From: Paraflavitalea soli
GTDB lineage: Bacteria > Bacteroidota > Bacteroidia > Chitinophagales > Chitinophagaceae
Direction of reading: 5' to 3'
Length of the DNA stretch: 64,000 bases
Assembly (NCBI RefSeq): GCF_003555545.1
Contig: NZ_CP032157.1
Span: forward strand, 6,824,546-6,888,545
Shown: in pieces, positions 1 to 64,000 of the stretch
Layout of the letters: every line of letters begins with the position of its first letter
How positions within the stretch are numbered: position 1 is the stretch's first letter
The notes under the pieces: generated by a model
Database searches by the model: none
What the model saw: the letters and a program-made list of their open reading frames with translations, nothing else
What the model was told of the DNA's origin: nothing
Translations under genes and position numbers: made by a program

Positions 1-817
1 GCAAGGGTTGTGCCATTGCTTCGAGTTGTTCCCGGGAGATAAATCCTTTCCGGAAAGCTATTTCTTCGATGCAGGCTATTTTAATGCCCTGCCGTTGTTC
101 TATGACCTGTACAAATTGAGATGCCTGCATGAGGGAATCAAAAGTTCCTGTATCGAGCCAGGCAGTGCCGCGGTCGAGGATGGATACTTTCAATTTTTTT
201 CTGCGCAGGTATTCTTTGTTGACATCGGTGATCTCGTATTCGCCCCTGGGACTTGGCTGGAGCTCCCGGGCAATCTTCACTACCTCATTGTCGTAGAAGT
301 ATAAACCGGGTACGGCATAGTTGCTTTTGGGAGTAAGGGGTTTCTCTTCGATAGAGATCACCTGCTTTGTCTTATCAAATTCTACCACACCATAGCGTTC
401 CGGGTCGCTTACATGATAAGCGTAGACTATACCTCCATTGGGGGTGGTATTTTTTTCGAGTTGTTCGCCAAGGCCGGCGCCGTAGAATATATTATCACCC
501 AGAACGAGGGCCACATCGTCTTGTCCGATGAAATCGGCTCCAATGACAAAGGCCTGGGCCAGTCCATTGGGTACTGCCTGTTCGGCATAGGAGAATTTTA
601 AGCCGAGTTTGGAACCATCGCCGAGCAACCTGCTGAACTGTGGCAGATCGTAGGGGGTGGAAATAATGAGGATTTCCCGGATACCCGCCAGCATGAGGGT
701 AGATAGGGGATAATAGATCATGGGCTTATCGTAGATAGGCATGATCTGCTTGCTGATGGCGTAGGTGATGGGGTGCAAACGCGTTCCGGAGCCTCCTGCC
801 AATATAATTCCTTTCAT
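1..817 (-). CDS. rfbA: Glucose-1-phosphate thymidylyltransferase (3' end cut by window)
   Basis: Makes dTDP-glucose from dTTP and glucose-1-phosphate, the first step of dTDP-rhamnose synthesis for surface polysaccharide. Reading down from the ATG at 815-817, the protein begins [16 protein letters not shown], the nucleotidyltransferase signature loop, followed by the family motifs [31 protein letters not shown] and [10 protein letters not shown]. About 272 of the usual 285-295 residues are inside the window, so only the C-terminal tail is missing. The frame is open throughout. The gene lies 119 bp beyond the stop of the pit gene, on the same strand, and is probably a separate unit. Family identity is secure. 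Confidence 0.93.
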
Positions 818-936
818 TAGACGTGTTTATTAATGCGCAAAAGTCATTGATTCTTTGCCAAAATAGCAAAAAAATTCAATGGTACTGCACTTAAACGACC
901 CGATGAGGGGTTTGGTACGAAGGCATGCAGAAAAGC

Positions 937-1953
937 CTACACAAATAATTTTACGATGTAGTACACGATGGCTGCCAGGAGGGCGCTCACGGGAATGGTG
1001 AGTATCCAGGCCCACAGGAGGTTGATGGTAACACCCCAGCGAACGGCTGATAAACGTTTGGTAGCGCCTACACCCATAATGGCGCCGGCAATGGTGTGGG
1101 TGGTACTTACTGGTATACCGAGGTGTTCTGTTAAGAAGAGGGTAGCAGCACCGGCGGTTTCAGCAGCCACGCCTTCCAGGGGGGTTACCTTAGTGATGCG
1201 GGAGCCCATGGTCTTTACGATCTTCCAGCCACCGCTCATGGTACCCAGGCCAATGGCGGTAAAACAGGCCAGTGGCACCCAATCGGGTACATTTTTTACG
1301 CTGTCGAGGCTGCCGTTGGCCACCATGGCAGCAGCAATCAGGCCCAATACTTTTTGGGCGTCATTGCTACCATGCCCTAAGCTGAACAGAGCAGAAGATA
1401 CAAGCTGCAGGCGGCGGAACCAGCTCTCGGCCTTATATGGATTGGCCCTGCGGCAGAGATTGACAATAATAAGGGTGATGATAAGGGCAACGATCATACC
1501 GATAAGGGGGGCGCCAAATATGAACAGGAAGATGGGCAACACCACTTTATAATTAATTACGGTAAAACCATCCTGAGAAAGTGCACCCACGTGGGCCAAT
1601 GCCGCTCCCATAAAGCCACCCAGCAGGGTATGGGAGGAAGAAGAAGGTATACCAAACCACCAGGTGAGCAGGTTCCAGGCAATGGCGGCAACCAGGGCCG
1701 AAAAGATCACGGGCAGGGTGATGAAGTGTTCGTTAATGGATTTGGCAAAGGACATGCCTATCTTAAACTCTCCGATCCAGTATTTGGCGATGAAGAAAGC
1801 TGCAAAGTTGAATACGGCTGCCCAAATTACGGCCTGGAAGGGGGTAAGTACTTTGGTAGAAACAATAGTGGCAATGGAATTGGCGGCATCATGAAATCCA
1901 TTGATATAATCAAATACCAGGGCCAGTATGATGATAACAACCAGGAAAGTCAT
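937..1953 (-). CDS. pit: PiT-family inorganic phosphate permease
   Basis: Low-affinity inorganic phosphate importer of the inner membrane (PiT/PHO4 family, cation-coupled). The 338 residues are almost entirely hydrophobic with about ten membrane segments. They carry the duplicated PiT signatures, GFHDAANSIATIVSTK near the N-terminus and GHGSNDAQK in the middle, plus GIPVSTTHTIAGA in the second half. It lies 77 bp downstream of the DUF47 gene on the same strand, the usual DUF47-pit operon in which the DUF47 protein is thought to modulate the permease. The start gives a membrane-ready N-terminus (MTFLVVIIILALVFDYINGFHD). Length is typical of short bacterial PiT proteins. Confidence 0.93.
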   Translation of the reverse strand: MTFLVVIIILALVFDYINGFHDAANSIATIVSTKVLTPFQAVIWAAVFNFAAFFIAKYWIGEFKIGMSFAKSINEHFITLPVIFSALVAAIAWNLLTWWFGIPSSSSHTLLGGFMGAALAHVGALSQDGFTVINYKVVLPIFLFIFGAPLIGMIVALIITLIIVNLCRRANPYKAESWFRRLQLVSSALFSLGHGSNDAQKVLGLIAAAMVANGSLDSVKNVPDWVPLACFTAIGLGTMSGGWKIVKTMGSRITKVTPLEGVAAETAGAATLFLTEHLGIPVSTTHTIAGAIMGVGATKRLSAVRWGVTINLLWAWILTIPVSALLAAIVYYIVKLFV

Positions 1954-2030
1954 ATTGAATTAATTTGAAAACCTGAATTAGGTGCTGGTTTGAAAATGGC
2001 CTTTATGCAAAGCCGGTGTTTTCAAATTAG

Positions 2031-2678
2031 TTAGGCGTATTTGATAATAATGGACTCGATCACATTGCCTGCATCTTCACATTTGTCGGTCACGATCTCC
2101 ATTACCTGGTAAATTTCCCGTTTCTTGATCACTTCTTTGGCATCGGGCTCGGTTTCAAACAGGCGGTCAATGCTCATGTCGAAGATGTCATCTGCTTGAT
2201 TTTCAATACTGTTTACCTTCACCAGGGCATCTGTAATGGCCCGCATGTTGCGCATGTTGCGCAGCTCAAATACAGCATTTTTGATCTGTTCTGAGGCTTG
2301 TTCGATCAGGTCGGCCATTTTCTGGATGCCCTGATCATTGGGATTTACCTTATAAAAGTTGATCTTTTTGGCAGAAGCGAAGATATAATCGCAAATATCA
2401 TCGAGAGCGGTGGCCAGGTAATGAATGTCTTCCCGGTCGAAGGGGGTGATGAAGTTACGGCCCAACTCAGTAAATATCTTGTGGGTGTAATCATCGTTCA
2501 CGTGCTCCATGTCCTCGATCTGGGCAATGATGGCCGCCCTTTTATCATAATCCGGTTCTGTTACTACGTCTTTCATTAAACTGCCCATCTGTGCCACTGT
2601 TACAGCAACCTGTTCGAACAGTGTATAGAAGATCTTGTCCTTTGGCATGAAAATCTTCATTATCGAGTTTAAACCCAT
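2031..2678 (-). CDS. DUF47/PhoU-like phosphate transport regulator
   Basis: A 215-residue, all-helical cytoplasmic protein of the DUF47 (PhoU-like, Pit accessory) family. Visible family features are the N-terminal FMPKDKIFYTLFEQ, the central GRNFITPFDREDIHYLATALDDICDYI and the C-terminal KREIYQVMEIVTDKCEDAGNVIESI, which supply the acidic metal-binding clusters of PhoU-type helical bundles. It is the first gene of a two-gene operon with the Pi permease. Family knowledge suggests it modulates Pit activity; the exact mechanism is not shown by sequence. A TATTTTTG -7 box on the minus strand at 2699-2706 can drive the operon. Confidence 0.9.
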   Translation of the reverse strand: MGLNSIMKIFMPKDKIFYTLFEQVAVTVAQMGSLMKDVVTEPDYDKRAAIIAQIEDMEHVNDDYTHKIFTELGRNFITPFDREDIHYLATALDDICDYIFASAKKINFYKVNPNDQGIQKMADLIEQASEQIKNAVFELRNMRNMRAITDALVKVNSIENQADDIFDMSIDRLFETEPDAKEVIKKREIYQVMEIVTDKCEDAGNVIESIIIKYA

Positions 2679-2698
2679 ATCCCATTATTATTTGGTGG

Positions 2699-2706
2699 CA
2701 AAAATA
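2699..2706 (-). promoter_or_regulatory. -7 box of the DUF47-pit operon
   Basis: TATTTTTG on the minus strand fits the Bacteroidota TAnnTTTG -7 element, 20 bp before the DUF47 start. Minus-strand TTAACA begins at 2727, 21 bp upstream, which is not the 26-bp spacing seen at the three Pho-box-like promoters of this window. This operon may therefore not share that control. Confidence 0.5.
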
Positions 2707-2742
2707 GAACTAATACCCTACTGTTAAAGTGGAGGTAAATTG

Positions 2743-2787
2743 GTAATAATTTCTTAACAATAGCTTTTTTGAACCAAATTATCTTTG
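2743..2787 (+). promoter_or_regulatory. Pho-box-like promoter of the porin gene
   Basis: GTAATA starts at 2743 and TTAACA at 2754, exactly 11 bp apart. After the second 11-bp unit come 15 bp and then the -7 box TATCTTTG at 2780-2787. TTAAAG at 2724 and GTAAAT at 2735 form another 11-bp pair just upstream but are out of phase by 3 bp. The repeat overlaps the place where a -33 element would sit, as E. coli PhoB boxes replace the -35 element. The layout (last unit 26 bp before TA) is identical at 4281/4307 and 13841/13867. Confidence 0.6.
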
Positions 2788-2805
2788 CTTCAATGTTATG
2801 AATAT

Positions 2806-4116
2806 ATGAACTTATTGTTAAGTACTTGCCGGATTGGGGTTTTTATATCACTATTGTTTGCAGCACAAGTAGTTGAAGCACAATTTTTAACGGATATGAT
2901 GGACACTACAACGGATGTTGGGAGGGGGCTGCTGTCCATCTATAAAAAGTTTGACCGGATCCAGATAAGCGGGTATTTACAACCGCAGTTCCAGGTGGCC
3001 AGCAAAAAGGGGGCGGAAAGTTTTAATGGAGGCAATTTTGCTCCGCAATCGAATAACCGTTTTAGTTTGCGCCGGGGGCGGTTGCGGTTTGACTATGTGC
3101 GGCTGAACGATCATGATCAGCCATCGGTTCACCTGGTGTTCCAGGTGGATGGTACGGAGCGGGGGCTTTTTGTGCGTGATTTCTGGGGCCGTTATTTTGA
3201 AAATAAATGGCAGTTGTTTTCTTTCACTGCTGGTTTGTTTGCCAGGCCCTTTGGTTATGAGGTGAACCTGGGCTCTCCGGATCGCGAATCTCCGGAACGC
3301 GGGCGTATGTCGCAGCTGTTGATGAGAACGGAACGTGACCTGGGAGTTATGGCGAGTTTTGAACCCAGGCGGAAAAATCACCCATTGCGCTATTTTAAAT
3401 TGGATATCGGCGCCTTCAATGGTCAGGGATTATCGGGACCTGGTGAATACGACAGTTATAAGGACATCATTGGCCGGCTTTCGCTGAAGCCGTATCCTGT
3501 AACGGAAAGATTATCGGTATCTGCGGGTGTGTCGTTGCTGCAAGGCGGGTTTATCCAGAACACCAAATATGTATATACGACCAGTAATAACAATGGGAAG
3601 AAGGAGTTTGTGGTAGATTCTTCAGAAGACAACCTGTACAGTGAAGCACCGCGGGAATACCGGGGCGTAGATATGCAGTGGAAACTTAAACATGCCTGGG
3701 GGGCTACTGAGCTGCGTGGTGAATATTGGTGGGGCACGCAAACAGCCACGGCCAATGATACAGAAACGCCTGGCTTGCTCCTTACTACACCTTATTATAT
3801 AAGGAAGTTTAACGGAGCCTTCTTTTATTTCTTGCAGAACATTGTGAATAAGAAACACCAGCTAGGTGTTAAGTATGATTGGTATGATCCGAATACGGAA
3901 GTAAAAGGAAAGGAAATCGGAGCGGCAGGTAATAATATTACCGCTGCCAATATACGGTATGATACCTGGAGCTTTGGCTACAACTATTATATAGATGAGC
4001 ACCTTAAACTGATGTTGTGGTATGATATTGTAAAGAATGAATCTACTTCCTTGCCTGCCTATTTATCCAACAAAAGCACGAATGTTTTTACCTGCCGGTT
4101 ACAATTCAGGTTTTAA
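2806..4116 (+). CDS. Phosphate-selective porin-like outer-membrane protein (OprO/OprP family)
   Basis: Predicted outer-membrane beta-barrel of the phosphate-selective porin O/P family, 436 residues. I start it at the ATG at 2806 because TTG at 2785 lies inside the -7 box. The signal peptide runs to about VVEAQ. Family features are the early IQISGYLQPQFQV strand, FSLRRGRLRFDYVRL, a long series of amphipathic strands and a C-terminal TCRLQFRF with terminal Phe. It is divergent from the DUF47-pit operon and carries a Pho-box-like promoter, so a role in anion or phosphate entry is consistent but inferred. Members of this family also act as general porins. Confidence 0.82.
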   Translation: MNLLLSTCRIGVFISLLFAAQVVEAQFLTDMMDTTTDVGRGLLSIYKKFDRIQISGYLQPQFQVASKKGAESFNGGNFAPQSNNRFSLRRGRLRFDYVRLNDHDQPSVHLVFQVDGTERGLFVRDFWGRYFENKWQLFSFTAGLFARPFGYEVNLGSPDRESPERGRMSQLLMRTERDLGVMASFEPRRKNHPLRYFKLDIGAFNGQGLSGPGEYDSYKDIIGRLSLKPYPVTERLSVSAGVSLLQGGFIQNTKYVYTTSNNNGKKEFVVDSSEDNLYSEAPREYRGVDMQWKLKHAWGATELRGEYWWGTQTATANDTETPGLLLTTPYYIRKFNGAFFYFLQNIVNKKHQLGVKYDWYDPNTEVKGKEIGAAGNNITAANIRYDTWSFGYNYYIDEHLKLMLWYDIVKNESTSLPAYLSNKSTNVFTCRLQFRF

Positions 4117-4186
4117 CGGGTAATGACCGGGACATAGTGGTAATGTTACCTGATTTAAGGGATTTAACGGCTTTTTCGACTTATTG

Positions 4187-4241
4187 GTAACAATTACAAA
4201 ACATTAAGGTAACATTTACGTAATGCTGGCGTAACATTGAT
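4187..4241 (+). promoter_or_regulatory. Upstream 11-bp direct-repeat array (Pho-box-like)
   Basis: GTAACA starts at 4187, 4209 and 4231, exactly 22 bp apart. The half-way positions 4198 (AAAACA) and 4220 (GTAATG) are degenerate copies, giving five consecutive 11-bp units. The array lies on one helical face about 70-120 bp upstream of the -7 box of the TonB receptor gene. It is separate from, and not in phase with, the promoter-proximal array at 4259-4302. Confidence 0.6.
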
Positions 4242-4258
4242 GCCGCAAAAAGCCGCAG

Positions 4259-4314
4259 TTAATAATTCCTTAACATTACAGTAATATGGCGGTAATATGC
4301 CGCTGATACTTTTG
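4259..4314 (+). promoter_or_regulatory. Pho-box-like promoter of the TonB receptor gene
   Basis: Four 11-bp-spaced units begin at 4259 (TTAATA), 4270 (TTAACA), 4281 (GTAATA) and 4292 (GTAATA). The -7 box TACTTTTG is at 4307-4314, and its TA is 26 bp from the unit at 4281, as at the porin promoter. Transcription would begin near 4320, leaving a short leader before the GTG start at 4337. Confidence 0.62.
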
Positions 4315-4336
4315 CCCGCACATTAAATAGACTGTT

Positions 4337-7132
4337 GTGAGCAAAAAGTACTTCTTGTTAGTGGCATTTATTTTTCTAGCTTTTGTTTCTTTTGCCCAAA
4401 CCGGAAAAATAACCGGTAAAGTCCTGAACAGTAAAAATGAACCCCTGCAAGGTGTATCTATTAAGATCACCGGCGCACCCGGGGGCACTACTTCCGACGT
4501 TGAAGGTCGATTCACCCTTTCACTTCCTACTGGCCAAAAATATGAGTTAACATTTACTGCGGTAGGTTATGCCGCCAAAGTGTTAAGTGAGGTAGAGGCA
4601 ACAGCCGGACAGGTAAATGAGGTGTCTATCGTATTGGAAAAAGGTGGTACTGAACTGAGTTCTGTAACTGTTACCAGCCGCCGTACACCTGCACGTCTTG
4701 AGACTGTTAACTCTGTTATTGCTTTTCAGAAAAATACAGGTACGGTTGCCTCTGTAGTGTCGGCGGAAACGATCAAACGTTCTCCGGACAGAAATACGGG
4801 TGATGTATTGAAAAGAACGCCAGGCGCCAGCTTACAGGATGGAAAATTCCTGGTGATCAGGGGACTGGCCGACAGGTATAACCAGGCTATGCTGAATGGT
4901 ATCCTGCTCACGAGTACAGAGCCTGACCGTAAAACTTTCTCCTTCGACCTGATACCTGCTCCCATGATTGATAATATTATTATCAATAAAGCTTTCCTGC
5001 CTGAATATCCGGGAGAATGGGCGGGTGGTTTGATCCAGGTAAATACAAAAGACATTCCTTCGCAAAACTTCTTCAATGTACAGATCGGTACAGGGTTTAA
5101 TACGCAAACTATTGGTAAGGATTTTTACAAAGTGAAGGGAAGTGGAACAGATTGGCTGGGTATTGACAATGGTTTCAGAGGACTGCCTACCGGTTATAAA
5201 ACCAAGACAGACTTTGATAACATGAGCCGTTCTGAAAAAACGGAATTAGGAAAGTCTATGCCGAATATCTGGACGGCAGAGAAGGCTTCAGCGCCACTCA
5301 ATGTTTCTTTCCAGGCAAATGGTGGTTTCAATACCAAACTTTTCAATAAGACAGTTGGTGGAACATTTGGCGTGATCTATAATAAGAGCAACCGCCTTAT
5401 TAAAATGATGAACCGCCGCAACAGCTTTAGTGGTAATATTATCAGTTATAACTATGATTATGAAGATGATCGTTATGCACAGGATGTAACGCTGGGGGCA
5501 TTGGGAAGTTTGAGCATGGTGATCAATCCTTTGAATAAGATATCTGTAAAGGCTATCGCGAATGTTAATACGGCCAATTACTTTACTGACAGGGGCGGGG
5601 TTGACCTGGACCGGAAGAATGAAGTAAAATCTTCTGAATTGACTTTCAAGCAAAATACTTTCGTTACTACACAGATCACGGGTGAGCATGGTATCCTGCC
5701 TGCTTTGAAATTGAAATGGTATGGATCATTCAATATCCTCGATGGCTATAGCCCGGATCAACGTCGTATCTCTTATGCGCGTAACCAGGGTTCTCAGGAT
5801 GTATACCGCTTACAATTGGCTAATAGTCTTTCACAGGAAAGCGGCAGCCGCATTTTCCAAAACTTAAGTGACTATATCTATACAGCAGGTGGCGACCTTT
5901 CTTATAACTTCAACCTGTTTGGCCAAAAGCAAACAGTAAAAGGTGGTTATATGTTCCAGGTGAAAGACCGCCTGTATGATGCCAAATTGTTTGCTAATTA
6001 TCTTCCGGTTGATAATGATGCGCTGCGTCAGTTACCTGCCGATCAGGTTTTTGCACCAGGCAACTTTGGTGATGGTTCTCCTACCAGCAACAAGATCGCT
6101 TTTGATGCGATCAAAGGAAACTCTTTCCGTTACCTGGCCAATACGATCCTGAATGCGGGTTTCATTCAATTTGACAACCAGTTCTCTGATGCATTCCGTT
6201 TTGTATGGGGTGTGCGGGTAGAGAATTATGATCAGTTGGTGGGTAGTGTTAAAGCATCTGACCCCCGTCATACACATACTGAAGTAAGGGACTTCCTGCC
6301 TGGTTTTAACGCTACTTATAAGCTGACCCCAAAAACGAATATCCGCTTGTCGGGTTCTCAGACAGTGATCAGGCCTGAGCTTCGTGAGCTTTCTTTCCTG
6401 AACCTGTATGATTTTGAACTGAATGCTTCTGTGCAGGGTAATCCTAATCTGAAAAGGACCAAAGCAACGAACGTAGACCTGCGTTATGAGTTATATCCCA
6501 AAGGTGGCGAGGTGTTTACATTAGGTGTGTTCTACAAATATTTTGATAAGCCCATTGAGCAGATCTACAGTGAAGGTAGTGGTGGCGCCAGCACGTTCAA
6601 CTACCAGAACCCGGATCAGGCTACCTCTTATGGTGTAGAAGTAGAGATCCGTAAGAAGCTTGATTTTGTGCCTGCACTGAAGAATTTTACTTTCCAGGGT
6701 AATGCTGCTTATATATCCAGTAAGGTAAAATCTGATGCACAGAATATTAAGATCGACAGGCCGATGCAGGGACAATCGCCTTACCTGATCAACCTGGGTT
6801 TGATGTATGACCTGCCCAAACAAGGTCTGAATGCTACAGTACTGTTTAACCAGATCGGGGAGCGTATTTACCTGGTAGGTGATATCAGCGCCGGTGCCGG
6901 TTCTCCAGATATTTATGAAGCGCCCAGGCCGGTACTGGATTTCCAAATTGCCAAGAAGATCCTGAAGACAAAAGGTGAGATCCGCTTAAATATATCAGAT
7001 ATCCTGAACCGTACGCAATACTTCTACCAGAATGCGAATGGCAAAGACAGCTATCAGAAGAGTACGGATCCTTACCGCTTTACGCGCAAATTTGGTACAA
7101 ACATCAATGCTACATTTAATTATTCCTTATAA
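4337..7132 (+). CDS. TonB-dependent receptor with N-terminal carboxypeptidase-like domain
   Basis: Outer-membrane active-transport receptor of 931 residues. A signal peptide ends near SFAQ. A CarboxypepD_reg-like beta-sandwich (about 22-110: GKITGKVLNSKNEPLQGVSI) is followed by a plug (about 120-250, with TPGASLQDGKFLVIRGLADRY and GGLIQVNT) and a 22-strand-type barrel. GTG is the start because it is the first in-frame start after the -7 box. It is not a classic SusC: the partner is not SusD but the beta-helix lipoprotein 27 bp downstream. Substrate is not readable from sequence. The Pho-box-like promoter and the adjacent phosphate genes suggest a phosphorus-containing ligand, by inference only. 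Confidence 0.88.
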   Translation: MSKKYFLLVAFIFLAFVSFAQTGKITGKVLNSKNEPLQGVSIKITGAPGGTTSDVEGRFTLSLPTGQKYELTFTAVGYAAKVLSEVEATAGQVNEVSIVLEKGGTELSSVTVTSRRTPARLETVNSVIAFQKNTGTVASVVSAETIKRSPDRNTGDVLKRTPGASLQDGKFLVIRGLADRYNQAMLNGILLTSTEPDRKTFSFDLIPAPMIDNIIINKAFLPEYPGEWAGGLIQVNTKDIPSQNFFNVQIGTGFNTQTIGKDFYKVKGSGTDWLGIDNGFRGLPTGYKTKTDFDNMSRSEKTELGKSMPNIWTAEKASAPLNVSFQANGGFNTKLFNKTVGGTFGVIYNKSNRLIKMMNRRNSFSGNIISYNYDYEDDRYAQDVTLGALGSLSMVINPLNKISVKAIANVNTANYFTDRGGVDLDRKNEVKSSELTFKQNTFVTTQITGEHGILPALKLKWYGSFNILDGYSPDQRRISYARNQGSQDVYRLQLANSLSQESGSRIFQNLSDYIYTAGGDLSYNFNLFGQKQTVKGGYMFQVKDRLYDAKLFANYLPVDNDALRQLPADQVFAPGNFGDGSPTSNKIAFDAIKGNSFRYLANTILNAGFIQFDNQFSDAFRFVWGVRVENYDQLVGSVKASDPRHTHTEVRDFLPGFNATYKLTPKTNIRLSGSQTVIRPELRELSFLNLYDFELNASVQGNPNLKRTKATNVDLRYELYPKGGEVFTLGVFYKYFDKPIEQIYSEGSGGASTFNYQNPDQATSYGVEVEIRKKLDFVPALKNFTFQGNAAYISSKVKSDAQNIKIDRPMQGQSPYLINLGLMYDLPKQGLNATVLFNQIGERIYLVGDISAGAGSPDIYEAPRPVLDFQIAKKILKTKGEIRLNISDILNRTQYFYQNANGKDSYQKSTDPYRFTRKFGTNINATFNYSL

Positions 7133-7159
7133 AACTTTATAAAATACAAATACTAGATC

Positions 7160-8602
7160 ATGAAAAAGAACATTTTATTTCTCTCCGCTATTACGGTGCT
7201 CCTTGCTTTAAGCTGCCGTAAGATAGAAATGGATGGTGATGGAGACGGAGGGGGTACGGGCGGTGGAAACGGGGAAACAGTCACCCTCGAAGGCCGTATT
7301 GATAAGGATATGACTTTGACCAAGGATAAAACATATATATTAAAGGGTAAAGTTTATATAGTAGGTGACCACACGCTGAAAATTGAAGCTGGTACAACGA
7401 TCAAAGGTTCCTACTCAGGTTCGGATGTAGCGGTACTGGTTATCTCCCGTGGTTCGAAACTGGTAGCTAATGGTACTGTAGATGCTCCGATCGTATTTAC
7501 ATCTTCTTCACCTTCTCCTGCTTCAGGTGATTGGGGTGGTATCGTACTTTGCGGTAAGGCAAGTATCAATACTGCTTTTGCCGGTACAGGCGGTGGTCAG
7601 GGTATTTTGGAAGTAGAAGGTGGTGTAAACAATGCCAACGGCGATGGCCTGGCAGGTGGTGGCACCTCTCCTAATGATGATGACAGCTCAGGTGTACTGA
7701 CTTATGTACGTATTGAATATGCAGGGTACGCTTTTCAGCCTGATAAAGAGGTGAACAGCCTTACGATGGCTGCTGTAGGTCGCAAAACGGTGATCGATCA
7801 CGTGCAGGTAACTTATGCGAAAGATGACGCTTATGAGTGGTTTGGTGGTACGGTAAATTGCAAATACCTGATTGCTTACAAAACACAGGATGATGATTTC
7901 GATACAGACAATGGTTTCAGTGGTAGTGTACAATTTGGTTTGATCATTCGTGATTCATTGATTGCGGATCTTTCTAAATCAGAGGCTTTTGAAAGCGATA
8001 ACAACAGTACGGGTACTACGGCCACTCCGCAGACTAAAGCTGTATTCAGCAACGTTTCTGCTTTTGGTCCGCTGGCTACTTTGAGCAATGTAGGCAATAG
8101 CAACTTCCTGGGTTCTGCTGCACAGATCAGGAGGAACTCTTCTATCTCTATCTTTAATACTGCTATTGTAGGCTGGCCTTCCGGTATCGAGATCAGCGAT
8201 AAAGATGGTACTGCTACTTCCGGTAATATTACAGCTGGTACGCTGCAATTGAGTGGTGTGTATATCGCAGGCTGCCGCAAACCTATCAATTTTGTATCAG
8301 GTCCTAATACTGTAGCTGGTACAACAGAGGCAACAGTAACCACCTGGTTTACCAACAATACCAAGAATAAAGGTTCTATGACAATGGATGAGATCCGTTA
8401 CACACGTCCATTTGATTATGCTAATCCTGATTTCATTCCTTTTGGAACTTCTCCGTTGGTTATTCCTTCGGCTTCCAACACTTATTTTGATGATCCTATC
8501 TTAACTGCGCGTTCTTTCATCAAGAAGGTAGATTTCATCGGAGCTATTGCGCCTTCTGGTGAATACGCTAACTGGCACAAGGGTTGGACAAGATATAATT
8601 AA
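7160..8602 (+). CDS. Surface lipoprotein with parallel beta-helix, partner of the TonB receptor
   Basis: A 480-residue lipoprotein. The lipobox LLALSC places the lipidated Cys at residue 19, followed by a flexible Asp/Gly-rich linker (about 25-42). The rest is Gly/Asn-rich with repeated short strands such as LKIEAGTTIKG, KLVANGTVDAPIVFTSS and DWGGIVLCGKASIN, typical of right-handed parallel beta-helix proteins. DxDxDNG-like acidic loops (QDDDFDTDNGFSG, PNDDDSSG) could bind Ca2+. It follows the receptor gene by 27 bp and is probably cotranscribed, so it may be the ligand-capture component in place of SusD. No catalytic motif is recognised. A strong hairpin follows its stop. Confidence 0.78.
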   Translation: MKKNILFLSAITVLLALSCRKIEMDGDGDGGGTGGGNGETVTLEGRIDKDMTLTKDKTYILKGKVYIVGDHTLKIEAGTTIKGSYSGSDVAVLVISRGSKLVANGTVDAPIVFTSSSPSPASGDWGGIVLCGKASINTAFAGTGGGQGILEVEGGVNNANGDGLAGGGTSPNDDDSSGVLTYVRIEYAGYAFQPDKEVNSLTMAAVGRKTVIDHVQVTYAKDDAYEWFGGTVNCKYLIAYKTQDDDFDTDNGFSGSVQFGLIIRDSLIADLSKSEAFESDNNSTGTTATPQTKAVFSNVSAFGPLATLSNVGNSNFLGSAAQIRRNSSISIFNTAIVGWPSGIEISDKDGTATSGNITAGTLQLSGVYIAGCRKPINFVSGPNTVAGTTEATVTTWFTNNTKNKGSMTMDEIRYTRPFDYANPDFIPFGTSPLVIPSASNTYFDDPILTARSFIKKVDFIGAIAPSGEYANWHKGWTRYN

Positions 8603-8628
8603 TCCTGGAATATAAATATAGCAGGCAT

Positions 8629-8668
8629 AAAATGGCCGTTTCCTTTGGGGAGCGGCCATTTTACTTTA
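8629..8668. terminator. Bidirectional terminator between convergent genes
   Basis: A perfect 10-bp stem pairs AAAATGGCCG at 8629-8638 with CGGCCATTTT at 8653-8662, loop 14 nt. The A-run on the left and T-run on the right let it terminate both the lipoprotein gene and the convergent gene ending at 8680. Confidence 0.8.
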
Positions 8669-8679
8669 TTGTGGGCTAC

Positions 8680-9906
8680 TTAAGGCTTGAGCTGGTCGTT
8701 GTTGGCCAGTGGGGTATACTCATACACCACTTCATAAGGTGATTTGCGGAGACTGGCTAATAACCGGCCAATGGGCAGGTCTTCTTTTTGGGGTGTGGGC
8801 TCGCACACGGAGTATTTGTTACCATTATAAAGGATAGACTCTCCCCGGGGCTTATCAAATTGTACTGCGATCGTTACGTGTTTAGGGTAAGACAGTACGA
8901 TCATGGGCAGGTTATAAATTTCCTTTACGAGGTAAAAGAATAAGGCAACCCTGTCTTCACAATCGCTTTGTTCATAAAATAAGGTCTGCTCGGGTGATAA
9001 GCGCTTTTCACTGCCAAAGTTTTTTGAATCTGTTTCAAACAGAAATGCATACCGTGTAAACCGCATGAGGTAGTCTACGCCATTTTTGGTACTCATCCGT
9101 TTCACATTCTTCCTGAGCAGGGGGATAAGAGACTGATAGGTTTCTTTACTGAGTGGGATATTGAGCTGGGATTCATAATCGACGGTAGGATAATTGGTAA
9201 AGAGGGTGATTACCTGTGGATTCAGTTTTACCTTAAAATGGTAATCGTTGTCATTATAGGTAAAATGCAGGTCTTTTTCCTCGTAATCCAGGGGGCTGAA
9301 CTCGGGTAACCGGCGGATCTTATAGGAGAATCTATTTTCTGCTGCTGCTTCGGGAACGTTGATGGCGGTGAATTTTTCCTTGAGAAAATTGATGTCTTTG
9401 TAGTCGTGATAATTCAGGCACACATACTGTTTGCCGTTGTTGATGCGGGTAGGAATATTGTAAACGTCCTCATCACTACGTACATAAAACAATACACGGT
9501 CGGCCGACACGGCCAGGAAGGCATCGTAACCGGTTTGGGTGAGCAGAAACCATTTGTATAAGGTATACCGCAGGTAATCGTCGGCTTTGGGACTTATGTA
9601 CTGGGCTGTTTTGCGTATGAGCTGATAAAACAGCCAATCATCGGGTTTGTATTTTTCTTTGTACGTCTTTAGTGCATTGACGATGGGACGATAATAATCA
9701 TTGTTTATACTGGCATAAAATGCCTGAATAGACGGTTCGGTCAAAGGGGGCTGAAAAGACTGCAGTTTTGCTTTATCAAAAGCAAACTGAACAGGAGCGC
9801 CACAAAAGTCGAATTGAATAATGGAGGAAGGGTACTGCGTCTGCGAAAGAACAGGTGGAATGGTTGTAACCAGGAGTAGCCATAATATGATAACCCTCGT
9901 TTTCAC
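8680..9906 (-). CDS. Secreted transglutaminase-like protein of unknown role
   Basis: Hypothetical exported protein, 408 residues from the GTG at 9906. An upstream in-frame TTG (9945) lies at or above the likely -7 box, and the signal peptide VKTRVIILWLLLVT fits the GTG start. The C-terminal third has the order of a transglutaminase-like Cys-His-Asp fold: YEQSDCEDRVALFFYLVKE (candidate Cys), YPKHVTIAVQ (candidate His), then YSVCEPT with a candidate acidic partner. The N-terminal two thirds match nothing I recognise. The gene is monocistronic and convergent with the beta-helix lipoprotein. A weak Pho-box-like array precedes it. Peptidase, amidase or purely structural roles are all possible. Confidence 0.6.
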   Translation of the reverse strand: MKTRVIILWLLLVTTIPPVLSQTQYPSSIIQFDFCGAPVQFAFDKAKLQSFQPPLTEPSIQAFYASINNDYYRPIVNALKTYKEKYKPDDWLFYQLIRKTAQYISPKADDYLRYTLYKWFLLTQTGYDAFLAVSADRVLFYVRSDEDVYNIPTRINNGKQYVCLNYHDYKDINFLKEKFTAINVPEAAAENRFSYKIRRLPEFSPLDYEEKDLHFTYNDNDYHFKVKLNPQVITLFTNYPTVDYESQLNIPLSKETYQSLIPLLRKNVKRMSTKNGVDYLMRFTRYAFLFETDSKNFGSEKRLSPEQTLFYEQSDCEDRVALFFYLVKEIYNLPMIVLSYPKHVTIAVQFDKPRGESILYNGNKYSVCEPTPQKEDLPIGRLLASLRKSPYEVVYEYTPLANNDQLKP

Positions 9907-9931
9907 GACAAGCCCTTGTATACCTAATTTA

Positions 9932-10000
9932 CAAAAAAATATCAATTGTGCCTACTAAGCCTGTAATAGGTTGTTTATGAGGGTATTAATTATAGGTTAC
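9932..10000 (-). promoter_or_regulatory. Candidate promoter with degenerate 11-bp repeats
   Basis: Read on the minus strand, GTAACC starts at 10000, TTAATA at 9989, ATAAAC at 9978 and ATTACA at 9967, each 11 bp apart. The last is 26 bp from TA at 9941 of a -7-like TATTTTTTTG. Only the first two hexamers match well and the -7 box is over-long, so this is a weaker version of the arrangement at 2743, 4259 and 13819. Confidence 0.35.
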
Positions 10001-10132
10001 AAAAGGTAATACAGGAGAATTGTTAACCGTAGGGTAAACTTCCAGTAAAACGGGCATAACACCAGTTGGCTAACTTGCACCCGCCAGACAGCCATCATTA
10101 ATGATCGATATAAGAAAACAGTTTTTAAAGCG

Positions 10133-10186
10133 TAGAATTTTCTCATGTGACTGCAGCCGTGCGATCTCCATCGTGACGGCTTTTTT
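10133..10186 (+). repeat. Leader-plus-terminator element, copy A
   Basis: Contains TTCTCATGTGACTG followed at once by a hairpin (GCCGT/ACGGC outer stem at 10156-10160 and 10176-10180, inner GCGAT/ATCG, loop CTCC) and six T. The second copy 410 bp downstream keeps the unpaired leader and the stem. It looks like the 3' end of a small RNA or a mobile terminator module. Confidence 0.5.
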
Positions 10187-10542
10187 ATGATCCGGGTGGG
10201 AGGCCAACTTCATAACCTGTAGCGGATAGTAAAAGCGGGTAGTTGAATTGTAAGCTGTTGATGACTGTTAGCGGCAGTCAAATAGTGTTTAATTATAAAT
10301 TGACCAAGGGAAGTGGGTAGTGTGTGGTAATGCTGTGTGTTCGTACTTTTACCAGCGTGTCTGTGGTATTGTGAAATTATCATGCGGAGCAGCCGTTCAT
10401 GGGCTGAATGATGCCGGTGATACATATTGCTAACTCGCATATTTATCATGAGAATGAAATAGTTGGGCATATATGAATTTCATAATCATCCAGCTACGTA
10501 CCTTTACTGTCTAATCTGATCAATACAACTTTTTATAAGTGA

Positions 10543-10597
10543 GAGGAATTCTCTCATGTGACTGACGCCGTTCGATTTCTATCGTGACGGCTCTTTT
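10543..10597 (+). repeat. Leader-plus-terminator element, copy B
   Basis: Contains TCTCTCATGTGACTG, then a hairpin (GCCGTTCGAT at 10567-10576, loop TTCT, ATCGTGACGGC at 10581-10591) and a T-rich tail. It is the second copy of the 10133-10186 element. Base changes lie mainly in the loop and in stem positions that stay paired or bulged. A TACCTTTA box at about 10498-10505 could start a short transcript ending here. Confidence 0.5.
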
Positions 10598-10798
10598 GTT
10601 TTATACCAACGGTTCCGGAGTGTCCTTGGATAGGCATCATTTTAGCTGTATAAAAAGTTGGTGTAAATTTTCCTCATTTTGCGGCATCGACCTATGTGTC
10701 ATCTATGATGTACAAACGCAATTATAAGCGCCTCTAAATTATCTGGTACGGTCATTGATATTTATGTTCTAAAATATTTATTACCTAAATGTCAATCT

Positions 10799-11002
10799 AT
10801 GAAAACATTACTTATTGCAGTGGCCGTGCTCTTTACGGCTACTACGACCATGAGCGCTTTGGGCACTGAGAACCGGGCCGTAACACTCTCTGAAGAAGGT
10901 TATTCTGGTAATTTTCAGGATACCACCAAGAAGAAGAAAGACAAAAAGAAAAAAGACACAACAGAAAAGAGGGATACAACGACCGCTCAGTACCATCATT
11001 AA
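10799..11002 (+). CDS. Small secreted Lys-rich protein
   Basis: A 67-residue protein with a clear signal peptide (MKTLLIAVAVLFTATTTMSA) and a short mature part that ends in a highly charged KKKKDKKKKD segment flanked by DTT repeats. It matches no family I recognise. It is transcribed alone and followed by a strong terminator 25 bp after its stop, which supports a real gene. The composition suggests an unstructured, cationic periplasmic peptide. Function unknown. Confidence 0.6.
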   Translation: MKTLLIAVAVLFTATTTMSALGTENRAVTLSEEGYSGNFQDTTKKKKDKKKKDTTEKRDTTTAQYHH

Positions 11003-11027
11003 AACGGGTGTCATGAGATCAAAAAGG

Positions 11028-11068
11028 AAAAGTCGTCCCAACAATACTGTGGGGACGACTTTTTATAT
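11028..11068. terminator. Intrinsic terminator after the Lys-rich peptide gene
   Basis: AAAGTCGTCCC at 11029-11039 pairs with GGGACGACTTT at 11052-11062, followed by further T. The A-tract on the left also lets it work for the convergent glycosyltransferase gene. Confidence 0.8.
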
Positions 11069-11085
11069 ATAGAAGGAATGGGCGT

Positions 11086-12120
11086 TTAGTTAAAGATCAG
11101 TTCGGGATAGGGGATGTCGAGTTTGTATTTGAGATCAGAGCAACGGAACATCAGGATGTTGATAATAGCCTCAGTGGAATACTGGTAACTGATGGTGGGA
11201 GTTACAGGATCGTTTACCCAGTTATTAAAAGTATCTGTGAAATCATCATCCAGCTTATCTAATGTCTTAACGCCAATCTTTTTCAAGGCGGCGGCATTGC
11301 ACATTTGCTCATATTGGCCCTTGATGGGTATGGCGATCATCTTTTTCTTCAGGTGTAAGGCTTCTGCGGGAGTTTCAAATCCTGCGCCGCAAACAATACC
11401 ATGGCAACTGATGAGACTACGATTGAAATCATCCTTATTAACGGGTGTAAGGGTAATATTGCCGATGGTCTTTCTCTCTTTGGTTTGACGGGAGAAGACT
11501 TCGAAGCGGTGATCTTTAAAAGGGGCCAATAAGGCCATCAATTCATTGTCGCAGTAGGATGGCAGGTATACAGTAATATGACCATCATTCCTGGCTTCTG
11601 ATTCCAGGATCTCTTTTTTGATAACGGGAGAGAAGATGAAATCGTCGTATGATTCAAAATGAAGCCCTATATACTGTGTTGCTCTTGCATAGTTCTGCAG
11701 TATCCATTCGCCAAACCTGTTGGTTTTTTCGGGTCTTGGGGTTTTGTCGGAAAGGAAGCTGGCCTGGTGACCAAAGTTTACAGAAGGCACTTTTTTACGG
11801 GCACAGGCCAGGGAGGTGATAATTTCAAAGTCATTCAACACGAGATCGTATTTCTCAACGGGCAGGTCCCTGGCTTCTTTCATGATCCGGAGTGGGGAGA
11901 TACTGCGGGTAAGTTTCCAATAATCGAGGGATCCCTTACAGGTATAGAAGAGGCTAAGTCCGTTGCTCCGGTATTTGACGGGAGCATCGAGGGGTAAGGT
12001 ACTGTTGGCTCCGCTGAGAAAGAGGTCTACGGTTCCAAACTTCTGCAGCCAGGGGAGTAATTCCATTGCCCGGCTGATGTGTCCGTTGCCTGTAGCCTGT
12101 AAAGCATAAAGTATTTTCAT
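11086..12120 (-). CDS. GT-B-fold glycosyltransferase family protein
   Basis: A 344-residue protein beginning MKILYALQATGNGHISRAMEL, the Gly-rich N-terminal loop of GT-B glycosyltransferases that resemble MurG/MGD synthases (Glyco_trans_1_3-like). The second half carries CHGIVCGAGFETPAEALHLKKKMIAIPIKGQYEQMCNAAALKKIG, the nucleotide-sugar binding helix region (GxGFETxxEAL...PxxGQYEQxxNA). It starts 15 bp after the LpxH-like gene and the two surely form an operon. The donor and acceptor are unknown; a glycolipid or envelope sugar is plausible given the partner. No signal peptide, so cytoplasmic or membrane-peripheral. Confidence 0.8.
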   Translation of the reverse strand: MKILYALQATGNGHISRAMELLPWLQKFGTVDLFLSGANSTLPLDAPVKYRSNGLSLFYTCKGSLDYWKLTRSISPLRIMKEARDLPVEKYDLVLNDFEIITSLACARKKVPSVNFGHQASFLSDKTPRPEKTNRFGEWILQNYARATQYIGLHFESYDDFIFSPVIKKEILESEARNDGHITVYLPSYCDNELMALLAPFKDHRFEVFSRQTKERKTIGNITLTPVNKDDFNRSLISCHGIVCGAGFETPAEALHLKKKMIAIPIKGQYEQMCNAAALKKIGVKTLDKLDDDFTDTFNNWVNDPVTPTISYQYSTEAIINILMFRCSDLKYKLDIPYPELIFN

Positions 12121-12135
12121 GTGTGTGCTTACGTA

Positions 12136-13002
12136 TTAAATGGCGAGTGAGTTGATGTAAAAGCTGATTTCGTCTGTAACTACATTTACCTGTCTGCTCA
12201 TTTCTGTAGCAGGGATATGCTGAAAGTCCTTTTCATTGTATTCAAATATCTTCCACTCATTGTGGCTGTATTCCAGTGCTGTGAGGTGTTCCACCCAGTC
12301 GCCTGAATTGAGATAGGTTACTTTTCCCTGTTCATTTTCCACTACTCGTTTCTGAGGCTGGTGAATATGGCCACAGATCACGTAGTCATATTTCTTTTCA
12401 ATGGCCAGCTCGGCTGCTATCATTTCAAAGGTGTTGATCTTGGCCATTTTATTTACTTCGGCCATTACTTTCTTAGAAATGGATAGTTTTTCCCTTCCCA
12501 GCGATTTCAGGATAAAATTCACGAAGCGGTTAAAGAGGATCAGCATACCATACCCGTTGCTGCCCAGCTTGGCCAGGATCTTGGCTCCCCCTTTGGAGGT
12601 GTTGTCAAATACATCACCATGGAAGATCCAGGTCATTTTGTTATCAATTTCCAATACCAGTTTATCGGTAAGGGTGAAATTGCTGAGCTGGAAATCTGCA
12701 TACTTCCTGAGCAGCTCATCATGATTGCCTGTGATATAGAATACTCTTGTACCCTTGGTCATGAGGTTTAATACCTCTTTGATGACGGCCATATGGGTGG
12801 AAGGGAAGTACCGTTTGGAGAACTGCCAACCGTCTATGATGTCGCCATTAAGGATAAGAATATTAGGAGCAATACTTTTGAGGTAAGCTACCAGTTCCCG
12901 GGCATGACACCCGTAGGTTCCCAGGTGAACATCGGAAATAACCACTACGTCTACAGGACGTTTATCCATGGAGTTTGGGTTTTGCAAATTTCCAAAGCTC
13001 AT
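12136..13002 (-). CDS. LpxH-like metallophosphoesterase (UDP-2,3-diacylglucosamine diphosphatase family)
   Basis: Calcineurin-like phosphoesterase of 288 residues. All metal-site blocks are visible in order: DVHLG, GDIIDGW, GNHDE, HGD and GHIHQP. Size and motif order fit the LpxH-related family acting on UDP-2,3-diacylglucosamine in lipid A synthesis. Bacteroidota often carry several related enzymes, so lpxH itself is not certain. It is the first gene of a two-gene minus-strand operon with a GT-B glycosyltransferase, which supports a glycolipid role. Confidence 0.8.
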   Translation of the reverse strand: MSFGNLQNPNSMDKRPVDVVVISDVHLGTYGCHARELVAYLKSIAPNILILNGDIIDGWQFSKRYFPSTHMAVIKEVLNLMTKGTRVFYITGNHDELLRKYADFQLSNFTLTDKLVLEIDNKMTWIFHGDVFDNTSKGGAKILAKLGSNGYGMLILFNRFVNFILKSLGREKLSISKKVMAEVNKMAKINTFEMIAAELAIEKKYDYVICGHIHQPQKRVVENEQGKVTYLNSGDWVEHLTALEYSHNEWKIFEYNEKDFQHIPATEMSRQVNVVTDEISFYINSLAI

Positions 13003-13170
13003 ATTAACCCATCTTTAAGCGGAGGTTAAGTAATTGTTTTCTAAATATGAACAGGGTATTAACGGATTATGTTATTTTAATTGCTGTTTAATTGGAAACG
13101 CAGGGCTTTTATCCGGGCCGGTCTATATTTTAATTAATATTGTACTCCATCTTAACGTATCCCTACCATC

Positions 13171-13740
13171 ATGCAGGAAGACCTCATTTTACTCATTGGA
13201 GAAAAGATCAAATCGAAGCGTACACAGAAAAATATCACGTTGGAAGAATTGGCCAACAGGGCGGGTGTGACGAAGGGGTTGATCTCGCAGATCGAGAATA
13301 ACCGGACGGTGCCTTCTTTGCCGGTATTGTTTAACCTGATCCATTCATTGGGGGAAGACCTGAAGAGCTTTTTTGAGGATATGCACGAGCATTTTACGAA
13401 TGGCCATGTATTAATTGTGCGTAAAGGAGAAGAAAAGCTTTTTGAGAAGGAGCCGGTCAAGGGTTTCTCCTATAAACGTATCCTTACCAAAAGTGTTGTG
13501 GCGCAGGCGATTGACATTGCCGTGCTGGAATTGAAAAAAGGAGCGGGGCGTAAACAAATGATACAAACAGATGCTTTTGAATGCAAGCACATCCTAAAAG
13601 GAAGTATTGAATACCAGATCGAGAAGGAGAAATTCATGCTGAATGCCGGAGATACCTTGTTTTTTGATGGGCGTGCAAAGCACCGGCTTCGTAATATTGG
13701 CGATACCGAAGCGACCATCTTAGTGATTTACCTATTCTAA
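13171..13740 (+). CDS. XRE-family regulator with C-terminal cupin domain
   Basis: A 189-residue transcription factor. An HTH_3 domain at about 10-64 (KRTQKNITLEELANRAGVTKGLISQIENNRTVPSLPVLF) is followed by a cupin barrel at about 110-187 (ECKHILKGSIEYQI, LNAGDTLFFDGRAKHRLRN, ATILVIYLF). Proteins of this design usually sense a small molecule in the cupin. It sits 179 bp upstream of susC on the same strand, and that gap holds a 14-bp palindrome (13777-13790) and a near copy. It may control the phosphonate locus; this is inference from position. Confidence 0.87.
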   Translation: MQEDLILLIGEKIKSKRTQKNITLEELANRAGVTKGLISQIENNRTVPSLPVLFNLIHSLGEDLKSFFEDMHEHFTNGHVLIVRKGEEKLFEKEPVKGFSYKRILTKSVVAQAIDIAVLELKKGAGRKQMIQTDAFECKHILKGSIEYQIEKEKFMLNAGDTLFFDGRAKHRLRNIGDTEATILVIYLF

Positions 13741-13776
13741 AATACTGGTTTTCATATCGCTTTCCCGTATAACCGC

Positions 13777-13816
13777 GTATTTATAAATACTTAACTCAGG
13801 TTTAGTATTTATAAAC
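13777..13816. promoter_or_regulatory. Paired palindromic operator candidate upstream of susC
   Basis: GTATTTATAAATAC at 13777-13790 is a perfect 14-bp palindrome. GTATTTATAAAC at 13805-13816 is a near copy, 28 bp downstream start to start. They lie just upstream of the 11-bp repeats of the susC promoter and are a plausible binding pair for the XRE-cupin regulator encoded immediately upstream. Confidence 0.45.
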
Positions 13817-13818
13817 AA

Positions 13819-13874
13819 TTAATGCTTTGTTAAACTCGGCATAACCTTCTCTTTACACAACCCGGCTAATTTCG
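13819..13874 (+). promoter_or_regulatory. Pho-box-like promoter of susC
   Basis: Units start at 13819 (TTAATG), 13830 (TTAAAC) and 13841 (ATAACC), each 11 bp apart. The -7-like box TAATTTCG is at 13867-13874, again with TA 26 bp after the start of the last unit. The hexamers are more degenerate than at 2743 or 4270, but the spacing is identical. Confidence 0.5.
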
Positions 13875-13919
13875 GGTCTCAATCTTATTATCACTCTTTC
13901 CATTTAAAACAATCTGTTT

Positions 13920-16900
13920 ATGAGTAAATGCAACCTTTTTACAAGGGTGGTAACGGCATGTCTATTACTGGCCTTACCATTGCTATCTCTCGCACAAAAG
14001 CCGGTTTCCGGAAAAGTTACTTCAATCAAAGATCAGGCACCTGTACCCAGTGTATCGGTTGTTGTGAAAGGAACAACGGTGGGCACTTCTACAAATGCCG
14101 ATGGGGGCTTTTCTATTAATGCCAAAGCCGGCGATGTATTGGTGTTTAGTGGAGTAGGTGTATTACCTAAGGAAGTGGCGGTATCGGGCGATAACATGCA
14201 GGTAGCATTGGAACTGGATGCAAGAGCGTTGAATGAGGTGGTGGTTACTGCCCTGGGTATTAAAAAGGAAAAGAAGAAGCTGGGCTATGCTGTGCAGGAA
14301 GTAAAGGGGGAAGACCTGGTAAAGGCGCGCGAACCCAATCCTATTAATTCATTGGTGGGTAAAGTGGCTGGTTTGACGGTAGGCGCCTCTGCAGAGATGC
14401 TGGCAGGTCCGCAATTGGTATTAAGGGGACGGGGCATCAGCCTGTTTGTAGTAGATGGGGTGCCTATTAATTCGGATACCTGGAATATCAGTCCGGATGA
14501 TATTGAATCTTATACTGTATTGAAAGGGGCCACAGCTTCTGCCCTGTACGGTTCCCGCGGGCTGAATGGTGCTATCATGATTACCACTAAAAGGGGTACC
14601 AGGGATAAGCGGGGCTTTTCCATAGAATTCAATTCGACTACGATGATGGAAAAAGGCTACAATGCTATTCCTAAAGTGCAGGATGAATATGGCCCTGGCG
14701 ACCATGGAAAATATGCTTTTAAAGATGGTAAAGGTGGTGGTTCAAATGATGGGGATTACGACGTGTGGGGACCTAAATTTGAAGGCCAGCTGATTCCGCA
14801 ATATGATAGTCCTGTAGATCCTGTAACGGGCGTACGTCAGGGTACACCCTGGACAGCACGTGGTAAGAATAACCTGCAACGTTTTCTGCAAACGGGATTG
14901 CTTTCTACCAATAATATATCTGTTTCGTCCCGTAGTGATAAATATGACCTGCGCTTTTCGATCTCGAATACTTATCAGAAAGCGATGGTGCCTAATATGA
15001 AGATCAATATCACGAATTTCAATATATCTGCCGGGTACAATTTCTCAGATAAGGTGCGCCTGGAGGGATACCTCAATTATAACCGCCAGTACACGCCCAA
15101 TTTTCCAGATGTGAACTATGGTCCCAATAGCATGATCTATAATATCACGATCTGGGCCGGTGCCGACTGGGATGTTGACCAGATGCGTAATTACTGGCAG
15201 CCGGGCAAGGAAGGTGTACAAAGTATTTATGCAGAATACCAGCGTTACCATAACCCCTGGTTTATGGTAAAGGAATGGTTGCGCGGTCATTATAAGACAG
15301 ATGTGAATGGTTATGCCAAACTTAGCTATCAGCCTGTAAAAAACATAGAGTTGATGGCCCGCACGCAGGTAACTACCTACGATCTGTTCAGGAATGAAAA
15401 AATGCCATTCTCTGCTCACCCTTATGGCCGTGAGGAAGGACGTGGAGATTACCGGGAAGACAAGCGTACGCTGTTTGAGAACAACACTGATTTTCTGGGT
15501 ACGTATACAAACCGTTTCCGTGGCAATATTGATGTAAAGGGATCGCTGGGTGGTAATATCCGTAGCTTTAAATACAATTCCAGCTTTGTTACGACGGATT
15601 ACCTTAACGTACCAGGCTGGTATAACTTCAACAATACGCGTAATCCCCTGCGGGCTTCCAGCTTTGCAGCGGATATGTTGACCTTGAGCGGATATGGATA
15701 CCTGGACGTATCGCTGAATAAATATGCTAATATTTCTTTGGCAGGCCGTTTTGATAAATTGTCGGCATTGCCTTCCAGCAAAAATGTGTATTTCTATCCT
15801 TCTGCTGCCGTAAGTTCAGTAGTGAGTGATTATGTTGTACTGCCGGAAGCTATTTCTTTCCTGAAAGTACGTGGTTCTTATGCCAATGTGAAAGGTGGTT
15901 TAACGCAGGCTACGATTGGCGCTACCCCACAGGCCAGTTATCCGCTGGGATATGGTACAGAATATTATGCTGCTTATGATGGTCCTTCTTATGAGAATTC
16001 AGCTGCCTACACCACACCTCCGGTGTATAATAATCAGCCGGGTGCTTATTATACCAGCACGCTCGATAACCCGGAGATCAAACCTTTTTCCAGTACGGTA
16101 TATGAGGCGGGTGCCGATATCCGTTTCCTGAACAATAAGATTGGTGTAGACGTCACTTATTTCACCACCAAGGATGGCCCGCGGATCTTTACGGCTCCTT
16201 TATCACAGACGACGGGTTATACGGGTGCTTTGCAGAATGGCATCACTACGAAGAAAACCGGCTGGGAAGTTTCGTTAAATGCTACGCCGGTAAGTACTTC
16301 AAGCGGCTTTAGCTGGACCACAATGGTAAACTGGTCTACTTATAAAGAAGTATACACTAAATTCTATGGTGATCTGACGCAGCTGGATATCTATACCAAA
16401 ATAGGTGACAGGGTGGACAAATTTATAGGTTCTGCCTTTGTAAAGACGCCCGATGGTAAGATCATCAATGATGCGGGTGGCCGCCCTATCCGTAATCCGG
16501 TATCGCAGGTACAGGGCAATACGAACCCCGACTGGGTTTGGAGCTTTATCAATACGCTGAGCTTTAAGAATTTCAGGTTTGGTTTCCAGTTTGATGGACG
16601 TGTAGGTGGTAAGATGGTCAACTATATACAGCAGCAGACTTACCGTGGCGGCCGTCATATCAATACGGTGCAAGGTAAAATGGGTGAGGCGCGCCTGCAA
16701 GACTATAAAGGGGTTAAATCCTGGGTGGGTGAAGGAGTTGTGATCAGTAATGGTACGGCTATTGAATATGATAACCTGGGTAATGTAACCAATTATGGTA
16801 AGCTGCAATACGCTATGAATACCACTCCTACTTACCTGCAGGACTATATCAGCTTTTACTACAATACCAATGAGGCAAACCTGATCGACAAAACGTTTGC

Positions 16901-17120
16901 GAAGCTTCGTGAAGTAACGCTTACTTATACTGTTCCTCAAAACATATTGGGCAAAAGCTTTATGAAGCAAGCCAGCATTTCATTGGTGGGTCGTAACCTG
17001 CTGTATTTTTCAAAGTATAAAGATGTGGATATTGATCAGTATGCGGGGAGCCAGGGAAGTTCCAGCCTGCAAACACCTACTGCCAAACGCTATGGTGTGA
17101 ACATCAATATTGTGTTTTAA
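13920..17120 (+). CDS. SusC/RagA-family TonB-dependent receptor
   Basis: Outer-membrane importer of 1066 residues. Signal peptide to about SLAQ, CarboxypepD_reg-like domain (about 28-100: PVSGKVTSIKDQAPVPSVSV), the LNEVVVTALGIKKEKKKLGYA junction of SusC proteins, plug domain (about 120-235, with VLKGATASALYGSRGLNGAIMITTKRG) and barrel to the terminal NINIVF. The gene is followed 24 bp later by susD, so the two form the usual gated outer-membrane pair. Downstream genes are for phosphonate breakdown, which suggests a phosphonate-bearing glycan, lipid or peptide as ligand rather than a plain polysaccharide. No glycoside hydrolase is present in the locus. Confidence 0.95.
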   Translation: MSKCNLFTRVVTACLLLALPLLSLAQKPVSGKVTSIKDQAPVPSVSVVVKGTTVGTSTNADGGFSINAKAGDVLVFSGVGVLPKEVAVSGDNMQVALELDARALNEVVVTALGIKKEKKKLGYAVQEVKGEDLVKAREPNPINSLVGKVAGLTVGASAEMLAGPQLVLRGRGISLFVVDGVPINSDTWNISPDDIESYTVLKGATASALYGSRGLNGAIMITTKRGTRDKRGFSIEFNSTTMMEKGYNAIPKVQDEYGPGDHGKYAFKDGKGGGSNDGDYDVWGPKFEGQLIPQYDSPVDPVTGVRQGTPWTARGKNNLQRFLQTGLLSTNNISVSSRSDKYDLRFSISNTYQKAMVPNMKINITNFNISAGYNFSDKVRLEGYLNYNRQYTPNFPDVNYGPNSMIYNITIWAGADWDVDQMRNYWQPGKEGVQSIYAEYQRYHNPWFMVKEWLRGHYKTDVNGYAKLSYQPVKNIELMARTQVTTYDLFRNEKMPFSAHPYGREEGRGDYREDKRTLFENNTDFLGTYTNRFRGNIDVKGSLGGNIRSFKYNSSFVTTDYLNVPGWYNFNNTRNPLRASSFAADMLTLSGYGYLDVSLNKYANISLAGRFDKLSALPSSKNVYFYPSAAVSSVVSDYVVLPEAISFLKVRGSYANVKGGLTQATIGATPQASYPLGYGTEYYAAYDGPSYENSAAYTTPPVYNNQPGAYYTSTLDNPEIKPFSSTVYEAGADIRFLNNKIGVDVTYFTTKDGPRIFTAPLSQTTGYTGALQNGITTKKTGWEVSLNATPVSTSSGFSWTTMVNWSTYKEVYTKFYGDLTQLDIYTKIGDRVDKFIGSAFVKTPDGKIINDAGGRPIRNPVSQVQGNTNPDWVWSFINTLSFKNFRFGFQFDGRVGGKMVNYIQQQTYRGGRHINTVQGKMGEARLQDYKGVKSWVGEGVVISNGTAIEYDNLGNVTNYGKLQYAMNTTPTYLQDYISFYYNTNEANLIDKTFAKLREVTLTYTVPQNILGKSFMKQASISLVGRNLLYFSKYKDVDIDQYAGSQGSSSLQTPTAKRYGVNINIVF

Positions 17121-17144
17121 TAATCAACCAGCAAATTACCAGTT

Positions 17145-18719
17145 ATGAAAATCCGGAATATTGTTATAATAAGTTCTTTGGTGGCATTTACAGCGGGTGG
17201 CTGCCAGAAGAAATACGATGAATACGCTAATAACCCGAACAAGCCAACTACTGTTCCACCGAACCTGGTGTTGACGGGCATCCTTTCTGATCTCAATGGG
17301 GATAAGCCCTGGAGCCTGGTTAGCAGGTGGTGTCAGTTTGATAACTGTAATTATAATTATTATGGTGATCAGCGTTATGACTGGACAGGGGCCGGGCTGA
17401 ATTATGCTACACTGAGCAATGTGGTCAAAATGGAAGGAGAAGCCAGGCGGGTGGGCGAACCTGAACAGAATGCCTATGCATCATTGGGTAAGTTTTTCAG
17501 GGCCTTTTTCTTTTATCGTATGACTAACCTGGTAGGTGATCTTCCTATGAAGGATGCGCTGAAAGGGGCTGCTTTGTCGGAGCCGGTTTATGATAGTCAG
17601 AAGGAAATATTTGTACAGATCCTTAAATGGCTGGATGAGGCGAATACGGAAATAGCGGCGTTGATCGCTAAATCGGGAGATGGAAAAATTGATGGAGACT
17701 TTTACTATACTACGCGGTCGGCCTGGCAGCGTGCCATTAATGCTTTCCGCTTGCGGGTGCTGATTGCGCTGAGTAAAAAGACAGCAGATGGTGATCTGAA
17801 GGTAGCGCAAACATTTGCTGCGATTCTCGGTGATGGAGCTAAGTATCCTTTGTTTCGCAATGTGGGGGATAATTTACAATATATCTATTCCAATTTCAAT
17901 AAGTATCCCAGCAACCCGGATAACCTGGGGTTTGATGCCACCCGCTATAATATGTCGGCCACTTATTTGAATGCATTGGTGACCTTGAAAGACCCACGTG
18001 CCTTTGTTACTGCTGAGCCTGCCACCAGACAGCTAAGCAATGGTAAGACGCCCGCGGATATTACTGCCTATGTAGGCGCCAGCTCGGGAGAAGACCTGGC
18101 TGCCATGTCTTCTAAAATGGCTGATGCTGATAAAGGGGAGTATTCGGTACGGAGCCGTAGCCGTTATTATGCCAATTATAATGCTGAACCTGGTGTACAG
18201 ATAGGCTATGCTGAAATGTGTTTCAATATAGCGGAAGCCATCAACAGGGGATGGGCAACCGGTAATGCGGAAGATTGGTATAAAAAAGGCATTAAAGCTT
18301 CTGTTGCCTCTTATGGTATTCCTGTAGATGCGGCAGGCACTTTCAGCAAGGTATATCCCTATGGCGCCAGCAATGCTGTTACTTACCCCATTAATTTCGA
18401 TTTTGAGAATGTTTATTACCAACAGGCAGGCGTAAAATATGGTGGCAACAATGCTACGGGGCTGCAGCAGATCTTGTTGCAAAAGTACCTGGCATTTTTC
18501 CAAAATTCCGGATGGGAGGCTTATTATAACTATCGCAGAACTGGCGAGCCAGGTTTTCTGACCGGAACCGGTACTGGCAATAGCAGCCGTATACCCAAAC
18601 GTTTTCAGTATCCTACATCAGAGCGTACTACCAATGGCAGTAACTGGGAGAAAGCGGTGAAGGCCCAGTTTGGCGGCACTACGGATGATATTAACGGCGA
18701 TATGTGGCTGATTAAATAA
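17145..18719 (+). CDS. SusD/RagB-family surface lipoprotein
   Basis: Ligand-capture lid of the SusC receptor, 524 residues. The lipobox TAGGC gives the lipidated Cys at residue 20. The early YDEYANNPNKPTTVPPNLVLTGIL and the late AEMCFNIAEAINRG and RRTGEPG segments match the SusD-like group (SusD-like_2 type) built on TPR-like helices. It lies 24 bp after susC. A terminator hairpin follows at 18902, before the enzyme genes, so transcript levels of receptor and enzymes may differ. Confidence 0.93.
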   Translation: MKIRNIVIISSLVAFTAGGCQKKYDEYANNPNKPTTVPPNLVLTGILSDLNGDKPWSLVSRWCQFDNCNYNYYGDQRYDWTGAGLNYATLSNVVKMEGEARRVGEPEQNAYASLGKFFRAFFFYRMTNLVGDLPMKDALKGAALSEPVYDSQKEIFVQILKWLDEANTEIAALIAKSGDGKIDGDFYYTTRSAWQRAINAFRLRVLIALSKKTADGDLKVAQTFAAILGDGAKYPLFRNVGDNLQYIYSNFNKYPSNPDNLGFDATRYNMSATYLNALVTLKDPRAFVTAEPATRQLSNGKTPADITAYVGASSGEDLAAMSSKMADADKGEYSVRSRSRYYANYNAEPGVQIGYAEMCFNIAEAINRGWATGNAEDWYKKGIKASVASYGIPVDAAGTFSKVYPYGASNAVTYPINFDFENVYYQQAGVKYGGNNATGLQQILLQKYLAFFQNSGWEAYYNYRRTGEPGFLTGTGTGNSSRIPKRFQYPTSERTTNGSNWEKAVKAQFGGTTDDINGDMWLIK

Positions 18720-18901
18720 TAATTCCTTAATCATGGGAATGTTATCAGCATTAAAGTTCTTTGTTAGCTTCGAACCCTGTTTTAGATCCTGCAAAAATGA
18801 ACCAGCAGATCACCACCAGGGGTGAATGCACTACCTCTATTCTTAATAAGCAGTACATTCTACAAATTTATAAGCAATCGTAGCAGTTTCTTAATGTTGA
18901 C

Positions 18902-18932
18902 GGCGGAGCTTTTCTAAGGTCCGCCCTTTTTT
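18902..18932 (+). terminator. Terminator or attenuator between susD and the enzyme genes
   Basis: GGCGGA at 18902-18907 pairs with TCCGCC at 18920-18925, with inner pairs CTT/AAG and a TTCT loop, followed by C and six T. It ends only 27 bp before the start of the phosphatase-superfamily gene. No obvious promoter lies between, so read-through probably feeds the downstream genes. Confidence 0.75.
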
Positions 18933-18958
18933 ATTTTCCAACCAACTCATCTACAAAT

Positions 18959-20038
18959 ATGAAACATATTTTCTTATCACTGGCAACCAGTATGGTTGTT
19001 ATAACAGCAATGGCGCAACACCGTAAAACGGAGAACCTTATTATTGTAACGCTGGATGGCATGCGTTGGCAGGAGGTATTTAAAGGGGTAGACCCGGTAT
19101 TGATGAAGGACAGCAGTTTTAACCAGGACAAGGAGGGTGTCAAACAAAAGTTCTGGGCAGAAGAGGTAACTGACAGGAGAAAGAAATTGTTTCCTTTCCT
19201 GTGGTCTGTTGTAGCTGAGCAGGGGCAGTTGTATGGCAACCGTCAATTTGATAACAAGGTAGATAATGCCAACCCGCACTGGTTCTCGTATCCAGGTTAT
19301 AATGAGATCATGACGGGGTATCCGGATACGGCTGTGAACTCTAATGATAAGATACTCAATAAGCATGAAAATGTATTGGAGTTCATCAACAAGCAAAAAG
19401 GATACGTAGGCAAGGTAGCCGCATTTTCCACCTGGGATGTGTTTCCTTATATCCTGAATGAGCCCCGCAGCGGCGTGTATGTAAATGCTGATATTGACAC
19501 GCTTAAGTTTAAGGCGCCGGGTCTTCAACTGCTGAATGATATGCAGTTCCTGACGACTAAACCAATCGGCGTGCGTCCTGATATTATTACCTATATGGCG
19601 GCCAGGGAATATCTAAAGGAATACAAGCCCAAAGTGCTGTATATTGCTTTTGACGAAACGGATGATTTTGCGCATGCAGGGATGTATGATCAATACCTGG
19701 GCAGTGCTCATGCGGAGGATGCGATGATCCGTGATATCTGGAATACGGTGCAGTCGATGCCTGGGTATAAAGACAAGACTACCTTGCTGGTTACGGTAGA
19801 TCATGGCCGGGGAGATAAAGTGAAGTCCAACTGGAAGCACCATGGAAGTAAAATTGAGGATGCACATGAGATCTGGCTGGCGGTATTGGGGCCTGACACC
19901 AAACCGACAGGAGAAGTGAAAGTGCCCGGGCAATTGTACCAGAAACAAATTGCGGCGACCATTGCGCGGCTGCTGGGCATGCATTTTACGGCCAACCACC
20001 CGGTGGCGGACCCAATTCAAACGGTATATTCAAATTAA
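18959..20038 (+). CDS. Exported alkaline-phosphatase-superfamily hydrolase
   Basis: A 359-residue periplasmic or surface enzyme with signal peptide (cleavage near MAQ). The bimetal site can be traced: LIIVTLDGMRW (Asp33), a candidate Ser nucleophile at Ser110 in WFSYPGYNEIMTG where nucleotide-pyrophosphatase relatives have Thr, then FDETDDFAHAG, VDHGRG and KHHGSK. The layout resembles phosphodiesterases/phosphonate hydrolases (NPP, PhnA) more than classical PhoA. It is the first of five tightly spaced genes ending at 23721. I infer that it splits a phosphonate ester or phosphodiester to free a small phosphonate for import. Substrate unproven. Confidence 0.85.
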   Translation: MKHIFLSLATSMVVITAMAQHRKTENLIIVTLDGMRWQEVFKGVDPVLMKDSSFNQDKEGVKQKFWAEEVTDRRKKLFPFLWSVVAEQGQLYGNRQFDNKVDNANPHWFSYPGYNEIMTGYPDTAVNSNDKILNKHENVLEFINKQKGYVGKVAAFSTWDVFPYILNEPRSGVYVNADIDTLKFKAPGLQLLNDMQFLTTKPIGVRPDIITYMAAREYLKEYKPKVLYIAFDETDDFAHAGMYDQYLGSAHAEDAMIRDIWNTVQSMPGYKDKTTLLVTVDHGRGDKVKSNWKHHGSKIEDAHEIWLAVLGPDTKPTGEVKVPGQLYQKQIAATIARLLGMHFTANHPVADPIQTVYSN

Positions 20039-20043
20039 TTAGT

Positions 20044-20622
20044 ATGAATAAAATACAGGCGGAAGCCATTGCTACGGAAATTATTGCTTTGTACGAGCAT
20101 CATGGCGGTGCGGAATATGCGGGTGAAAAGGTGACGCAACTGGAGCATATGGTGCAGGCGGCACAGTTGGCGGAGCAACGAGGGCATGAAGAAGAGGTAA
20201 TACTGGCAGCCTTTCTCCATGATATTGGCCATATCTGTGTTTCGGCAGCGGAAGACAATGAGATGGATGGGTACGGCATAAAGGATCATGAAGAAGTAGG
20301 CGGGGCCTTCCTGCAGGAGAAAGGTTTTTCAAAGCGGCTCATCCGTTTGGTAGAAGCGCATGTGGAAGCCAAGCGATACCTCACCTGGAAATCACCTGCT
20401 TATTATGAGCAATTGTCGGCGGCCAGCAAGAAAACGCTGGAATACCAGGGAGGACAAATGAGTGAGGAGGAAGCACTTGCTTTTGAACAATACCCCCTGT
20501 TTCAACTGATCATTGACATGCGGCTTTGGGATGAAGAAGCCAAGATAGAAGGGCTGCCGGTTCCAGACCTAAGTAAATATCACGGTATGATGGTGCGTCA
20601 TTTAACTAATAAAAGTTTATAA
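20044..20622 (+). CDS. PhnZ-like HD-domain phosphonate oxygenase
   Basis: A 192-residue HD protein, 5 bp after the phosphatase gene. PhnZ is a mixed-valence di-iron oxygenase that splits (R)-1-hydroxy-2-aminoethylphosphonate to glycine and phosphate. Its iron ligands and substrate residues have clear equivalents here at nearly the same numbers: Tyr25, Glu28, His35, His59-Asp60, His63, His82, His106, Lys110 and Asp163 (the last in RLWDEEAK). This makes a generic nucleotide phosphohydrolase unlikely. The usual partner PhnY, an alpha-ketoglutarate hydroxylase, is not in the window. A related substrate, as for TmpB, cannot be excluded. Confidence 0.85.
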   Translation: MNKIQAEAIATEIIALYEHHGGAEYAGEKVTQLEHMVQAAQLAEQRGHEEEVILAAFLHDIGHICVSAAEDNEMDGYGIKDHEEVGGAFLQEKGFSKRLIRLVEAHVEAKRYLTWKSPAYYEQLSAASKKTLEYQGGQMSEEEALAFEQYPLFQLIIDMRLWDEEAKIEGLPVPDLSKYHGMMVRHLTNKSL

Positions 20623-20626
20623 TATA

Positions 20627-21310
20627 ATGTCTATTAAGCTGGTCGTATTTGATATAGCGGGTACTACGGTGCGTGACAAAGGTAGTGTGGCGGAGGCTTT
20701 CATGCAGGCTGCTGGAGGATTTGGGATAACGGTACCGCTTGAAGAGGTCAATAAGGTGATGGGATTCCGAAAAAAAGAAGCTATCCGTATTTTGCTCGAT
20801 AAGTTTTATCTTGAACGCAAGGAGGATGTAGAAGCGCTCATTGAAAAGATCCACGACGCATTTACGCGTAACATGATCGATTTCTATGAACAGGATGTAG
20901 ACCTGGCTCCACTGCCTTATGCAGAAGCAACCTTTGCCTGGCTGAAAGAGCGGGATATTAAGATTGCGCTGAACACGGGTTTTACGAGGCCCATTACGAA
21001 CACCATATTGAAACGATTGCAATGGGATAGGAATGGAGTGATCGATATGGTGATCACGAGTGATGAAGTGCCTGAGGGTAGACCTCATCCCTATATGATT
21101 GCCGCGATCATGCAGCAATTGCAAGTGACAGATCCCACGCAGGTGGCCAAAGTGGGAGATACGGAAGTAGATGTAGAAGAAGGCAGGAATGCAGCTTGTG
21201 GCCTTGTGGTGAGTGTGACTACGGGCGCTTATACGCGCAGTGAGCTGGAGCAGTATAACCCGGATATTATTATTGACAGTCTAGCTGAATTTCCACCTTT
21301 AATACAATAG
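20627..21310 (+). CDS. PhnX-like (phosphonatase-like) HAD hydrolase
   Basis: A 227-residue HAD protein of the phosphonatase-like group. The nucleophile motif is FDIAGTT (Asp9), the DxAGT form typical of phosphonoacetaldehyde hydrolase instead of DxD. Lys49 in VMGFRKKEA aligns with the Schiff-base Lys of PhnX (MGLLK), and EGRPHP carries the Arg that replaces the usual HAD Lys. VGDTEVDVEEG is the C-terminal acidic motif. It is therefore a good candidate for C-P cleavage of phosphonoacetaldehyde or a close analogue. It starts 4 bp after the PhnZ-like gene. Confidence 0.85.
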   Translation: MSIKLVVFDIAGTTVRDKGSVAEAFMQAAGGFGITVPLEEVNKVMGFRKKEAIRILLDKFYLERKEDVEALIEKIHDAFTRNMIDFYEQDVDLAPLPYAEATFAWLKERDIKIALNTGFTRPITNTILKRLQWDRNGVIDMVITSDEVPEGRPHPYMIAAIMQQLQVTDPTQVAKVGDTEVDVEEGRNAACGLVVSVTTGAYTRSELEQYNPDIIIDSLAEFPPLIQ

Positions 21311-21313
21311 CGT

Positions 21314-22597
21314 TTGTCAACTTTAACAGCCAACCCCTCTACGCTCTCCAAAAAACAGGTATTAACAGCGCTGTATGCAGCCTCTGTAGCTTTTCTTACC
21401 TATGCTTCCGTATACGCTTATCGTAAACCTTTTACGGTGGCTACCTTTGAAGGACTTAGTTTCTGGGGAGTAAAATACCAGGTATTGCTCATCATGAGCC
21501 AGGGATTGGGGTATATGTTCAGTAAATTTTATGGGATCAAATTCATTGCTGAATTAAAAAGGCTGGGCCGCTGGAAAACGAGCGCTATCCTGGTAGGGAG
21601 TGCCTGGTTCTGCCTGTTGTTATTCGGCCTGGTGCCAGCGCCCTGGGGATTGCCCTGTATGTTCGTTAATGGATTTATGCTGGGCTTTATGTGGGGCATT
21701 GTATTTAGTTATGTAGAAGGAAGGAAGACCACTGATTTTATAGGAGCGGCGATGGCGGTGAGCTTTATTTTCGCCGGGGGCTTTACGCGCTCGGTGGCTT
21801 TGTGGCTGAAGGAGAGCTGGCAGGTGCCGGAACAATGGCTGGCGTTTGTGACGGGGCTTATCTTTAGTCTTCCTCTGATCTTTTTCATGTACCTGCTGGA
21901 GCGCATACCCCCGCCTGACGGGGATGATATTAAAGAAAGGACGGTGCGCCTACCTATGACCAAGGAGCAAAGGTTGAAATTTCTTCGTTTGTTTGGGGCC
22001 GGCACGATCGCGATCATCATTACTTACCTGTTTCTGACGGTAATGCGGGATGTGCGGGATAATTTCATGTCGAACCTGTGGAGTGAACTGGGGTATGGTC
22101 AAAAGCCTGAGGTATTTACAAAAACTGAAACGATTACTTCTATTGTCATACTGATTATGATCAGCCTGCTGGTGGGTATCCGTAAAAATATACGTGCTTT
22201 CCGGCTGGTACACATCATGGTGCTGGTTGGATTCCTGCTGGCTGGTATCTCTTCTGCTTTGTTTCTTGCGGGCCTCATGAATGGCGCAGTATGGATGCAA
22301 CTGGTAGGGCTGGGCTTGTATATGGGCTATATTCCTTTCAATTGTATCTTCTTTGAGCGACTGATTGCATCCTTTAAGATCGTAGGGAATGTGGGATTCC
22401 TTATTTACCTGGTTGATGCGTATGGTTACCTGGGTAGTACGCTGGTGATGCTTTCGAAAGAAATATTTCAAATAAAATTAACCTGGTCTCAGTTCTATCC
22501 TGCCGGTGTAGTGATATTTTCGGTCATTGGAATTGGGGGAACTATTTTTTCCCTGTTGTATTTCAACCGGAAATTTGAATCATTAAAACCCGTTTGA
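21314..22597 (+). CDS. DUF5690-like major-facilitator transporter
   Basis: Inner-membrane protein of 427 residues with about 10-12 hydrophobic segments and an MFS-like layout (KFYGIKFIAELKRLGRW loop, a cytoplasmic central loop about 195-220 with ERIPPPDGDDIKERT). I believe it belongs to the DUF5690 group, recognised from memory. It starts with TTG 3 bp after the HAD gene and overlaps the FAD gene by 1 bp. In this setting the likely cargo is a phosphonate or its product; this is inference. Confidence 0.7.
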   Translation: MSTLTANPSTLSKKQVLTALYAASVAFLTYASVYAYRKPFTVATFEGLSFWGVKYQVLLIMSQGLGYMFSKFYGIKFIAELKRLGRWKTSAILVGSAWFCLLLFGLVPAPWGLPCMFVNGFMLGFMWGIVFSYVEGRKTTDFIGAAMAVSFIFAGGFTRSVALWLKESWQVPEQWLAFVTGLIFSLPLIFFMYLLERIPPPDGDDIKERTVRLPMTKEQRLKFLRLFGAGTIAIIITYLFLTVMRDVRDNFMSNLWSELGYGQKPEVFTKTETITSIVILIMISLLVGIRKNIRAFRLVHIMVLVGFLLAGISSALFLAGLMNGAVWMQLVGLGLYMGYIPFNCIFFERLIASFKIVGNVGFLIYLVDAYGYLGSTLVMLSKEIFQIKLTWSQFYPAGVVIFSVIGIGGTIFSLLYFNRKFESLKPV

Positions 22598-23721
22598 TGA
22601 CAAAACCTTCAGCTATTGTAATCGGTGCCGGTATTGTGGGATTGGCCACTGCCCGCGCGCTCGCAATTAAGGGATATGCGGTGAAAGTATTTGAGCGTAC
22701 ACACAAAGCTGTTGGCGCTTCTATTCGCAATTTTGGTATGATATGGCCAATAGGCCAGCCTGATAAATTATACGATCGTGCCTTGCGTAGCCGGGAAATA
22801 TGGAAGGAGATGGGAGATGCCGGCGCATTCTGGTATGATGCGCCTGGTAGTTTGCACCTGGCTTATCACCAGGATGAATGGCAGGTGCTGCAAGAATTGT
22901 ATGAGCAATTCCGTACGGAAAGACCGGTCTTCTTGTTGACTGCTGCTGAAGTGGCCGACAAGTCCGGCGCCGCGGTACAGGAGCATTTGCTGGGTGGGCT
23001 CTACAGTGCGGATGAACTGATCGTAGATCCCCGGGAAGCTATTGCCGGTGTACCAGGATACCTGCATGAGCAATATGGGGTAGCATTCTTCTGGGGCAAA
23101 TGTGTGAGTTATATTTCTGATAATACGATCTACATCGGAAACGAGGAAGAGTATGAGGGGGATGTGATCTTTATTTGCAGTGGGGCAGACTTTGAAACGC
23201 TTTATCCCGAAGCGTTTGCCGGTTATCCGCTTACCAAATGCAAATTGCAGATGATGCGGTTTGCGGCACAGCCGGACAATTGGCGTATCGGCCCGGCTTT
23301 GTGTGGTGGATTGTCATTGATCCATTATAAGAGTTTTACGGCTTCTGCTTCTTTAGCGGCGCTCAAAAAGCGCTATGAAGCGGATATGAGTGATTACCTC
23401 GATTGGGGTATTCATGTGATGGTGTCGCAAAATGGACGAGGCGAACTTACTGTAGGTGATTCTCATGAATATGGTCTTACGCATGACCCTTTTGACAAGG
23501 ACTTTATCAATACGATGATCGTAAATTACCTCAGGACCTTTGCTCATTTTAAGGACAGCAGGATCATAGAAACCTGGAATGGTATCTATCCCAAACTTAC
23601 GAATGGGGATACGGACCTGTTCTTTTCACCGGAACCGGCTGTATATGTGCTGAATGGTCTCAGTGGCGCAGGTATGACACTCTCCTTCGGTCTGGCAGAA
23701 GAAGCCACGGCTTTTTTGTAA
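22597..23721 (+). CDS. FAD-dependent oxidoreductase of phosphonate loci (TIGR03364-like)
   Basis: A 374-residue DAO-type flavoprotein. The Rossmann motif is VIGAGIVGLATARALA (about 8-23), followed by VFERTHKAVGASIRNFGMIWPIGQ, a characteristic block of the TIGR03364 family that is found beside phosphonate-degradation genes, and a C-terminal NGLSGAGMTLSFGLAEE FAD contact. The ATG at 22597 overlaps the stop of the transporter gene by one base. Relatives oxidise aminoethylphosphonate derivatives (N-methylated or free) to phosphonoacetaldehyde, which would feed the HAD hydrolase. The exact substrate is not determined by sequence. Last gene of the cluster. Confidence 0.85.
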   Translation: MTKPSAIVIGAGIVGLATARALAIKGYAVKVFERTHKAVGASIRNFGMIWPIGQPDKLYDRALRSREIWKEMGDAGAFWYDAPGSLHLAYHQDEWQVLQELYEQFRTERPVFLLTAAEVADKSGAAVQEHLLGGLYSADELIVDPREAIAGVPGYLHEQYGVAFFWGKCVSYISDNTIYIGNEEEYEGDVIFICSGADFETLYPEAFAGYPLTKCKLQMMRFAAQPDNWRIGPALCGGLSLIHYKSFTASASLAALKKRYEADMSDYLDWGIHVMVSQNGRGELTVGDSHEYGLTHDPFDKDFINTMIVNYLRTFAHFKDSRIIETWNGIYPKLTNGDTDLFFSPEPAVYVLNGLSGAGMTLSFGLAEEATAFL

Positions 23722-23819
23722 ATATTGGTATTGACTTCAGATTGTCTTCACAGTACAGTAATGCAGGGATAATGATAAGGTTATATCCGGTGGTTAGGTT
23801 TGTATAACCTTTAACCAAC

Positions 23820-24485
23820 ATGAACCCACTCATTCGTGCGCTCCATGGGAGCCGGCAATATATTATTGCCTTTACTATTTATTTGCTTATTGCCTTTCTG
23901 TATTGCAGTCTTCATTCAAAGGCTGTTTGTTTCATTAACCTGAATGGATCACACACGCCTTCACTGGAAGCATTTTTCACCTGGTACACCATGCTGGGAG
24001 AGGGATATGTGGCCATCCTGTTGTGTATTGTGCTATTTATTCGCCGCCATTATTTGTTGAGCGTTCATCTGTTGGTGGCTTTTCTGATCTCGGGTATGGC
24101 CGCACAGATCATTAAGGAATTTATGCATATGCCCCGCCCTAAGGTATTTCTGCATGCCGGGCAATATAACCAGTTCATTGAAGGGGTAACGCGTGGTGGA
24201 TGGTCGAGCTTTCCTTCTGGGCATACAGTAACAGCTTTTGCGGTTGCTACTATACTCGCGCTCCATACACGCAATAAATGGGCGTCGCTGCTGTATCTCA
24301 TACTGGCGGTGGGCGTGGGTTATTCCCGTATTTACCTGGGGCAGCATTTTCTGGAAGATGTACTTGCCGGTTCTATAGTTGGGGTCTTCTTTGCCGGTTG
24401 GGTATGCCTATCTATTCCGGAGTTGAAACTGTTTGGTCGAAGGATTGCCCGTGAGCAGGCAATGACCCCGGTGCCGGTACAATAA
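23820..24485 (+). CDS. PAP2-family membrane phosphatase
   Basis: A 221-residue membrane protein with five or six hydrophobic segments and the three PAP2 blocks: KEFMHMPRP, FPSGHT, and SRIYLGQHFLEDVLAG. These enzymes dephosphorylate lipids such as undecaprenyl pyrophosphate, phosphatidic acid or lipid A, with the site facing the periplasm. It lies 98 bp after the phosphonate cluster and 15 bp before an ArnT-like glycosyltransferase, with which it probably forms an operon, suggesting lipid or lipid A modification. Confidence 0.88.
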   Translation: MNPLIRALHGSRQYIIAFTIYLLIAFLYCSLHSKAVCFINLNGSHTPSLEAFFTWYTMLGEGYVAILLCIVLFIRRHYLLSVHLLVAFLISGMAAQIIKEFMHMPRPKVFLHAGQYNQFIEGVTRGGWSSFPSGHTVTAFAVATILALHTRNKWASLLYLILAVGVGYSRIYLGQHFLEDVLAGSIVGVFFAGWVCLSIPELKLFGRRIAREQAMTPVPVQ

Positions 24486-24500
24486 TTAACTTTACATTAC

Positions 24501-26060
24501 TTGAACTACCGCAAACAGCTTATAGGGCTTATCATCATTTCTTCCCTGGTGCGCATGGCCGTAGCAGCGACTACAGAATTGTCTAATGATGAGGTGTATT
24601 ATTGGACCTATGCGCTGCACCTTCAATGGAATTATTTTGATCATCCTCCGATTGTGGCGCTGCTTATCCGTTTTTTTACGGGCAACCTGGCGGCACAGGA
24701 TGAATTCTTTGTACGCCTGGGATCTATTGTTTGTGCTGCTATTAATACCTGGCAGATATTTCAACTTGGCTGCCGGGTGAAAGATGAACAAACAGGGTGG
24801 CTGTCGGCCTGTTTATTAACAGCCTCTGTGTATGCCGGCATCCTGGCCGGCATGATGATACTGCCGGATGCACCGCAAATGGTTTTTTGGTTGTGGGCGT
24901 TGCTGCTACTGGTGGATATCTTCAAAAGTAACGGCAGCCGGCGGAGCCGGAACAGGCGATTGATATTGCTGGGAATAGTAACGGGGCTTTGCATCATGAG
25001 TAAAGTGCATGGTGTGTTTATCTGGGGAGGTGCTGGGTTGTACATTTTGTTATTTAACCGGTCGTTGTTCAGGAACCCCTTTCTTTACCTGGCTGTATTG
25101 CTCACAGTCCTTATTATTATGCCCATCTACTGGTGGAACCAGGATAATCATTTTGTAACGCTGAACTACCACGGTGGCCGGGTTGGTTTTTTCAGTCACC
25201 TGCAATGGGATACCTTCTTCAGGCAGCTCATTGGTGAGTTTCTGTATAATAATCCAATAAACGTTGTATTGATCGTGCTGGCAATCATAGGCATGAAAAA
25301 GTCAAAGCTTCTGCCGGAGGTAGGACAACAACGAATGTTGCTGACGATCAGTTTGCCATTGATTGCAGTAGTATGGTTCATGTCGTTGTTTAAGGATACG
25401 CTGCCGCATTGGACGGGACCTGCTTATACAACGTTGATCCCATTGGCTGCGGCTTACCTGGCGCGGCAGCTGCGGGTCAAACAGTCAATCAGGCTGGTGC
25501 CTCCGGTTGTAAAAGCAGCGATGGTCTTGCCAGCGTTGTTGCTGGTCTTATTGATGATGGGGATACGCTGGTTGCCCATACAATTGGGCAGTAAGGATGA
25601 ACAACATCTTGGCAAGGGTGATCTTCTATTGGACATGAGCGGGTGGAAACAGTTTGGCCATGATTTTAATGGATTATACAAGCAGGATATGGCAGCGGGT
25701 ACTATGAAAGAGGGCGCCGTGATCATAACTGATTACTGGTTTCCGGCTGCTCACCTGGATTATTATGTGGCGCATGATGCTGGGATCAACCTGATAGCAG
25801 TGGGGGCCTATGGCAATATTCACCATTATGCCTGGCTTAATGGGTACCGGCCTGCTTTGGTGACCGGCCAGGATGCCTATTATGTTGCAGTCTCCAATTA
25901 TTTCGATCCGCCTCCTTTGGCTATTGTGAATGCTTTCAGGGAAATAAGCCCTCCTGTTGTCTTCAACCAGGTGAGGCAGGGAGTAATTGTTCGTCACTTT
26001 TTTGTCTATAGATTAAAGAACTATCTGGGGGGACTGCCGCGGAATGGGTTGGTGGAGTGA
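24501..26060 (+). CDS. ArnT/PMT-like glycosyltransferase (GT39/GT83-type)
   Basis: Integral membrane glycosyltransferase, 519 residues with about 11 membrane segments. The first periplasmic loop has the catalytic-type acidic motif (TELSNDEVYYWTYALHLQWNYFDHPP), characteristic of polyprenyl-phosphate-sugar dependent enzymes of the ArnT/PMT_2 clan. The start is TTG at 24501. It follows the PAP2 gene by 15 bp. Acceptor could be lipid A or another envelope lipid; not resolvable here. Confidence 0.85.
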   Translation: MNYRKQLIGLIIISSLVRMAVAATTELSNDEVYYWTYALHLQWNYFDHPPIVALLIRFFTGNLAAQDEFFVRLGSIVCAAINTWQIFQLGCRVKDEQTGWLSACLLTASVYAGILAGMMILPDAPQMVFWLWALLLLVDIFKSNGSRRSRNRRLILLGIVTGLCIMSKVHGVFIWGGAGLYILLFNRSLFRNPFLYLAVLLTVLIIMPIYWWNQDNHFVTLNYHGGRVGFFSHLQWDTFFRQLIGEFLYNNPINVVLIVLAIIGMKKSKLLPEVGQQRMLLTISLPLIAVVWFMSLFKDTLPHWTGPAYTTLIPLAAAYLARQLRVKQSIRLVPPVVKAAMVLPALLLVLLMMGIRWLPIQLGSKDEQHLGKGDLLLDMSGWKQFGHDFNGLYKQDMAAGTMKEGAVIITDYWFPAAHLDYYVAHDAGINLIAVGAYGNIHHYAWLNGYRPALVTGQDAYYVAVSNYFDPPPLAIVNAFREISPPVVFNQVRQGVIVRHFFVYRLKNYLGGLPRNGLVE

Positions 26061-26090
26061 GGTGGCATATAATTTTAGGCGGGCAGGTAT

Positions 26091-26879
26091 ATGGACCTGA
26101 ATAAGTTTTATGACAAGGCATGGGACTGGATCCTTACAGTAGGGCCACGGATACTGGTAGCTTTGCTGCTGTTGTTCATTGGGCTATGGTTGATCCGGGT
26201 GCTAAAACGATGGACGCGTGCCCGTATGCAAAAGCGAGCTGTTTCTTCCACACTGGCGCCTTTTCTGCAAAGTTTGATCTTCACCATCCTCTATGTCCTG
26301 CTTTTCCTGCTATTGATGCAGGTATTGGGTATACAGATGACGCTTTTTGCGGCCATTATCGGAGGTGTTACTGTAGCTGCGGGTCTGGCCTTATCGGGTA
26401 CCATGCAAAATTTTGCCAGCGGTATACTGATCCTGCTATTGAAACCTTTCCGGATCGGGGATAATATCATAACACAAGGACAGGAGGGAACGGTATCTTC
26501 TATACAGATATTCTATACGGTGATCACCACTTTCGACAACAAGATTGTCATAGTGCCCAACAGTAAGTTGTCGAATGAGATCATTATCAATACCAGCCGG
26601 GAAGGTAAGCGTCGGATGGATATTGAATTGAAGTTGAATTATGGAATTGAAGTAGAAAAGGTGCAGACGATCATAGAAGGTATTATTCGCGCGGATAAAG
26701 ACATATTGACGCAGCCGGTTCCGCGGGTGGGGGTTTCAGCATTAGATGCAGACGGGTATAAGATCATGGTAAATGCCTGGGTAAAGCCTCATGGTTTCCA
26801 GGATGAGCGGTTGATGCTGCAAGAGAAGATCATTCAGGGTATTAAAAGCGCGGGGATCAAACTGCCGGGTATGGCTTAG
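26091..26879 (+). CDS. Small-conductance mechanosensitive channel (MscS family)
   Basis: A 262-residue MscS-core protein. Three N-terminal membrane segments are followed by the pore-helix region (FAAIIGGVTVAAGLALSGTMQNFASGILILLLKPFRIGD) and the cytoplasmic beta domain (EGTVSSIQIFYTVITTFDNKIVIVPNSKLSNEIIINTS). It protects against osmotic downshock. Its stop overlaps the convergent histidine kinase stop by 4 bp. Confidence 0.93.
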   Translation: MDLNKFYDKAWDWILTVGPRILVALLLLFIGLWLIRVLKRWTRARMQKRAVSSTLAPFLQSLIFTILYVLLFLLLMQVLGIQMTLFAAIIGGVTVAAGLALSGTMQNFASGILILLLKPFRIGDNIITQGQEGTVSSIQIFYTVITTFDNKIVIVPNSKLSNEIIINTSREGKRRMDIELKLNYGIEVEKVQTIIEGIIRADKDILTQPVPRVGVSALDADGYKIMVNAWVKPHGFQDERLMLQEKIIQGIKSAGIKLPGMA

Positions 26880-27931
26880 GCATTGTCTCTTTTGGCTTCG
26901 AGCGAGAAGCCAATGGTAGTACCTACACCGGGTGCGCTGCGTACATGGATGCTTTGGCCGTGGGCTTCAATAATGTGTTTGCAAATAGCGAGTCCGAGGC
27001 CGGTACCACCTTTATCGCGACTGCGGGCTGCATCGGTACGATAAAAGCGTTCAAAGATGCGGTTGAGGTGTTCTTCTTCAATACCTATACCGTCGTCACC
27101 AATTTCAACCAATACGTGTTTTTCGTCGGTCTTGTAAACGCTGGCCACGATGGTACCACCGGGTTTGCCGTATTTGGTGGCATTCCCTACCAGGTTGATC
27201 AATACCTGCTTGATCTTTTCTTTATCGGCAAATACGGTGATGGGAGCTTCACAGCCTTTTTTAATGGTGGTCTTGATATTCTTTTCCTGGATCTTGATGG
27301 AGAGGGAGTCGTATATCTCGCGTATGAGGTCCTGGATAATAAAATTCTGCTTGTATAATAGTTGTTCGCCACTTTCCAGCCTGGATATCTCGTCCAGGTC
27401 GTTGACCAGGTTTACCAGCCTGTCTACATTCTTGGCAGTATTTTCCAGGAATTTTTTGCGGATCACTTCTTCTTCCATGGCGCCTCCCAACAGGGTGTCA
27501 ACATAACCCTGGATGGCAAAAATGGGTGTTTTGATCTCATGGGCCAGGTTTTGCAGGAACTCTTTGCGGTATGCTTCGTTCTTTTGCAGCATTTCTATTT
27601 CCTTATTGCGCCGTTCGCCCCAGGCTTCCACGTCTTCCCGTACTTCGTCAATACTTTTTTGTGGCAGGATGTATTTAAAGTATACCTCTTCTTTTTTAGT
27701 AGCTTTTGTTTGGTAGATGAGCTTGTAAATGAGTTTGATCTTCCGGTAGATGAATTTTTCCAGCGTAAAGATGATCAGTCCATAACTGCCGGCAAAAACC
27801 AGGGCGAGGGAGCCAATGCCTACCCGCCAATCGAATGTAAACAGGAAAATGCCTATGGCGATAGGGACCGATAAGATAACGGCTGTAAAAGCGGCTAACT
27901 GCCGCGGGGAAAGATTTTTAGTGGAGAACAT
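26876..27931 (-). CDS. PhoR-like sensor histidine kinase
   Basis: A 351-residue membrane sensor kinase from the ATG at 27931 (an upstream TTG adds six unlikely residues). Two N-terminal membrane segments leave almost no periplasmic domain. The HisKA box is EFLQNLAHEIKTPIFAIQGY and the ATPase blocks are LINLVGNATKYG (N), EIGDDGIGI (G1) and GTGLGLAI (G2). It follows the response regulator gene by 101 bp on the same strand. The pair resembles PhoB/PhoR; given the Pho-box-like sites in the window this is the likely phosphate sensor pair, though no PhoU or Pst genes are adjacent to confirm it. Confidence 0.88.
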   Translation of the reverse strand: MFSTKNLSPRQLAAFTAVILSVPIAIGIFLFTFDWRVGIGSLALVFAGSYGLIIFTLEKFIYRKIKLIYKLIYQTKATKKEEVYFKYILPQKSIDEVREDVEAWGERRNKEIEMLQKNEAYRKEFLQNLAHEIKTPIFAIQGYVDTLLGGAMEEEVIRKKFLENTAKNVDRLVNLVNDLDEISRLESGEQLLYKQNFIIQDLIREIYDSLSIKIQEKNIKTTIKKGCEAPITVFADKEKIKQVLINLVGNATKYGKPGGTIVASVYKTDEKHVLVEIGDDGIGIEEEHLNRIFERFYRTDAARSRDKGGTGLGLAICKHIIEAHGQSIHVRSAPGVGTTIGFSLEAKRDNA

Positions 27932-28032
27932 GCCCCTTGTGCTTGACAACGTTTTGATGTGGTACGAAAATAACTCAATCGCGCGGATGTTGCTGAATTA
28001 TATACTCACCGTGCGGGAGCTGTTTCCAGCTC

Positions 28033-28719
28033 TTATATATCAAATTTATAACCTACGCCTTTCACGGTGGTAATGCAATCAATACCCAGTTTCTGGCGCA
28101 CTTTGCGGATATGCACATCAATGGTACGGTCTCCTACGATCACATCATTGCCCCAAACCTGGTTTAAAATTTCATTCCGGAGGAATACCCGTCCTGGTTT
28201 GGAAGCCAGGAGGTACAGGAGTTCAAATTCCTTTTTGGCGAGTACAACGGCCTTGCCGTCAACTTTTGCCTCAAATTTTACGGGATCGATCTCCAGGTTG
28301 TCAATGCGGATCACTTTTTCGCCTTCAGGTTCTTTGGCTGTGGTGCGGCGAAACAGGGCATTTACCCTGCTAACCAATATTTTAGGGCTTACGGGCTTGC
28401 TGATATAGTCATCTGCCCCTGTTTCCAGGCCCCGTACATGGGAGCCTTCATCGCTCAGGGCGGTGAGGAACAGGATGAGGGTATCTTTGAAAGAAGGTTG
28501 GGAACGCAGTATTTCACACACTTCCACCCCATTTTTCTTGGGCATCATAATGTCCAGGACAATTAGATCGGGATTGTTGGAGCGGGCCTTGGTAAGCGCT
28601 TCATCCCCATCTTTTGCAGTCAACACATCATAGCCTTCCTTTTGCAGGTTGTACTGTATGATTTCCAATATATCGGGCTCGTCATCAGCGATCAGGATCT
28701 TCTTACCTTTAGAGTCCAT
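28033..28719 (-). CDS. OmpR/PhoB-family response regulator
   Basis: A 228-residue regulator. Receiver domain (about 1-122) has the acidic pair in LIADDEPD, the phospho-acceptor in LIVLDIMMPKKNG, the LTALSD switch residue and the YISKP lysine. A winged-helix domain (about 135-228) ends in DRTIDVHIRKVRQKLGIDCITTVKGVGYKF. Regulators of this type bind 11-bp-spaced direct repeats, matching the arrays at 2743, 4187, 4259 and 13819. The start is ATG at 28719: the frame extends to 28740, but that lies inside the -7 box. Confidence 0.9.
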   Translation of the reverse strand: MDSKGKKILIADDEPDILEIIQYNLQKEGYDVLTAKDGDEALTKARSNNPDLIVLDIMMPKKNGVEVCEILRSQPSFKDTLILFLTALSDEGSHVRGLETGADDYISKPVSPKILVSRVNALFRRTTAKEPEGEKVIRIDNLEIDPVKFEAKVDGKAVVLAKKEFELLYLLASKPGRVFLRNEILNQVWGNDVIVGDRTIDVHIRKVRQKLGIDCITTVKGVGYKFDI

Positions 28720-28737
28720 GTTAACAATAAATTTACG

Positions 28738-28745
28738 CAAAGTTA
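28738..28745 (-). promoter_or_regulatory. -7 box of the response-regulator/kinase unit
   Basis: TAACTTTG on the minus strand matches TAnnTTTG, 18 bp before the ATG at 28719. No 11-bp TTAACA-type repeat lies at the 26-bp position, so autoregulation by that route is not seen. Confidence 0.55.
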
Positions 28746-28845
28746 ATTTTCCGCTGCATGCAACAAGGGGTGTTCCAATTATGAAATTGTTAACAGATGT
28801 TATACGGCAAGCGTTGATTTTCCGTTCTATACAACCAATTGGTAG

Positions 28846-28853
28846 TATTTTTG
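28846..28853 (+). promoter_or_regulatory. -7 box of the secreted 736-residue protein gene
   Basis: TATTTTTG matches TAnnTTTG, 34 bp before the start codon at 28888. Confidence 0.5.
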
Positions 28854-28887
28854 CACTAGTAATTGATGCAGACAGGAGTATAAACGT

Positions 28888-31098
28888 ATGAAACCATATA
28901 TACTTGCAAGTTCTATTTTACTGTTGATAGCCAGCGCCGGCCAGGGCCAAACGAGTGCCCCTCCGTTCAAGATAGCTATGCAGCGTGTGCTATGGCATGA
29001 AAACATTGATAAACAACAGATAAGGATATATGCCAGCGTTACCAAAACGGTCTCAGACGAGTCTGTAATGCTCCAGATCACGGATGCCATCGGCCGCCAG
29101 GTTGATGAATTACAGGAGCAATTGGAGGGGGATTCGCTGCTCAGTAATATGGCTAAGATTAAGTATCTCCGTATTGTGGAGTCTACGCTACAGCAATATG
29201 GCAACAGACAGGGGAAAAAAGATTTTCCGGCCGCCTCAGCTCCGGCCCTGATCAGAGGGCTAGCCGAAGGGATTGAACGGGACAGGAAGGGGGAAAGTAT
29301 AGAGCCGGTCGTAAGAGTCAGTGATTATGGAGTAGGAAAAATGCTGGTGGATGGTATTTCGGTCTTTTCGAATGACAATCCGGGTATTGCTCCCTCAAGG
29401 ATCGACCTTATTCGTAAATATTGTGGCTTGCACCCTGATGAGATATTGCAGGAACTCCGGAAAACGCCCAATGTACCTTTTGCTGATAGCTTGCTCAAAA
29501 TAGCTGCTCACCGCGATATACGTAAATTTTATGATTATGCCCAGGCAAGGGGTACGCTGGCCAACCGTATTGCCAGCCATTCGGATACGCTGGTGCGTAC
29601 GATCTCCCGGATGGCCAATAGCCGTAACGGGCAGCTTTATTTCCCCTTTCTTGATAACCTGATCCGCGGCAGGATCACGCTCCAGGAAATAGATAGTGTA
29701 AAGGATAATGACTTTAGCTATTTCAGGCTTTTGGTAAAAACGCGTATTGAATATGCCGGACGCCTGTTGCCTCCTGTACGGGATACGGCTACGGAGCTAA
29801 AGGCGCTGACGGAAATGATGGCGCGTAAAGCACGGCAGTTGTTTGTGCGGGAGATCAATGCGCTGCATGATGTGAATGACCCTAATGTAAGGTTCAGGTC
29901 TCTCGATAAGCTCACGCCACAGGAATTATACTATGTTGCGGTGTTGAGTGAGGACGAAATATATACTTCCAGCTATGTAAGCGGGGTATACCCACGCATA
30001 TTCCAACGGATGCCCAATCCACGTGGCGACAGTTTGCTGATGAGTGTGAACGGTGATTACTTCCGGAAGTTCATTAAAATGGCGGCTGGTTACAATACAC
30101 TGAATAATTTTCTGGGTACGATGGGTAAGGAAGAAGCTGAAACGCTGATGAAGGCCTTTGTGATCGGACTGGAAAGAAAGAAAAACGACCGGGATGATGA
30201 CCTGGAAGATGCGGTAGATGTGGCAGACTCCTACAGCAGCATCATGGATAAGAATAAAGAGCTGGCCAGCTTTATCCTCAATGAAGTAAGGTGGAACTAC
30301 GATAAGAATGTACAGGATAATAATAAGCGGGGAGTGGTGATCTATAACCTGCTGAAGATATTGTTTGAATCGGCTGATACTTCCCGGAAAATTGATCTGT
30401 CGGCCATGCTGGGCATCCCTTCGATCTATGGGCAGGATTATAAGTCGCTCACGGATGACAGCGGAAGGGTGATACAGCAGGTGTTTTTTTATGGTGATGA
30501 GGATAAGGACGGACAGAACTCGTTCATCAACTTTATGGGCATGTTCCGCAATAAGGCTGAATGGAAGGTGGAGGATAAGCCTGAATGGGTAAGTATCCGT
30601 TCTGCCAAAGGGAAGCCGGTATATATATATGCCAATAAGCCATTATATAAGCCTGAGGAAGACCTGGATGAAAAAGCGCAGTTGAAGCTGATAGAATACC
30701 TGGAAAAGAGGAATATGCAACCGACGGTGGTGGTACATAGGGGGCATAGTTATCACCTTCCTTATACGCTTAAGAAACTGGCGCCCACGGCCCGGATCGT
30801 GGTGTTGGGGTCTTGCGGTGGGTATAATAACCTCAATGAAGTGTTGACAATTTGCCGGGATGCGCATATCATTTCATCCAAGCAGGTAGGTACGAAAACA
30901 GTGAATGAGCCTATCCTGGAAGCGATCAATGCCAACCTGGTTGCCGGAAAGAATATCGACTGGATCAATATGTGGAAGGACCTGGGTGGGCGTTTTAAAA
31001 ATGGTGCTGCCAAAGAAAAGTTTGACGATTATATACCTCCGTATAAAAACCTGGGCGCCATCTTCATCAAGGCTTATCGCAAGGCGATGGGCGAATAG
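28888..31098 (+). CDS. Exported protein of unknown family with possible clan-CD Cys-protease signature
   Basis: A 736-residue secreted protein (signal peptide MKPYILASSILLLIASAGQGQ). Most of it is helical and matches nothing I know. The last 250 residues show alternating strands with FFYGDEDKDGQNSF (about 532-545), VVVHRGHSYHL with His617 and His620, and ARIVVLGSCGGYNN with Cys643 after a hydrophobic strand. The order His-Gly region, about 20 residues, then strand-SC-G is that of caspase-fold (clan CD) peptidases such as gingipain or CHAT proteins. It has its own promoter and no operon partner. Proteolytic activity is a hypothesis from motif order only. Confidence 0.55.
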   Translation: MKPYILASSILLLIASAGQGQTSAPPFKIAMQRVLWHENIDKQQIRIYASVTKTVSDESVMLQITDAIGRQVDELQEQLEGDSLLSNMAKIKYLRIVESTLQQYGNRQGKKDFPAASAPALIRGLAEGIERDRKGESIEPVVRVSDYGVGKMLVDGISVFSNDNPGIAPSRIDLIRKYCGLHPDEILQELRKTPNVPFADSLLKIAAHRDIRKFYDYAQARGTLANRIASHSDTLVRTISRMANSRNGQLYFPFLDNLIRGRITLQEIDSVKDNDFSYFRLLVKTRIEYAGRLLPPVRDTATELKALTEMMARKARQLFVREINALHDVNDPNVRFRSLDKLTPQELYYVAVLSEDEIYTSSYVSGVYPRIFQRMPNPRGDSLLMSVNGDYFRKFIKMAAGYNTLNNFLGTMGKEEAETLMKAFVIGLERKKNDRDDDLEDAVDVADSYSSIMDKNKELASFILNEVRWNYDKNVQDNNKRGVVIYNLLKILFESADTSRKIDLSAMLGIPSIYGQDYKSLTDDSGRVIQQVFFYGDEDKDGQNSFINFMGMFRNKAEWKVEDKPEWVSIRSAKGKPVYIYANKPLYKPEEDLDEKAQLKLIEYLEKRNMQPTVVVHRGHSYHLPYTLKKLAPTARIVVLGSCGGYNNLNEVLTICRDAHIISSKQVGTKTVNEPILEAINANLVAGKNIDWINMWKDLGGRFKNGAAKEKFDDYIPPYKNLGAIFIKAYRKAMGE

Positions 31099-31210
31099 GT
31101 GCACAACCTTTCAGTTAAATTACTGTTACAATTACCGGAAAGATAGATGAACGGCGGTTTCTTATGGCTAAAGAACAGGGAACCCGAAACGTAAAACCCG
31201 AAACTGTCAT

Positions 31211-31218
31211 TATCTTTG
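31211..31218 (+). promoter_or_regulatory. -7 box of the ABC exporter gene
   Basis: TATCTTTG at 31211-31218, 12 bp before the ATG at 31231. It rules out the in-frame TTG at 31216 as the start. Confidence 0.6.
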
Positions 31219-31230
31219 CCCGCTTCCATT

Positions 31231-33045
31231 ATGTCAGAAAAAGGTTCACAGAAGAGGATATTTGATTTTAGCTTGCTTCGCCGGGTATTCCGGTTTGCGG
31301 CGCCGTACAAGAAAAAATTCTATGTTTCTTTGGTGCTGGCTATCCTGCTGGCTATCCTTTCTCCTATACGTCCCTGGCTTATACAGGTCACTATCAATGA
31401 CTGGGTGCCAAAAGGGGCAGCGGCTACTTCCTTACTTACCAAGGTGGACATTGTAGATATTGTTATCTGGATCACCCTGATCCAGGTAGGATTGTTGCTG
31501 GTGGAAGTATTGTTCCGGTTTTACTTCTCCTTTCTCACGGCCTGGCTTGGGCAAGCTGTGGTAAAAGACCTGCGGGTAAAAGTGTACAAAAAAGTATTGG
31601 GGTTGAACCTGGCGCAGTTTGATACCACACCTATCGGCACGTTGACTACGCGTACGATCAATGATATTGAAGCGATCAATGACATCTTTTCAGAAGGGCT
31701 GATACCCATTATTGCCGACCTGCTTTCTATTATTGCTATCCTGGCATTTATGTTTTGGGTGGACTGGCGGCTAACACTGATCAGCCTGGCGCCCTTCCCC
31801 TTCCTGATTATTGCCACTTATTATTTTAAAGAAAGCGTCAACAAATCATTCATCCGGGTACGGAATGCGGTGGCCAGTCTAAATGCCTTTGTGCAAGAGC
31901 ATATTACGGGTATGTCTATTGTACAGGCCTTTGCATCAGAGGAAAGGCAGTTCAATAAGTTCAAAAAGATCAACCGGGAGCACCGCAATGCAAATGTCAA
32001 GGCGATCTTTGCCTACTCTGTATTTTTCCCACTGGTGGAAATTGTGCTGGCGGTAGGTACAGGTTTAATGGTGTGGTGGGCTGCCACGCATGCCTTGAAA
32101 CTGGAAGGGCAGGAGGCCCAAAGCCTTATTGGTAAAATGATCTCTTTTTACCTGTGTCTCAATTTACTGTTCCGCCCGTTGCGGGTGATTGCGGATAAAT
32201 TCAACGTGTTGCAAATGGGCATGGTGGCCAGTGAAAGGGTGTTCAAGGTGCTGGATAATGATGATTATATTAAAACAGAAGGGACTTATGCACCTGAACA
32301 GGTAAAGGGCAAGATCGTATTTGACCACGTGTCTTTTGCTTATGTAGAAGAGCGCTATGTGCTGAAGGATATTTCGTTTACAGCCCAGCCGGGAGAAACG
32401 ATTGCCATCGTAGGGCATACGGGAAGTGGCAAAACCTCTATTATCAGTTTGCTCAACCGGCTTTACCATATTCAGAAGGGAACACTCAGCATCGACGATG
32501 TAAAAATTGAGGAATACAAACTGGATGTATTGCGCAGGAATATCGGGGTCGTACTGCAGGATGTATTCCTGTTTTCGGGTTCTGTGCTGGATAATATCAC
32601 GCTGCGCAATGCGGCTATCAGCCGGGAACAGGTGATAGCTGCGGCCAAGATGATCGATATGCACGATTTCATCATGCAACTGCCTGGCGGTTACGACTAC
32701 AATGTGATGGAGCGGGGCAGCAGTCTTTCTTTGGGGCAACGGCAATTGTTGTCTTTTATCCGGGCGCTTTTATACAATCCTTCGATACTGATCCTCGATG
32801 AAGCCACTTCTTCTGTGGATACTGAAAGTGAGATACTGATCCAGAAAGCTATTGATAAGCTGATCGCCGGCCGAACCTCTATTGTTATTGCGCACAGGCT
32901 CTCCACCATCCGCAAGGCCAGCAAGATCATTGTACTGGACAAAGGCGAGATCAAGGAAATCGGCAACCACGATGAACTGATGAAAAACCAGGGCTTCTAT
33001 TACAAGCTGCACCAGATGCAGTTTGAGAAACAAGGAGTTATGTAG
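31231..33045 (+). CDS. MsbA-like ABC exporter (fused permease and ATPase)
   Basis: A 604-residue half-transporter that works as a homodimer. Six membrane helices (about 20-320) precede the ATPase with Walker A GHTGSGKTS, Q-loop VLQDVFLFSG, signature LSLGQRQLL, Walker B ILILDEATSSVD and the switch His in AHRLST. The size and layout fit MsbA/LmrA-type lipid or multidrug flippases. The start is ATG at 31231 because the longer frame overlaps the promoter. Its cargo cannot be read from sequence. Confidence 0.92.
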   Translation: MSEKGSQKRIFDFSLLRRVFRFAAPYKKKFYVSLVLAILLAILSPIRPWLIQVTINDWVPKGAAATSLLTKVDIVDIVIWITLIQVGLLLVEVLFRFYFSFLTAWLGQAVVKDLRVKVYKKVLGLNLAQFDTTPIGTLTTRTINDIEAINDIFSEGLIPIIADLLSIIAILAFMFWVDWRLTLISLAPFPFLIIATYYFKESVNKSFIRVRNAVASLNAFVQEHITGMSIVQAFASEERQFNKFKKINREHRNANVKAIFAYSVFFPLVEIVLAVGTGLMVWWAATHALKLEGQEAQSLIGKMISFYLCLNLLFRPLRVIADKFNVLQMGMVASERVFKVLDNDDYIKTEGTYAPEQVKGKIVFDHVSFAYVEERYVLKDISFTAQPGETIAIVGHTGSGKTSIISLLNRLYHIQKGTLSIDDVKIEEYKLDVLRRNIGVVLQDVFLFSGSVLDNITLRNAAISREQVIAAAKMIDMHDFIMQLPGGYDYNVMERGSSLSLGQRQLLSFIRALLYNPSILILDEATSSVDTESEILIQKAIDKLIAGRTSIVIAHRLSTIRKASKIIVLDKGEIKEIGNHDELMKNQGFYYKLHQMQFEKQGVM

Positions 33046-33059
33046 AATTCGGTAGTGGG

Positions 33060-33067
33060 TATCTTTG
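33060..33067 (+). promoter_or_regulatory. -7 box of the small-ORF/nucleotidyltransferase pair
   Basis: TATCTTTG, 35 bp before the start at 33103, just after the stop of the ABC gene. It makes the following two genes an independent unit. Confidence 0.55.
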
Positions 33068-33102
33068 TTGAAAGACCACCAATAATTTAGTAATTTAGGG
33101 GT

Positions 33103-33306
33103 ATGAAAGAGTATCAGGGCGGTAAGAAGGAAAATGAAAATATCCTTCGGGAGGATCCGGCACCTTATGGTAATGCTGAGGAGCAGGAAGAAGCCCGTTT
33201 ATTAAGGGTAATGAATATGACTGATATGGAAAAGCTTAAAAGTTTTACCCAAATGCTTCGCAGGAATGCTTTGTTCAAGAAAGCTAAGGTTACCCACAAA
33301 GATTAA
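33103..33306 (+). CDS. Small hypothetical protein paired with a nucleotidyltransferase
   Basis: A 67-residue charged protein with no signal peptide. The second half (LRVMNMTDMEKLKSFTQMLRRNALFKKAKV) is predicted helical; no known fold is recognised. It has its own promoter and lies 14 bp before a nucleotidyltransferase gene. The two-gene arrangement of a tiny protein plus an MNT-type enzyme resembles toxin-antitoxin units but could equally be a housekeeping pair. Confidence 0.55.
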   Translation: MKEYQGGKKENENILREDPAPYGNAEEQEEARLLRVMNMTDMEKLKSFTQMLRRNALFKKAKVTHKD

Positions 33307-33320
33307 ATACCTCTTTTGCA

Positions 33321-33815
33321 ATGGATGTCTTGGATGATGAATTGCTTCAATTCTGGAAAGTGTTGAATGCCTGCCAGGTAAAATATATTATGGTTGGGGG
33401 CTTCGCAACAAGGTTCCATGGATTTGACAGAGCAACCGACGACCTTGATATGTGGTTGGAAGATACCATCGAAAACCGAAGGAATTTACGTAATGCATTT
33501 AAAGAATTGGGATACGGAGATTTTTCATCGCTGGAAATGATGCAATTTGTTCCGGGATGGACCAATTTTTACGTTGGAGGTGGTATTGAATTGGATATTA
33601 TGACCTATATGAAGGGGCTGGAGAATTCCTCTTTTGGGGAATGTCTTTCCAAAGCTTCTTTTGCCGACCTTGATGGTGTCGAAGTCCCTTTTCTCCATAT
33701 TAACGACTTGATAGACAACAAAAAAGCTGTTAATCGCCCTAAAGATCAATTGGACGTAGCTCAATTAGAGAAAATCCGGCTGATCCGGGAAAAACAGCGA
33801 CAAAATCCATCCTAA
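33321..33815 (+). CDS. MNT-type nucleotidyltransferase
   Basis: A 164-residue protein of the minimal nucleotidyltransferase superfamily. The active-site core is visible: VGGFATRFHG (Gly26-Gly27) then TDDLDMWL with Asp41 and Asp43, and a third acid in GIELDIMTYM. It resembles AbiEii/DUF6036-like proteins, which transfer nucleotides to RNA or proteins in toxin-antitoxin or defence systems. No HEPN partner is present; the partner is the 67-residue ORF 14 bp upstream. Confidence 0.75.
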   Translation: MDVLDDELLQFWKVLNACQVKYIMVGGFATRFHGFDRATDDLDMWLEDTIENRRNLRNAFKELGYGDFSSLEMMQFVPGWTNFYVGGGIELDIMTYMKGLENSSFGECLSKASFADLDGVEVPFLHINDLIDNKKAVNRPKDQLDVAQLEKIRLIREKQRQNPS

Positions 33816-33878
33816 TCTTGTTTTCCCCCAATTCTTCAAAATACTTCATTGTCGCGATCGTTTTTGACAGCCCCTCCT

Positions 33879-33886
33879 TATCTTTG
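33879..33886 (+). promoter_or_regulatory. -7 box of the atp operon
   Basis: TATCTTTG at 33879-33886, 19 bp before the ATG at 33906, with AGGAAAG just before that ATG. It excludes the longer frame starting at 33849. Confidence 0.6.
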
Positions 33887-33905
33887 CGCCAAATTTCAGG
33901 AAAGT

Positions 33906-34997
33906 ATGGCTTTCAAACGTTTCAAATCCTTATCAGTAGCGGTTTTCAGCCTGTTTTTAGTGCTTTTTTCCAGTTCGGCCATGGCCAACGAAGGAAAAGG
34001 TGCTGAGGGCAAGTTTGACCCAGGTAAGGAAATGCTGGATCACATTGCAGATGCACACGAATTTCATTTTTTTACTATAAAGCACGAAGGTGGGCATGAT
34101 TTCCATGCTACCCTGCCGCTACCGGTGATCTTATACTCTCCCCAAAGAGGCCTGAGTGTTTTCATGAGCTCTAAATTTCACCATGGCGAAGAGATCCACA
34201 ACGGCTATAAGCTGGTAGAACATGATATTATTCCCGTAAAAGAAGACGGTTCTGTGGATGAAAGCGTGAAAGTGTTTGATTTCTCCCTCACCAAGAACGT
34301 GGTACAGATGTTCCTGGCGCTGACCATATTATTCCTGATCCTTACGGGAATGGCGAAGAAATACAAAAAAGGCCAGGGGTTGACCTCTGCTCCCAAAGGC
34401 TTGCAGAATGCCATCGAGCCTGTAATATTGTTTGTACGGGATGATGTGGCCAGGCCCAACCTGGGTGTTAAAGCCGATAAATACCTGCCTTACCTGCTCA
34501 CCTTGTTTTTCTTTATTCTGGTCAATAACCTGTTTGGCTTACTGCCTGGCAGTGCCAACGTAACGGGTAATATTGCCTTTACCATGGTATTGGGTATCAT
34601 CGCCTTTGTGGTGATCCTTTTCAGCACCAATGCGCATTACTGGGGGCATATTTTCTGGTATCCTGGTGTACCTGTAGGTGTTAAATTCTTAATGCTGCCG
34701 GTGGAGTTGATGGGTGTGTTTACCAAGCCTTTTGCCCTGATCATCCGTTTGTTCGCGAATATGACAGCGGGACACATTATTATCCTGAGCTTTGTGAGCC
34801 TGATCTTCATTTTTGGAGAGATGACAAAAACAGCAGGTATTGCATTTACGCCAGTATCAATTGCTTTTGCGGTATTCATTTACCTGATCGAGGTACTGGT
34901 GGCGTTTATCCAGGCTTATATCTTTACGACCCTGACTGCCGTATTCATCAGCCAGGCCATTGGGGATCATCATTATGAAGAAGATCCTCATCACTAA
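33906..34997 (+). CDS. atpB: ATP synthase F0 subunit a
   Basis: Membrane subunit that forms the proton half-channels, 363 residues from the ATG at 33906. A signal-peptide-like N-terminus (MAFKRFKSLSVAVFSLFLVLFSSSAMA) and a long periplasmic extension precede the conserved core, a form usual in Bacteroidota. The essential Arg lies in KPFALIIRLFANMTAGHII, and the last helix is EVLVAFIQAYIFTTLTAVFI. First gene of the atpB-E-F-H-A operon. Confidence 0.95.
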   Translation: MAFKRFKSLSVAVFSLFLVLFSSSAMANEGKGAEGKFDPGKEMLDHIADAHEFHFFTIKHEGGHDFHATLPLPVILYSPQRGLSVFMSSKFHHGEEIHNGYKLVEHDIIPVKEDGSVDESVKVFDFSLTKNVVQMFLALTILFLILTGMAKKYKKGQGLTSAPKGLQNAIEPVILFVRDDVARPNLGVKADKYLPYLLTLFFFILVNNLFGLLPGSANVTGNIAFTMVLGIIAFVVILFSTNAHYWGHIFWYPGVPVGVKFLMLPVELMGVFTKPFALIIRLFANMTAGHIIILSFVSLIFIFGEMTKTAGIAFTPVSIAFAVFIYLIEVLVAFIQAYIFTTLTAVFISQAIGDHHYEEDPHH

Positions 34998-35007
34998 ACT
35001 GTAATAG

Positions 35008-35289
<282 letters not shown>

Positions 35290-35383
35290 TCATATCTCAC
35301 AAACTTAGTACTGCACCTGAAGCACAGGGCGGAGGGTGCAGTTACTTTCAAACACAGAATTAAAGCTTTATAATACTATTTCT

Positions 35384-35878
35384 ATGAGTTTGTTAACTCC
35401 CCATCTTGGTTTTTTTGTCTGGACATTGATCGCTTTCATTGTTGTATTCCTGTTATTGAAAAAGTTTGCCTGGAAGCCCATCCTGAAATCATTGAAGGAA
35501 AGGGAAACCGGCATTGCTGAGTCGCTGGCATCAGCCGAAAAAGTAAAGGCTGAAATGGCCCAGTTGAAGAATGAAAATGAAGCACTGTTGGCTAAAGCCC
35601 GTGAAGAAAGAGCACAATTGCTGAAAGAGGCCCGTGATACGAAGGATAGGATCATTAATGAGGCTAAGGAACAAGCTAAGGTAGAAGCCAATAAGATCAT
35701 TGTAGATGCACAAACGGCTATTCAGCACCAGAAAATGGCTGCTTTAACAGAGGTTAAGAACCAGGTGGGTCATCTGGTGATCGAGGTAGCAGAGAAAGTA
35801 TTGCGCCGTGAACTGTCAGGAAAAGCAGAGCAGGAGTCTTTTATTAAACAACTGACGAACGAAGTAAAATTGAATTAA
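35384..35878 (+). CDS. atpF: ATP synthase F0 subunit b
   Basis: Peripheral-stalk subunit, 164 residues from the ATG at 35384. One N-terminal membrane helix (LGFFVWTLIAFIVVFLLLKKFAW) is followed by a long charged coiled coil rich in Glu, Lys and Ala (about 35-130). The upstream GTG in frame adds an unlikely polar leader. A long 7-bp-period hairpin separates it from atpH. Confidence 0.93.
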   Translation: MSLLTPHLGFFVWTLIAFIVVFLLLKKFAWKPILKSLKERETGIAESLASAEKVKAEMAQLKNENEALLAKAREERAQLLKEARDTKDRIINEAKEQAKVEANKIIVDAQTAIQHQKMAALTEVKNQVGHLVIEVAEKVLRRELSGKAEQESFIKQLTNEVKLN

Positions 35879-35883
35879 TTAAT

Positions 35884-35956
35884 AGCCATGAGCTGTGAGC
35901 TGCGAGCTGCGAGCCTTCTGGCTTAGCTCGAAGCTCGAAGCTCGAGGCTCGAAGCT
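35884..35956. repeat. 7-bp-period long hairpin between atpF and atpH
   Basis: The left arm (35884-35914) is built of GAGCTGT/GAGCTGC heptads and the right arm (35926-35956) of GCTCGAA/GCTCGAG heptads. They pair over about 31 bp with an 11-nt loop. The same family occurs at 61978-62056. No T-run follows, so it is probably not a terminator. In the atp mRNA it could stabilise ends or set subunit levels. Confidence 0.7.
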
Positions 35957-35965
35957 TACATAATT

Positions 35966-36529
35966 ATGCTTAATCCCCGGTTAGCAGGCAGGTACGCGAA
36001 GAGTTTGATTGATTTGGCTGTTGAGCGCAATCAACTGGAAACCATCTATAATGACATGCTTTTTTTGCAGAATGTATGCAAGAGCAGCCGTGAATTTGTG
36101 ACCATTTTAAAAAGCCCGGTAATAACATCCGACAAAAAGGACAACATACTGCAAGCCATTGCTGGTGGTAAAGTGAATGAAGTAACCATGGCTTTTACCA
36201 GGCTGTTGGTGAAAAAAGGACGTGAAGCAGGATTACCGGAGATCATTGAGGCTTTTATTGAGCAATACAAAAAGCATAAAGGTATCCATACTGTAAAGCT
36301 GACTACGGCCGTGCCGGTTAGTGAAGAACTGAAACAGCAGATCATTGCGAAGATCCAGGAGCAAACAGCCTTGAAGAATATTGAACTGGAAACAGCGGTA
36401 AAGGATGAACTGATCGGCGGTTTTGTACTGGAGGTAGGTGGTACGCTGGTGGATGGCAGTATTGCTTATGATCTGAATAAGATCAGGAGCCAATTCCTGA
36501 ACAACGACTTTATTTATAAGATCAGATAG
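35966..36529 (+). CDS. atpH: ATP synthase F1 subunit delta
   Basis: Connects F1 to the peripheral stalk, 187 residues. N-terminal helical domain (NPRLAGRYAKSLIDLAVE) and the C-terminal signature region DELIGGFVLEVGGTLVDGSIAYDLNKIRSQF (OSCP/delta family) are both clear. Third-from-last position in the operon, 96 bp before atpA. That gap holds a further weak inverted repeat. Confidence 0.93.
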   Translation: MLNPRLAGRYAKSLIDLAVERNQLETIYNDMLFLQNVCKSSREFVTILKSPVITSDKKDNILQAIAGGKVNEVTMAFTRLLVKKGREAGLPEIIEAFIEQYKKHKGIHTVKLTTAVPVSEELKQQIIAKIQEQTALKNIELETAVKDELIGGFVLEVGGTLVDGSIAYDLNKIRSQFLNNDFIYKIR

Positions 36530-36625
36530 TGAGTTGTGAGTAATGGGTTGTGAGTTTTAAGCTTCGCAACTATTGCTTACCCCTTACAGTATTAAAAACA
36601 AACAACAAACTATAAACAGTTAGAT

Positions 36626-38203
36626 ATGGTAGACATTAAGCCTGATGAAATATCAGCGATATTACGCCAACAGCTGAGCAACTTCAATGCGGAGGCCGAT
36701 CTCGAAGAGGTAGGTACCGTACTGCAGGTGGGCGATGGTATTGCCCGTGTTTACGGGTTGAACAATGTAAGCTCCGGAGAATTGGTGGAGTTTGAGAATG
36801 GTGTACAAGCAATTGCCCTGAACCTGGAAGAAGACAATGTGGGTGTGGTATTGATGGGAGAAAGCGGTAATATCAAGGAAGGCGCTAAAGTTCGCCGTAC
36901 GGGTAAGATCGCCTCTATCAATGTAGGTGAAGGTATGCTGGGTCGCGTGGTTAATACATTGGGCACACCTATCGATGGTAAAGGTCCGTTGGCCGGCGAA
37001 AAATATGAGATGCCCCTGGAGCGTAAAGCGCCTGGTGTTATCTTCCGTGAGCCGGTAAAGGAGCCTCTCCAAACAGGTTTGAAAGCGATTGATGCGATGA
37101 TCCCTGTAGGCCGCGGACAACGTGAGCTGATCATTGGTGACCGCCAGACTGGTAAAACAGCTATCGCGATCGATACCATTATCAATCAGAAAGAGTTTTT
37201 TGAAGCCGGTAAGCCGGTATATTGTATATATGTGGCCATTGGACAAAAAGCGTCTACTATCGCTGGTGTGATGAAAACACTGGAAGATAATGGCGCGATG
37301 GCTTACACTACGATCGTAGCAGCTTCTGCTTCTGATCCCGCTCCTTTGCAATTCTATGCTCCGTTTGCCGGTGCTGCAATTGGTGAGTTCTTCCGTGATA
37401 CCGGTCGTCCTGCACTGATCATTTATGATGATCTGTCCAAGCAGGCGGTAGCCTATCGTGAAGTGTCTCTGCTGTTGCGTCGTCCTCCAGGCCGCGAAGC
37501 ATATCCTGGTGACGTATTCTACCTGCACAGCCGTTTATTGGAGCGTGCTGCCAAGGTGATCAATGATGATGGTGTGGCCAAGAACATGAATGACCTGCCT
37601 GATTCTATCAAGCACCTGGTAAAAGGTGGTGGTTCTCTGACGGCATTGCCCATCATTGAAACACAAGCGGGTGACGTATCTGCTTATATCCCTACCAACG
37701 TGATCTCGATCACCGACGGTCAGATCTTCCTGGAAGGTAACCTGTTTAACAGTGGTATCCGTCCTGCGATCAACGTGGGTATCTCCGTTAGCCGCGTAGG
37801 TGGTAACGCGCAGATCAAATCCATGAAGAAAGTAGCTGGTACGCTGAAACTTGACCAGGCGCTGTACCGTGAGATGGAAGCCTTCTCCAAATTTGGTGGT
37901 GACCTGGATGCTGCTACCAAGCTGGTATTGGATAAAGGCGCCCGTAACGTGGAGATCCTGAAACAACCTCAATACACTCCATTCAGTGTAGAAAAGCAAG
38001 TTGCTATCATCTACCTGGGTACACAAGGATTGCTGCGTGAAGTAGCCGTTAAACGTGTAAAAGAATTTGAAGAACACTTCCTGATGGAAATGGACAACAA
38101 ATTACCAGATGTATTGGTGCAGTTCAAGAAAGGTAATCTGCCAGAAGACGGTATTAAGAAGATGGTTGCATTAGCCAAATCTTTAATGCCTCAGTACAAA
38201 TAA
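36626..38203 (+). CDS. atpA: ATP synthase F1 subunit alpha
   Basis: Non-catalytic nucleotide-binding subunit, 525 residues. N-terminal barrel ([27 protein letters not shown]), Walker [12 protein letters not shown], the alpha-type [18 protein letters not shown] block, [18 protein letters not shown] and the Arg-finger region [20 protein letters not shown] are present. A strong terminator follows 26 bp after the stop, so atpG is not cotranscribed here. Confidence 0.97.
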
Positions 38204-38578
38204 TCAGTTAGCTAATTATTAGCATAGAAAAGTCCCTTCGTATTTTAACGAAGGGGCTTTTTTTTATTGTTGTAAATCAATGCCTAACCGAAAAGTGATG
38301 GACATAAGTCAAAAAAAGTTGGTTCTGCCTATTGCATAAACCAAATTTTGTTTCAATCTTTGACCCACGATCAACGATAACGATCACGACAACGATCAAG
38401 TTCTCTCCTCCAATTCCGATACAAACCGTACCCAATCTCCCAGACAAACCGCATCTAGTTTCTTCCATCCAATTCCATTTTCATTTCTGAGTTTTATTCC
38501 AATTCTACGAAAACAACCGGTTCGTTTCCAACTCCTGTGGACTAATACATAGTTATTCCGTCCCCTAAAATATAAGTT
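38204..38578. other. Gap between atpA terminator and T9SS cargo gene
   Basis: 375 bp. After the terminator, the strand is CA/TC-rich and unstructured. CGATCAACGATAACGATC and a partial copy lie at 38368-38400 (short AACGATCA repeats). AATCTTTG at 38356-38363 is one mismatch from a -7 box and could give a 215-nt leader for the next gene. No gene is seen. Confidence 0.5.
38229..38265 (+). terminator. Intrinsic terminator of the atp operon
   Basis: AGTCCCTTCG at 38231-38240 pairs with CGAAGGGGCT at 38249-38258, with a TATTTTAA loop and about eight T after. It closes the operon directly after atpA. Confidence 0.88.
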
Positions 38579-39235
38579 ATGAAAACGTACCAGTACCCAA
38601 CTGCCAATGCTTTACCCATTATTATTCAACATATTTTCAAGTGGATTTTATTGCCACTGTTATTGTTAACCTGGTCATTGGGCAGCTTCTCCCAAAAGAC
38701 GAACGCCAATAAAAAGATAGTATTAAACTGGAGTACACCAGTTGCCGCTAACTACAGTCACTTTGTGATTGAGCGTAGCCTGAACAATACAGATTTTTCA
38801 GAAGTCGGTTTGTTGTTTACCGGTGAAGATGAGCAGACAGGTGTGAGTCAGAGCTATAGTTTTTCGGATGATGTAAGGAATGTGCGGAAGGGTTTTATCT
38901 ACTACCGCATTAACATGGTAGATATGAATGGAAAGATTCAGAAGTCGGCTACGCATACGGTATATACTTCTGAGCAACAACCAACACCGGTTATTAAAGT
39001 ATCTCCTAACCCGGTATCGACTGACCTGCGTGTTACACTGCCACTGGCCTGGAAAGACAAATTTGTATCTATTGAATTGATGAATACCAGCGGCCAGGTA
39101 GTGAAGTATTCGCTGAACCAGCAATCACAGCTTACAGAAACTATCTCTGTGCGGGACTTAACTGAAGGCGCCTATGTGCTGCGGGTATCGAATGGCAAAG
39201 AGACGATCATACAACGGATCATTAAGTCGAAATAA
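38579..39235 (+). CDS. Secreted protein with T9SS type A sorting domain
   Basis: A 218-residue exported protein. The N-terminal hydrophobic segment (WILLPLLLLTWSLGSFSQ) follows an unusually long polar start. A fibronectin-like segment (LNWSTPVAANYSHFVIERSLNNTDFSEVG) occupies about 48-130, and the last 80 residues form a type IX secretion C-terminal domain (ISPNPVS-like VSPNPVSTDLRVTL, then GAYVLRVSNGKETIIQRIIKSK). It is little more than a sorting domain with one small module. Possible adhesin or cargo remnant. Confidence 0.8.
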   Translation: MKTYQYPTANALPIIIQHIFKWILLPLLLLTWSLGSFSQKTNANKKIVLNWSTPVAANYSHFVIERSLNNTDFSEVGLLFTGEDEQTGVSQSYSFSDDVRNVRKGFIYYRINMVDMNGKIQKSATHTVYTSEQQPTPVIKVSPNPVSTDLRVTLPLAWKDKFVSIELMNTSGQVVKYSLNQQSQLTETISVRDLTEGAYVLRVSNGKETIIQRIIKSK

Positions 39236-39252
39236 ACATATTCCATAAAGAG

Positions 39253-39308
39253 TTTAAAGGGTACGATCAACAAACGCCGTCCCGATTCCTCGGGATGGCT
39301 CTTTTAAA
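39253..39308 (+). repeat. Leader-hairpin element, copy 1 of 3
   Basis: Begins TTTAAAGGGTACGATC and continues to 39275 as an unpaired leader. Then a stem pairs GCCGTCCCGA with TCGGGATGGC over a four-base loop, followed by TCTTTT. It works as the terminator of the T9SS cargo gene ending at 39235. The leader is identical in copies at 39437 and 39557. Confidence 0.7.
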
Positions 39309-39436
39309 CCTTTAACAACAATTTTTAGTGCGGGCCCAAGGGTTTTAGTGAGTTGACTTGTCTTAGTGAATAGGGCCGCTGTGAAGAATGAATATGTGTT
39401 ACCACTCTGATTTGAAGTTATTTACATAAGAGTTTA

Positions 39437-39494
39437 TTTTAAAGGGTACGATCAACAAACGCCGTCCCGATTCTTCGGGATGGCTCTTTTAAAA
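39437..39494 (+). repeat. Leader-hairpin element, copy 2 of 3
   Basis: Same leader and hairpin as the copy at 39253, with one loop change (CCT to CTT). It has no upstream gene of its own: the 128 bp between copies 1 and 2 hold no ORF, so a short independent transcript is possible. Confidence 0.7.
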
Positions 39495-39556
39495 CTGCCA
39501 CAGCGATCAAGGGCAGTAATGAAACCCAAACCAACCGCTTATTAAAATATTAACGT

Positions 39557-39613
39557 TTTTTAAAGGGTACGATCAACAAACGGCCAGGCTTTTCTAAGCC
39601 AGGCCTTATTTTT
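39557..39613 (+). repeat. Leader-hairpin element, copy 3 of 3 (different hairpin)
   Basis: The leader TTTAAAGGGTACGATC and the next eight bases are conserved, but the hairpin is replaced by GGCCAGGCTT/AAGCCAGGCC with a TTCT loop and a T-rich tail. The tail overlaps the TATTTTTG -7 box of the TPR gene. A conserved leader with a swapped hairpin suggests that the leader is the functional part. Confidence 0.65.
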
Positions 39614-39614
39614 G
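39607..39614 (+). promoter_or_regulatory. -7 box of the TPR protein gene
   Basis: TATTTTTG ends 7 bp before the ATG at 39622, so the transcript would have almost no leader. The box shares bases with the T-rich tail of the upstream hairpin. Confidence 0.5.
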
Positions 39615-39621
39615 CAGCACT

Positions 39622-40569
39622 ATGCAGCTGATCAACAGACTTTTCTTCGTCCTATTGTTATTGTCTCCGGCTTTTTCATTTGCCTGTGCTAATGAATATC
39701 TCCTTACCGAACTGCCCATGAGCGGTAATAAAATCAATCTGGCTGAACTGCTAAATGGGAACAAAGGGTCTTATGGTTATTGGCACCACGGTTTCTTTGA
39801 TCCTTCATTGGAAATGCGCAAAGATTCTTTGAAGAAGGTTGGATTGGATAAGCTGGATTATAAAGGGCTATCCGATTATGCGGTGCTTGAGTTAAAGATC
39901 GGTGACAGGAAAAAGGCGCTTGAGCTAATGGAACAATTGTACGCGAAGTATCCCCAGGAATATAATATTGTAGCCAACCTTGGCACTGCTTATGAAGTAA
40001 CCGGGAATAATGAGAAGGCGCTTGAACTGCTAAAGAAAGCGGTAGCTATTAATCCACGCTCGCATCATGGATCTGAATGGATTCATATAGGTATACTTGA
40101 ACAGAAACTTGCCGGTAAGGAATATGATCAGGTCATTAACCTGGGCATAAAGGATTTCCCGCAATGGCTGAATGATAAGAGCTATGTATTTACGCGGCCT
40201 GCTGATTCATTGAAAATACAGATCGCTTACCAGTTGCACGAGCGGATTGGGTTTATTGATGCGCCTGATAGTGTGATCGGGCAACTGGTGTTAGACTTTG
40301 CTGATATGGTAGCGAAAACGGAAACAAAGGATACAGCTGTTGCTTTTTATGACTATGCCTTGAAATATAGCCCTTCTCTTCAACCGGCCATTGCAGCACG
40401 CAAAGCATTCCTGCAGGAAGAAAAGAAAACGGTACAGAATACTTTCCGTTGGGCCAGTGTAGTATGGGCCATTCCTTTGCTGTCCTTTTTCCTGATCCTG
40501 TTTGCGTGGTTGAAGACGATCAGGAGGCAGAGAAAACAGCGTATACAGAATACAGGAAACAGAATATAG
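39622..40569 (+). CDS. Exported TPR-repeat protein with C-terminal membrane anchor
   Basis: A 315-residue protein: signal peptide (MQLINRLFFVLLLLSPAFSFACA), TPR-like helices (about 85-170, e.g. AVLELKIGDRKKALELMEQLYAKYPQEYNIVANLGTAYEVTGNNEKALELLKKAVAINP), and a C-terminal membrane helix (WASVVWAIPLLSFFLILFAWL) with a basic tail. Likely a periplasmic protein-interaction scaffold fixed to the inner membrane. No enzymatic domain seen. Confidence 0.8.
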   Translation: MQLINRLFFVLLLLSPAFSFACANEYLLTELPMSGNKINLAELLNGNKGSYGYWHHGFFDPSLEMRKDSLKKVGLDKLDYKGLSDYAVLELKIGDRKKALELMEQLYAKYPQEYNIVANLGTAYEVTGNNEKALELLKKAVAINPRSHHGSEWIHIGILEQKLAGKEYDQVINLGIKDFPQWLNDKSYVFTRPADSLKIQIAYQLHERIGFIDAPDSVIGQLVLDFADMVAKTETKDTAVAFYDYALKYSPSLQPAIAARKAFLQEEKKTVQNTFRWASVVWAIPLLSFFLILFAWLKTIRRQRKQRIQNTGNRI

Positions 40570-40584
40570 AAGAGGGGGAGCTCG

Positions 40585-40602
40585 TCCCGATAGTTATCGG
40601 GA
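40585..40602. repeat. 18-bp intergenic palindrome
   Basis: TCCCGATAGTTATCGGGA, a near-perfect palindrome between the convergent TPR and mfd genes. Similar CCCGATA-TATCGGG palindromes are common between genes in Bacteroidota and probably act as terminators or mRNA-end stabilisers. Confidence 0.6.
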
Positions 40603-40639
40603 GGTAAGCCCGAAAGCGTGAAAGTTGCTGAGTGGATTA

Positions 40640-43600
40640 TTATTGGTTAACCGGTTTTTCGGTTTCAGACTTCACGAAGTTGCGCATCCTGCTCAGGAAT
40701 TGCGTTAAGGTTTGCATATCCTTTATTTTATCGGCAATCAGGAGGAATAGCTTGCCGGTTTGCTTCAGCTTCGCATTGTTGGTATACTTCTGTATATAGG
40801 TAAGTATCTCGCGGAAGGTATCGGATTCAAAGTAGGGTGAATCTGCTTTGTTGATGAAGAAGCATTTGAGGGTTTCATCGCGCAGCAGCATCTTTTCAAA
40901 GCCCAGTTCTACGGCCAGTTTACGACTACGCACGGTATCAAACAGGTCCTCTACCTGCTTGGGAATAGGACCGAAACGGTCCTGCAGTTCCTGTGCAAAC
41001 TCCTGCAGGGCTGCCTCATCTTCGCAATTGTCGAGGCGGGTGTATAAGGACAGTCTTTCTGTAATGCTTTCTACATAAGTATCGGGGATCAGGATCTCGA
41101 GGTCGGTATCGATGGTACAATCCTGCACATAATCTTCCTGCTTGGATATCTCTTCTTTGAAGAGGGCCCTGAACTCTGTACGCTTCAATTCTTTGATGGC
41201 TTCATCCAGGATCTTCTGATACATCTCAAAGCCAATCTCGGCCATGAACCCGCTTTGCTCACCGCCCAGCATGTTTCCTGCGCCCCGGATATCCAGGTCG
41301 CGCATGGCTATCTGGAAACCGCTGCCCAGTTCACTGTGTTGCTCCAGGGTTTGTAAGCGTTTCCTCGAATCATCGGGCAGGGTACTGACGGGCGGGGCCA
41401 TCAGGTAACAGAAGGCTTTTTTATTGCTTCTGCCCACACGGCCACGCAACTGGTGAAGATCACTCAGGCCAAACTGGTGGGCATTGTTGATGATGATGGT
41501 ATTAACGTTGGCAATGTCCACACCACTCTCCACGATATTGGTACACACAAGCACATCATATTTCTTATCAATGAAATCCAGGATGCGCTCTTCGAGGTCG
41601 TGGCCTTCCATTTGTCCATGGGCGGTACCAATGCTGAGATCTGGACATAATCCCTGGATGAGACCGGCCATTTCGCTGAGGCCGAGCACCCGGTTATGGA
41701 TAAAGAATACCTGGCCGCCACGTTCGGTCTCAAAGTAGATGGCATCGCGGATAGCATCTTCGTTGAATACCATCACTTCTGTTTGGATGGGCTGGCGGTT
41801 GGGTGGCGGAGTATTGATAATGCTCAGGTCTCTTGCGCCCATTAAGCTGAACTGCAAGGTGCGCGGAATAGGTGTGGCAGTGAGGGTAAGGCAGTCTACA
41901 TTGGTGCGCAGGGTCTTGATCTTTTCCTTGTGGGCCACGCCAAACTTCTGCTCTTCATCAATAACCAGCAAGCCAAGGTCCTTGAACTTGACTTCCTTGC
42001 CCAGGATGCCATGTGTACCAATGATGATGTCGACCTTACCTTCTTCCAGGCGTTTGAGTGTTTCCTTCTTCTCTTTGGACGATTTGAACCGGTTGATGTA
42101 GTCAACGGTTACAGGGAAATCCTTTAAGCGCTCTTTGAATGTTTTGTAATGCTGGAAAGCCAGAATGGTAGTAGGTACCAATACAGCAGCCTGCTTACCA
42201 TCGCAGCAAGTCTTAAAGGCTGCCCGCACGGCGATCTCTGTTTTGCCAAAGCCTACATCTCCACATACCAGCCTGTCCATGGGAGAGGGCTGTTCCATAT
42301 CCTTCTTCACATCGGCTGAAGCCTTGCTTTGATCGGGTGTATCCTCGTAAATGAAGGAGGCTTCCAGCTCGGTTTGCATGTAATTGTCGGGGGTATGCTG
42401 AAAGCCCTGCTGCGCTTTGCGCTGCGCGTATAACTTGATGAGGTCGAAGGCGATCTCCTTGACCTTTACCTTGGTCTTTTCCTTTAGTTTATTCCAGGCA
42501 TCGCTGCCCAGTTTGTTTACCTTGGGTATGGTGCCTTCCTTGCCGGTGTACTTGGATATTTTGTGCAGTGAATTGATGTTCACATACAGGATATCGCTGT
42601 CCTTATAGAGAATGCGCACGGCTTCCTGGAGCTTGCCATTCACATCTATTTTCTGTAACCCGCTGTAGGTACCCACACCATGGTCTATGTGGGTAACATA
42701 GTCTCCTGGTTGTAATTCCCGGAGGGTACGTAAGGTGAGGGCTTTATTTTTATTGTAGGCCTGCTTTACCTTGTACTTGTGGTACCGCTGAAATATCTGG
42801 TGATCGGTATAGCAAACTACTTTAAGGTCTTCTTCTATAAAACCCTGGTGAATGGAGGTTGGGACGGGGGTGAACTGGATCTCGGCCTTCAGGTCTTCGA
42901 AAATACTGTTGAGCCTTTCCAGTTGCCGTGGGTTCTCTGCAAAAAGATAAAGACCAAAACCTTTGGCGGCCCATTGTTTGAGGTCCCTGATCAGCATATC
43001 AAACTGGCGGTTGAAGGCCGGCTGATCTTTGGTATTGAAAAGTATGGTGAAAGCCTCGTCCCCGTTAAAGAAGGGGAAGGTAGACTCGTGACCAAACTCT
43101 ATGAGGTGACGCTTTTGTAATTGTAATTCCAGCATATCGGCTGGCACAAAGTCGTCGGTCTTAATATTGACTTTTACTAACCTTGTTTCTTCTTCGTCAT
43201 CCTGAAACTTATTCCTGGCGTCCCTGCCCTTGGCGGTGGCTGCTGCGCTTGCAGCGGCTGCGGCTGCTGCGGCATCCTGCTGGAGGTTGAGGAAGAGGCC
43301 AAGGTCTTCTTCCTGGGTAATGAGCTTTTCTTTGGTGAGTGCCCAATCCTGCATCCATACGATGGTATTATCGGGCAGGAAGTCGAACAGGGATGTTTTC
43401 TCATCGCTGTCGAATTGGGTCTCCACGTTGGGAATAATGGTTACGGAAAGTAGCTTCCGCTCGCTTAACTGTGTTTCCGGATCAAAGATGCGGATAGAGT
43501 CTACATCATTACCGAAGAGCTCTACGCGGTAGGGCTTTTCATTGCCAAAAGAATAGATATCGAGGATGCCGCCCCGCAGTGCAAACTGACCGGGTTCGTA

Positions 43601-44140
43601 CACAAAATCGGTGCGTTGGAAACCGTAGCCTACCATTTGTTCCATCAGGCCATCCACGTTGATGGAGTCGCCTGATTTGAGGTAGATGATATTGCCGGAG
43701 AGTGAATCGGGCAATACTACTTTTTCATACAATGCTTCGGGGTAGGTGACCAGCAAACCTGTACGGCTGCCTTTTCCTGCGGCCTGTGCGGCGAAGCGGG
43801 TGAGGGCTTCTGTGCGCAACATGACATGGGAGGAGTTGAGCAGCCGGAAGTTCTTCCTGTTCTTAAACGAAGAGGGGAAGAAATAGACATTGAGGGCGCT
43901 GGTAAGGTTCTCCAGTGAATTGTGGAGATAGGCAGCGGCTTCGGCATCTTCGCAGATCACTACATGATTTTGCTGACTGCAGGAAGGGTGCTGGAAAATG
44001 GTGCTGATAACAAAAGCTGATGCGCTTCCGCGGAGGTGGCTGCAGTAAATATGTTGTGGTTTGGCAAAAGAGAGCCTGTCCGCCAGTTGAAAAAGGCGGG
44101 GGTTATTCTTGTAAGTATCCAACAACGACTGCAAATTCAT
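40640..44140 (-). CDS. mfd: Transcription-repair coupling factor
   Basis: Removes RNA polymerase stalled at DNA lesions and recruits UvrA; 1166 residues. UvrB-like N-terminal domain, RNAP-interacting domain (LQPGDYVTHIDHGVGTYSGLQKI), and superfamily 2 translocase with Walker A GDVGFGKTEIAVRAAF, DEEQ box (VIDEEQKFGV), TATPIPRTL and QLRGRVGRSNKKAF. Complete TRCF C-terminal domain. Oddity: a low-complexity Ala tract of about 15 residues (about 288-305, antisense of 43222-43275) sits in the N-terminal domain linker. Confidence 0.97.
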   Translation of the reverse strand: MNLQSLLDTYKNNPRLFQLADRLSFAKPQHIYCSHLRGSASAFVISTIFQHPSCSQQNHVVICEDAEAAAYLHNSLENLTSALNVYFFPSSFKNRKNFRLLNSSHVMLRTEALTRFAAQAAGKGSRTGLLVTYPEALYEKVVLPDSLSGNIIYLKSGDSINVDGLMEQMVGYGFQRTDFVYEPGQFALRGGILDIYSFGNEKPYRVELFGNDVDSIRIFDPETQLSERKLLSVTIIPNVETQFDSDEKTSLFDFLPDNTIVWMQDWALTKEKLITQEEDLGLFLNLQQDAAAAAAAASAAATAKGRDARNKFQDDEEETRLVKVNIKTDDFVPADMLELQLQKRHLIEFGHESTFPFFNGDEAFTILFNTKDQPAFNRQFDMLIRDLKQWAAKGFGLYLFAENPRQLERLNSIFEDLKAEIQFTPVPTSIHQGFIEEDLKVVCYTDHQIFQRYHKYKVKQAYNKNKALTLRTLRELQPGDYVTHIDHGVGTYSGLQKIDVNGKLQEAVRILYKDSDILYVNINSLHKISKYTGKEGTIPKVNKLGSDAWNKLKEKTKVKVKEIAFDLIKLYAQRKAQQGFQHTPDNYMQTELEASFIYEDTPDQSKASADVKKDMEQPSPMDRLVCGDVGFGKTEIAVRAAFKTCCDGKQAAVLVPTTILAFQHYKTFKERLKDFPVTVDYINRFKSSKEKKETLKRLEEGKVDIIIGTHGILGKEVKFKDLGLLVIDEEQKFGVAHKEKIKTLRTNVDCLTLTATPIPRTLQFSLMGARDLSIINTPPPNRQPIQTEVMVFNEDAIRDAIYFETERGGQVFFIHNRVLGLSEMAGLIQGLCPDLSIGTAHGQMEGHDLEERILDFIDKKYDVLVCTNIVESGVDIANVNTIIINNAHQFGLSDLHQLRGRVGRSNKKAFCYLMAPPVSTLPDDSRKRLQTLEQHSELGSGFQIAMRDLDIRGAGNMLGGEQSGFMAEIGFEMYQKILDEAIKELKRTEFRALFKEEISKQEDYVQDCTIDTDLEILIPDTYVESITERLSLYTRLDNCEDEAALQEFAQELQDRFGPIPKQVEDLFDTVRSRKLAVELGFEKMLLRDETLKCFFINKADSPYFESDTFREILTYIQKYTNNAKLKQTGKLFLLIADKIKDMQTLTQFLSRMRNFVKSETEKPVNQ

Positions 44141-44151
44141 ATCAACGGGCG

Positions 44152-44159
44152 CAAAGATA
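44152..44159 (-). promoter_or_regulatory. -7 box of mfd
   Basis: TATCTTTG on the minus strand ends 11 bp before the ATG at 44140, giving a leader of only a few bases. Confidence 0.55.
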
Positions 44160-44433
44160 CGAAAAAGCAGGGAGTGTACGAAGCGTGGAAGGAAGTGGGG
44201 TGGGAGGCGTCGGGGGCATAGGATGATGCGATCGATTAGGACAGCGGGATATTGCTAAATCATTATAGCAATTGATTGAAATCAAGGGAGTTGGGGCTTA
44301 CGGTATAGTCGCCAGAAACCGAAAAATAGTAATGCACCAAAGTGGAAATAAAAATAATCTGATTGGTGCTGAAGCATAGAAAAATGGGCTACATTAGCAC
44401 CCGACTCGATTGCTTGCCATTAAGGCACTTGCA

Positions 44434-44460
44434 GGAGCGGCTTCCCAGCTGCTCCTTTTT
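44434..44460 (+). terminator. Orphan terminator-like hairpin
   Basis: GGAGCGGC at 44434-44441 pairs with GCTGCTCC at 44448-44455 (one G-T pair), followed by five T. It faces the ferredoxin-reductase gene but has no coding gene upstream on its strand. Confidence 0.5.
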
Positions 44461-44529
44461 CTTTGTATCCTGTCTGGCCGCGGGCTGATAATAAGAGTGG
44501 TTTTTTGTATATTTAAGAAAACACATCCA

Positions 44530-45288
44530 ATGTTACAACCCTGGCGTACTGGTAAGGTTATACGCATTACCGATGAAACGGCTAGCACTAAACGTTTCTG
44601 GATACAGGTGCCTGAACTGGAGTCTTTTGATTTTACGCCCGGCCAGTTTGTAACACTGGATCTGCCGATACACGAGAAGCCCAATAAGCGGTGGCGTAGT
44701 TATTCCATTGCCTCCTGGCCTGATGGAACGAATGTATTTGAACTGGTGATCGTGTTGCTGGAAGGTGGTGCCGGTACGCACTATCTGTTCAATGAAATAA
44801 AGGAGGGATCTGAACTGACGCTGCGTGGTCCGCAGGGTGTATTTGTATTGCCGGATCCGGTAGACCGGGATCTTTTCTTCATATGTACGGGAACAGGGGT
44901 GGCTCCTTTTCGCTCGATGAGCTATCATATCCTGAATCAACAAGTGCCGCACCAAACGATCTACCTGGTTTTTGGTTGCCGGAAGTTTGGTGATGCGTTG
45001 TATGGAGCCGAGTTGAGGGACCTGGAAACGAAGGTGTCCAGTTTCCGGTATATTCCTACTTTCTCGCGTGAAGAACCGGGAGAACATTGTACAGGGTATG
45101 TACATAAGGTATATGAAAGTATCTGCACTGAAAACAAACTTCCTTCTGCGGAGAACCCGGATTTGCTGGTGCCCAAGCCGGCTTATTTCTATTTATGCGG
45201 GTGGAAAGATATGATCGATGAGGCCAAGCAGCGCATACAGGGGCTGGGCTATGATAAAAAATCGATACACCAGGAGTTGTATGGCTAG
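44530..45288 (+). CDS. Ferredoxin/flavodoxin-NADP reductase-like flavoprotein
   Basis: A 252-residue FAD oxidoreductase from the ATG at 44530; the longer frame at 44410 runs through a terminator hairpin and is not credible. FAD domain with RWRSYSIAS (RxYS motif), NADP domain with FICTGTGVAPFRSM (GTGxAP) and VFGCRKFGDALYGAEL, and a C-terminal CGWKDMIDEAKQRIQGLGYDKKSIHQELYG typical of FNR. Moves electrons between NADPH and ferredoxin or flavodoxin. Monocistronic. Confidence 0.87.
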   Translation: MLQPWRTGKVIRITDETASTKRFWIQVPELESFDFTPGQFVTLDLPIHEKPNKRWRSYSIASWPDGTNVFELVIVLLEGGAGTHYLFNEIKEGSELTLRGPQGVFVLPDPVDRDLFFICTGTGVAPFRSMSYHILNQQVPHQTIYLVFGCRKFGDALYGAELRDLETKVSSFRYIPTFSREEPGEHCTGYVHKVYESICTENKLPSAENPDLLVPKPAYFYLCGWKDMIDEAKQRIQGLGYDKKSIHQELYG

Positions 45289-45383
45289 TAAATGATTGCG
45301 GGGGTAGTACCGGTCATGGATAATATACATGATTACCTATTGTGAAACAGGTATTCGTGGGAGCCCGTAAGATATAAGAGGTA

Positions 45384-45704
45384 TTAGTGCTGCGTTCCGC
45401 TTCCGGTTTGTTGAGCAATTTTCCGCTTGGAAATATCCTGCAGCTTGGAACTACCGGCATCATCCTTAGTGGTCATAGGAATAACCGGGATGTGCAATTC
45501 CTTTAGCTTTTGTTCAATAATGGCTTTTTCTTTTTGGAGATCAAGGATGTCAGCGTGGTTGCTGAGCATTTCATTTTCTAACTCCAGCACTTTCTTTTTC
45601 AGTTTCTTGATCTGGGCTCTTTTAATGATAAGGCCTGTCAGGAAGGCTACTAGAATGATACCGCCAAACAGGTAAATGTTCACAGGAATAATGATTGCAA
45701 GCAT
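45384..45704 (-). CDS. Small membrane protein with coiled coil
   Basis: A 106-residue protein: one N-terminal membrane helix (IIPVNIYLFGGIILVAFLTGLII), a basic boundary (KRAQIKKLKKK) and a coiled coil (about 38-72, VLELENEMLSNHADILDLQKEKAIIEQKLKEL). It resembles many unnamed Bacteroidota proteins. It is not obviously in an operon with glyS, 263 bp upstream. That gap has no gene; a minus-strand TACATTTG box at 45957-45964 could serve it. Function unknown. Confidence 0.6.
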   Translation of the reverse strand: MLAIIIPVNIYLFGGIILVAFLTGLIIKRAQIKKLKKKVLELENEMLSNHADILDLQKEKAIIEQKLKELHIPVIPMTTKDDAGSSKLQDISKRKIAQQTGSGTQH

Positions 45705-45967
45705 AGATAGCTTTTAAGGGTAAAGAACCTCTGGTTTTGAAATGCCAGCATTCCTTTATAGGGGCACTTACCTTTTGATACACAGGCACAATTGACCTAT
45801 GTCAAAAAGGCAGACATCCTATAACGGATAGCCAGTTAAATTATTATCAGTCTACTAATCAAATGTGCCTAACGTGGGTTGGGGTTTTCAAAAGGACTTG
45901 ATGATCTAAAAAGGAGGAGGTCTTTCAGGAATTAACTTTTAAGCCAAGTTGCAACTCAAATGTATAA

Positions 45968-47407
45968 TTAATTAATCTGTTTTTGAACTATTTCCATGAT
46001 TTTATTTAGCGGGATACGTTCCTGCTGCATAGTATCGCGGTAACGGATAGTGACGGTATTGTCTTCCTTCGTTTGGTGGTCTACTGTTACGCAAAAGGGG
46101 GTACCAAGGGCGTCCATGCGGCGGTAACGCTTGCCAATGGTATCTTTCTCTTCATAAAAGCAGTAAAACTGTGATTTACACTCATCCATGATCTGCCTGG
46201 CGATCTCCGGTAATCCGTCTTTCTTGGTAAGAGGGAGTATTGCCAGCTTTATGGGCGCCAGTTTGGGCGGGAATTTCAGTACCACCCGGCTATCCTGTTT
46301 TTCTGGCGTACTCAGGTCTTCCTCGGTATATGCTTCGCTCAGGATCAGCAATATGGTCCTGTCCAGGCCGATAGAAGTCTCGATCACATAAGGAATATAG
46401 TTCTGGTTGATCTCAGTATCAAAGTATTGCAGCTTCTTTTTGCTGAATTTCTGGTGCTGGCTAAGGTCAAAATCACCCCGGGAGTGAATACCTTCTACTT
46501 CTTTAAAACCAATGGGGAACTCATATTCAATATCACAGGCAGCTTTGGCATAATGCGCCAGCTTTACGTGGTCGTGGTAGCGGTATTTTTCTGGTGATAT
46601 ACCCAGGCTGAGGTGCCATTTCAGGCGCTCTTCCTTCCAGTAGGCATACCATTGGTCTTCTGTGCCAGGGCGGATAAAGAACTGCATTTCCATCTGTTCA
46701 AACTCGCGCATACGGAACACGAACTGGCGGGCTACGATCTCATTACGGAAAGCCTTACCTACCTGTGCAATACCAAAAGGTATCTTCATACGGCCGGTTT
46801 TCTGCACATTGAGGAAGTTGACAAAGATTCCCTGGGCGGTTTCGGGTCGCAGGTAGATCTCATTGGCGTCTTCTGCCACGCTGCCCAGCTGGGTAGAGAA
46901 CATGAGGTTGAACTGGCGTACTTCGGTCCAGTTGGAAGTGCCGCTAATGGAGCATTTTATCTTGTTGTCTTCTATGAGGAGTTTGAGTCCGGCCATATCA
47001 TCTTTGGCCAGGAGGGCTTCCATGGCAGCGATCAGGGCGTCGGCTTCTTCTTTCTTTCCTTCTTTTTCCAGGGCTTCGGCATGGCCTTCTATGAGGTGGT
47101 CAACGCGGTAGCGTTTCTTGCTATCCTTGTTGTCGATCATAGGATCGCTGAAATTGTCTACGTGGCCGCTGGCTTTCCAGGTGGTGGGGTGCATGAAAAT
47201 GGCTGCATCAATACCTACAATGTTCTCATGCATTTGTGTCATGCTCTTCCACCAATAGTCGCGGATATTTTTCTTCAGCTCACTGCCCCACTGGCCATAA
47301 TCGTATACGGCGCTCAATCCATCATAGATCTCGCTGGAAGGGAAAATAAAGCCGTACTCTTTACAATGCGAAATGATCGCCTGAAACTTGTTGGTATCTG
47401 TTGCCAT
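45968..47407 (-). CDS. glyS: Glycyl-tRNA synthetase (dimeric type)
   Basis: Charges tRNA-Gly; 479 residues from the ATG at 47407. Class II motifs: GLSAVYDYGQWG at the N-terminus, motif 2 GKAFRNEIVARQFVFRMREFEQMEMQFF, motif 3 ETSIGLDRTILLIL, and a C-terminal anticodon-binding domain (APIKLAILPLTKKDGLPEIARQI). It is the alpha2 type, not the alpha2beta2 type. The frame extends to 47473, but that passes through the -7 box at 47413-47420. Confidence 0.96.
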   Translation of the reverse strand: MATDTNKFQAIISHCKEYGFIFPSSEIYDGLSAVYDYGQWGSELKKNIRDYWWKSMTQMHENIVGIDAAIFMHPTTWKASGHVDNFSDPMIDNKDSKKRYRVDHLIEGHAEALEKEGKKEEADALIAAMEALLAKDDMAGLKLLIEDNKIKCSISGTSNWTEVRQFNLMFSTQLGSVAEDANEIYLRPETAQGIFVNFLNVQKTGRMKIPFGIAQVGKAFRNEIVARQFVFRMREFEQMEMQFFIRPGTEDQWYAYWKEERLKWHLSLGISPEKYRYHDHVKLAHYAKAACDIEYEFPIGFKEVEGIHSRGDFDLSQHQKFSKKKLQYFDTEINQNYIPYVIETSIGLDRTILLILSEAYTEEDLSTPEKQDSRVVLKFPPKLAPIKLAILPLTKKDGLPEIARQIMDECKSQFYCFYEEKDTIGKRYRRMDALGTPFCVTVDHQTKEDNTVTIRYRDTMQQERIPLNKIMEIVQKQIN

Positions 47408-47412
47408 GGCGG

Positions 47413-47420
47413 CAAAGATA
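47413..47420 (-). promoter_or_regulatory. -7 box of glyS
   Basis: TATCTTTG on the minus strand ends 6 bp before the ATG at 47407, so the mRNA would be leaderless or nearly so. Confidence 0.55.
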
Positions 47421-47599
47421 AGCCCGGGTAATATTATCTGTCTCAATGGCTTAAAAAAATATAAAGCTTGCAATTTTTTCGCACCTGTGGATGACTTTGG
47501 CGGGCAAATAGCTGGTTTCCAAAGGCGGATACTTGAAATTATTCAGCTATTGCGGGAACTGGTCCCCGCTAGTATATTTATAGCATCTAAATCCACCCC

Positions 47600-47932
47600 A
47601 TGACAAACGTTGAAACGATCCGACTTGAAATTGACAAGCAAATTGCTGCGGGCTTTACGGCTGATGAGATCAGGAGTAACCTGCTTTCGCAGCAACATCA
47701 CCCCGACGATGTGACAGCTGCCTTCAAACAGACCAATGTAGCGGCCAGGGCCAAATCCTCTTCCGGCATTGGGGTAGCCTCGGTACTGATCTCGATTTAT
47801 TTTATTTTTAGCGGCATCATGAAAATGAGCAAGTATCCTTCCGGTAGTATCTCTTATACTTTTGGTATAGTGATGCTGGTGGTGGGTATTGGTGGATTGA
47901 TCTATAAATTGGTAGAAATATCCAGGCGCTAA
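47600..47932 (+). CDS. Small membrane protein, unknown function
   Basis: A 110-residue protein with a soluble helical N-terminal part (MTNVETIRLEIDKQIAAGFTADEIRSNLLSQQHHPDDVTAAF, which looks like a small UBA/helical-hairpin domain) and two membrane helices (about 57-76 and 84-102). TATATTTA near 47573 could be its -7 box. Convergent with the mazG-like gene. Confidence 0.6.
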   Translation: MTNVETIRLEIDKQIAAGFTADEIRSNLLSQQHHPDDVTAAFKQTNVAARAKSSSGIGVASVLISIYFIFSGIMKMSKYPSGSISYTFGIVMLVVGIGGLIYKLVEISRR

Positions 47933-47952
47933 AAAGCTCTGTACATATCGTC

Positions 47953-48003
47953 TCAAAAAAGAGACCCTGCCGGAGTGCTCAGGTGTGAGTTACTGCGGCA
48001 GGG
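47953..48003 (-). terminator. Terminator of the dtd-mazG-like unit
   Basis: CCCTGCCG at 47965-47972 pairs with CGGCAGGG at 47996-48003, loop 23 nt. On the minus strand it is followed by TCTCTTTTTT, so it mainly serves the genes ending at 48022. Confidence 0.7.
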
Positions 48004-48021
48004 TTATGCTTTGGATGATGT

Positions 48022-48354
48022 TTATTTCAGCTTATCATTATTAATATGCCGGTCGGCATCGCGGACATTCTTTTTCTCGAAATTCTTTTGCAGGGCATCG
48101 GTGAGGTTGACGCCGGTTTGATTGGCCAGGCAAATGAGGACCCACAATACATCGGCCATTTCATCGGCAATATTCTTATTCTTATCGCTTTCCTTAAATG
48201 ACTGCTCGCCATAAGTGCGTACCAGTAGTCGGGAGAGTTCGCCCACTTCCTCTACTAGGATACCCAGGTTGGTGAGCTCATTAAAATAACGCACTCCCAC
48301 GGTTTTGATCCATTGGTCTACCTGTTGCTGGGCCTCGTTCAATGTTATTTCCAT
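48022..48354 (-). CDS. MazG-like nucleotide pyrophosphohydrolase
   Basis: A 110-residue all-alpha NTP pyrophosphohydrolase. The metal-binding blocks are LVEEVGEL (ExxE) and IADEMADVLW (ExxD). Single-domain MazG-like enzymes remove aberrant or excess nucleotides. It lies 35 bp after dtd on the same strand, so the two house-cleaning genes likely form an operon. Confidence 0.87.
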   Translation of the reverse strand: MEITLNEAQQQVDQWIKTVGVRYFNELTNLGILVEEVGELSRLLVRTYGEQSFKESDKNKNIADEMADVLWVLICLANQTGVNLTDALQKNFEKKNVRDADRHINNDKLK

Positions 48355-48389
48355 ATTACAGATTTTACTATTTTTTGCAGGCAGGGTTA

Positions 48390-48842
48390 CTATTCCTTGT
48401 TTTTGGTATCAATGACGATCGTTACGGGGCCATCATTGAGAAGGCTCACTTTCATATCGGCTCCAAATTCGCCGGTGCCAATGGGTTTGCCCAGGTCCTT
48501 TTCCAGCTGGGCCACCATTTTTTCATACAGGGGAATGGCCACCTCGGGTTTGCTGGCGCGGATATAGGAGGGGCGGTTGCCTTTTTTGGTGGCTGCATGG
48601 AGGGTAAACTGGCTTACGAGTATGATATCGCCGCCATTTTCTTTTACGGATACGTTCATCACTCCCTGCTCATCATTAAAAATGCGGAGGTTGACGATCT
48701 TGTTGCTAAGCCATTCTATGTCTTCGGAGGTATCGGCATCCTCCATTCCTACCAATACCAACAAACCATTTCCAATGGACGCGCGTATTATAGTATGGAT
48801 AGTGACACTGGCCTGGCTGACGCGTTGTATAACTGCCCGCAT
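48390..48842 (-). CDS. dtd: D-aminoacyl-tRNA deacylase
   Basis: Hydrolyses D-amino acids from mischarged tRNA; 150 residues, full length. MRAVIQRVSQASVTI start, the catalytic VSQFTL block, TGEFGADMKVSLLNDGPVT (GxNxGPVT-type cross-subunit motif) at the C-terminal end. First gene of the dtd-mazG-like unit, 61 bp from the divergent arfB. Confidence 0.94.
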   Translation of the reverse strand: MRAVIQRVSQASVTIHTIIRASIGNGLLVLVGMEDADTSEDIEWLSNKIVNLRIFNDEQGVMNVSVKENGGDIILVSQFTLHAATKKGNRPSYIRASKPEVAIPLYEKMVAQLEKDLGKPIGTGEFGADMKVSLLNDGPVTIVIDTKNKE

Positions 48843-48903
48843 AATTGTAGGTTAGTGTGTAAATTTATAGGAAGATTGGTCAACCGGCAAATGCCTGTGT
48901 ATT

Positions 48904-49314
48904 ATGAATAAGATCGATATAACAAAGGAAATTCTCTTCAGGACCGCCCGCAGTGGCGGTAAAGGGGGGCAAAACGTGAATAAGGTAGAATCGATGGTGG
49001 AAGGTTATTTCAACATTGGTAACTCATTGGCGCTGAATGAAGAGCAAAAGGAAATCTTGTACAGGAAGTTGGCGTCAAAAGTAAATTCGGAAGGATTTTT
49101 GCAAGTGAAGAGCCAGGTGCACCGGTCGCAACTGGAAAACAAAGGGGAAGTGGTAGAAAAGATGCATGTTTTGATAGAGCAGGCGCTGAAAAAGGAGAAA
49201 AAACGTGTAGCTACCAAGCCTTCCAAAGCTTCCCGGGAAAAGCGGCTGGAGTCCAAAAAGAAGCAGTCGGGCAATAAACAAAACCGGCAAAAGATCCGTC
49301 CTATTGATCATTAA
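48904..49314 (+). CDS. arfB: Alternative ribosome-rescue peptidyl-tRNA hydrolase
   Basis: A 136-residue class-I-release-factor-like protein. It has the catalytic GGQ in RTARSGGKGGQNVNKVES and a Lys/Arg-rich C-terminal tail (about 105-136) that enters the empty mRNA channel of stalled ribosomes. The lack of a codon-recognition domain fits ArfB/YaeJ. Nine bp before the gene for the MbnP-like lipoprotein. Confidence 0.92.
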   Translation: MNKIDITKEILFRTARSGGKGGQNVNKVESMVEGYFNIGNSLALNEEQKEILYRKLASKVNSEGFLQVKSQVHRSQLENKGEVVEKMHVLIEQALKKEKKRVATKPSKASREKRLESKKKQSGNKQNRQKIRPIDH

Positions 49315-49356
49315 CCTAAACCCGTGTTCATGCAAGTGCGTCTACAATTCCCAGCC

Positions 49357-50136
49357 ATGCTTACTAAAATAATGATCCTTGCTATTCTTTTGGCAGGCGT
49401 TATTTCCTGTCAGAAGGAATTGAAATTCGATCCGGTAGATGAGCCGGATCACAATATAGTGCTGCGTTTTAAGCCGGTGGTGCAATTCGATTCGGTGGAG
49501 ATGAAGTTTGACACGGTTACTTACAAGAACTTCTTCAAAGAAGCCTTTACAGTTAAGGCGTTTAAGTTTTACATCCATGGTATTGAATTCATCAATACGG
49601 ATTCTAATAAGACCTATCCGATAGGGAATGAAAAGTACTTCCTGGTTGACTTTGCCGATTCGAACTCCATCAAACTGAAGCTGACGGTATTACCGTACAA
49701 ATACAACCGCATTGCCTTTACGCTGGGTGTTGACAGCGCCCTGAATGTTAGCGGTGCCCAAACGGATGCGCTCGATCCTGCCAAGGGGATGTTCTGGACC
49801 TGGAATACGGGTTATATCATGGCCAAACTGGAAGGCACATCACCGGTTTCTACGGCACCTTCGAAGATGTTTGAATACCATATCGGAGGCTTTAAACAGG
49901 CAGAAAGCGTGATAAAAAGGGTAACTTTATTGTTCCCGTTTGGTGAGAATGTAGATATGAAATCGGGTAAGACCACGGAGATCAATGTAACGGCCGACGC
50001 ATACGACTGGTTCAACAGTCCGCATGATATCAAGATAAGCGCCAATGCTGCGGTGATGACGCCGGGCGTATTGGCGCAGCAGATAGCGGAGAACTATTCT
50101 AAAATGTTTACGGTGGTAGAGATCATTAATGACTAA
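49357..50136 (+). CDS. MbnP-family copper-binding-type lipoprotein
   Basis: A 259-residue lipoprotein from the ATG at 49357, with lipobox LAGVISC. The core shows the MbnP pattern: FKFYIHGIEF, YFLVDFADSNSIKLKL, IAFTLGVDSALNVSGAQTDALDPAKGMFWTWNTGYIMAKLEG and a C-terminal DWFNSPHDIKISANAAVM. In the studied MbnP a Trp is converted to kynurenine to help bind copper; the Trp-rich MFWTWNTGY segment is the matching region. It is 2 bp before an MbnH/MauG-like diheme enzyme, the known partner arrangement. No methanobactin genes are present. Confidence 0.87.
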   Translation: MLTKIMILAILLAGVISCQKELKFDPVDEPDHNIVLRFKPVVQFDSVEMKFDTVTYKNFFKEAFTVKAFKFYIHGIEFINTDSNKTYPIGNEKYFLVDFADSNSIKLKLTVLPYKYNRIAFTLGVDSALNVSGAQTDALDPAKGMFWTWNTGYIMAKLEGTSPVSTAPSKMFEYHIGGFKQAESVIKRVTLLFPFGENVDMKSGKTTEINVTADAYDWFNSPHDIKISANAAVMTPGVLAQQIAENYSKMFTVVEIIND

Positions 50137-50138
50137 CT

Positions 50139-51182
50139 GTGACCATAAGATGGACTATACGTATTGCCCTTTTTCTGATACTGGGAACGGTATGGATACA
50201 GGCATGTAAGAAGTCGAATGGTGGCAGCAATGGTCCTACACCTATTTCCTTTCAGATCCCTGCCGGATTTCCCGCACCCCAATATGCATTTACTTCCAAT
50301 CCACTAACAGCGGAAGGATTTGAACTGGGCAGGAAACTGTTTTATGATGGCCGCCTTTCGAAGGATGGCAATTTTCCCTGTGCTTCCTGTCACCAGCAAT
50401 TTGCAGCTTTTGCTACTTATGACCACAACCTGAGTCATGGGTTTGATAACCAGTTTACGTTGCGCAATGCGCCGCCCTTGTTCAATGTGGTGTGGCAGAA
50501 ACAAACGCACTGGGATGGGGGTATTAATAACCTGGAAGTGCAGCCCCTGGCGCCGCTTACGGCACCCAATGAAATGGCGGAAGACATCAATAACGTGATC
50601 AGCAAACTGAACCAGGATGCTACTTATAAGCAATTATTCAAAGCGGCTTATGGTGATGAAACGATCAATAGTCAGCGGATGCTGCTGGCGCTCACGCAGT
50701 TTGTAGGATCGCTGGTGTCGGCTGACTCAAAGTATGACCGGGTGAAGAAAGGCACGGCGAGTTTTACGCCGCAGGAGCAATTGGGGTATACGCTTTTCCA
50801 GGCCAAATGTACCAGCTGTCATACAGAGCCGCTGTTTACAGACAACAGTTTTCGCAATACGGGCCTGGCTGTAGATCCTACGATCAATGACAAAGGCCGG
50901 ATGCGCATCACGAATAACCGTGCGGACTCTCTCAAATTCAAAGTGCCCAGCCTGCGCAATGTGGCGGTTACTTTCCCTTATGGTCATGATGGGCGCTTTA
51001 TTTCGATCAACCAGGCATTGGAGCATTACAACAGTGGGGTACAGGTAAGTGCTACGGTAGATCCGCTGGTAAAGAATGGTATTCCGCTCAGTGCAAACGA
51101 TAAGGTTTACCTGCAGTTGTTCCTGCGTACGTTAACAGATTCTGTATTTATTAAAGATCCGCGGTTTGGGCCGCCGGAGTAA
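50139..51182 (+). CDS. Diheme cytochrome c peroxidase/MauG family protein (MbnH-like)
   Basis: A 347-residue exported diheme protein starting with GTG. Signal or lipoprotein N-terminus (LILGTVWIQACKKSNGG, lipobox-like). Heme sites: Cys81-x-x-Cys84-His85 (CASCHQQF) and Cys224-x-x-Cys227-His228 (CTSCHTEP). VPSLRNVAVTFPYGHDGRF is the usual C-terminal block of the family. Classical peroxidases share these motifs, but the direct coupling to an MbnP gene (2 bp) points to MbnH-type tryptophan oxidation of the partner. Confidence 0.88.
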   Translation: MTIRWTIRIALFLILGTVWIQACKKSNGGSNGPTPISFQIPAGFPAPQYAFTSNPLTAEGFELGRKLFYDGRLSKDGNFPCASCHQQFAAFATYDHNLSHGFDNQFTLRNAPPLFNVVWQKQTHWDGGINNLEVQPLAPLTAPNEMAEDINNVISKLNQDATYKQLFKAAYGDETINSQRMLLALTQFVGSLVSADSKYDRVKKGTASFTPQEQLGYTLFQAKCTSCHTEPLFTDNSFRNTGLAVDPTINDKGRMRITNNRADSLKFKVPSLRNVAVTFPYGHDGRFISINQALEHYNSGVQVSATVDPLVKNGIPLSANDKVYLQLFLRTLTDSVFIKDPRFGPPE

Positions 51183-51236
51183 AGATGGCGGTGGTGAATC
51201 GGCAGTCGGCAATCGACAATCCTTTGCTTTGTTCAC

Positions 51237-51644
51237 TCAAGATTCATGGCGCTCCATACATAATTCAATCAATACGCTATTCGTGCCTTTGGGGTGCAGG
51301 AAGCAGATGAGTTTATTATCGGCGCCGGCTTTGGGCGTTTCGTTGAGCAATACAAATCCTTCAGCCTGCAGTCTTTTCATTTCGGCTTCAATATCGGCTA
51401 CTTCGAAAGCAATGTGGTGGATGCCTTCGCCTTTCTTTTCTATGAACCTGGCAATGACGCCCTGGGAATCGGTACTTTCCAGCAATTCTATCTTGGTGTC
51501 GCCCTGGCGGAAGAAGGCGGTGGTGACCTGTTCGCTGTTGACGGCTTCGGTTTTATAGCATTCGGTATTCAGCAGCTTTTCAAACAGGGGGATGGACTGT
51601 GTGAGGTCTTTCACGGCAATGCCGATGTGTTCTACTTTAAGCAT
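51237..51644 (-). CDS. mce: Methylmalonyl-CoA epimerase
   Basis: Interconverts the R and S forms of methylmalonyl-CoA in propionate/succinate metabolism. A 135-residue VOC-fold protein with two repeats: VEHIGIAVKDL (first metal His), KIELLESTD (Glu), GIHHIAFEV (second His) and LIELC (Glu). A -7 box TATCTTTG lies on the minus strand at 51664-51671. Monocistronic. Confidence 0.92.
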   Translation of the reverse strand: MLKVEHIGIAVKDLTQSIPLFEKLLNTECYKTEAVNSEQVTTAFFRQGDTKIELLESTDSQGVIARFIEKKGEGIHHIAFEVADIEAEMKRLQAEGFVLLNETPKAGADNKLICFLHPKGTNSVLIELCMERHES

Positions 51645-51663
51645 AGGTTCATTTGAAGTAAGT

Positions 51664-51671
51664 CAAAGATA
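51664..51671 (-). promoter_or_regulatory. -7 box of the epimerase gene
   Basis: TATCTTTG on the minus strand, 20 bp before the start at 51644. Confidence 0.55.
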
Positions 51672-51730
51672 CCGGCTAAAGGTCGAAAAGGGCGATAAAA
51701 CCCGGTTGGGAGTAATAAAACCAATTCAGG

Positions 51731-51738
51731 TAAATTTG
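51731..51738 (+). promoter_or_regulatory. -7 box of the cysteine desulfurase gene
   Basis: TAAATTTG matches TAnnTTTG and ends 14 bp before the ATG at 51753. It excludes the overlapping GTG at 51738 as start. Confidence 0.5.
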
Positions 51739-51752
51739 TGTTAGATAATTAT

Positions 51753-52922
51753 ATGTCCAACCTTCCCATATACCTTGATTATAATGCTACCACGCCCTGC
51801 GATCCGCAGGTAGTGGAAACGATGCTGCCGTATTTTACCACGCAATTTGGCAATGCGGCCAGCCGACAGCATGCACTGGGCTGGCAGGCAGAGGAAGCGG
51901 TGGATTATGCCCGCCAGCAGGTAGCAGCCCTGGTAGGGGCCGATGCTACAGAGATCATCTTTACCTCGGGGGCTACAGAAAGCAATAACCTGGCGCTGAA
52001 GGGGGCGGTGGAAATGTATGCCGGGAAGGGCAACCATATTATCACCTGCGTTACGGAACACAAGGCGGTACTGGATGCCTGCAAGCATTTGGAAAAGCAA
52101 GGGGTGGCTGTCACTTACCTGCCGGTGGATGAAAAGGGGTTGATCGACCTTGGACAACTGGAAGCGGCTATCCTTCCTGCTACCATCCTTATCGCCATCA
52201 TGTATGCCAATAATGAAACGGGGGTAATCCAACCGGTGCAGGCTATTGGCCGGATTGCCAAACAACACAACGTATTGTTTTTTACTGATGCTACGCAGGC
52301 GGTAGGCAAAATACCGGTGCAGGTGATGACAGATGAAATCGACATCATGAGTTTTTCTGCCCATAAACTATATGGCCCCAAAGGGGTAGGTGCTTTGTAT
52401 GTACGCCGCAAGAATCCCCGGGTGCGGCTGACGGCGCAAATAGATGGCGGTGGTCATGAACGTGGATTGCGCAGCGGCACGCTCAATGTGCCAGGCATTG
52501 CCGGATTGGGCAAGGCGGCAGAGCTGTGCCGGCTGCAACTGGCAGCAGAAGGCCAGCGATTGAGCCAACTGCGCGACAAACTGGAAGGGGCATTATTAGA
52601 ACTGGGCGGGGTATCTGTCAATGGTGACCGTGAGCACCGCTTGCCCCATGTTACGAACCTCGCTTTTCAATATATAGAAGGCAATGCCCTGATGCTCGGC
52701 TTCAACAAGCATATAGCCGTGGCTACGGGCTCTGCCTGTACTTCTGCGTCCATGGAGCCCAGCTTTGTACTCAAAGCACTGGGACTGGCCGATGAGTTGG
52801 CCCGCAGCTCCCTGCGCTTCAGCCTGGGGCGCTTTACCACAGAAGAAGAGATCGATTACACGATCCAAAAAGTATCTGAAACGGTGCAAACCCTCCGCAA
52901 GCTGCACCCACTTAATTCCTGA
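51753..52922 (+). CDS. Cysteine desulfurase (IscS/NifS family)
   Basis: PLP enzyme that takes sulfur from cysteine for Fe-S clusters and thiolated tRNA; 389 residues. IYLDYNATTP start, TSGATESNNLALKG, CVTEHKAVLDAC (cofactor His), FSAHKLYGPKG with the PLP-binding Lys at about 205, and ATGSACTSASMEPS with the active-site Cys at about 329 in a long flexible loop, which is the IscS group. No scaffold gene (iscU) is next to it. Confidence 0.92.
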   Translation: MSNLPIYLDYNATTPCDPQVVETMLPYFTTQFGNAASRQHALGWQAEEAVDYARQQVAALVGADATEIIFTSGATESNNLALKGAVEMYAGKGNHIITCVTEHKAVLDACKHLEKQGVAVTYLPVDEKGLIDLGQLEAAILPATILIAIMYANNETGVIQPVQAIGRIAKQHNVLFFTDATQAVGKIPVQVMTDEIDIMSFSAHKLYGPKGVGALYVRRKNPRVRLTAQIDGGGHERGLRSGTLNVPGIAGLGKAAELCRLQLAAEGQRLSQLRDKLEGALLELGGVSVNGDREHRLPHVTNLAFQYIEGNALMLGFNKHIAVATGSACTSASMEPSFVLKALGLADELARSSLRFSLGRFTTEEEIDYTIQKVSETVQTLRKLHPLNS

Positions 52923-52943
52923 TAACAGCAACAGCCCGGTTCC

Positions 52944-52979
52944 GGTGCTTTGGGTTGGAAATCGACCCAAACAGGCACC
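52944..52979 (+). terminator. Hairpin after the cysteine desulfurase gene
   Basis: GGTGCTTTGGGT pairs with ACCCAAACAGGCACC with a small bulge and a nine-base loop, 22 bp after the stop. The following T-run is weak (ATTATTTT). Confidence 0.5.
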
Positions 52980-53037
52980 TGTATAATTATTTTAGTCTAC
53001 TGGAAGAGCCACCGGAAGGCCGTTTCCCCAGTGATAC

Positions 53038-53081
53038 TTGCACTGGAATAGCCTGGTAATTGCACTGATATAGCCTTGCCA
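53038..53081. repeat. Two 22-bp tandem repeats
   Basis: Units start at 53060 and 53038 and share TTGCACTG, ATAGCCT and flanking bases. Inverted CCAGTGCAATT copies occur at about 53079 and 53183, so a TTGCACTGG motif recurs in both directions within 150 bp. Confidence 0.55.
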
Positions 53082-53280
53082 GTGCAATTCGGACTATTTA
53101 CGGGTAGTTGTATGCAGCAGTATAATAAGCTGATCCTCAGTATAATTACAGCATATTGGACGTTGATGCACAAAAAGCCAGTGCAATTACTACCCTTTTT
53201 GGAGGCGTGTTTTTAAGGCGCATTAAATTGAAAATCAGTAATAAATAAGGAGGAAGTGCGCGTCCGGGAGTAGTGTTTTG

Positions 53281-53344
53281 TACCTGTTTGGTAGGGAGAT
53301 GTACCTGTTTGGGTAGGGGAATCTACCTGTCTTCTACGGAGCTG
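53281..53344. repeat. Three TACCTGT-type repeats of 21-22 bp
   Basis: TACCTGTTTGG at 53281, the same at 53302, and TACCTGTCTTC at 53324. The remainders (TAGGGAGATG, GTAGGGGAATC, TACGGAGCTG) are also related. Confidence 0.6.
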
Positions 53345-53410
53345 GGTCCCGATGGAGTCTCGATAAGGTCCCGATAAGGTCTCGAAAAGGTCTCGATAAG
53401 CTCTCTGTAA
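53345..53410. repeat. Six tandem 11-bp repeats
   Basis: Units start at 53345, 53356, 53367, 53378, 53389 and 53400. The consensus is GGTCTCGATAA, with two units reading CCC for CTC; the last unit is the most divergent. The array is 66 bp with no interruption. Confidence 0.75.
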
Positions 53411-53649
53411 TTTTAAGTGGGAAAACGATCTAAACGCAAAAACTCTCCGTGAGGAGAGCTTTGCTGCAGTAGGTTATGGTTATCTGTGTAAAATATTTAT
53501 ATGGCTAATCCGTTTATAATCACGGACAGTTAAACAATAGGTAGTGGATTTTTGAAAAGGGAGAAAGCGAATTTAGGGAAATCCTTTGTTCATTCCTCAC
53601 TATCGTTGACATTTCTTTTATATACCCATAATCCCTTATTTTCGTACGC

Positions 53650-54372
53650 ATGTGGCCTGTTTGTAAAAAAGAGTTTCGTCAGTTCTTCAGCAGCCTGACA
53701 GGGTATATTGCCATTGTGGTATTTCTCCTTTTGAATGGATTGTTCCTTTTTGTATTTCCAGATACCAATATCCTTGATTTTGGTTATGCTACACTTGATA
53801 AATTTTTCGAATTAGCGCCCTGGATATTGTTGTTGCTGATACCTGCCATTACCATGCGCAGCTTTGCCGATGAGTTTAAAGGGGGCACTTTTGAGATCTT
53901 ACAGACGAAACCGCTCAGCCGCTGGCAGGTGGTAGGGGGCAAATATTTTGGCTCACTGCTGGTAGTGCTCATTGCCTTGCTGCCTACGCTCATTTATATC
54001 TTCACCATCCTCCAATTATCAGAAACGGGTAGTATTGACACCGGGGCCATAATGGGGTCCTATATCGGCCTTATTTTCCTGGTAGGGGCATTTGTGGCCA
54101 TTGGCATCTGCTGCAGCAGTTTTACCAACAATGCGGTGGTGGCCTTTATCGTCAGCGCTTTTATGTGTTTTATCCTTTATAGTGGTTTTAATGCCATTAG
54201 CCGTATTCCCGCGCTTCAGGCCGGGGCTGATTATTATGTAGAAATGGCGGGCATCGACTTCCATTACCGCAGCGTAAGCCGTGGGGTGGTGGACAGCCGG
54301 GATATAATTTATTTTCTAAGTATAATTGGCTTCTTTTTGGTGTTTACAGGCAGGAATTTATTGAAACGATAA
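53650..54372 (+). CDS. gldF: Gliding motility ABC transporter permease GldF
   Basis: A 240-residue ABC-2-type permease with six membrane segments. MWPVCKKEFRQFFSSLTGYIAIVVFLLLNGLFLFVFP and LIPAITMRSFADEFKGGTFEILQTKPLSRWQVVGGKYFG are typical of GldF. With GldG and an ATPase GldA (not in this window) it forms a transporter needed for gliding in Flavobacterium. Overlaps gldG by one base. Confidence 0.93.
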   Translation: MWPVCKKEFRQFFSSLTGYIAIVVFLLLNGLFLFVFPDTNILDFGYATLDKFFELAPWILLLLIPAITMRSFADEFKGGTFEILQTKPLSRWQVVGGKYFGSLLVVLIALLPTLIYIFTILQLSETGSIDTGAIMGSYIGLIFLVGAFVAIGICCSSFTNNAVVAFIVSAFMCFILYSGFNAISRIPALQAGADYYVEMAGIDFHYRSVSRGVVDSRDIIYFLSIIGFFLVFTGRNLLKR

Positions 54373-56081
54373 TGAAAAAACTATTTGCTTCAAAATATTG
54401 GTGGGTCCCGGTGTTGATCGTGCTGGTGGGTATTAATTACCTCGCCTCGCAGGCCCACTTTCGCATTGATCTCACGCAGGAAAAACGGTACACGCTTTCG
54501 GCTCCCACTAAAAAGATGTTGCGGGAACTGGGCGACCAGGTAACTGTTACGGTATTGCTGGATGGTGAAATGCCAGCCGGTTTCAAAAGGCTGGCCAACA
54601 GCGCCCGGGAATTGTTGCAGGAGTTTAAGGAAACGGGAAAAGCGAATGTTCAATTCAGGTTTCAACGGCCAGGGGTAGATCCGGCCGATTCTACCAGCGC
54701 CTTTTCCATGGATTCGCTGATGCGTATGGGCCTGAAACCGACCAATGTGCGGGTAAAAGCCAAAGAGGGAGAGGGGGAAGAACAGCGTTATCTCTTTCCG
54801 GGTGCACTGGTGAGTTATCACGACCGGGTAATACCGGTTGATTTTCTCCAAAGTACAAAAGCTACGGACGGCGATCCGTTCAGTACGCTGAACAATGCAG
54901 AAGCATTGCTGGAATTCAAACTGGCGCATGCCATTCAAAAGATAACGGCTGAAACGGTGCCTGCCGTGGGCTACCTGTTGGGTAATGGGGAACCTTTAAC
55001 TTATAATGTATATGACCTTGTAGAACGCACCCTCAAGCTCAATTACGGTTTTGGGTTTGTGCCCATTGACAGTGTGAACGTGATCCCGCAGGAGTTCAAT
55101 GCGCTGGTGATCATGAAGCCCACGATACGATTTACAGAAGCGCAGAAGCTTAAATTAGACCAATACATTATGCATGGCGGAAAAGTGATCTGGCTGATCG
55201 ATAAACTGGATGCCAGCCTGGACAGCCTGATGCGTAAAAAGAGTGATTTTGTAGCTTTTGACTTTGGGCTGAACCTCGACGACCTGTTGTTCCGGTACGG
55301 GGTACGCATCAATCCCGACCTGGTACAGGACCTGCAGTGTGACCGGCTGCCGCTGGTAGTAGGTAATATGGGTGATAAACCGCAGATGGAACTGCAATCC
55401 TGGCCCTATTTCCCTTTGCTGGCCTCTTACAGTGGTCACCCCATTGCAAAGAATATGGACCTGGTGTTGTCTATGTTTCCCAATTCAATCGATACGGTCA
55501 AAGCGACGGGGGTGCATAAAACGGTGCTGCTGGCCAGTTCGGCCAATTCGCGATCGCTGAGTACGCCTGCCATTGTATCGCTCAACAGTCTGAAGACGGA
55601 AGAGGATGTAAAAACGTTCAATAAGGTCAATATACCGGTGGCTGTGCTACTGGAAGGAAAGTTCTCTTCCCTGTTTACCAACCGGCTGTCGCAGGCTTCT
55701 ATGGACACGCTGGCGGGGCTATACAAGCAGCCTTTCCGGGCAGCGCCTGTACAGGACAATAAAATGATCGTTATAGCGGATGGCGATATTGCTTCGAATA
55801 TAGTGACGCAAACCCAGGGGCCGCTGGCCATGGGGTACAACCAGTTTACCAATTATCAATACGCCAATAAAGATTTTATCCTCAATTGTATTGAATACCT
55901 CGTGAATCCCTCCGGTATTTTAGAAACAAGGGCTAAGGATTATACGCTACGCCTCCTGGACCCCGGAAAAGTAGAGGCGGAAAAGACCCAATGGCAGCTG
56001 ATCAACATTGCGGTACCGGTTTTGCTGGTAATAGCCTTTGGGTTTGTATACCAGGCACTAAGAAAGCGGAAATACCAGTAG
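54372..56081 (+). CDS. gldG: Gliding motility auxiliary protein GldG
   Basis: A 569-residue ABC-transporter auxiliary protein. A membrane helix at each end (about 7-22 and 545-562) encloses a large periplasmic domain with LTQEKRYTLSAPTKKMLRELGDQVTVTVLLDGEMPAGFKRL and GKVIWLIDKLDASLDSL, family signatures of GldG/DUF4350-like proteins. The start ATG overlaps the gldF stop (ATAATG). Works with GldF. Confidence 0.92.
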   Translation: MKKLFASKYWWVPVLIVLVGINYLASQAHFRIDLTQEKRYTLSAPTKKMLRELGDQVTVTVLLDGEMPAGFKRLANSARELLQEFKETGKANVQFRFQRPGVDPADSTSAFSMDSLMRMGLKPTNVRVKAKEGEGEEQRYLFPGALVSYHDRVIPVDFLQSTKATDGDPFSTLNNAEALLEFKLAHAIQKITAETVPAVGYLLGNGEPLTYNVYDLVERTLKLNYGFGFVPIDSVNVIPQEFNALVIMKPTIRFTEAQKLKLDQYIMHGGKVIWLIDKLDASLDSLMRKKSDFVAFDFGLNLDDLLFRYGVRINPDLVQDLQCDRLPLVVGNMGDKPQMELQSWPYFPLLASYSGHPIAKNMDLVLSMFPNSIDTVKATGVHKTVLLASSANSRSLSTPAIVSLNSLKTEEDVKTFNKVNIPVAVLLEGKFSSLFTNRLSQASMDTLAGLYKQPFRAAPVQDNKMIVIADGDIASNIVTQTQGPLAMGYNQFTNYQYANKDFILNCIEYLVNPSGILETRAKDYTLRLLDPGKVEAEKTQWQLINIAVPVLLVIAFGFVYQALRKRKYQ

Positions 56082-56086
56082 CCCCC

Positions 56087-56094
56087 TATCTTTG
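56087..56094 (+). promoter_or_regulatory. -7 box of terC
   Basis: TATCTTTG, 19 bp before the ATG at 56114, shortly after the gldG stop. Confidence 0.55.
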
Positions 56095-56113
56095 CTGCCA
56101 TTAATTGATAAGC

Positions 56114-57076
56114 ATGACAAGGGATCAGATCACTTACCTGGTTTTTGGGATCGTACTCGTATTGGCTATTGTCATAGACCTGGGTCTTTTCAGTAAGCGT
56201 TCTACGCATGTATCGCTTAAGAAGGCTTTCTGGGTAAGTGTGTTTTGGGTGGCGCTGGGCTTGAGCTTTGGCGTTTTTATCTGGTTTGAGCTGGGCAAGG
56301 ATATGGCGCTGGAATATGTAAGCGCTTACCTCATGGAGAAAAGCCTGAGTATTGATAACATCTTCGTGTTTATTCTGCTATTTAATTTCTTCTATGTAAA
56401 AGAGGATTACTATGCCCGGGTATTGCTTATTGGTATCCTGATGGCCATCGTGTTCAGGGTGCTGTTCATTACAGTGGGAGTAGGGCTGGTAAATCAGTTT
56501 CATTGGATATTGTACATCTTCGGCGCCTTCCTGATCTGGACGGGTTATAAAATGTTTACGCATGACAATAAGGTAGATTATAATCCGGCAGATAGTCCGG
56601 TGTACAGATGGCTGCGAAAGATCCTACCCATTACGATGGAGGATCATGGTGGCCGCTATATCGTAAAGGTGGATGGCAAACGGGTCTATACTTCGCTTTT
56701 TGTAGTGGTGATCATGCTGGCTACTACGGATATTGTATTTGCGGTAGACTCGATCCCTGCAGTAATGGGTATATCTACGCACATCCTGGTGATCTATACC
56801 AGTAATATATTTGCTATCCTGGGCCTTCGCTCGCTTTTCTTTTTACTGAAGGGCGCGGTAGATAAGTTCAGTCACCTGCAACAGGGTATTGCTTTTGTGC
56901 TCATTTTTATTGGCCTGAAGATGCTGGTTGAGATCTTCCATATCAAGGTGCCAGTATATGTATCGCTGCTGGTGATATTGGTAAGTATCGCAGCTTCGAT
57001 GGTGTACTCGGTAGCTGCGGCCAACCGGGCAAAAAATGACAATCATGATGCAGGGCATAACAGGGATCTACACTAA
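56114..57076 (+). CDS. TerC/Alx-family membrane protein
   Basis: A 320-residue integral membrane protein with about nine segments. Conserved acidic membrane motifs EKSLSIDNIFVFILLFNFF and ATTDIVFAVDSIPAVMGI identify the TerC family, which handles metal ions (Mn efflux in Alx) or supports exported metalloproteins. Start taken at ATG 56114, not the upstream TTG. One base separates its stop from murF-alr, so they may be cotranscribed. Confidence 0.9.
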   Translation: MTRDQITYLVFGIVLVLAIVIDLGLFSKRSTHVSLKKAFWVSVFWVALGLSFGVFIWFELGKDMALEYVSAYLMEKSLSIDNIFVFILLFNFFYVKEDYYARVLLIGILMAIVFRVLFITVGVGLVNQFHWILYIFGAFLIWTGYKMFTHDNKVDYNPADSPVYRWLRKILPITMEDHGGRYIVKVDGKRVYTSLFVVVIMLATTDIVFAVDSIPAVMGISTHILVIYTSNIFAILGLRSLFFLLKGAVDKFSHLQQGIAFVLIFIGLKMLVEIFHIKVPVYVSLLVILVSIAASMVYSVAAANRAKNDNHDAGHNRDLH

Positions 57077-57077
57077 C

Positions 57078-59576
57078 ATGAAGTATTATATTGAAGATAT
57101 TGCTCCAATCGTTAAAGGCACACTGCTACAGCAGCAGAAGAATGTCTTTATTGAACATCTGTTGACAGATAGCCGGAAGTTGATCTTTCCTGCTACCTCT
57201 TTGTTCTTTGCCATCAAAGGCCCCCGGCGTGATGGTCATGGTTTTCTGGAGGCGCTGTATGAAAAGGGGGTGAGGAATTTTGTGGTGAGTGATGTGGTGG
57301 AGGTAACCAATATACCGGAGGCCAATATCATACAGGTGAAGGACGTGCTGCAGGCTTTGCAATTACTGGCAGCACATCACCGCAAGCAGTTTTCTATTCC
57401 GGTGATCGGTATTACGGGCAGCAATGGTAAAACGATCGTGAAAGAATGGCTGAACCAGCTGCTGGATGATCAATACACGATCATCCGCAGCCCACGCAGC
57501 TACAACTCACAAATAGGCGTGCCGCTGAGTGTATGGCCCATGAATGAAACGCATGAGCTGGGTATTTTTGAGGCCGGCATCTCGCAAAGCGGAGAGATGG
57601 AACGGCTGCAAAAGATCATTCAGCCAACGATTGGCATCTTTACGAATATCGGAGAGGCGCATAGTGAAGGGTTTCTAAACCTGCGGCAGAAGGTGAATGA
57701 GAAGCTGCGGCTGTTTACGCATGTAAAGACAATGGTCTATTGTAAGGATGCGCCGGAGATCAATGAGGGGGTAGCCACGCTATGGCAGCAATTCAACAAA
57801 GGCGGCAAAGGCAGTTTTGATATATTCAACTGGAGTACGGTTACGGAAGCTACGCTGCAGGTGCTCACCATTTATAAGGAAGGTGGTACTACCCTGATCA
57901 CGGCCTTGTACAAAGAGCAAACGATTGGTATTACGATCCCTTTTACGGATGATGCTTCTGTGGAGAATGCCATTCATTGCTGGTGTGTGCTGTTGCAGCT
58001 GGAAGTAAAACCCCGCATCATTGCGCAAAAAATGCTGCAACTGGCACCAGTGGCCATGCGGCTGGAATTGAAGAAGGGGGTCAACAATTGTTCTATCATC
58101 AATGACAGTTATAGTGCGGACCTCAGCTCTTTCAATATTGCGCTGGACTTTTTGTCGCAGCAGCGGCAGCATGTGAGAAAGACGGTGATCCTGTCGGACA
58201 TCCTGCAAAGCGGGCGCAATGAAAAGGAATTGTACAAGGAAGTGGCGCAGGCGCTGTCGCAGCGCGGGGTGAGCCGGTTGATCGGCATTGGTGAAAAGAT
58301 GATCCTGCACCAGGGTATTTTCCGGCTGGCGCCTATTCCTGAACTGGCGTTTTATCCCTCGGTAGAATCCTTTAAACATGATTTTCATCACCTCGTTTTT
58401 CGCGATGAGACGATCCTGCTGAAAGGGGCCCGGGTATTTGAACTGGAACAAATTGACCGGCTGCTTGAACAAAAGGTGCATCAAACGGTATTGGAAATAG
58501 ACCTGAATGCATTGGCGCATAACCTGCGTCAATACCAGCAATTGCTGAAACCTGCCACTAAACTGATGGCGATGGTGAAAGCTTTTTCCTATGGCAGCGG
58601 CAGCTATGAAATAGCCAATGCCTTACAATTTCATAAGGTAGATTACCTGGCGGTAGCTTATGCGGATGAAGGGGTGGAATTGCGCAGGGGAGGCATCAAC
58701 CTGCCCATCATGGTGATGAATGCGGATGAAACGACCTTTGATGTACTGGTGCAATATAACCTGGAACCCGATCTGTATTCGCCGGGTCTCCTGCAGGCGT
58801 TTGAAGCATTCCTGAAAGGGGAGGGTATACGTCAGTTTCCGGTGCATATTGAGTTGGAGACGGGTATGAACCGGTTAGGTTTTTCGCCGGCAGAATTGCC
58901 GGTATTGCTGGAAGCGCTGAAGGGAGATACGTTTACGGTGAAAAGTGTATTCAGTCACCTGGCGGCCAGTGAAGAAAAGCAACATGATGCCTTTACGGAG
59001 CAGCAGGCGGCTATATTTCATACGATGGTGAAGCAATTGCAGGCGGTGATCGCCTATCCGTTCCTGCGGCATATTGACAATACAGCAGGCATTGCCCGGC
59101 ATCCGGACCTTCAGTTGGATATGGTGCGGCTGGGTATTGGGCTGTATGGCATTGACAGCGGGAATACGCATAAGCTTGAATTGAAAGAAGTGTCTACGCT
59201 TATTGCCACCATTGCCCAGATCAAGCATTTGAAAGCGGGGGAAACGGTGAGTTATGGCCGTAAGGGTGTAGTGAGCCGGAATACCACGGTAGCGACGGTA
59301 CGTATCGGTTATGCAGACGGGTATCCGCGCAACCTCAGTAATGGGATCGGTAAAATGTGGGTGAAAGGAATGCTGGCGCCGGTAATTGGAACGGTATGTA
59401 TGGATATGGTAATGATTGATATTACGGATATTCCGCATGTGCAGGAGGGTGATGAGGTGGTGTTGTTTGGAAGGGAACTGCCTGTAAGCCAGGTAGCGCA
59501 CTGGGCGCAAACGATCCCTTATGAAATGCTGACGGGTATCTCACAGCGGGTAAAAAGGGTGTATTTTGAGGAGTAA
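57078..59576 (+). CDS. murF-alr: Fused MurF ligase and alanine racemase
   Basis: An 832-residue bifunctional enzyme for peptidoglycan synthesis. The N-terminal half (about 1-455) is a Mur ligase with P-loop GITGSNGKTIVKEWL, IFEAGISQSGEME and DSYSADLSSFNIALDFL. The C-terminal half (about 465-832) is a PLP alanine racemase with AMVKAFSYGSG (PLP Lys near 500), HIELETGMNRLGF and RIGYADGYPRNLSNG (catalytic Tyr). The racemase makes D-Ala, whose dipeptide the MurF half adds to the precursor. Such fusions are typical of Bacteroidota. The ATG at 57078 is chosen because earlier ones lie inside terC. Confidence 0.95.
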   Translation: MKYYIEDIAPIVKGTLLQQQKNVFIEHLLTDSRKLIFPATSLFFAIKGPRRDGHGFLEALYEKGVRNFVVSDVVEVTNIPEANIIQVKDVLQALQLLAAHHRKQFSIPVIGITGSNGKTIVKEWLNQLLDDQYTIIRSPRSYNSQIGVPLSVWPMNETHELGIFEAGISQSGEMERLQKIIQPTIGIFTNIGEAHSEGFLNLRQKVNEKLRLFTHVKTMVYCKDAPEINEGVATLWQQFNKGGKGSFDIFNWSTVTEATLQVLTIYKEGGTTLITALYKEQTIGITIPFTDDASVENAIHCWCVLLQLEVKPRIIAQKMLQLAPVAMRLELKKGVNNCSIINDSYSADLSSFNIALDFLSQQRQHVRKTVILSDILQSGRNEKELYKEVAQALSQRGVSRLIGIGEKMILHQGIFRLAPIPELAFYPSVESFKHDFHHLVFRDETILLKGARVFELEQIDRLLEQKVHQTVLEIDLNALAHNLRQYQQLLKPATKLMAMVKAFSYGSGSYEIANALQFHKVDYLAVAYADEGVELRRGGINLPIMVMNADETTFDVLVQYNLEPDLYSPGLLQAFEAFLKGEGIRQFPVHIELETGMNRLGFSPAELPVLLEALKGDTFTVKSVFSHLAASEEKQHDAFTEQQAAIFHTMVKQLQAVIAYPFLRHIDNTAGIARHPDLQLDMVRLGIGLYGIDSGNTHKLELKEVSTLIATIAQIKHLKAGETVSYGRKGVVSRNTTVATVRIGYADGYPRNLSNGIGKMWVKGMLAPVIGTVCMDMVMIDITDIPHVQEGDEVVLFGRELPVSQVAHWAQTIPYEMLTGISQRVKRVYFEE

Positions 59577-59617
59577 AAACGTCCTTTTTTGGCTAGGGAA
59601 CTCCAGGGCGAATGCAT

Positions 59618-59625
59618 TATCTTTG
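59618..59625 (+). promoter_or_regulatory. -7 box of lspA
   Basis: TATCTTTG, 21 bp before the GTG at 59647. It excludes the upstream frame starting at 59566 inside murF-alr. Confidence 0.6.
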
Positions 59626-59646
59626 AAAACTAAAAATTTTTGTACG

Positions 59647-60324
59647 GTGAAGAGCAGAACGGTCGCTTTAATAATTATAGGTATCATAGCTGTGGACCAG
59701 ATATTGAAGATCTGGGTAAAGACCTCTATGAATTATGGTGAGCAAATACCACTGCTTGGCAGATGGTTCCGCCTTTTCTTCATTGAGAACGAAGGCATGG
59801 CCTGGGGCTGGAAGTTTGGTGGCGAATGGGGCAAGCTGGCGCTTACCTTGTTCAGGCTGGTAGCCGTAGTTTTTGGCGTGTTTTACATCCGTAGCATTGT
59901 ACGCAAAAAATATCACCGTGGGTTTATTATCTGTGTGGCGATGATCTTTGCCGGCGCCCTGGGCAACCTGCTCGACAGTATGTTCTATGGCATGATTTTT
60001 TCGGAGAGTGTAGATGGAAGCAAGCTTGCTACCATGTTCCCTCCTGGCGGAGGTTATGCTAGTTTTTTACATGGCAGGGTTGTGGATATGCTCTATGTAC
60101 CCATCATTGAAAACAAAACACTGCCTACCTGGATTCCTTTCTGGGGCGGTGAAAGATTTACGTTTTTTTCTCCCATATTTAATATAGCTGATGCATCTAT
60201 TTCAGTAGGTGTTATTGTCATACTTTTGTTTCAGCGTCGCTTCTTTAAAAAACATCCCCACGAAGAACCACGATCCACTGTGGAAACCAACTCTCCGGTC
60301 AATGATACCGTACAGGTATTATAA
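59647..60324 (+). CDS. lspA: Lipoprotein signal peptidase II
   Basis: Cleaves prolipoprotein signal peptides after lipidation; an aspartic membrane protease of 225 residues with four membrane segments. Conserved blocks: IAVDQILKIWVK, IENEGMAWGW, GALGNLLDSMFYG (first catalytic Asp), VVDMLY and FNIADASISVG (second catalytic Asp). Longer than the E. coli enzyme because of an insert around 125-150 and a C-terminal tail, as is usual in this phylum. The window encodes several lipoprotein substrates. Confidence 0.93.
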   Translation: MKSRTVALIIIGIIAVDQILKIWVKTSMNYGEQIPLLGRWFRLFFIENEGMAWGWKFGGEWGKLALTLFRLVAVVFGVFYIRSIVRKKYHRGFIICVAMIFAGALGNLLDSMFYGMIFSESVDGSKLATMFPPGGGYASFLHGRVVDMLYVPIIENKTLPTWIPFWGGERFTFFSPIFNIADASISVGVIVILLFQRRFFKKHPHEEPRSTVETNSPVNDTVQVL

Positions 60325-60452
60325 ATAGGTTCAAGACAGGCAATTTCAGATAGCTGCATGTTATTTCCGGCAATGCAAGGGGAAGACGTTCGTATGTAGG
60401 ATATCTCTGGCCGGGTGTCAATGGTCTTTTATTGACTATTAAACCCGTGGAT

Positions 60453-61970
60453 ATGAATCAAATACAACGAATTGGATTGTTACTGGCTGTAGTGGCCGGT
60501 GTGGTGGTGTCTTCCTGCAAGAAAGAGAAAAGCCTGGAAAATGGTGGTAGCGGCCCCCTGGGGCCGGAAGCCTGGGAGTTTAAAGAAGGCGCCACTTTCA
60601 AAGGTCCCATAGACACGGCTTATTACAGTTCACTGGGCGGCGTTACCTCCCTCGTGCTGGAAGGTGTTTCGACTGACCAGAAAGATGATTTTTACCTGGA
60701 GATCATTGGCGCCAATCTCACCGCCGGTACTTATAGCACACCCACGGTCGTTTTTGAATATTATTCCAACGGCACGCTCCTGTACAACAATGATCCCGTG
60801 GCCATCAATAAATTCTCTGTTACCATCACCAAAATTGACGCCTCGGGTGTTTCGGGCACCTTTTCCGGTGAGGTAAAGGATACGTCCGGGAATGTGAAGA
60901 CCATTACAGATGGTAAGTTCAGCGGGAAATTTAATACGGTGCCCCCACCCCCTTCGGGCAGCGGGCAGCTGATGCTTTGGGCCCAGCAGGGTTGTTCCGG
61001 TACTCCCATGGTGGTGATCGTCAACGGACAAAAAGATACCATTACGACCTTCCAGCCATCCGCTCCCTCCTGTGGTACGGCGGGCACGGCCTTTTATACC
61101 CTGCCGGCCGGCGATTATACCTGGAAAGCTGTTTGTGCCGGTACTACAGATACGGTTTCGGGCAATGTATCGGTAACAGCCGGCAGCTGTACGGCGAAGG
61201 AGATCAATATGAATGCCGCTCCCGGTATAACTACCTGTAAGTTGAGCAACCTGGCCAGTTATGAGTTGGGCAACGGCGCCAGGATCAGTGCTATCACGAG
61301 CTTTTTTAATGCACAGAACCAGGTAACGAAAACACAGTTGCTGGACAGTTCTTCCCAAACGACCGGGACGCTGGAGAATGAATTTAATTTCACCTATACG
61401 GCTTCACGGATCAATGTGGATGCGAAGCAGTATTTCGACCTGGAGCCGGGTGGTCGTATCAACCAGTTCCATGGTTTTGCTGATCCAACGGTTGATACTT
61501 CGCTGGCAGTGATCATTACCTATACTTATGATGCCAATGGTTACCTGTCGAAAGCCTCATTGGCGCTGGATGTATTTCCTACGCAACCGGTATTTGTGTA
61601 CACGTATACCTGGGCAGGGGGTAACCTGACCAAGGTGACCATCGACATTATCGGCGGAGAAAAATCGGTGATCGATTATCAATATGATCTTACGAAGGCT
61701 GCAAAAGGTTTCCTTTCCTTCCATACCAATCCGGAGATACTCCTGTTTCAGAATGCGATCAATTTTGGCAAGAACTCGGCGAATGTGCCCACCAAATCAA
61801 CCTGGACAGATTATGATGACAAAGGGGCGGTCATTGGAGCGCCTGTTGTATCGAACTTCACCAATTATGTGTATGACATTAACGGTTATGTCAAGAGCTT
61901 CGATATAACCGGCGACGGATCAGTGTATGGGTCGGAGATCAGGCATGTACTTTCTTATAAATGTTTTTAG
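60453..61970 (+). CDS. Large lipoprotein of unknown function
   Basis: A 505-residue lipoprotein with lipobox VVVSSC (Cys22). First half is a Ser/Thr-rich beta domain (about 30-180) and a small Cys-containing beta module (about 180-265, with paired GCSGTPM, SCGTAGTAFYTLPAGDYTWKAVCAG and GSCTAKEINM). The second half has repeated short YTYDANGYLSKASL and YVYDINGYVKSFD strands like RHS/DUF4595-type beta repeats. No enzyme signature. Followed by a 7-bp-period hairpin. Transcribed alone. Confidence 0.65.
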   Translation: MNQIQRIGLLLAVVAGVVVSSCKKEKSLENGGSGPLGPEAWEFKEGATFKGPIDTAYYSSLGGVTSLVLEGVSTDQKDDFYLEIIGANLTAGTYSTPTVVFEYYSNGTLLYNNDPVAINKFSVTITKIDASGVSGTFSGEVKDTSGNVKTITDGKFSGKFNTVPPPPSGSGQLMLWAQQGCSGTPMVVIVNGQKDTITTFQPSAPSCGTAGTAFYTLPAGDYTWKAVCAGTTDTVSGNVSVTAGSCTAKEINMNAAPGITTCKLSNLASYELGNGARISAITSFFNAQNQVTKTQLLDSSSQTTGTLENEFNFTYTASRINVDAKQYFDLEPGGRINQFHGFADPTVDTSLAVIITYTYDANGYLSKASLALDVFPTQPVFVYTYTWAGGNLTKVTIDIIGGEKSVIDYQYDLTKAAKGFLSFHTNPEILLFQNAINFGKNSANVPTKSTWTDYDDKGAVIGAPVVSNFTNYVYDINGYVKSFDITGDGSVYGSEIRHVLSYKCF

Positions 61971-61977
61971 AACAGCC

Positions 61978-62056
61978 AGCTTCGAGCTGTGAGCTTCGAG
62001 CTGCGAGCATTTGTCGCGGATCAGGGCTCGAAGCTCGCAGCTCGTGGCTCGAAGCT
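61978..62056. repeat. 7-bp-period long hairpin between convergent genes
   Basis: The left arm (61978-62008) starts AGCTTCGAGC and is made of GAGCT heptads. The right arm (62026-62056) is its imperfect reverse complement, about 26 of 31 bases matching, loop 17 nt. Same family as 35884-35956. Its position between two stops suggests a transcript-end role here. Confidence 0.7.
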
Positions 62057-62064
62057 GTTTTCGG

Positions 62065-64000
62065 CTAATTCTTTATCAGTCGCGTTGTGACGATCTGGTC
62101 ATTCTTTTGTATCTGCATAATGTAAGCGCCTGGCAATACTTTTTCCAGGTTGGGAATGGACAGGGTATTAAAGCCTTTGTACACAGTAGCAGCCGTTTTT
62201 TTGATCACCCTGCCATAAGTATCCAGCAATGTAATGGTGATGGCTGTATTGTCGGGGGTCGTCATTTCAATATTGATCTGGTCCTTGAATGGGTTCACCA
62301 CGGATCTTACTGCAAATTCCAGGTTTCCACCAGCCAATTGGATGATCCGGCTGTACTTACTGGTCTTTCCATCTGTGATACGGATACGGTAGTACCGTGT
62401 GGTGATCAATTCGCGGGGATCGGTAAAATGATAAGTATTGGTGCCCGGTAGATTGCCATCAACGGTACCGATCTTCGTAAAGTGTATCTTGTCTGTACTG
62501 CTCTCTATTTCATAGCTGGTGCCATTCGCTTCATTGAAGGCGGTCCACTGTAGCTGCGCCAGTTCATTGACCACCCTGCCGGAAAAGGCCTGGATATCGG
62601 CTTGCACCAATATGGTACAATTTTGTGTGGTCAATGTGATAATGGTGGTGGCCGCAAAAGAACAGCTATTATCATCCAGGTTACTGAGTGTGGAAGCGAT
62701 CCGCACACGGTACTGGCTATTGTCTACTGCAGTAGTGGCAGGGAACGTAGGATAGGGGGCCTGGTATTCATATTCGCCGCCATTCAGTACAGGAGTTCCT
62801 ATACCTCCCACGCCTGTATTACTCCAGGTGCTACCGCCATCGGTACTTTTCTCCCAACGCCAGTGGATGTAATTGGGAAAATAACAGCGGATATTGGCAA
62901 ACATATCAATGGAATGACCCACGCAAACCTGTAAAGAAGGAGAGGGGCGCAGGTCGAGGTTGGGCGTACAGGTAGCCAGGGTCACATCATCGATGGCCCA
63001 GTCATTACCGCCACCACCGGCTGCATTGTTGCGGATGGTGATGGTAAAAGAAGTTTGGCCAGGGCCGGTCTGGTATACAAATCCTTTCTTCACCCATTGG
63101 CCGGTATACTTCAGGTTTCCACTGGTATAGTAATCGACTCCATCTACTGTAAAAGTGAGGTTGGGATTTACACCGGAAGAGTCGGGACCATTGAAACTGG
63201 GATTGGGGAAAAAGGTAGATCCCGATTGGCCGTAAGAACCATCGCCGGTAGAATCACAAGCGCAGTATTTACAGATATTTTTGAACCAGGCTGAAAATTC
63301 GTAGTAGGTATTGGGACATAAGCCGCCTACTGTTTGCTGGATGGCATTACTGTTGGCATAGGCAGCATTGACGGCCACAAAGTAACCGCCATTAGCGCCG
63401 GGCGCCACGGGCAAATTCCCTGCTAAAGGATCAGTTGCGCCGGTATGATCACCCATGATATCCCAGCGGGCGTGTACCCGGTTGGTAGCATTTGGTATAG
63501 GCGAATTGGGATTGGTATTGCCGGAGGGGCTCATGTTGTTGACAATAGAATAGCTGCCATCATTGGGTTGGCCAGCGGCCACGCTTTGAAAAAGGAATCC
63601 TGGTACGATGGCTGAGGTGGCCCTGTTTTGGGTATTGCCGGTACCAAAGGTGCCGCCATAATCAATCACTGCATTGGCGCCGATGGCATTGGCACATAAA
63701 CCGGTGTTTTGTTTGAGGGCAATGGTGTAAGCATTACAGGGACTATTTACATTAGTACCATTGTTGCGGAAATAAAAAGAACCGCCATGTACATAGATGA
63801 AACTTCCATAGGTCATGGAAGGATTGACCCTGATGCGGAAGGAGGCTGAAATAATACAAACGCCTCCAAAAAAAGAGGGGCGTCCGGATGCATGGATCAA
63901 TCCGCCATTGGGTGCTGACCAGGGTGTGGTATTGTTACAGGCGCCTCCAAGGTCAACGCCGGCATTAAAGGTGCTGCCCAGGTTGATGCGCAGGTAACCT
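62065..64000 (-). CDS. Large T9SS cargo protein (5' end beyond window)
   Basis: At least 645 residues; the frame stays open through base 64000, so the true start lies outside. Visible parts, N to C: Gly/Asn-rich segments; a jelly-roll, carbohydrate-binding-like module (GGYFVAVNAAYANSNAIQQTVGGLCPNTYYEFSAWFKN ... NDWAIDDVTLATC) with a Cys-rich loop CKYCACDS; an Ig-like region (VCVGHSIDMFANI ... YRVRIASTLS); a fibronectin-like linker (VNELAQLQWTAFNEANGTSYEIESS); and a type A sorting domain ending YIMQIQKNDQIVTTRLIKN. Surface adhesin or glycan-binding role is plausible. Confidence 0.85.
   Translation of the reverse strand, partial: GYLRINLGSTFNAGVDLGGACNNTTPWSAPNGGLIHASGRPSFFGGVCIISASFRIRVNPSMTYGSFIYVHGGSFYFRNNGTNVNSPCNAYTIALKQNTGLCANAIGANAVIDYGGTFGTGNTQNRATSAIVPGFLFQSVAAGQPNDGSYSIVNNMSPSGNTNPNSPIPNATNRVHARWDIMGDHTGATDPLAGNLPVAPGANGGYFVAVNAAYANSNAIQQTVGGLCPNTYYEFSAWFKNICKYCACDSTGDGSYGQSGSTFFPNPSFNGPDSSGVNPNLTFTVDGVDYYTSGNLKYTGQWVKKGFVYQTGPGQTSFTITIRNNAAGGGGNDWAIDDVTLATCTPNLDLRPSPSLQVCVGHSIDMFANIRCYFPNYIHWRWEKSTDGGSTWSNTGVGGIGTPVLNGGEYEYQAPYPTFPATTAVDNSQYRVRIASTLSNLDDNSCSFAATTIITLTTQNCTILVQADIQAFSGRVVNELAQLQWTAFNEANGTSYEIESSTDKIHFTKIGTVDGNLPGTNTYHFTDPRELITTRYYRIRITDGKTSKYSRIIQLAGGNLEFAVRSVVNPFKDQINIEMTTPDNTAITITLLDTYGRVIKKTAATVYKGFNTLSIPNLEKVLPGAYIMQIQKNDQIVTTRLIKN

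What the first reader, a model, noticed from the sequence alone, without database searches (positions are those of the whole stretch)
10133..10597. Second, unrelated leader-plus-hairpin family in two copies
Seen: TTCTCATGTGACTG directly before a GCCGT-ACGGC hairpin and T-run at 10133-10186 and 10543-10597. The architecture matches the element at 39253 though the sequences differ. The region has 890 bp without genes, which fits a small-RNA locus.
Basis: partly seen in the sequence, partly recalled or inferred. Interest (0 to 1): 0.6.

Follow-up and report, generated by a model that had tools for sequence, protein, structure and literature searches.

The report
Start-codon-targeting small RNA family
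The two hairpin elements look like genes for short RNAs whose front end is complementary to the start of certain nutrient-uptake genes, so they probably turn those genes down by covering their start codons; a similar system has been described in gut Bacteroides.

Summary
Window 10140-10186 and 10551-10599 each carry a 14-nt leader (13 nt identical), a terminator-like hairpin and a T-run; the 52-nt units are 87% identical.

They belong to a larger family. In this genome the leader (up to 1 mismatch) precedes terminators at five loci, and three more were seen at 2 mismatches. Copy 2 is syntenic in Paraflavitalea, Niastella, Longitalea, Pseudoflavitalea and Pseudobacter. In one sibling type the leader is fixed while the hairpin changes by compensatory pairs.

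The leader's reverse complement, CAGTCAC-ATGAGAA, recurs at start codons of SusC-type receptors and other exported proteins: 46 of 122 non-identical hits in 13 genomes. Copy 1 pairs 16-18 uninterrupted bp across the start codons of two susC genes. In two outgroup MAGs with a changed seed, some start regions match the changed seed and the old one is not enriched.

Best explanation: trans-acting sRNAs blocking translation of selected susC-type genes, working like FopS of Bacteroides thetaiotaomicron. Expression and direction of regulation are untested. New variant of a known kind.

The parts
10119..10187 (+). copy 1: putative small RNA (5' end uncertain), seed plus terminator
   Evidence: sequence; copy present in 5 of 5 genus genomes; fold z -2.03
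10132..10153 (+). copy 1 seed GTAGAATTTTCTCATGTGACTG, complementary to susC start regions
   Evidence: duplexes; letters compared
10155..10186 (+). copy 1 terminator-like hairpin and T-run
   Evidence: rule-based terminator -13.0 kcal/mol
10536..10599 (+). copy 2: putative small RNA (5' end uncertain)
   Evidence: model R1 92 bits; syntenic in 15 of 27 loci plus 3 diverged
10539..10557 (+). copy 2 5' hairpin GTGAGAG-GAATT-CTCTCAT that hides half of the seed
   Evidence: fold; TGAGAG/CTCTCA kept in 17 rows of A2 while the loop varies
10551..10564 (+). copy 2 seed CTCTCATGTGACTG
10567..10599 (+). copy 2 terminator hairpin and T-rich tail; hairpin letters identical in 17 rows of A2

Best explanation
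Window 10119-10187 and 10536-10599 encode two members of a multicopy family of short trans-acting RNAs: a 5' seed around TTCTCATGTGACTG followed by an intrinsic terminator. The seed is the reverse complement of the translation-initiation region (CAGTCAC-ATGAGAA) of a set of SusC-type TonB receptors and other exported proteins. Shown by sequence: the elements, their conservation, compensatory changes in the hairpin of the C-type sibling, complementarity to start codons well above background, and some start regions matching a changed seed in two outgroup MAGs. Inferred: they are transcribed, pair with these mRNAs, keep the ribosome off the start codon and so lower production of the receptor (and probably its operon). 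In copy 2 a conserved 5' hairpin hides half of the seed and may tune it. Because Hfq was not found and RRM proteins are present, an RRM protein of the RbpB kind is the likely partner (by analogy only).
For: 13-mer 6 times in the genome, control 0. Leader 14-mer at up to 1 mismatch: 62 hits in 5 genus genomes against 11 reversed-pattern controls, 62 in 8 genomes of other genera against 2. Non-identical hits, 62 and 60: followed by a terminator by rule 25 and 25, against 73 of 1202 control places. Start codons: 46 of 122 (21 by rule in the genus, minus L097 which by eye is a 3' UTR element, plus L083 labelled by hand because its stretch ends early; 25 by rule in the other eight). 39 of 94 motif hits with ATGAGAA are the 5'-most ATG of an ORF of 90 aa or more, against 6 of 57 ATGAGAA heptamers in a 400-kb sample (orthologs not independent). 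Cofold gain of copy 1: -24.3 and -24.0 kcal/mol for two susC starts, background of 288 starts mean -3.5, best -18.1. C-type hairpin: 80 of 80 cells pair, 4 of 10 pairs changed on both sides, covariation score reached by 0 of 500 shuffles. Synteny of copy 2. Changed seed with matching starts. Hfq 0 of 5 genomes, RRM_1 in 5 of 5. FopS precedent (PMC11697453).
Against: No expression data. Copies 1 and 2 themselves show no covariation. The copy-2 stem occludes part of its seed, and its gains for two candidate targets (-8.2, -5.6) are within background. The 30 SusC starts looked at do not pair better than background as a class: 1 of 30 at -15 kcal/mol or better with the copy 1 seed, against 4 of 288; so only a subset can be targets. 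At family level the 14-mer is not enriched (34 hits in 59 other genomes against 36 control). 2-mismatch hits as a whole are not above control (38 against 33 at up to 2 mismatches). Promoters and 5' ends were not settled.
Confidence: 0.8

Rival explanations
1. The same base-pairing RNAs, but with another outcome: the complements in mRNAs and 3' UTRs mainly act as sponges for the sRNAs, or pairing stabilises or activates the mRNA.
For: Seed complement next to a terminator in the 3' UTR of a TonB-receptor gene in 4 of 5 genus genomes (L019, L065, L095, L097) and at two further places (L016/L103, L013).
Against: 46 of 122 hits lie on start codons, where covering the AUG is expected to repress; FopS represses in vitro (PMC11697453).
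Confidence: 0.1
2. DNA operator: the near-palindrome TCTCATGTGA is a binding site for a transcription factor, and its place beside hairpins and start codons is secondary.
For: TCTCATGTGA is one letter pair from a palindrome (sequence).
Against: In the sRNA class the leader has one orientation to a terminator, and the C-type hairpin is kept by compensatory changes. Pairing with two susC genes extends beyond the near-palindrome, 16-18 uninterrupted bp. Overlap with the start codon is unusual for an operator (general knowledge).
Confidence: 0.05
3. Repeat or mobile element, or plain terminators with a repeated leader, without regulatory role.
For: Two near-identical copies 411 bp apart; hairpin plus T-run.
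Against: Sibling loci share the leader while hairpins and flanks differ, and A-D types recur in all 5 genus genomes (copy 2 in 4 of 5). Copy 2 is in synteny. No + strand gene upstream to terminate.
Confidence: 0.05

Closest known systems
FopS (family of paralogous sRNAs), Bacteroides thetaiotaomicron (PMC11697453; abstract, sections 8 and 14 and passages read)
   [quoted passage not shown]).
   Different: FopS is reported for Bacteroidaceae; here Chitinophagaceae. Here hairpins of the paralogs are unrelated in sequence and only the seed is shared; some members have a 5' hairpin (copy 2, C-type); possible 3' UTR complements. The FopS seed letters were not available to me, so sequence kinship is untested.
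GibS sRNA, B. thetaiotaomicron (PMC7366714; passages read)
   Same: Trans-encoded, single-stranded 5' seed pairing with start-codon regions.
   Different: 145 nt, single gene, two seeds, other targets.
Hfq-independent sRNA of Caulobacter crescentus acting on a TonB-dependent receptor (PMC6237742; only the listing and start of the abstract seen; receptor detail partly recalled)
   Same: Hfq-independent post-transcriptional control, TonB-dependent receptor.
   Different: Other phylum, one sRNA; no sequence comparison made.

Membership tests
FopS sRNA family | Multicopy paralogous sRNA genes in one genome | tested here: met
   Five leader-plus-terminator loci within 1 mismatch, three more at 2 mismatches; FopS has 14.
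[quoted passage not shown]
   Layout met; length rests on an unproven 5' end, and copy 2 has part of the seed in a stem.
FopS sRNA family | Seed complementary to start-codon regions of susC-type genes | tested here: met
   Two SusC-type starts in this genome and many in relatives; only a subset of SusC genes.
FopS sRNA family | Shared R1/R1' seed sequence of FopS/GibS | not testable with these tools
   R1 letters are in figures only; cmscan of the window gave no Rfam family at gathering score, and whether the FopS model is in that copy is not known to me.
FopS sRNA family | Binding by the RRM protein RbpB, which relieves repression | not testable with these tools
   RRM_1 proteins present in 5 of 5 genus genomes, 8-10 matches each; binding unknown.
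FopS sRNA family | Translational repression shown by compensatory mutation | not testable with these tools
   Needs bench work; seed/start co-change in two MAGs is indirect.
Hfq-dependent sRNA | Hfq in the genome | tested here: not met
   PF17209: 0 of 5 genus genomes; control rings in 5 of 14 known genomes.
Known Rfam family | Match at gathering score | tested here: not met
   Window: 0 matches; weak hits for 9950-10800 are unrelated.

The most novel reading that the evidence does not exclude
An undescribed post-transcriptional network of soil Chitinophagaceae: structurally unrelated sRNA scaffolds converge on one 14-nt address that marks the start codons of a chosen set of exported-nutrient genes, 3' UTR complements act as sponges, and seed and address drift together between lineages, all without Hfq.
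Probability: 0.4. Interest if true: 0.75.

Novelty: new variant of a known kind. Interest (0 to 1): 0.64.

Why it matters
If true, start-codon-targeting multicopy sRNAs that control SusC-type receptors are not confined to gut Bacteroides but are a wider Bacteroidota strategy, and the shared seed gives a directly testable regulon in soil bacteria. A fixed seed with freely changing hairpins also offers a way to find such families from sequence alone: look for leaders before terminators whose complement recurs at start codons.

Tried and rejected
Rfam gave no family at gathering score in the window and only weak unrelated hits near it; one real SAM riboswitch lies in L118. The family-level pattern search is not enriched overall (34 hits in 59 other genomes against 36 control); loci were given for 28 stretches, and of the 29 hits classified 8 are sRNA-like, 6 starts, 1 anti and 14 none by rule; G006 there is at the same contig coordinates as G066, so its hits are counted in both. 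The 30 SusC starts looked at (loci given, of 56 listed and 217 first-look candidates) do not pair better than background. K-mers in these starts gave GTATGAAA in 9 of 30 against 6 of 288, not followed. Promoter search by eye did not settle a start site. My first terminator rule missed bulged hairpins and was replaced by a folding rule. In one search the row for the 226-aa gene is void (read from the wrong strand); redone. In alignment A3 one row was cut at wrong coordinates and one lay in the wrong orientation; A4 replaces it. The 9-pair C-type set has only 4 distinct rows and is not decisive. Paper searches that listed no description of this family: Chitinophaga with SusC, Niastella/Paraflavitalea/Chitinophagaceae with small RNA, start-codon sRNAs and TonB receptors in Bacteroidetes, sponge RNA with Bacteroidota (0 papers); only listings were read for these.

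Full report
WHAT IS THERE. Window 10120-10600 on the + strand holds two copies of a compact element. Copy 1 has TTCTCATGTGACTG at 10140-10153, a bulged hairpin 10155-10181 and a T-run to 10186. Copy 2 has CTCTCATGTGACTG at 10551-10564, hairpin 10567-10591 and a T-rich tail to 10599. The 52-nt units are 87% identical at spacing 411. Upstream lies a minus-strand ORF (8680-9945, no Pfam match); between 8602 and 10802 the script found only two 51-aa + strand frames, so the hairpins are not obviously terminators of a preceding gene. Downstream are a 66-aa + strand ORF (10802-11002, no Pfam match) and a glycosyl transferase gene (11086-12120, PF13528).

WHERE IT LIES. The genome is one contig of 8,443,189 bases. 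The window is therefore most likely from Paraflavitalea (Chitinophagaceae); this is an inference.

MORE THAN TWO COPIES. The exact 13-mer TCTCATGTGACTG occurs 6 times in the genome, control 0. At up to 1 mismatch of the 14-mer there are 13 hits. Read, 5 are leader plus terminator (the two window copies, 4740994, 3583466 and 7630457), 4 are start codons on the other strand, 3 are the complement followed by a terminator, and 1 is unclear. At 2 mismatches three further leader-plus-terminator places were seen (7633183, 7611339, 7462962), but 2-mismatch hits as a whole are not above control (38 against 33 at up to 2 mismatches).

CONSERVATION IN THE GENUS. In the 5 genus genomes the 14-mer at up to 1 mismatch has 13, 12, 8, 13 and 16 hits, control 0, 5, 5, 0 and 1. 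All 62 were fetched and classed by fixed rules. Followed by a terminator: 25 by rule, two more by eye (L079, L106). Start codons: 21 by rule; L097 among them is by eye a 3' UTR element, and L083, whose stretch ends early, was labelled a start by hand, so 21 by eye. Complement followed by a terminator and nothing else: 7 in the tally, 6 by eye, 7 with L097. None: 8 by rule, 7 by eye. Random places pass the terminator rule in 73 of 1202 cases. Copy 1 is in 5 of 5 genus genomes, copy 2 in 4 of 5; it was not seen in G003 within the stretch fetched there.

CONSERVATION OUTSIDE THE GENUS. Of 27 loci around relatives of the neighbouring gene (two of them are the Paraflavitalea records), copy 2 with its leader at up to 2 mismatches lies beside the gene in 15, and three more MAGs have a diverged element at the same place (L162, L165, L166). 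In 17 rows of alignment A2 (window, L068 and these 15) the hairpin letters are identical; L162 has changed stem letters that still pair. The 5' stem TGAGAG/CTCTCA is kept in the 17 rows while its loop changes in sequence and length. In 8 genomes of Niastella, Longitalea, Pseudoflavitalea and Pseudobacter there are 62 hits against 2 in control. Of 60 non-identical ones, 25 are followed by a terminator by rule, 25 are starts, 3 anti and 7 none; one of the 3 anti (L238) is by eye a C-type sRNA whose T-run failed the rule. The C-type sRNA lies 12.7-14.3 kb from a SusC-type start-codon hit in 11 of these 13 genomes (positions).

RNA RATHER THAN DNA. The C-type member (7630457 in this genome) keeps the leader letter for letter while its hairpin changes. 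In the 8-sequence set with 10 pairs, 80 of 80 cells pair, 4 pairs have changes on both sides (6 of 500 shuffles reach that), 0 of 500 shuffles reach the covariation score, and slid versions fall to 25-46% paired. The 9-pair set has 4 distinct rows and is not decisive. Copies 1 and 2 themselves show no covariation. Folding z-scores: copy 1 -2.03, copy 2 -2.60, C-type -3.78, L001 0.58, L012 -0.92; the last two stretches were cut inside the terminator.

TARGETS. The complement CAGTCAC-ATGAGAA lies on start codons. In this genome: SusC-type receptors at 7611675 (TIGR04056, 453.7 bits) and 7617787 (Plug and CarbopepD_reg_2 domains on the part read), the first with a SusD-like gene beside it, and a 226-aa protein; a 240-aa protein has one mismatch; neither of the last two has a Pfam match. 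In relatives: more SusC-type receptors, an M57 peptidase and a reprolysin-like metallopeptidase among the nine proteins scanned. As the motif contains CAT, a control is needed: 39 of 94 motif hits with ATGAGAA are the 5'-most ATG of an ORF of 90 aa or more, against 6 of 57 ATGAGAA heptamers in a 400-kb sample (orthologous hits are not independent). Of 288 background starts none has CAGTCAC at -7 to -1 and one is one letter off. Copy 1 forms 18 (7611675) and 16 (7617787) uninterrupted pairs from -7 into codon 4, continuing after a one-base bulge. Cofold gains of copy 1: -24.3, -24.0, -21.8 (226-aa gene), -18.2 (a third susC, 7606686, found by eye) and -10.3 (240-aa gene); of copy 2 in the same order -20.6, -18.3, -14.0, -8.2 and -5.6. 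The 288 background starts average -3.5 (best -18.1) and -3.4 (best -12.6). Only a subset of SusC genes can be targets: 1 of 30 SusC starts reaches -15 kcal/mol with the copy 1 seed, background 4 of 288.

SEED AND TARGET CHANGE TOGETHER. In two MAGs (L165, L166) the syntenic element has the seed TTCTCATGCAGTTG. At up to 1 mismatch it has 3 and 9 hits there, control 0 and 0. Of these 12, two are the sRNA, three are starts that I rely on (an amidohydrolase-domain gene in both, CAACTGT-ATGAGAA, where the odd letter gives a G-U pair; a GH97 gene in one, TAACTGC-ATGAGAA), two are flagged only by short ORFs, and five have no reading. The Paraflavitalea seed has 1 and 0 hits there, control 2 and 1. 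This is suggestive, not proof: the genomes are close and the set is small.

REACH. More distant family genomes also hold sRNA-like and start-codon hits (8 and 6 of 29 classified), though the 14-mer is not enriched there overall. Model R1, built on copy 2 and its relatives, hits 8 of 147 family genomes, including this one (stricter filters).

COMPLEMENTS IN 3' UTRS. In 4 of 5 genus genomes CAGTCACATGAG(A/G)A lies 16-22 nt after the stop of an ORF and just before a terminator whose hairpin letters differ between species (L019, L065, L095, L097). In L019 the ORF is a TonB-receptor beta-barrel (PF00593); the others were not scanned. L016/L103 and L013 are two further places. They could titrate the sRNAs; this is the least secure part.

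MECHANISM AND KNOWN SYSTEMS. The layout is that of FopS in B. thetaiotaomicron (PMC11697453): about 65-70 nt, 14 paralogs, single-stranded 5' seed, terminator, pairing at the start codon of susC, translation blocked in vitro and relieved by the RRM protein RbpB. No Hfq was found in 5 of 5 genomes, with the control ringing in 5 of 14 known genomes; RRM_1 proteins are in 5 of 5. I propose the same action here: the RNA covers the start codon and the ribosome cannot start. Transcription, pairing in the cell and direction of the effect are inferred. Whether it is a FopS member by descent is open, as the FopS seed letters could not be compared.

VERDICT. It is a new variant of a known kind with a testable regulon.

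Noticed in passing
window 39255-39615: Three copies of another leader (AAGGGTACGATCAACAAACG) each before a different hairpin and T-rich tail; in this genome the leader occurs only there (3 hits at up to 2 mismatches). No target looked for.
   Followed up: partly
L019, L065, L095, L097 (G000, G001, G003, G004): Complement of the seed just before a terminator in the 3' UTR of a TonB-receptor gene; possible RNA sponge.
   Followed up: partly
L118:135-282: SAM riboswitch (RF00162, 77.8 bits) about 320 bp upstream of a 2-mismatch family member at 7633183.
   Followed up: no
L242-L271 (SusC starts): GTATGAAA at or near the start codon in 9 of 30 SusC genes against 6 of 288 background starts; may be the mark of another regulator or only of usual start context.
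   Followed up: no
L122, L130, L314: More distant family genomes have leader-plus-terminator elements with a shared CCCCTACAGCT upstream stretch, by eye.
   Followed up: no
window 10210-10470 (-): 86-aa ORF between the two copies; coding status unknown.
   Followed up: no

Follow-up and report, generated by a model that had tools for sequence, protein, structure and literature searches.

The window, by which we mean the whole 64,000-nucleotide stretch of Paraflavitalea soli DNA analysed here, contains an outer-membrane SusCD pair next to probable genes of phosphonate catabolism. The question raised by this locus is whether both belong to one system, and what such a system would take up and degrade. 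Most descriptions of phosphonate breakdown come from Pseudomonadota, and the word stem 'Bacteroid' does not occur in the main text of a 2023 review (PMC10574752). Most of the enzymes found here are of known kinds; the outer-membrane coupling and the DUF5690 carrier family have been little studied. The reading that we consider probable is that of an aminophosphonate utilisation locus spanning both membranes, from SusCD to the cytosolic release of phosphate.

Gene content and layout of the locus

The following eight genes were considered:

13171..13740, + strand: XRE-family regulator with a C-terminal cupin (PuuR-like layout); HTH_3 and Cupin_2 above the gathering score
13920..17120, + strand: SusC-type TonB-dependent outer-membrane transporter; TIGR04056, 454.8 bits (cut-off 368.25)
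17145..18719, + strand: SusD-type surface lipoprotein; PF12771, 182.1 bits; lipobox-like GGC ending at residue 20, judged by eye
18959..20038, + strand: alkaline-phosphatase-superfamily (AP) hydrolase; PF01676 weakly, 25.2 vs 24.3; signal-peptide-like start, judged by eye
20044..20622, + strand: PhnZ-like HD-domain di-iron oxygenase; Phn-HD TIGR03276, 212.3, just under the cut-off of 214.6
20627..21310, + strand: PhnX-like HAD hydrolase; TIGR03351, 189.4 (cut-off 218.9), and TIGR01422, 139.2 vs 220
21314..22597, + strand: DUF5690 MFS-fold carrier; PF18943, 514.7 bits vs 25
22594..23721, + strand: TIGR03364 flavoprotein (PbfD type); 412.8 bits (cut-off 285.1)

The eight genes named in the first-pass annotation were thus all found as open reading frames on the plus strand, between 13171 and 23721, in the families that it had named. 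Its remark that the locus holds no glycoside hydrolase or peptidase was borne out by the profile matches, neither family appearing among the eight proteins. Nor was any carbohydrate-active enzyme, as a polysaccharide utilisation locus would contain, found among them. SusC lies over the TIGR04056 cut-off with SusD adjoining, as in a SusCD system, and an AP-superfamily gene whose export was judged by eye adjoins SusD, as in a phosphate utilisation system (PUS).

With the start codons given by the ORF tool, the last five genes are separated by 5, 4 and 3 bases and then by a 4-base overlap; the start codon of the flavoprotein is uncertain (TTG, then ATG). SusC and SusD are 24 bases apart. The gaps between the XRE gene and SusC (179 bases) and between SusD and the AP gene (239 bases) are wider, so a single transcript for all eight genes is putative. 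Scans for promoters and terminators gave no useful signal (28 vs 23.2 expected and 15 vs 10.2 expected, respectively). In the window's genome, there was no match to PhnJ of the C-P lyase (the E. coli control was detected), no PhnW over the cut-off and no PhnA at E ≤ 1e-60.

Predicted cytosolic enzymes and inner-membrane carrier

The roles given to the enzymes rest on published homologues and on conserved residues. The predicted main route comprises a PbfD-type flavoprotein and a PhnX-like hydrolase acting via phosphonoacetaldehyde. In the cytosol, the flavoprotein, a predicted N-methyl-AEP/AEP oxidase, would yield phosphonoacetaldehyde, which the HAD protein, a predicted phosphonoacetaldehyde hydrolase, would split into acetaldehyde and phosphate by way of a lysine Schiff base. 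According to the available text of PMC10590968, TIGR03364 is the family of PbfD1, and PbfD enzymes oxidise N-methyl-AEP and AEP. K49 of the HAD protein lines up with chain position 53 of PhnX and is invariant in 104/104 homologues, as are D9, R152 and D182 (the set drew on 100 distinct sequences of 103 from loci). We take D9 to be the nucleophile Asp and K49 the Schiff-base Lys. The position of PhnX His56 is occupied by Ala in the window protein (A52) and in 85 of the 104, so the pocket differs from that of PhnX. The flavoprotein arm is present in 66 of 195 sampled Chitinophagaceae genomes, about a third; 63 of these 66 also encode the HAD protein (E ≤ 1e-30), and the three exceptions all have PhnA, which occurs in 10 of the 195. 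Within 10 kb of the flavoprotein gene, the HAD gene was absent from 17 of 80 loci, the set used for flavoprotein loci being the best 80 of 201 relatives.

The PhnZ-like protein matched PhnZ in the PDB (4mlm) with E 1.5e-43 and TmpB with E 7.3e-32. Its residues H35, H59, D60, H82, H106, Y25, E28, K110 and D163 occur in at least 97% of 101 sequences, and include the HD di-iron ligands and the Y/E lid pair. The predicted reaction, running in parallel with the route above, is the cleavage of (R)-1-hydroxy-AEP to glycine and phosphate. A complete route, ending in the release of phosphate by cytosolic enzymes, had been proposed in the first-pass annotation; phosphonate catabolism is supported, but serial steps are the less likely reading. 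The operon lacks a PhnY-type hydroxylase (no PhyH match among its eight proteins). It is more likely that PhnZ, for hydroxy-AEP, and the PhnX-like enzyme, for AEP and N-methyl-AEP via phosphonoacetaldehyde, are parallel ends. No PhyH-like gene was found near PhnZ in 103 loci including the window, in a search of low sensitivity run with three PhyH queries from the window's own genome and no positive control. If PhnZ drew its substrate from AEP, the lack of a hydroxylase nearby would be puzzling. Elsewhere in the window's genome there are five unlinked PhyH genes, the best of them scoring 64.8 vs 500 with the methylphosphonate hydroxylase model, the sole PhnY model matched by this genome, and one of the five may still serve PhnZ. 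Most likely, PhnZ salvages ready-made 1-hydroxy-AEP.

As to the inner membrane, DUF5690 would carry AEP, N-methyl-AEP and 1-hydroxy-AEP through it. That this protein is the carrier, as first annotated, is strengthened by its co-occurrence with the catabolic markers, by its fold and by its exchange for an AEP ABC transporter in relatives, which make it a probable aminophosphonate importer. DUF5690 is present in 71/71 genomes carrying TIGR03364 or PhnA; P values for such genome counts take related genomes as independent and serve for description only. Its structural model (pLDDT 89.4) has an MFS fold, with human G6PT/SLC37A4 as the best PDB match. When the fold was compared with the organophosphate:Pi antiporters (the subfamily of GlpT and AepP), G6PT accounted for five of the first ten matches, and GLUT and others scored alike. 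The window protein matched no NCBIfam family and no PDB sequence, and 37 members of the family searched against NCBIfam gave six families with one member each, at E 0.038 or worse. No mention of DUF5690 by name was found in a literature search covering 5.39 million papers. Catabolic genes were absent within 6 kb at 23 of 96 DUF5690 loci (22 if PbfA in L114 is counted as one), and 12 of them cluster together in the tree.

Relatives of the locus lend support to the phosphonate reading, because each of the four cytosolic or inner-membrane functions is swapped in some of them for a gene named for aminophosphonates. The flavoprotein and the HAD protein are swapped for PhnW and for PhnY plus PhnA, with PhnA, PhnY and PhnW above their equivalog cut-offs in a SusCD-AP-DUF5690 setting (L125, L075). 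A Dyadobacter locus (L138) encodes PbfA (739.6 vs 525 bits) without PhnZ. By BLAST of 180 loci, which include those chosen for PhnZ, PbfA was found in 11 and PhnZ in 102, none shared; the flavoprotein-drawn loci (best 80 of 201 relatives) gave 8, 50 and none, respectively. These figures include a weak PbfA match in L165 (161 bits), and the P value again takes related genomes as independent. An AEP ABC transporter replaces DUF5690 in 8 of the same 80 loci, against 50 with DUF5690, none with both and 22 with neither. In L164, TIGR03261 and TIGR03262 were above cut-off; the other AEP ABC transporters were recognised by BLAST. SusCD remains near the phosphonate genes through several rearrangements.

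Probable outer-membrane coupling, exported hydrolase and regulation

A survey of gene neighbourhoods, as proposed in the first-pass annotation, found the set conserved: SusC and SusD lie on the same strand as PhnZ and within 10 kb of it at 40 of 43 loci from the sampled Chitinophagaceae genomes, the remaining 3 having no SusCD nearby. This count needed at least 6 kb upstream, and 9 of 52 loci too near a contig end were dropped. The proximity of a SusC expected by chance is about 13%, from the SusC density in the window's genome and taking each of the 217 first-look candidates to be a SusC (the 56 that were scored all exceeded the cut-off). The grouping of SusCD with PhnZ is not due to chance. 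Gene order is kept across Chitinophagaceae, and the same genes occur in Mucilaginibacter, Roseivirga, Algoriphagus and others. This conservation, together with the module swaps, supports the joining of a phosphonate-catabolic operon to SusCD, which, at the cell surface, would capture a molecule bearing phosphonate. Of the 71 genomes that carry TIGR03364 or PhnA, 50 have a close SusD homologue (E ≤ 1e-100), as against 4 of the 124 others; the P value again takes related genomes as independent.

The AP-superfamily hydrolase is probably a phosphodiesterase or a phosphonate-ester hydrolase; once exported, it would cut a phosphonate ester to give AEP, N-methyl-AEP and 1-hydroxy-AEP. Its residues D33, S110, D235, H239, D281, H282 and H295 are invariant in 17 aligned sequences. 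The nearest folds of its model (pLDDT 89.5) are LtaS, YejM and NPP, remote solved kin with TM of about 0.5, and sequence searches gave only weak matches (NPP, iPGM, sulfatase, phosphonate-monoester-hydrolase; best E 0.0096). The corresponding slot in relatives, taken as any position on the PhnZ strand up to 10 kb from that gene and not strictly behind SusD, holds enzymes of phosphodiesterase type (GDPD, PF04185, PF01663), which fits phosphonate-ester cleavage without proving it; in 4 of the 43 PhnZ loci no phosphoesterase type was found within these limits.

The XRE-cupin protein probably regulates the operon. Homologues occur at 24 of the 54 family loci that have SusD, and within 10 kb in 19 of 80 flavoprotein loci (best 80 of 201 relatives). 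At 8 of 100 family loci, and likewise in the window, an LpxH-like (plcP-like) phosphoesterase/glycosyltransferase pair flanks the phosphonate genes on one side and a PhoB/PhoR-like pair on the other; the 25 NCBIfam matches listed for the PhoB/PhoR-like kinase and for the regulator are all below cut-off. Both flank pairs also occur with DUF5690 and no catabolic gene in 5 of 13 loci (L087, L088, L090, L092, L108), so they may reflect plain synteny, and they were rejected as proof of phosphate control.

Other interpretations of the locus were considered. SusCD and the AP enzyme could be a general scavenger of organophosphates, such as fragments of phospholipids or nucleotides, and thereby a PUS like that of Flavobacterium, with the phosphonate enzymes only handling aminophosphonates that enter among other phosphorus compounds. 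The GDPD and PF04185 phosphoesterases in the slot of relatives and the wider spread of AP homologues (103 of 195 genomes, vs 53 with PhnZ) agree with this, as do the phosphodiesterases and the phosphatase adjoining Flavobacterium PusCD in the available text of PMC8115612; the tracking of phosphonate genes by the close SusD homologue is against it, and we consider it unlikely, while giving it some weight. That SusCD is a mere neighbour is hardly credible: the 239-base gap behind SusD and the chance expectation would allow it, but not the 40 of 43 loci or a proximity that survives several rearrangements.

The locus might also supply nitrogen or carbon from AEP, induced by the substrate under the XRE-cupin regulator, rather than answer phosphate starvation. 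The regulator gene is the first of the operon, and phosphate-independent AEP use is known with AepP (excerpt of PMC8316502); the flank pairs, which may be synteny, point the other way, and this interpretation seems rather improbable to us. More doubtful still is that the flavoprotein and the HAD protein act on 1-hydroxy-AEP and its aldehyde instead of AEP, as proposed by the TIGR03364 note quoted in the available text of PMC10590968. The changed pocket residue (A52 for His56) would suit it, but PbfD enzymes act on N-methyl-AEP and AEP (same text), the flavoprotein genomes without the HAD protein carry PhnA, the terminal step of the phosphonoacetaldehyde route, and hydroxy-AEP is already covered by PhnZ or PbfA.

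The aminophosphonate locus spanning both membranes is our preferred reading. It is possible, and we propose it tentatively, that the locus is a phosphonoglycan or phosphonolipid analogue of a polysaccharide utilisation locus, with SusCD importing macromolecular, surface-derived phosphonate bearing AEP and 1-hydroxy-AEP, and DUF5690 as a new Bacteroidota-wide family of aminophosphonate importers. Both compounds have been reported on surface-derived macromolecular phosphonate of the soil amoeba Acanthamoeba (PMC8154272). If the preferred reading is right, DUF5690 would gain a testable function, the occurrence of PhnZ without PhnY would be explained, and polymer- or lipid-bound phosphonate would be indicated as a bacterial food taken up by SusCD. 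This would concern the third of the sampled family genomes with the flavoprotein arm, SusCD being mostly nearby where PhnZ is present.

Relation to known systems

The locus shares a TIGR03364-type flavoprotein and a PhnX-type HAD protein, without PhnW, with the hydrolytic PbfD-PhnX pathway for AEP (PMC10590968, in part). It differs in that its HAD protein is a TIGR03351-like relative under the cut-off, and in that the set is tied to PhnZ, DUF5690 and SusCD. With the oxidative PhnY/PhnZ pathway it has in common PhnZ, its metal ligands and the Y/E pair, but not PhnY. The combination of PhnWX or PhnWAY with PbfA (PMC8154272) likewise joins an AEP route to a side enzyme for (R)-hydroxy-AEP; here, PhnZ takes the side role and the flavoprotein replaces PhnW. 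AepP, a GlpT-related 2-AEP permease (excerpt of PMC8316502), is also an MFS carrier beside AEP genes, whereas the NCBIfam and PDB searches tied DUF5690 to no known family at the sequence level. A Pedobacter genome reportedly encodes PhnA but lacks a full AEP pathway (PMC4642753, in part).

Flavobacterium PusCD, as far as the available text of PMC8115612 goes, also has phosphoesterases in place of glycosidases and is induced by low phosphate; that text sets out no phosphonate pathway such as is predicted for the window locus. The same text already notes, in one sentence, that low-phosphate SusCD systems of Flavobacterium adjoin phosphonate-degrading genes. This neighbourhood and the pairing of PbfD with PhnX (available text of PMC10590968) were already known, while DUF5690 as probable importer, PhnZ as a unit for hydroxy-AEP salvage and the route from the outer membrane to phosphate are proposed here as new.

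Gene content and neighbourhood of the locus

The first-pass annotation had placed eight genes for phosphonate uptake and cleavage on one strand of this 8.44-Mb, one-contig genome. Both the content and the coordinates were borne out, the eight open reading frames giving the family matches that had been named. The locus and its flanking pairs are:

11086-13002, minus strand, divergent: glycosyltransferase (PF13528) and LpxH-like metallophosphoesterase (56.3 versus 134 bits)
13171-23721, plus strand: XRE-cupin, SusC, SusD, alkaline-phosphatase superfamily (AP), Phn-HD/PhnZ, PhnX-like HAD, DUF5690 and TIGR03364 flavoprotein
26876-28740, minus strand: histidine kinase and response regulator (best NCBIfam matches PnpS/WalK/PhoR and PhoB, all those shown below cut-off)

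Concerning the flanks, the first pair is possibly a lipid-remodelling pair. In 100 loci read around PhnZ or DUF5690 from sampled genomes called Chitinophagaceae, the family of Paraflavitalea, a plcP-like homologue occurred in 19 and a pair homologous to the kinase and regulator in 24.

In the neighbourhood survey, which had been proposed as a check of the annotation, the PhnZ-like gene was found in 53 of the 195 sampled family genomes, and 52 PhnZ loci scored above 60 bits, 43 with at least 6 kb upstream and 46 with at least 4 kb downstream. In 40 of the former 43, SusC and SusD were same-strand neighbours of PhnZ at no more than 10 kb, the exceptions being L066, L070 and L083. The genome of L066 (G177) carries SusCD-DUF5690 in L109 and the flavoprotein and HAD on a separate contig, and that of L083 (G055) has the other parts in L078. 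Of the 46 loci, counting both strands up to 10 kb from PhnZ, 44 had DUF5690, 42 the flavoprotein and 36 the HAD.

Two of the proteins scored below curated cut-offs, namely the PhnZ-like protein (212.3 versus 214.6) and the HAD (189.4 versus 218.9 with TIGR03351, 139.2 versus 220 with TIGR01422). HAD residue K49 aligns with PhnX position 53, which we take to be the Schiff-base lysine, and is invariant, together with D9, R152 and D182, in 104/104 homologues; PhnX His56 is replaced by A52 (85/104). The PhnZ-like protein, nearer to PhnZ than to TmpB, belongs to a set of 101 in which H35, H59, D60, H82, H106, D163, Y25, E28 and K110 are kept in at least 97%.

Module swaps among related loci

The strongest evidence for the phosphonate reading comes from module swaps. 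In G085, a genome of the same genus, L125 combines SusC-SusD-AP-DUF5690 with PhnA (506.3 versus 407.55), PhnY dehydrogenase (682.7 versus 635.65) and PhnW (481.2 versus 400.8). L075 is a further locus in which PhnZ, AP, SusCD and DUF5690 occur together with PhnA, PhnY and PhnW. In Dyadobacter L138 the HAD, flavoprotein, phosphodiesterase, PbfA (739.6 versus 525) and DUF5690 genes are consecutive; by BLAST, PbfA was present in 11 and PhnZ in 102 of 180 loci, and never both. The cyanobacterial locus L164 has parts of a 2-aminoethylphosphonate (AEP) ABC transporter (TIGR03261, 479.5 versus 392.75; TIGR03262, 729.4 versus 593.25) adjoining its HAD, flavoprotein and PhnZ genes. Among the loci of the best 80 of 201 flavoprotein relatives, 50 had DUF5690, 8 an AEP ABC permease (BLAST), none both and 22 neither. 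Actinobacterial L193, L194 and L203 carry, by BLAST labels only, a PhnA-like gene (42-45% identity) near the flavoprotein and an aldehyde dehydrogenase (32-36%), the latter more distant or on the opposite strand in two. PbfD2 with PhnY and PhnA has been described (PMC10590968).

Several further arrangements were seen. L125 is a second SusCD phosphonate locus of G085; in the first (L032/L131) neither HAD nor AP was found. In L164 a ureidoglycolate-lyase-like gene (11114-11752) has the flavoprotein on one side and PhnZ on the other. L062 (6334-7449) and L127 (5906-7006) each have, adjoining DUF5690 and HAD, an alcohol dehydrogenase that comes close to the putatively phosphonate-associated family TIGR03366 (298.7 and 304.3 versus 328.1). 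A second DAO flavoprotein outside TIGR03364, whose best match is N-methyltryptophan oxidase (123.7 versus 257), lies near PhnW and DUF5690 in L075 (2686-3912) and L069. In Chitinophaga L176, L177 and L182, HAD and flavoprotein have no DUF5690 or SusCD label nearby, and in L176 they adjoin PorP/SprF and an FAD-linked oxidase.

Phosphoesterase-type genes and the DUF5690 carrier

In 39 of 43 loci at least one phosphoesterase-type gene was found no further than 10 kb from PhnZ and in its orientation, an AP gene of the present kind being the sole type in 22. The other types, added or substituted, were PE1/PE2 (PF04185 plus beta-propeller; 35.1 and 58.4 in the one member of each scored with Pfam), GDPD (117.4, one member) and a beta-lactamase-fold protein (one member, slightly below the gathering score); the phosphodiesterase of Dyadobacter L138 belongs to PF01663. 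No glycosidase or peptidase was among the types in these relatives. This agrees with ester cleavage of a phosphonate, without proving it. In the AP enzyme, seven residues invariant in 17 aligned sequences are, by superfamily analogy, presumably a two-metal site and nucleophile; the nearest structures to its model (pLDDT 89.5) were LtaS/LtaP, YejM and NPP, sulfatases being also listed, with TM about 0.5.

The DUF5690 model (pLDDT 89.4) is an MFS protein whose top PDB match is human G6PT (E 1.3e-7, TM 0.61/0.63); G6PT/SLC37A4 made up five of the first ten matches, sugar carriers scoring almost equally. R37 (139 of 140 sequences, the remaining one having a gap) and R245 (140/140) presumably correspond to the two phosphate-binding arginines of GlpT. 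The published permease AepP is related to GlpT (PMC8316502). An exclusive AEP role is spoken against by the 23 DUF5690 loci, out of 96, that had no catabolic genes within 6 kb; one of these, L114, has PbfA. In a tree of 93 copies, 12 lone copies formed one group and 11 were scattered among operon copies, a pattern consistent with repeated loss. The lone copies of L086-L090 share 66-73% identity and the same conserved site with the present one.

Phosphonoacetaldehyde, PhnZ and known systems

Across the 195 genomes the flavoprotein occurred in 66, the HAD in 67 (E<=1e-30) and both in 63, the weakest HAD matches counted (G059, G128 and the second copy of G163) scoring 115-133 bits; since these counts span related genomes, P values are descriptive. 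PhnA, present in only 10 genomes, was found in all three with flavoprotein and no HAD (G008, G123, G142), so that 66/66 have a candidate consumer of phosphonoacetaldehyde or its oxidation product. Three of the four HAD-only genomes (G048, G183, G190) have the locus at a contig end, G174 being the remaining one. All 71 genomes that had the flavoprotein or PhnA also had DUF5690, as did 19 further genomes.

The complete route proposed at first is more likely divided into two parallel arms. PbfD enzymes oxidise N-methyl-AEP, and PbfD2 acts on AEP only 4-fold less well (PMC10590968). In the Paraflavitalea soli genome no PhnW exceeded the cut-off (best 50 versus 360.8, TIGR03301) and neither PhnJ nor PhnA was found; the flavoprotein is therefore the likely source of phosphonoacetaldehyde, by oxidation of AEP or N-methyl-AEP, and the predicted HAD its likely consumer. 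PhnZ, with no PhnY adjoining it in the locus, fits more simply in a separate arm. A hydroxylase might conceivably act in trans from the five unlinked PhyH genes of the genome, the best of which scores 64.8 versus 500 for methylphosphonate hydroxylase.

Low-phosphate-induced SusCD complexes close to phosphonate-degrading enzymes are reported in Flavobacterium (PMC8115612), phnX, phnW and phnA being unnamed in the main text of that paper. In the literature searched there was no publication pairing SusD with 2-aminoethylphosphonate, no mention of DUF5690 and, among the matches listed for SusC and phosphonoacetaldehyde, no such locus by title.

Bacterial phosphonate synthesis is reported to serve mostly for cell-surface decoration with AEP-like molecules (PMC6697681). 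Both AEP and 1-hydroxy-AEP are reported for the soil amoeba Acanthamoeba, and 1-hydroxy-AEP also from Bdellovibrio stolpii lipids (PMC8154272). A source carrying both AEP and 1-hydroxy-AEP would explain the co-location of the two arms. The simplest reading is that PhnZ here would use ready-made (R)-1-hydroxy-AEP, as PbfA, the (R)-1-hydroxy-AEP ammonia-lyase, does.
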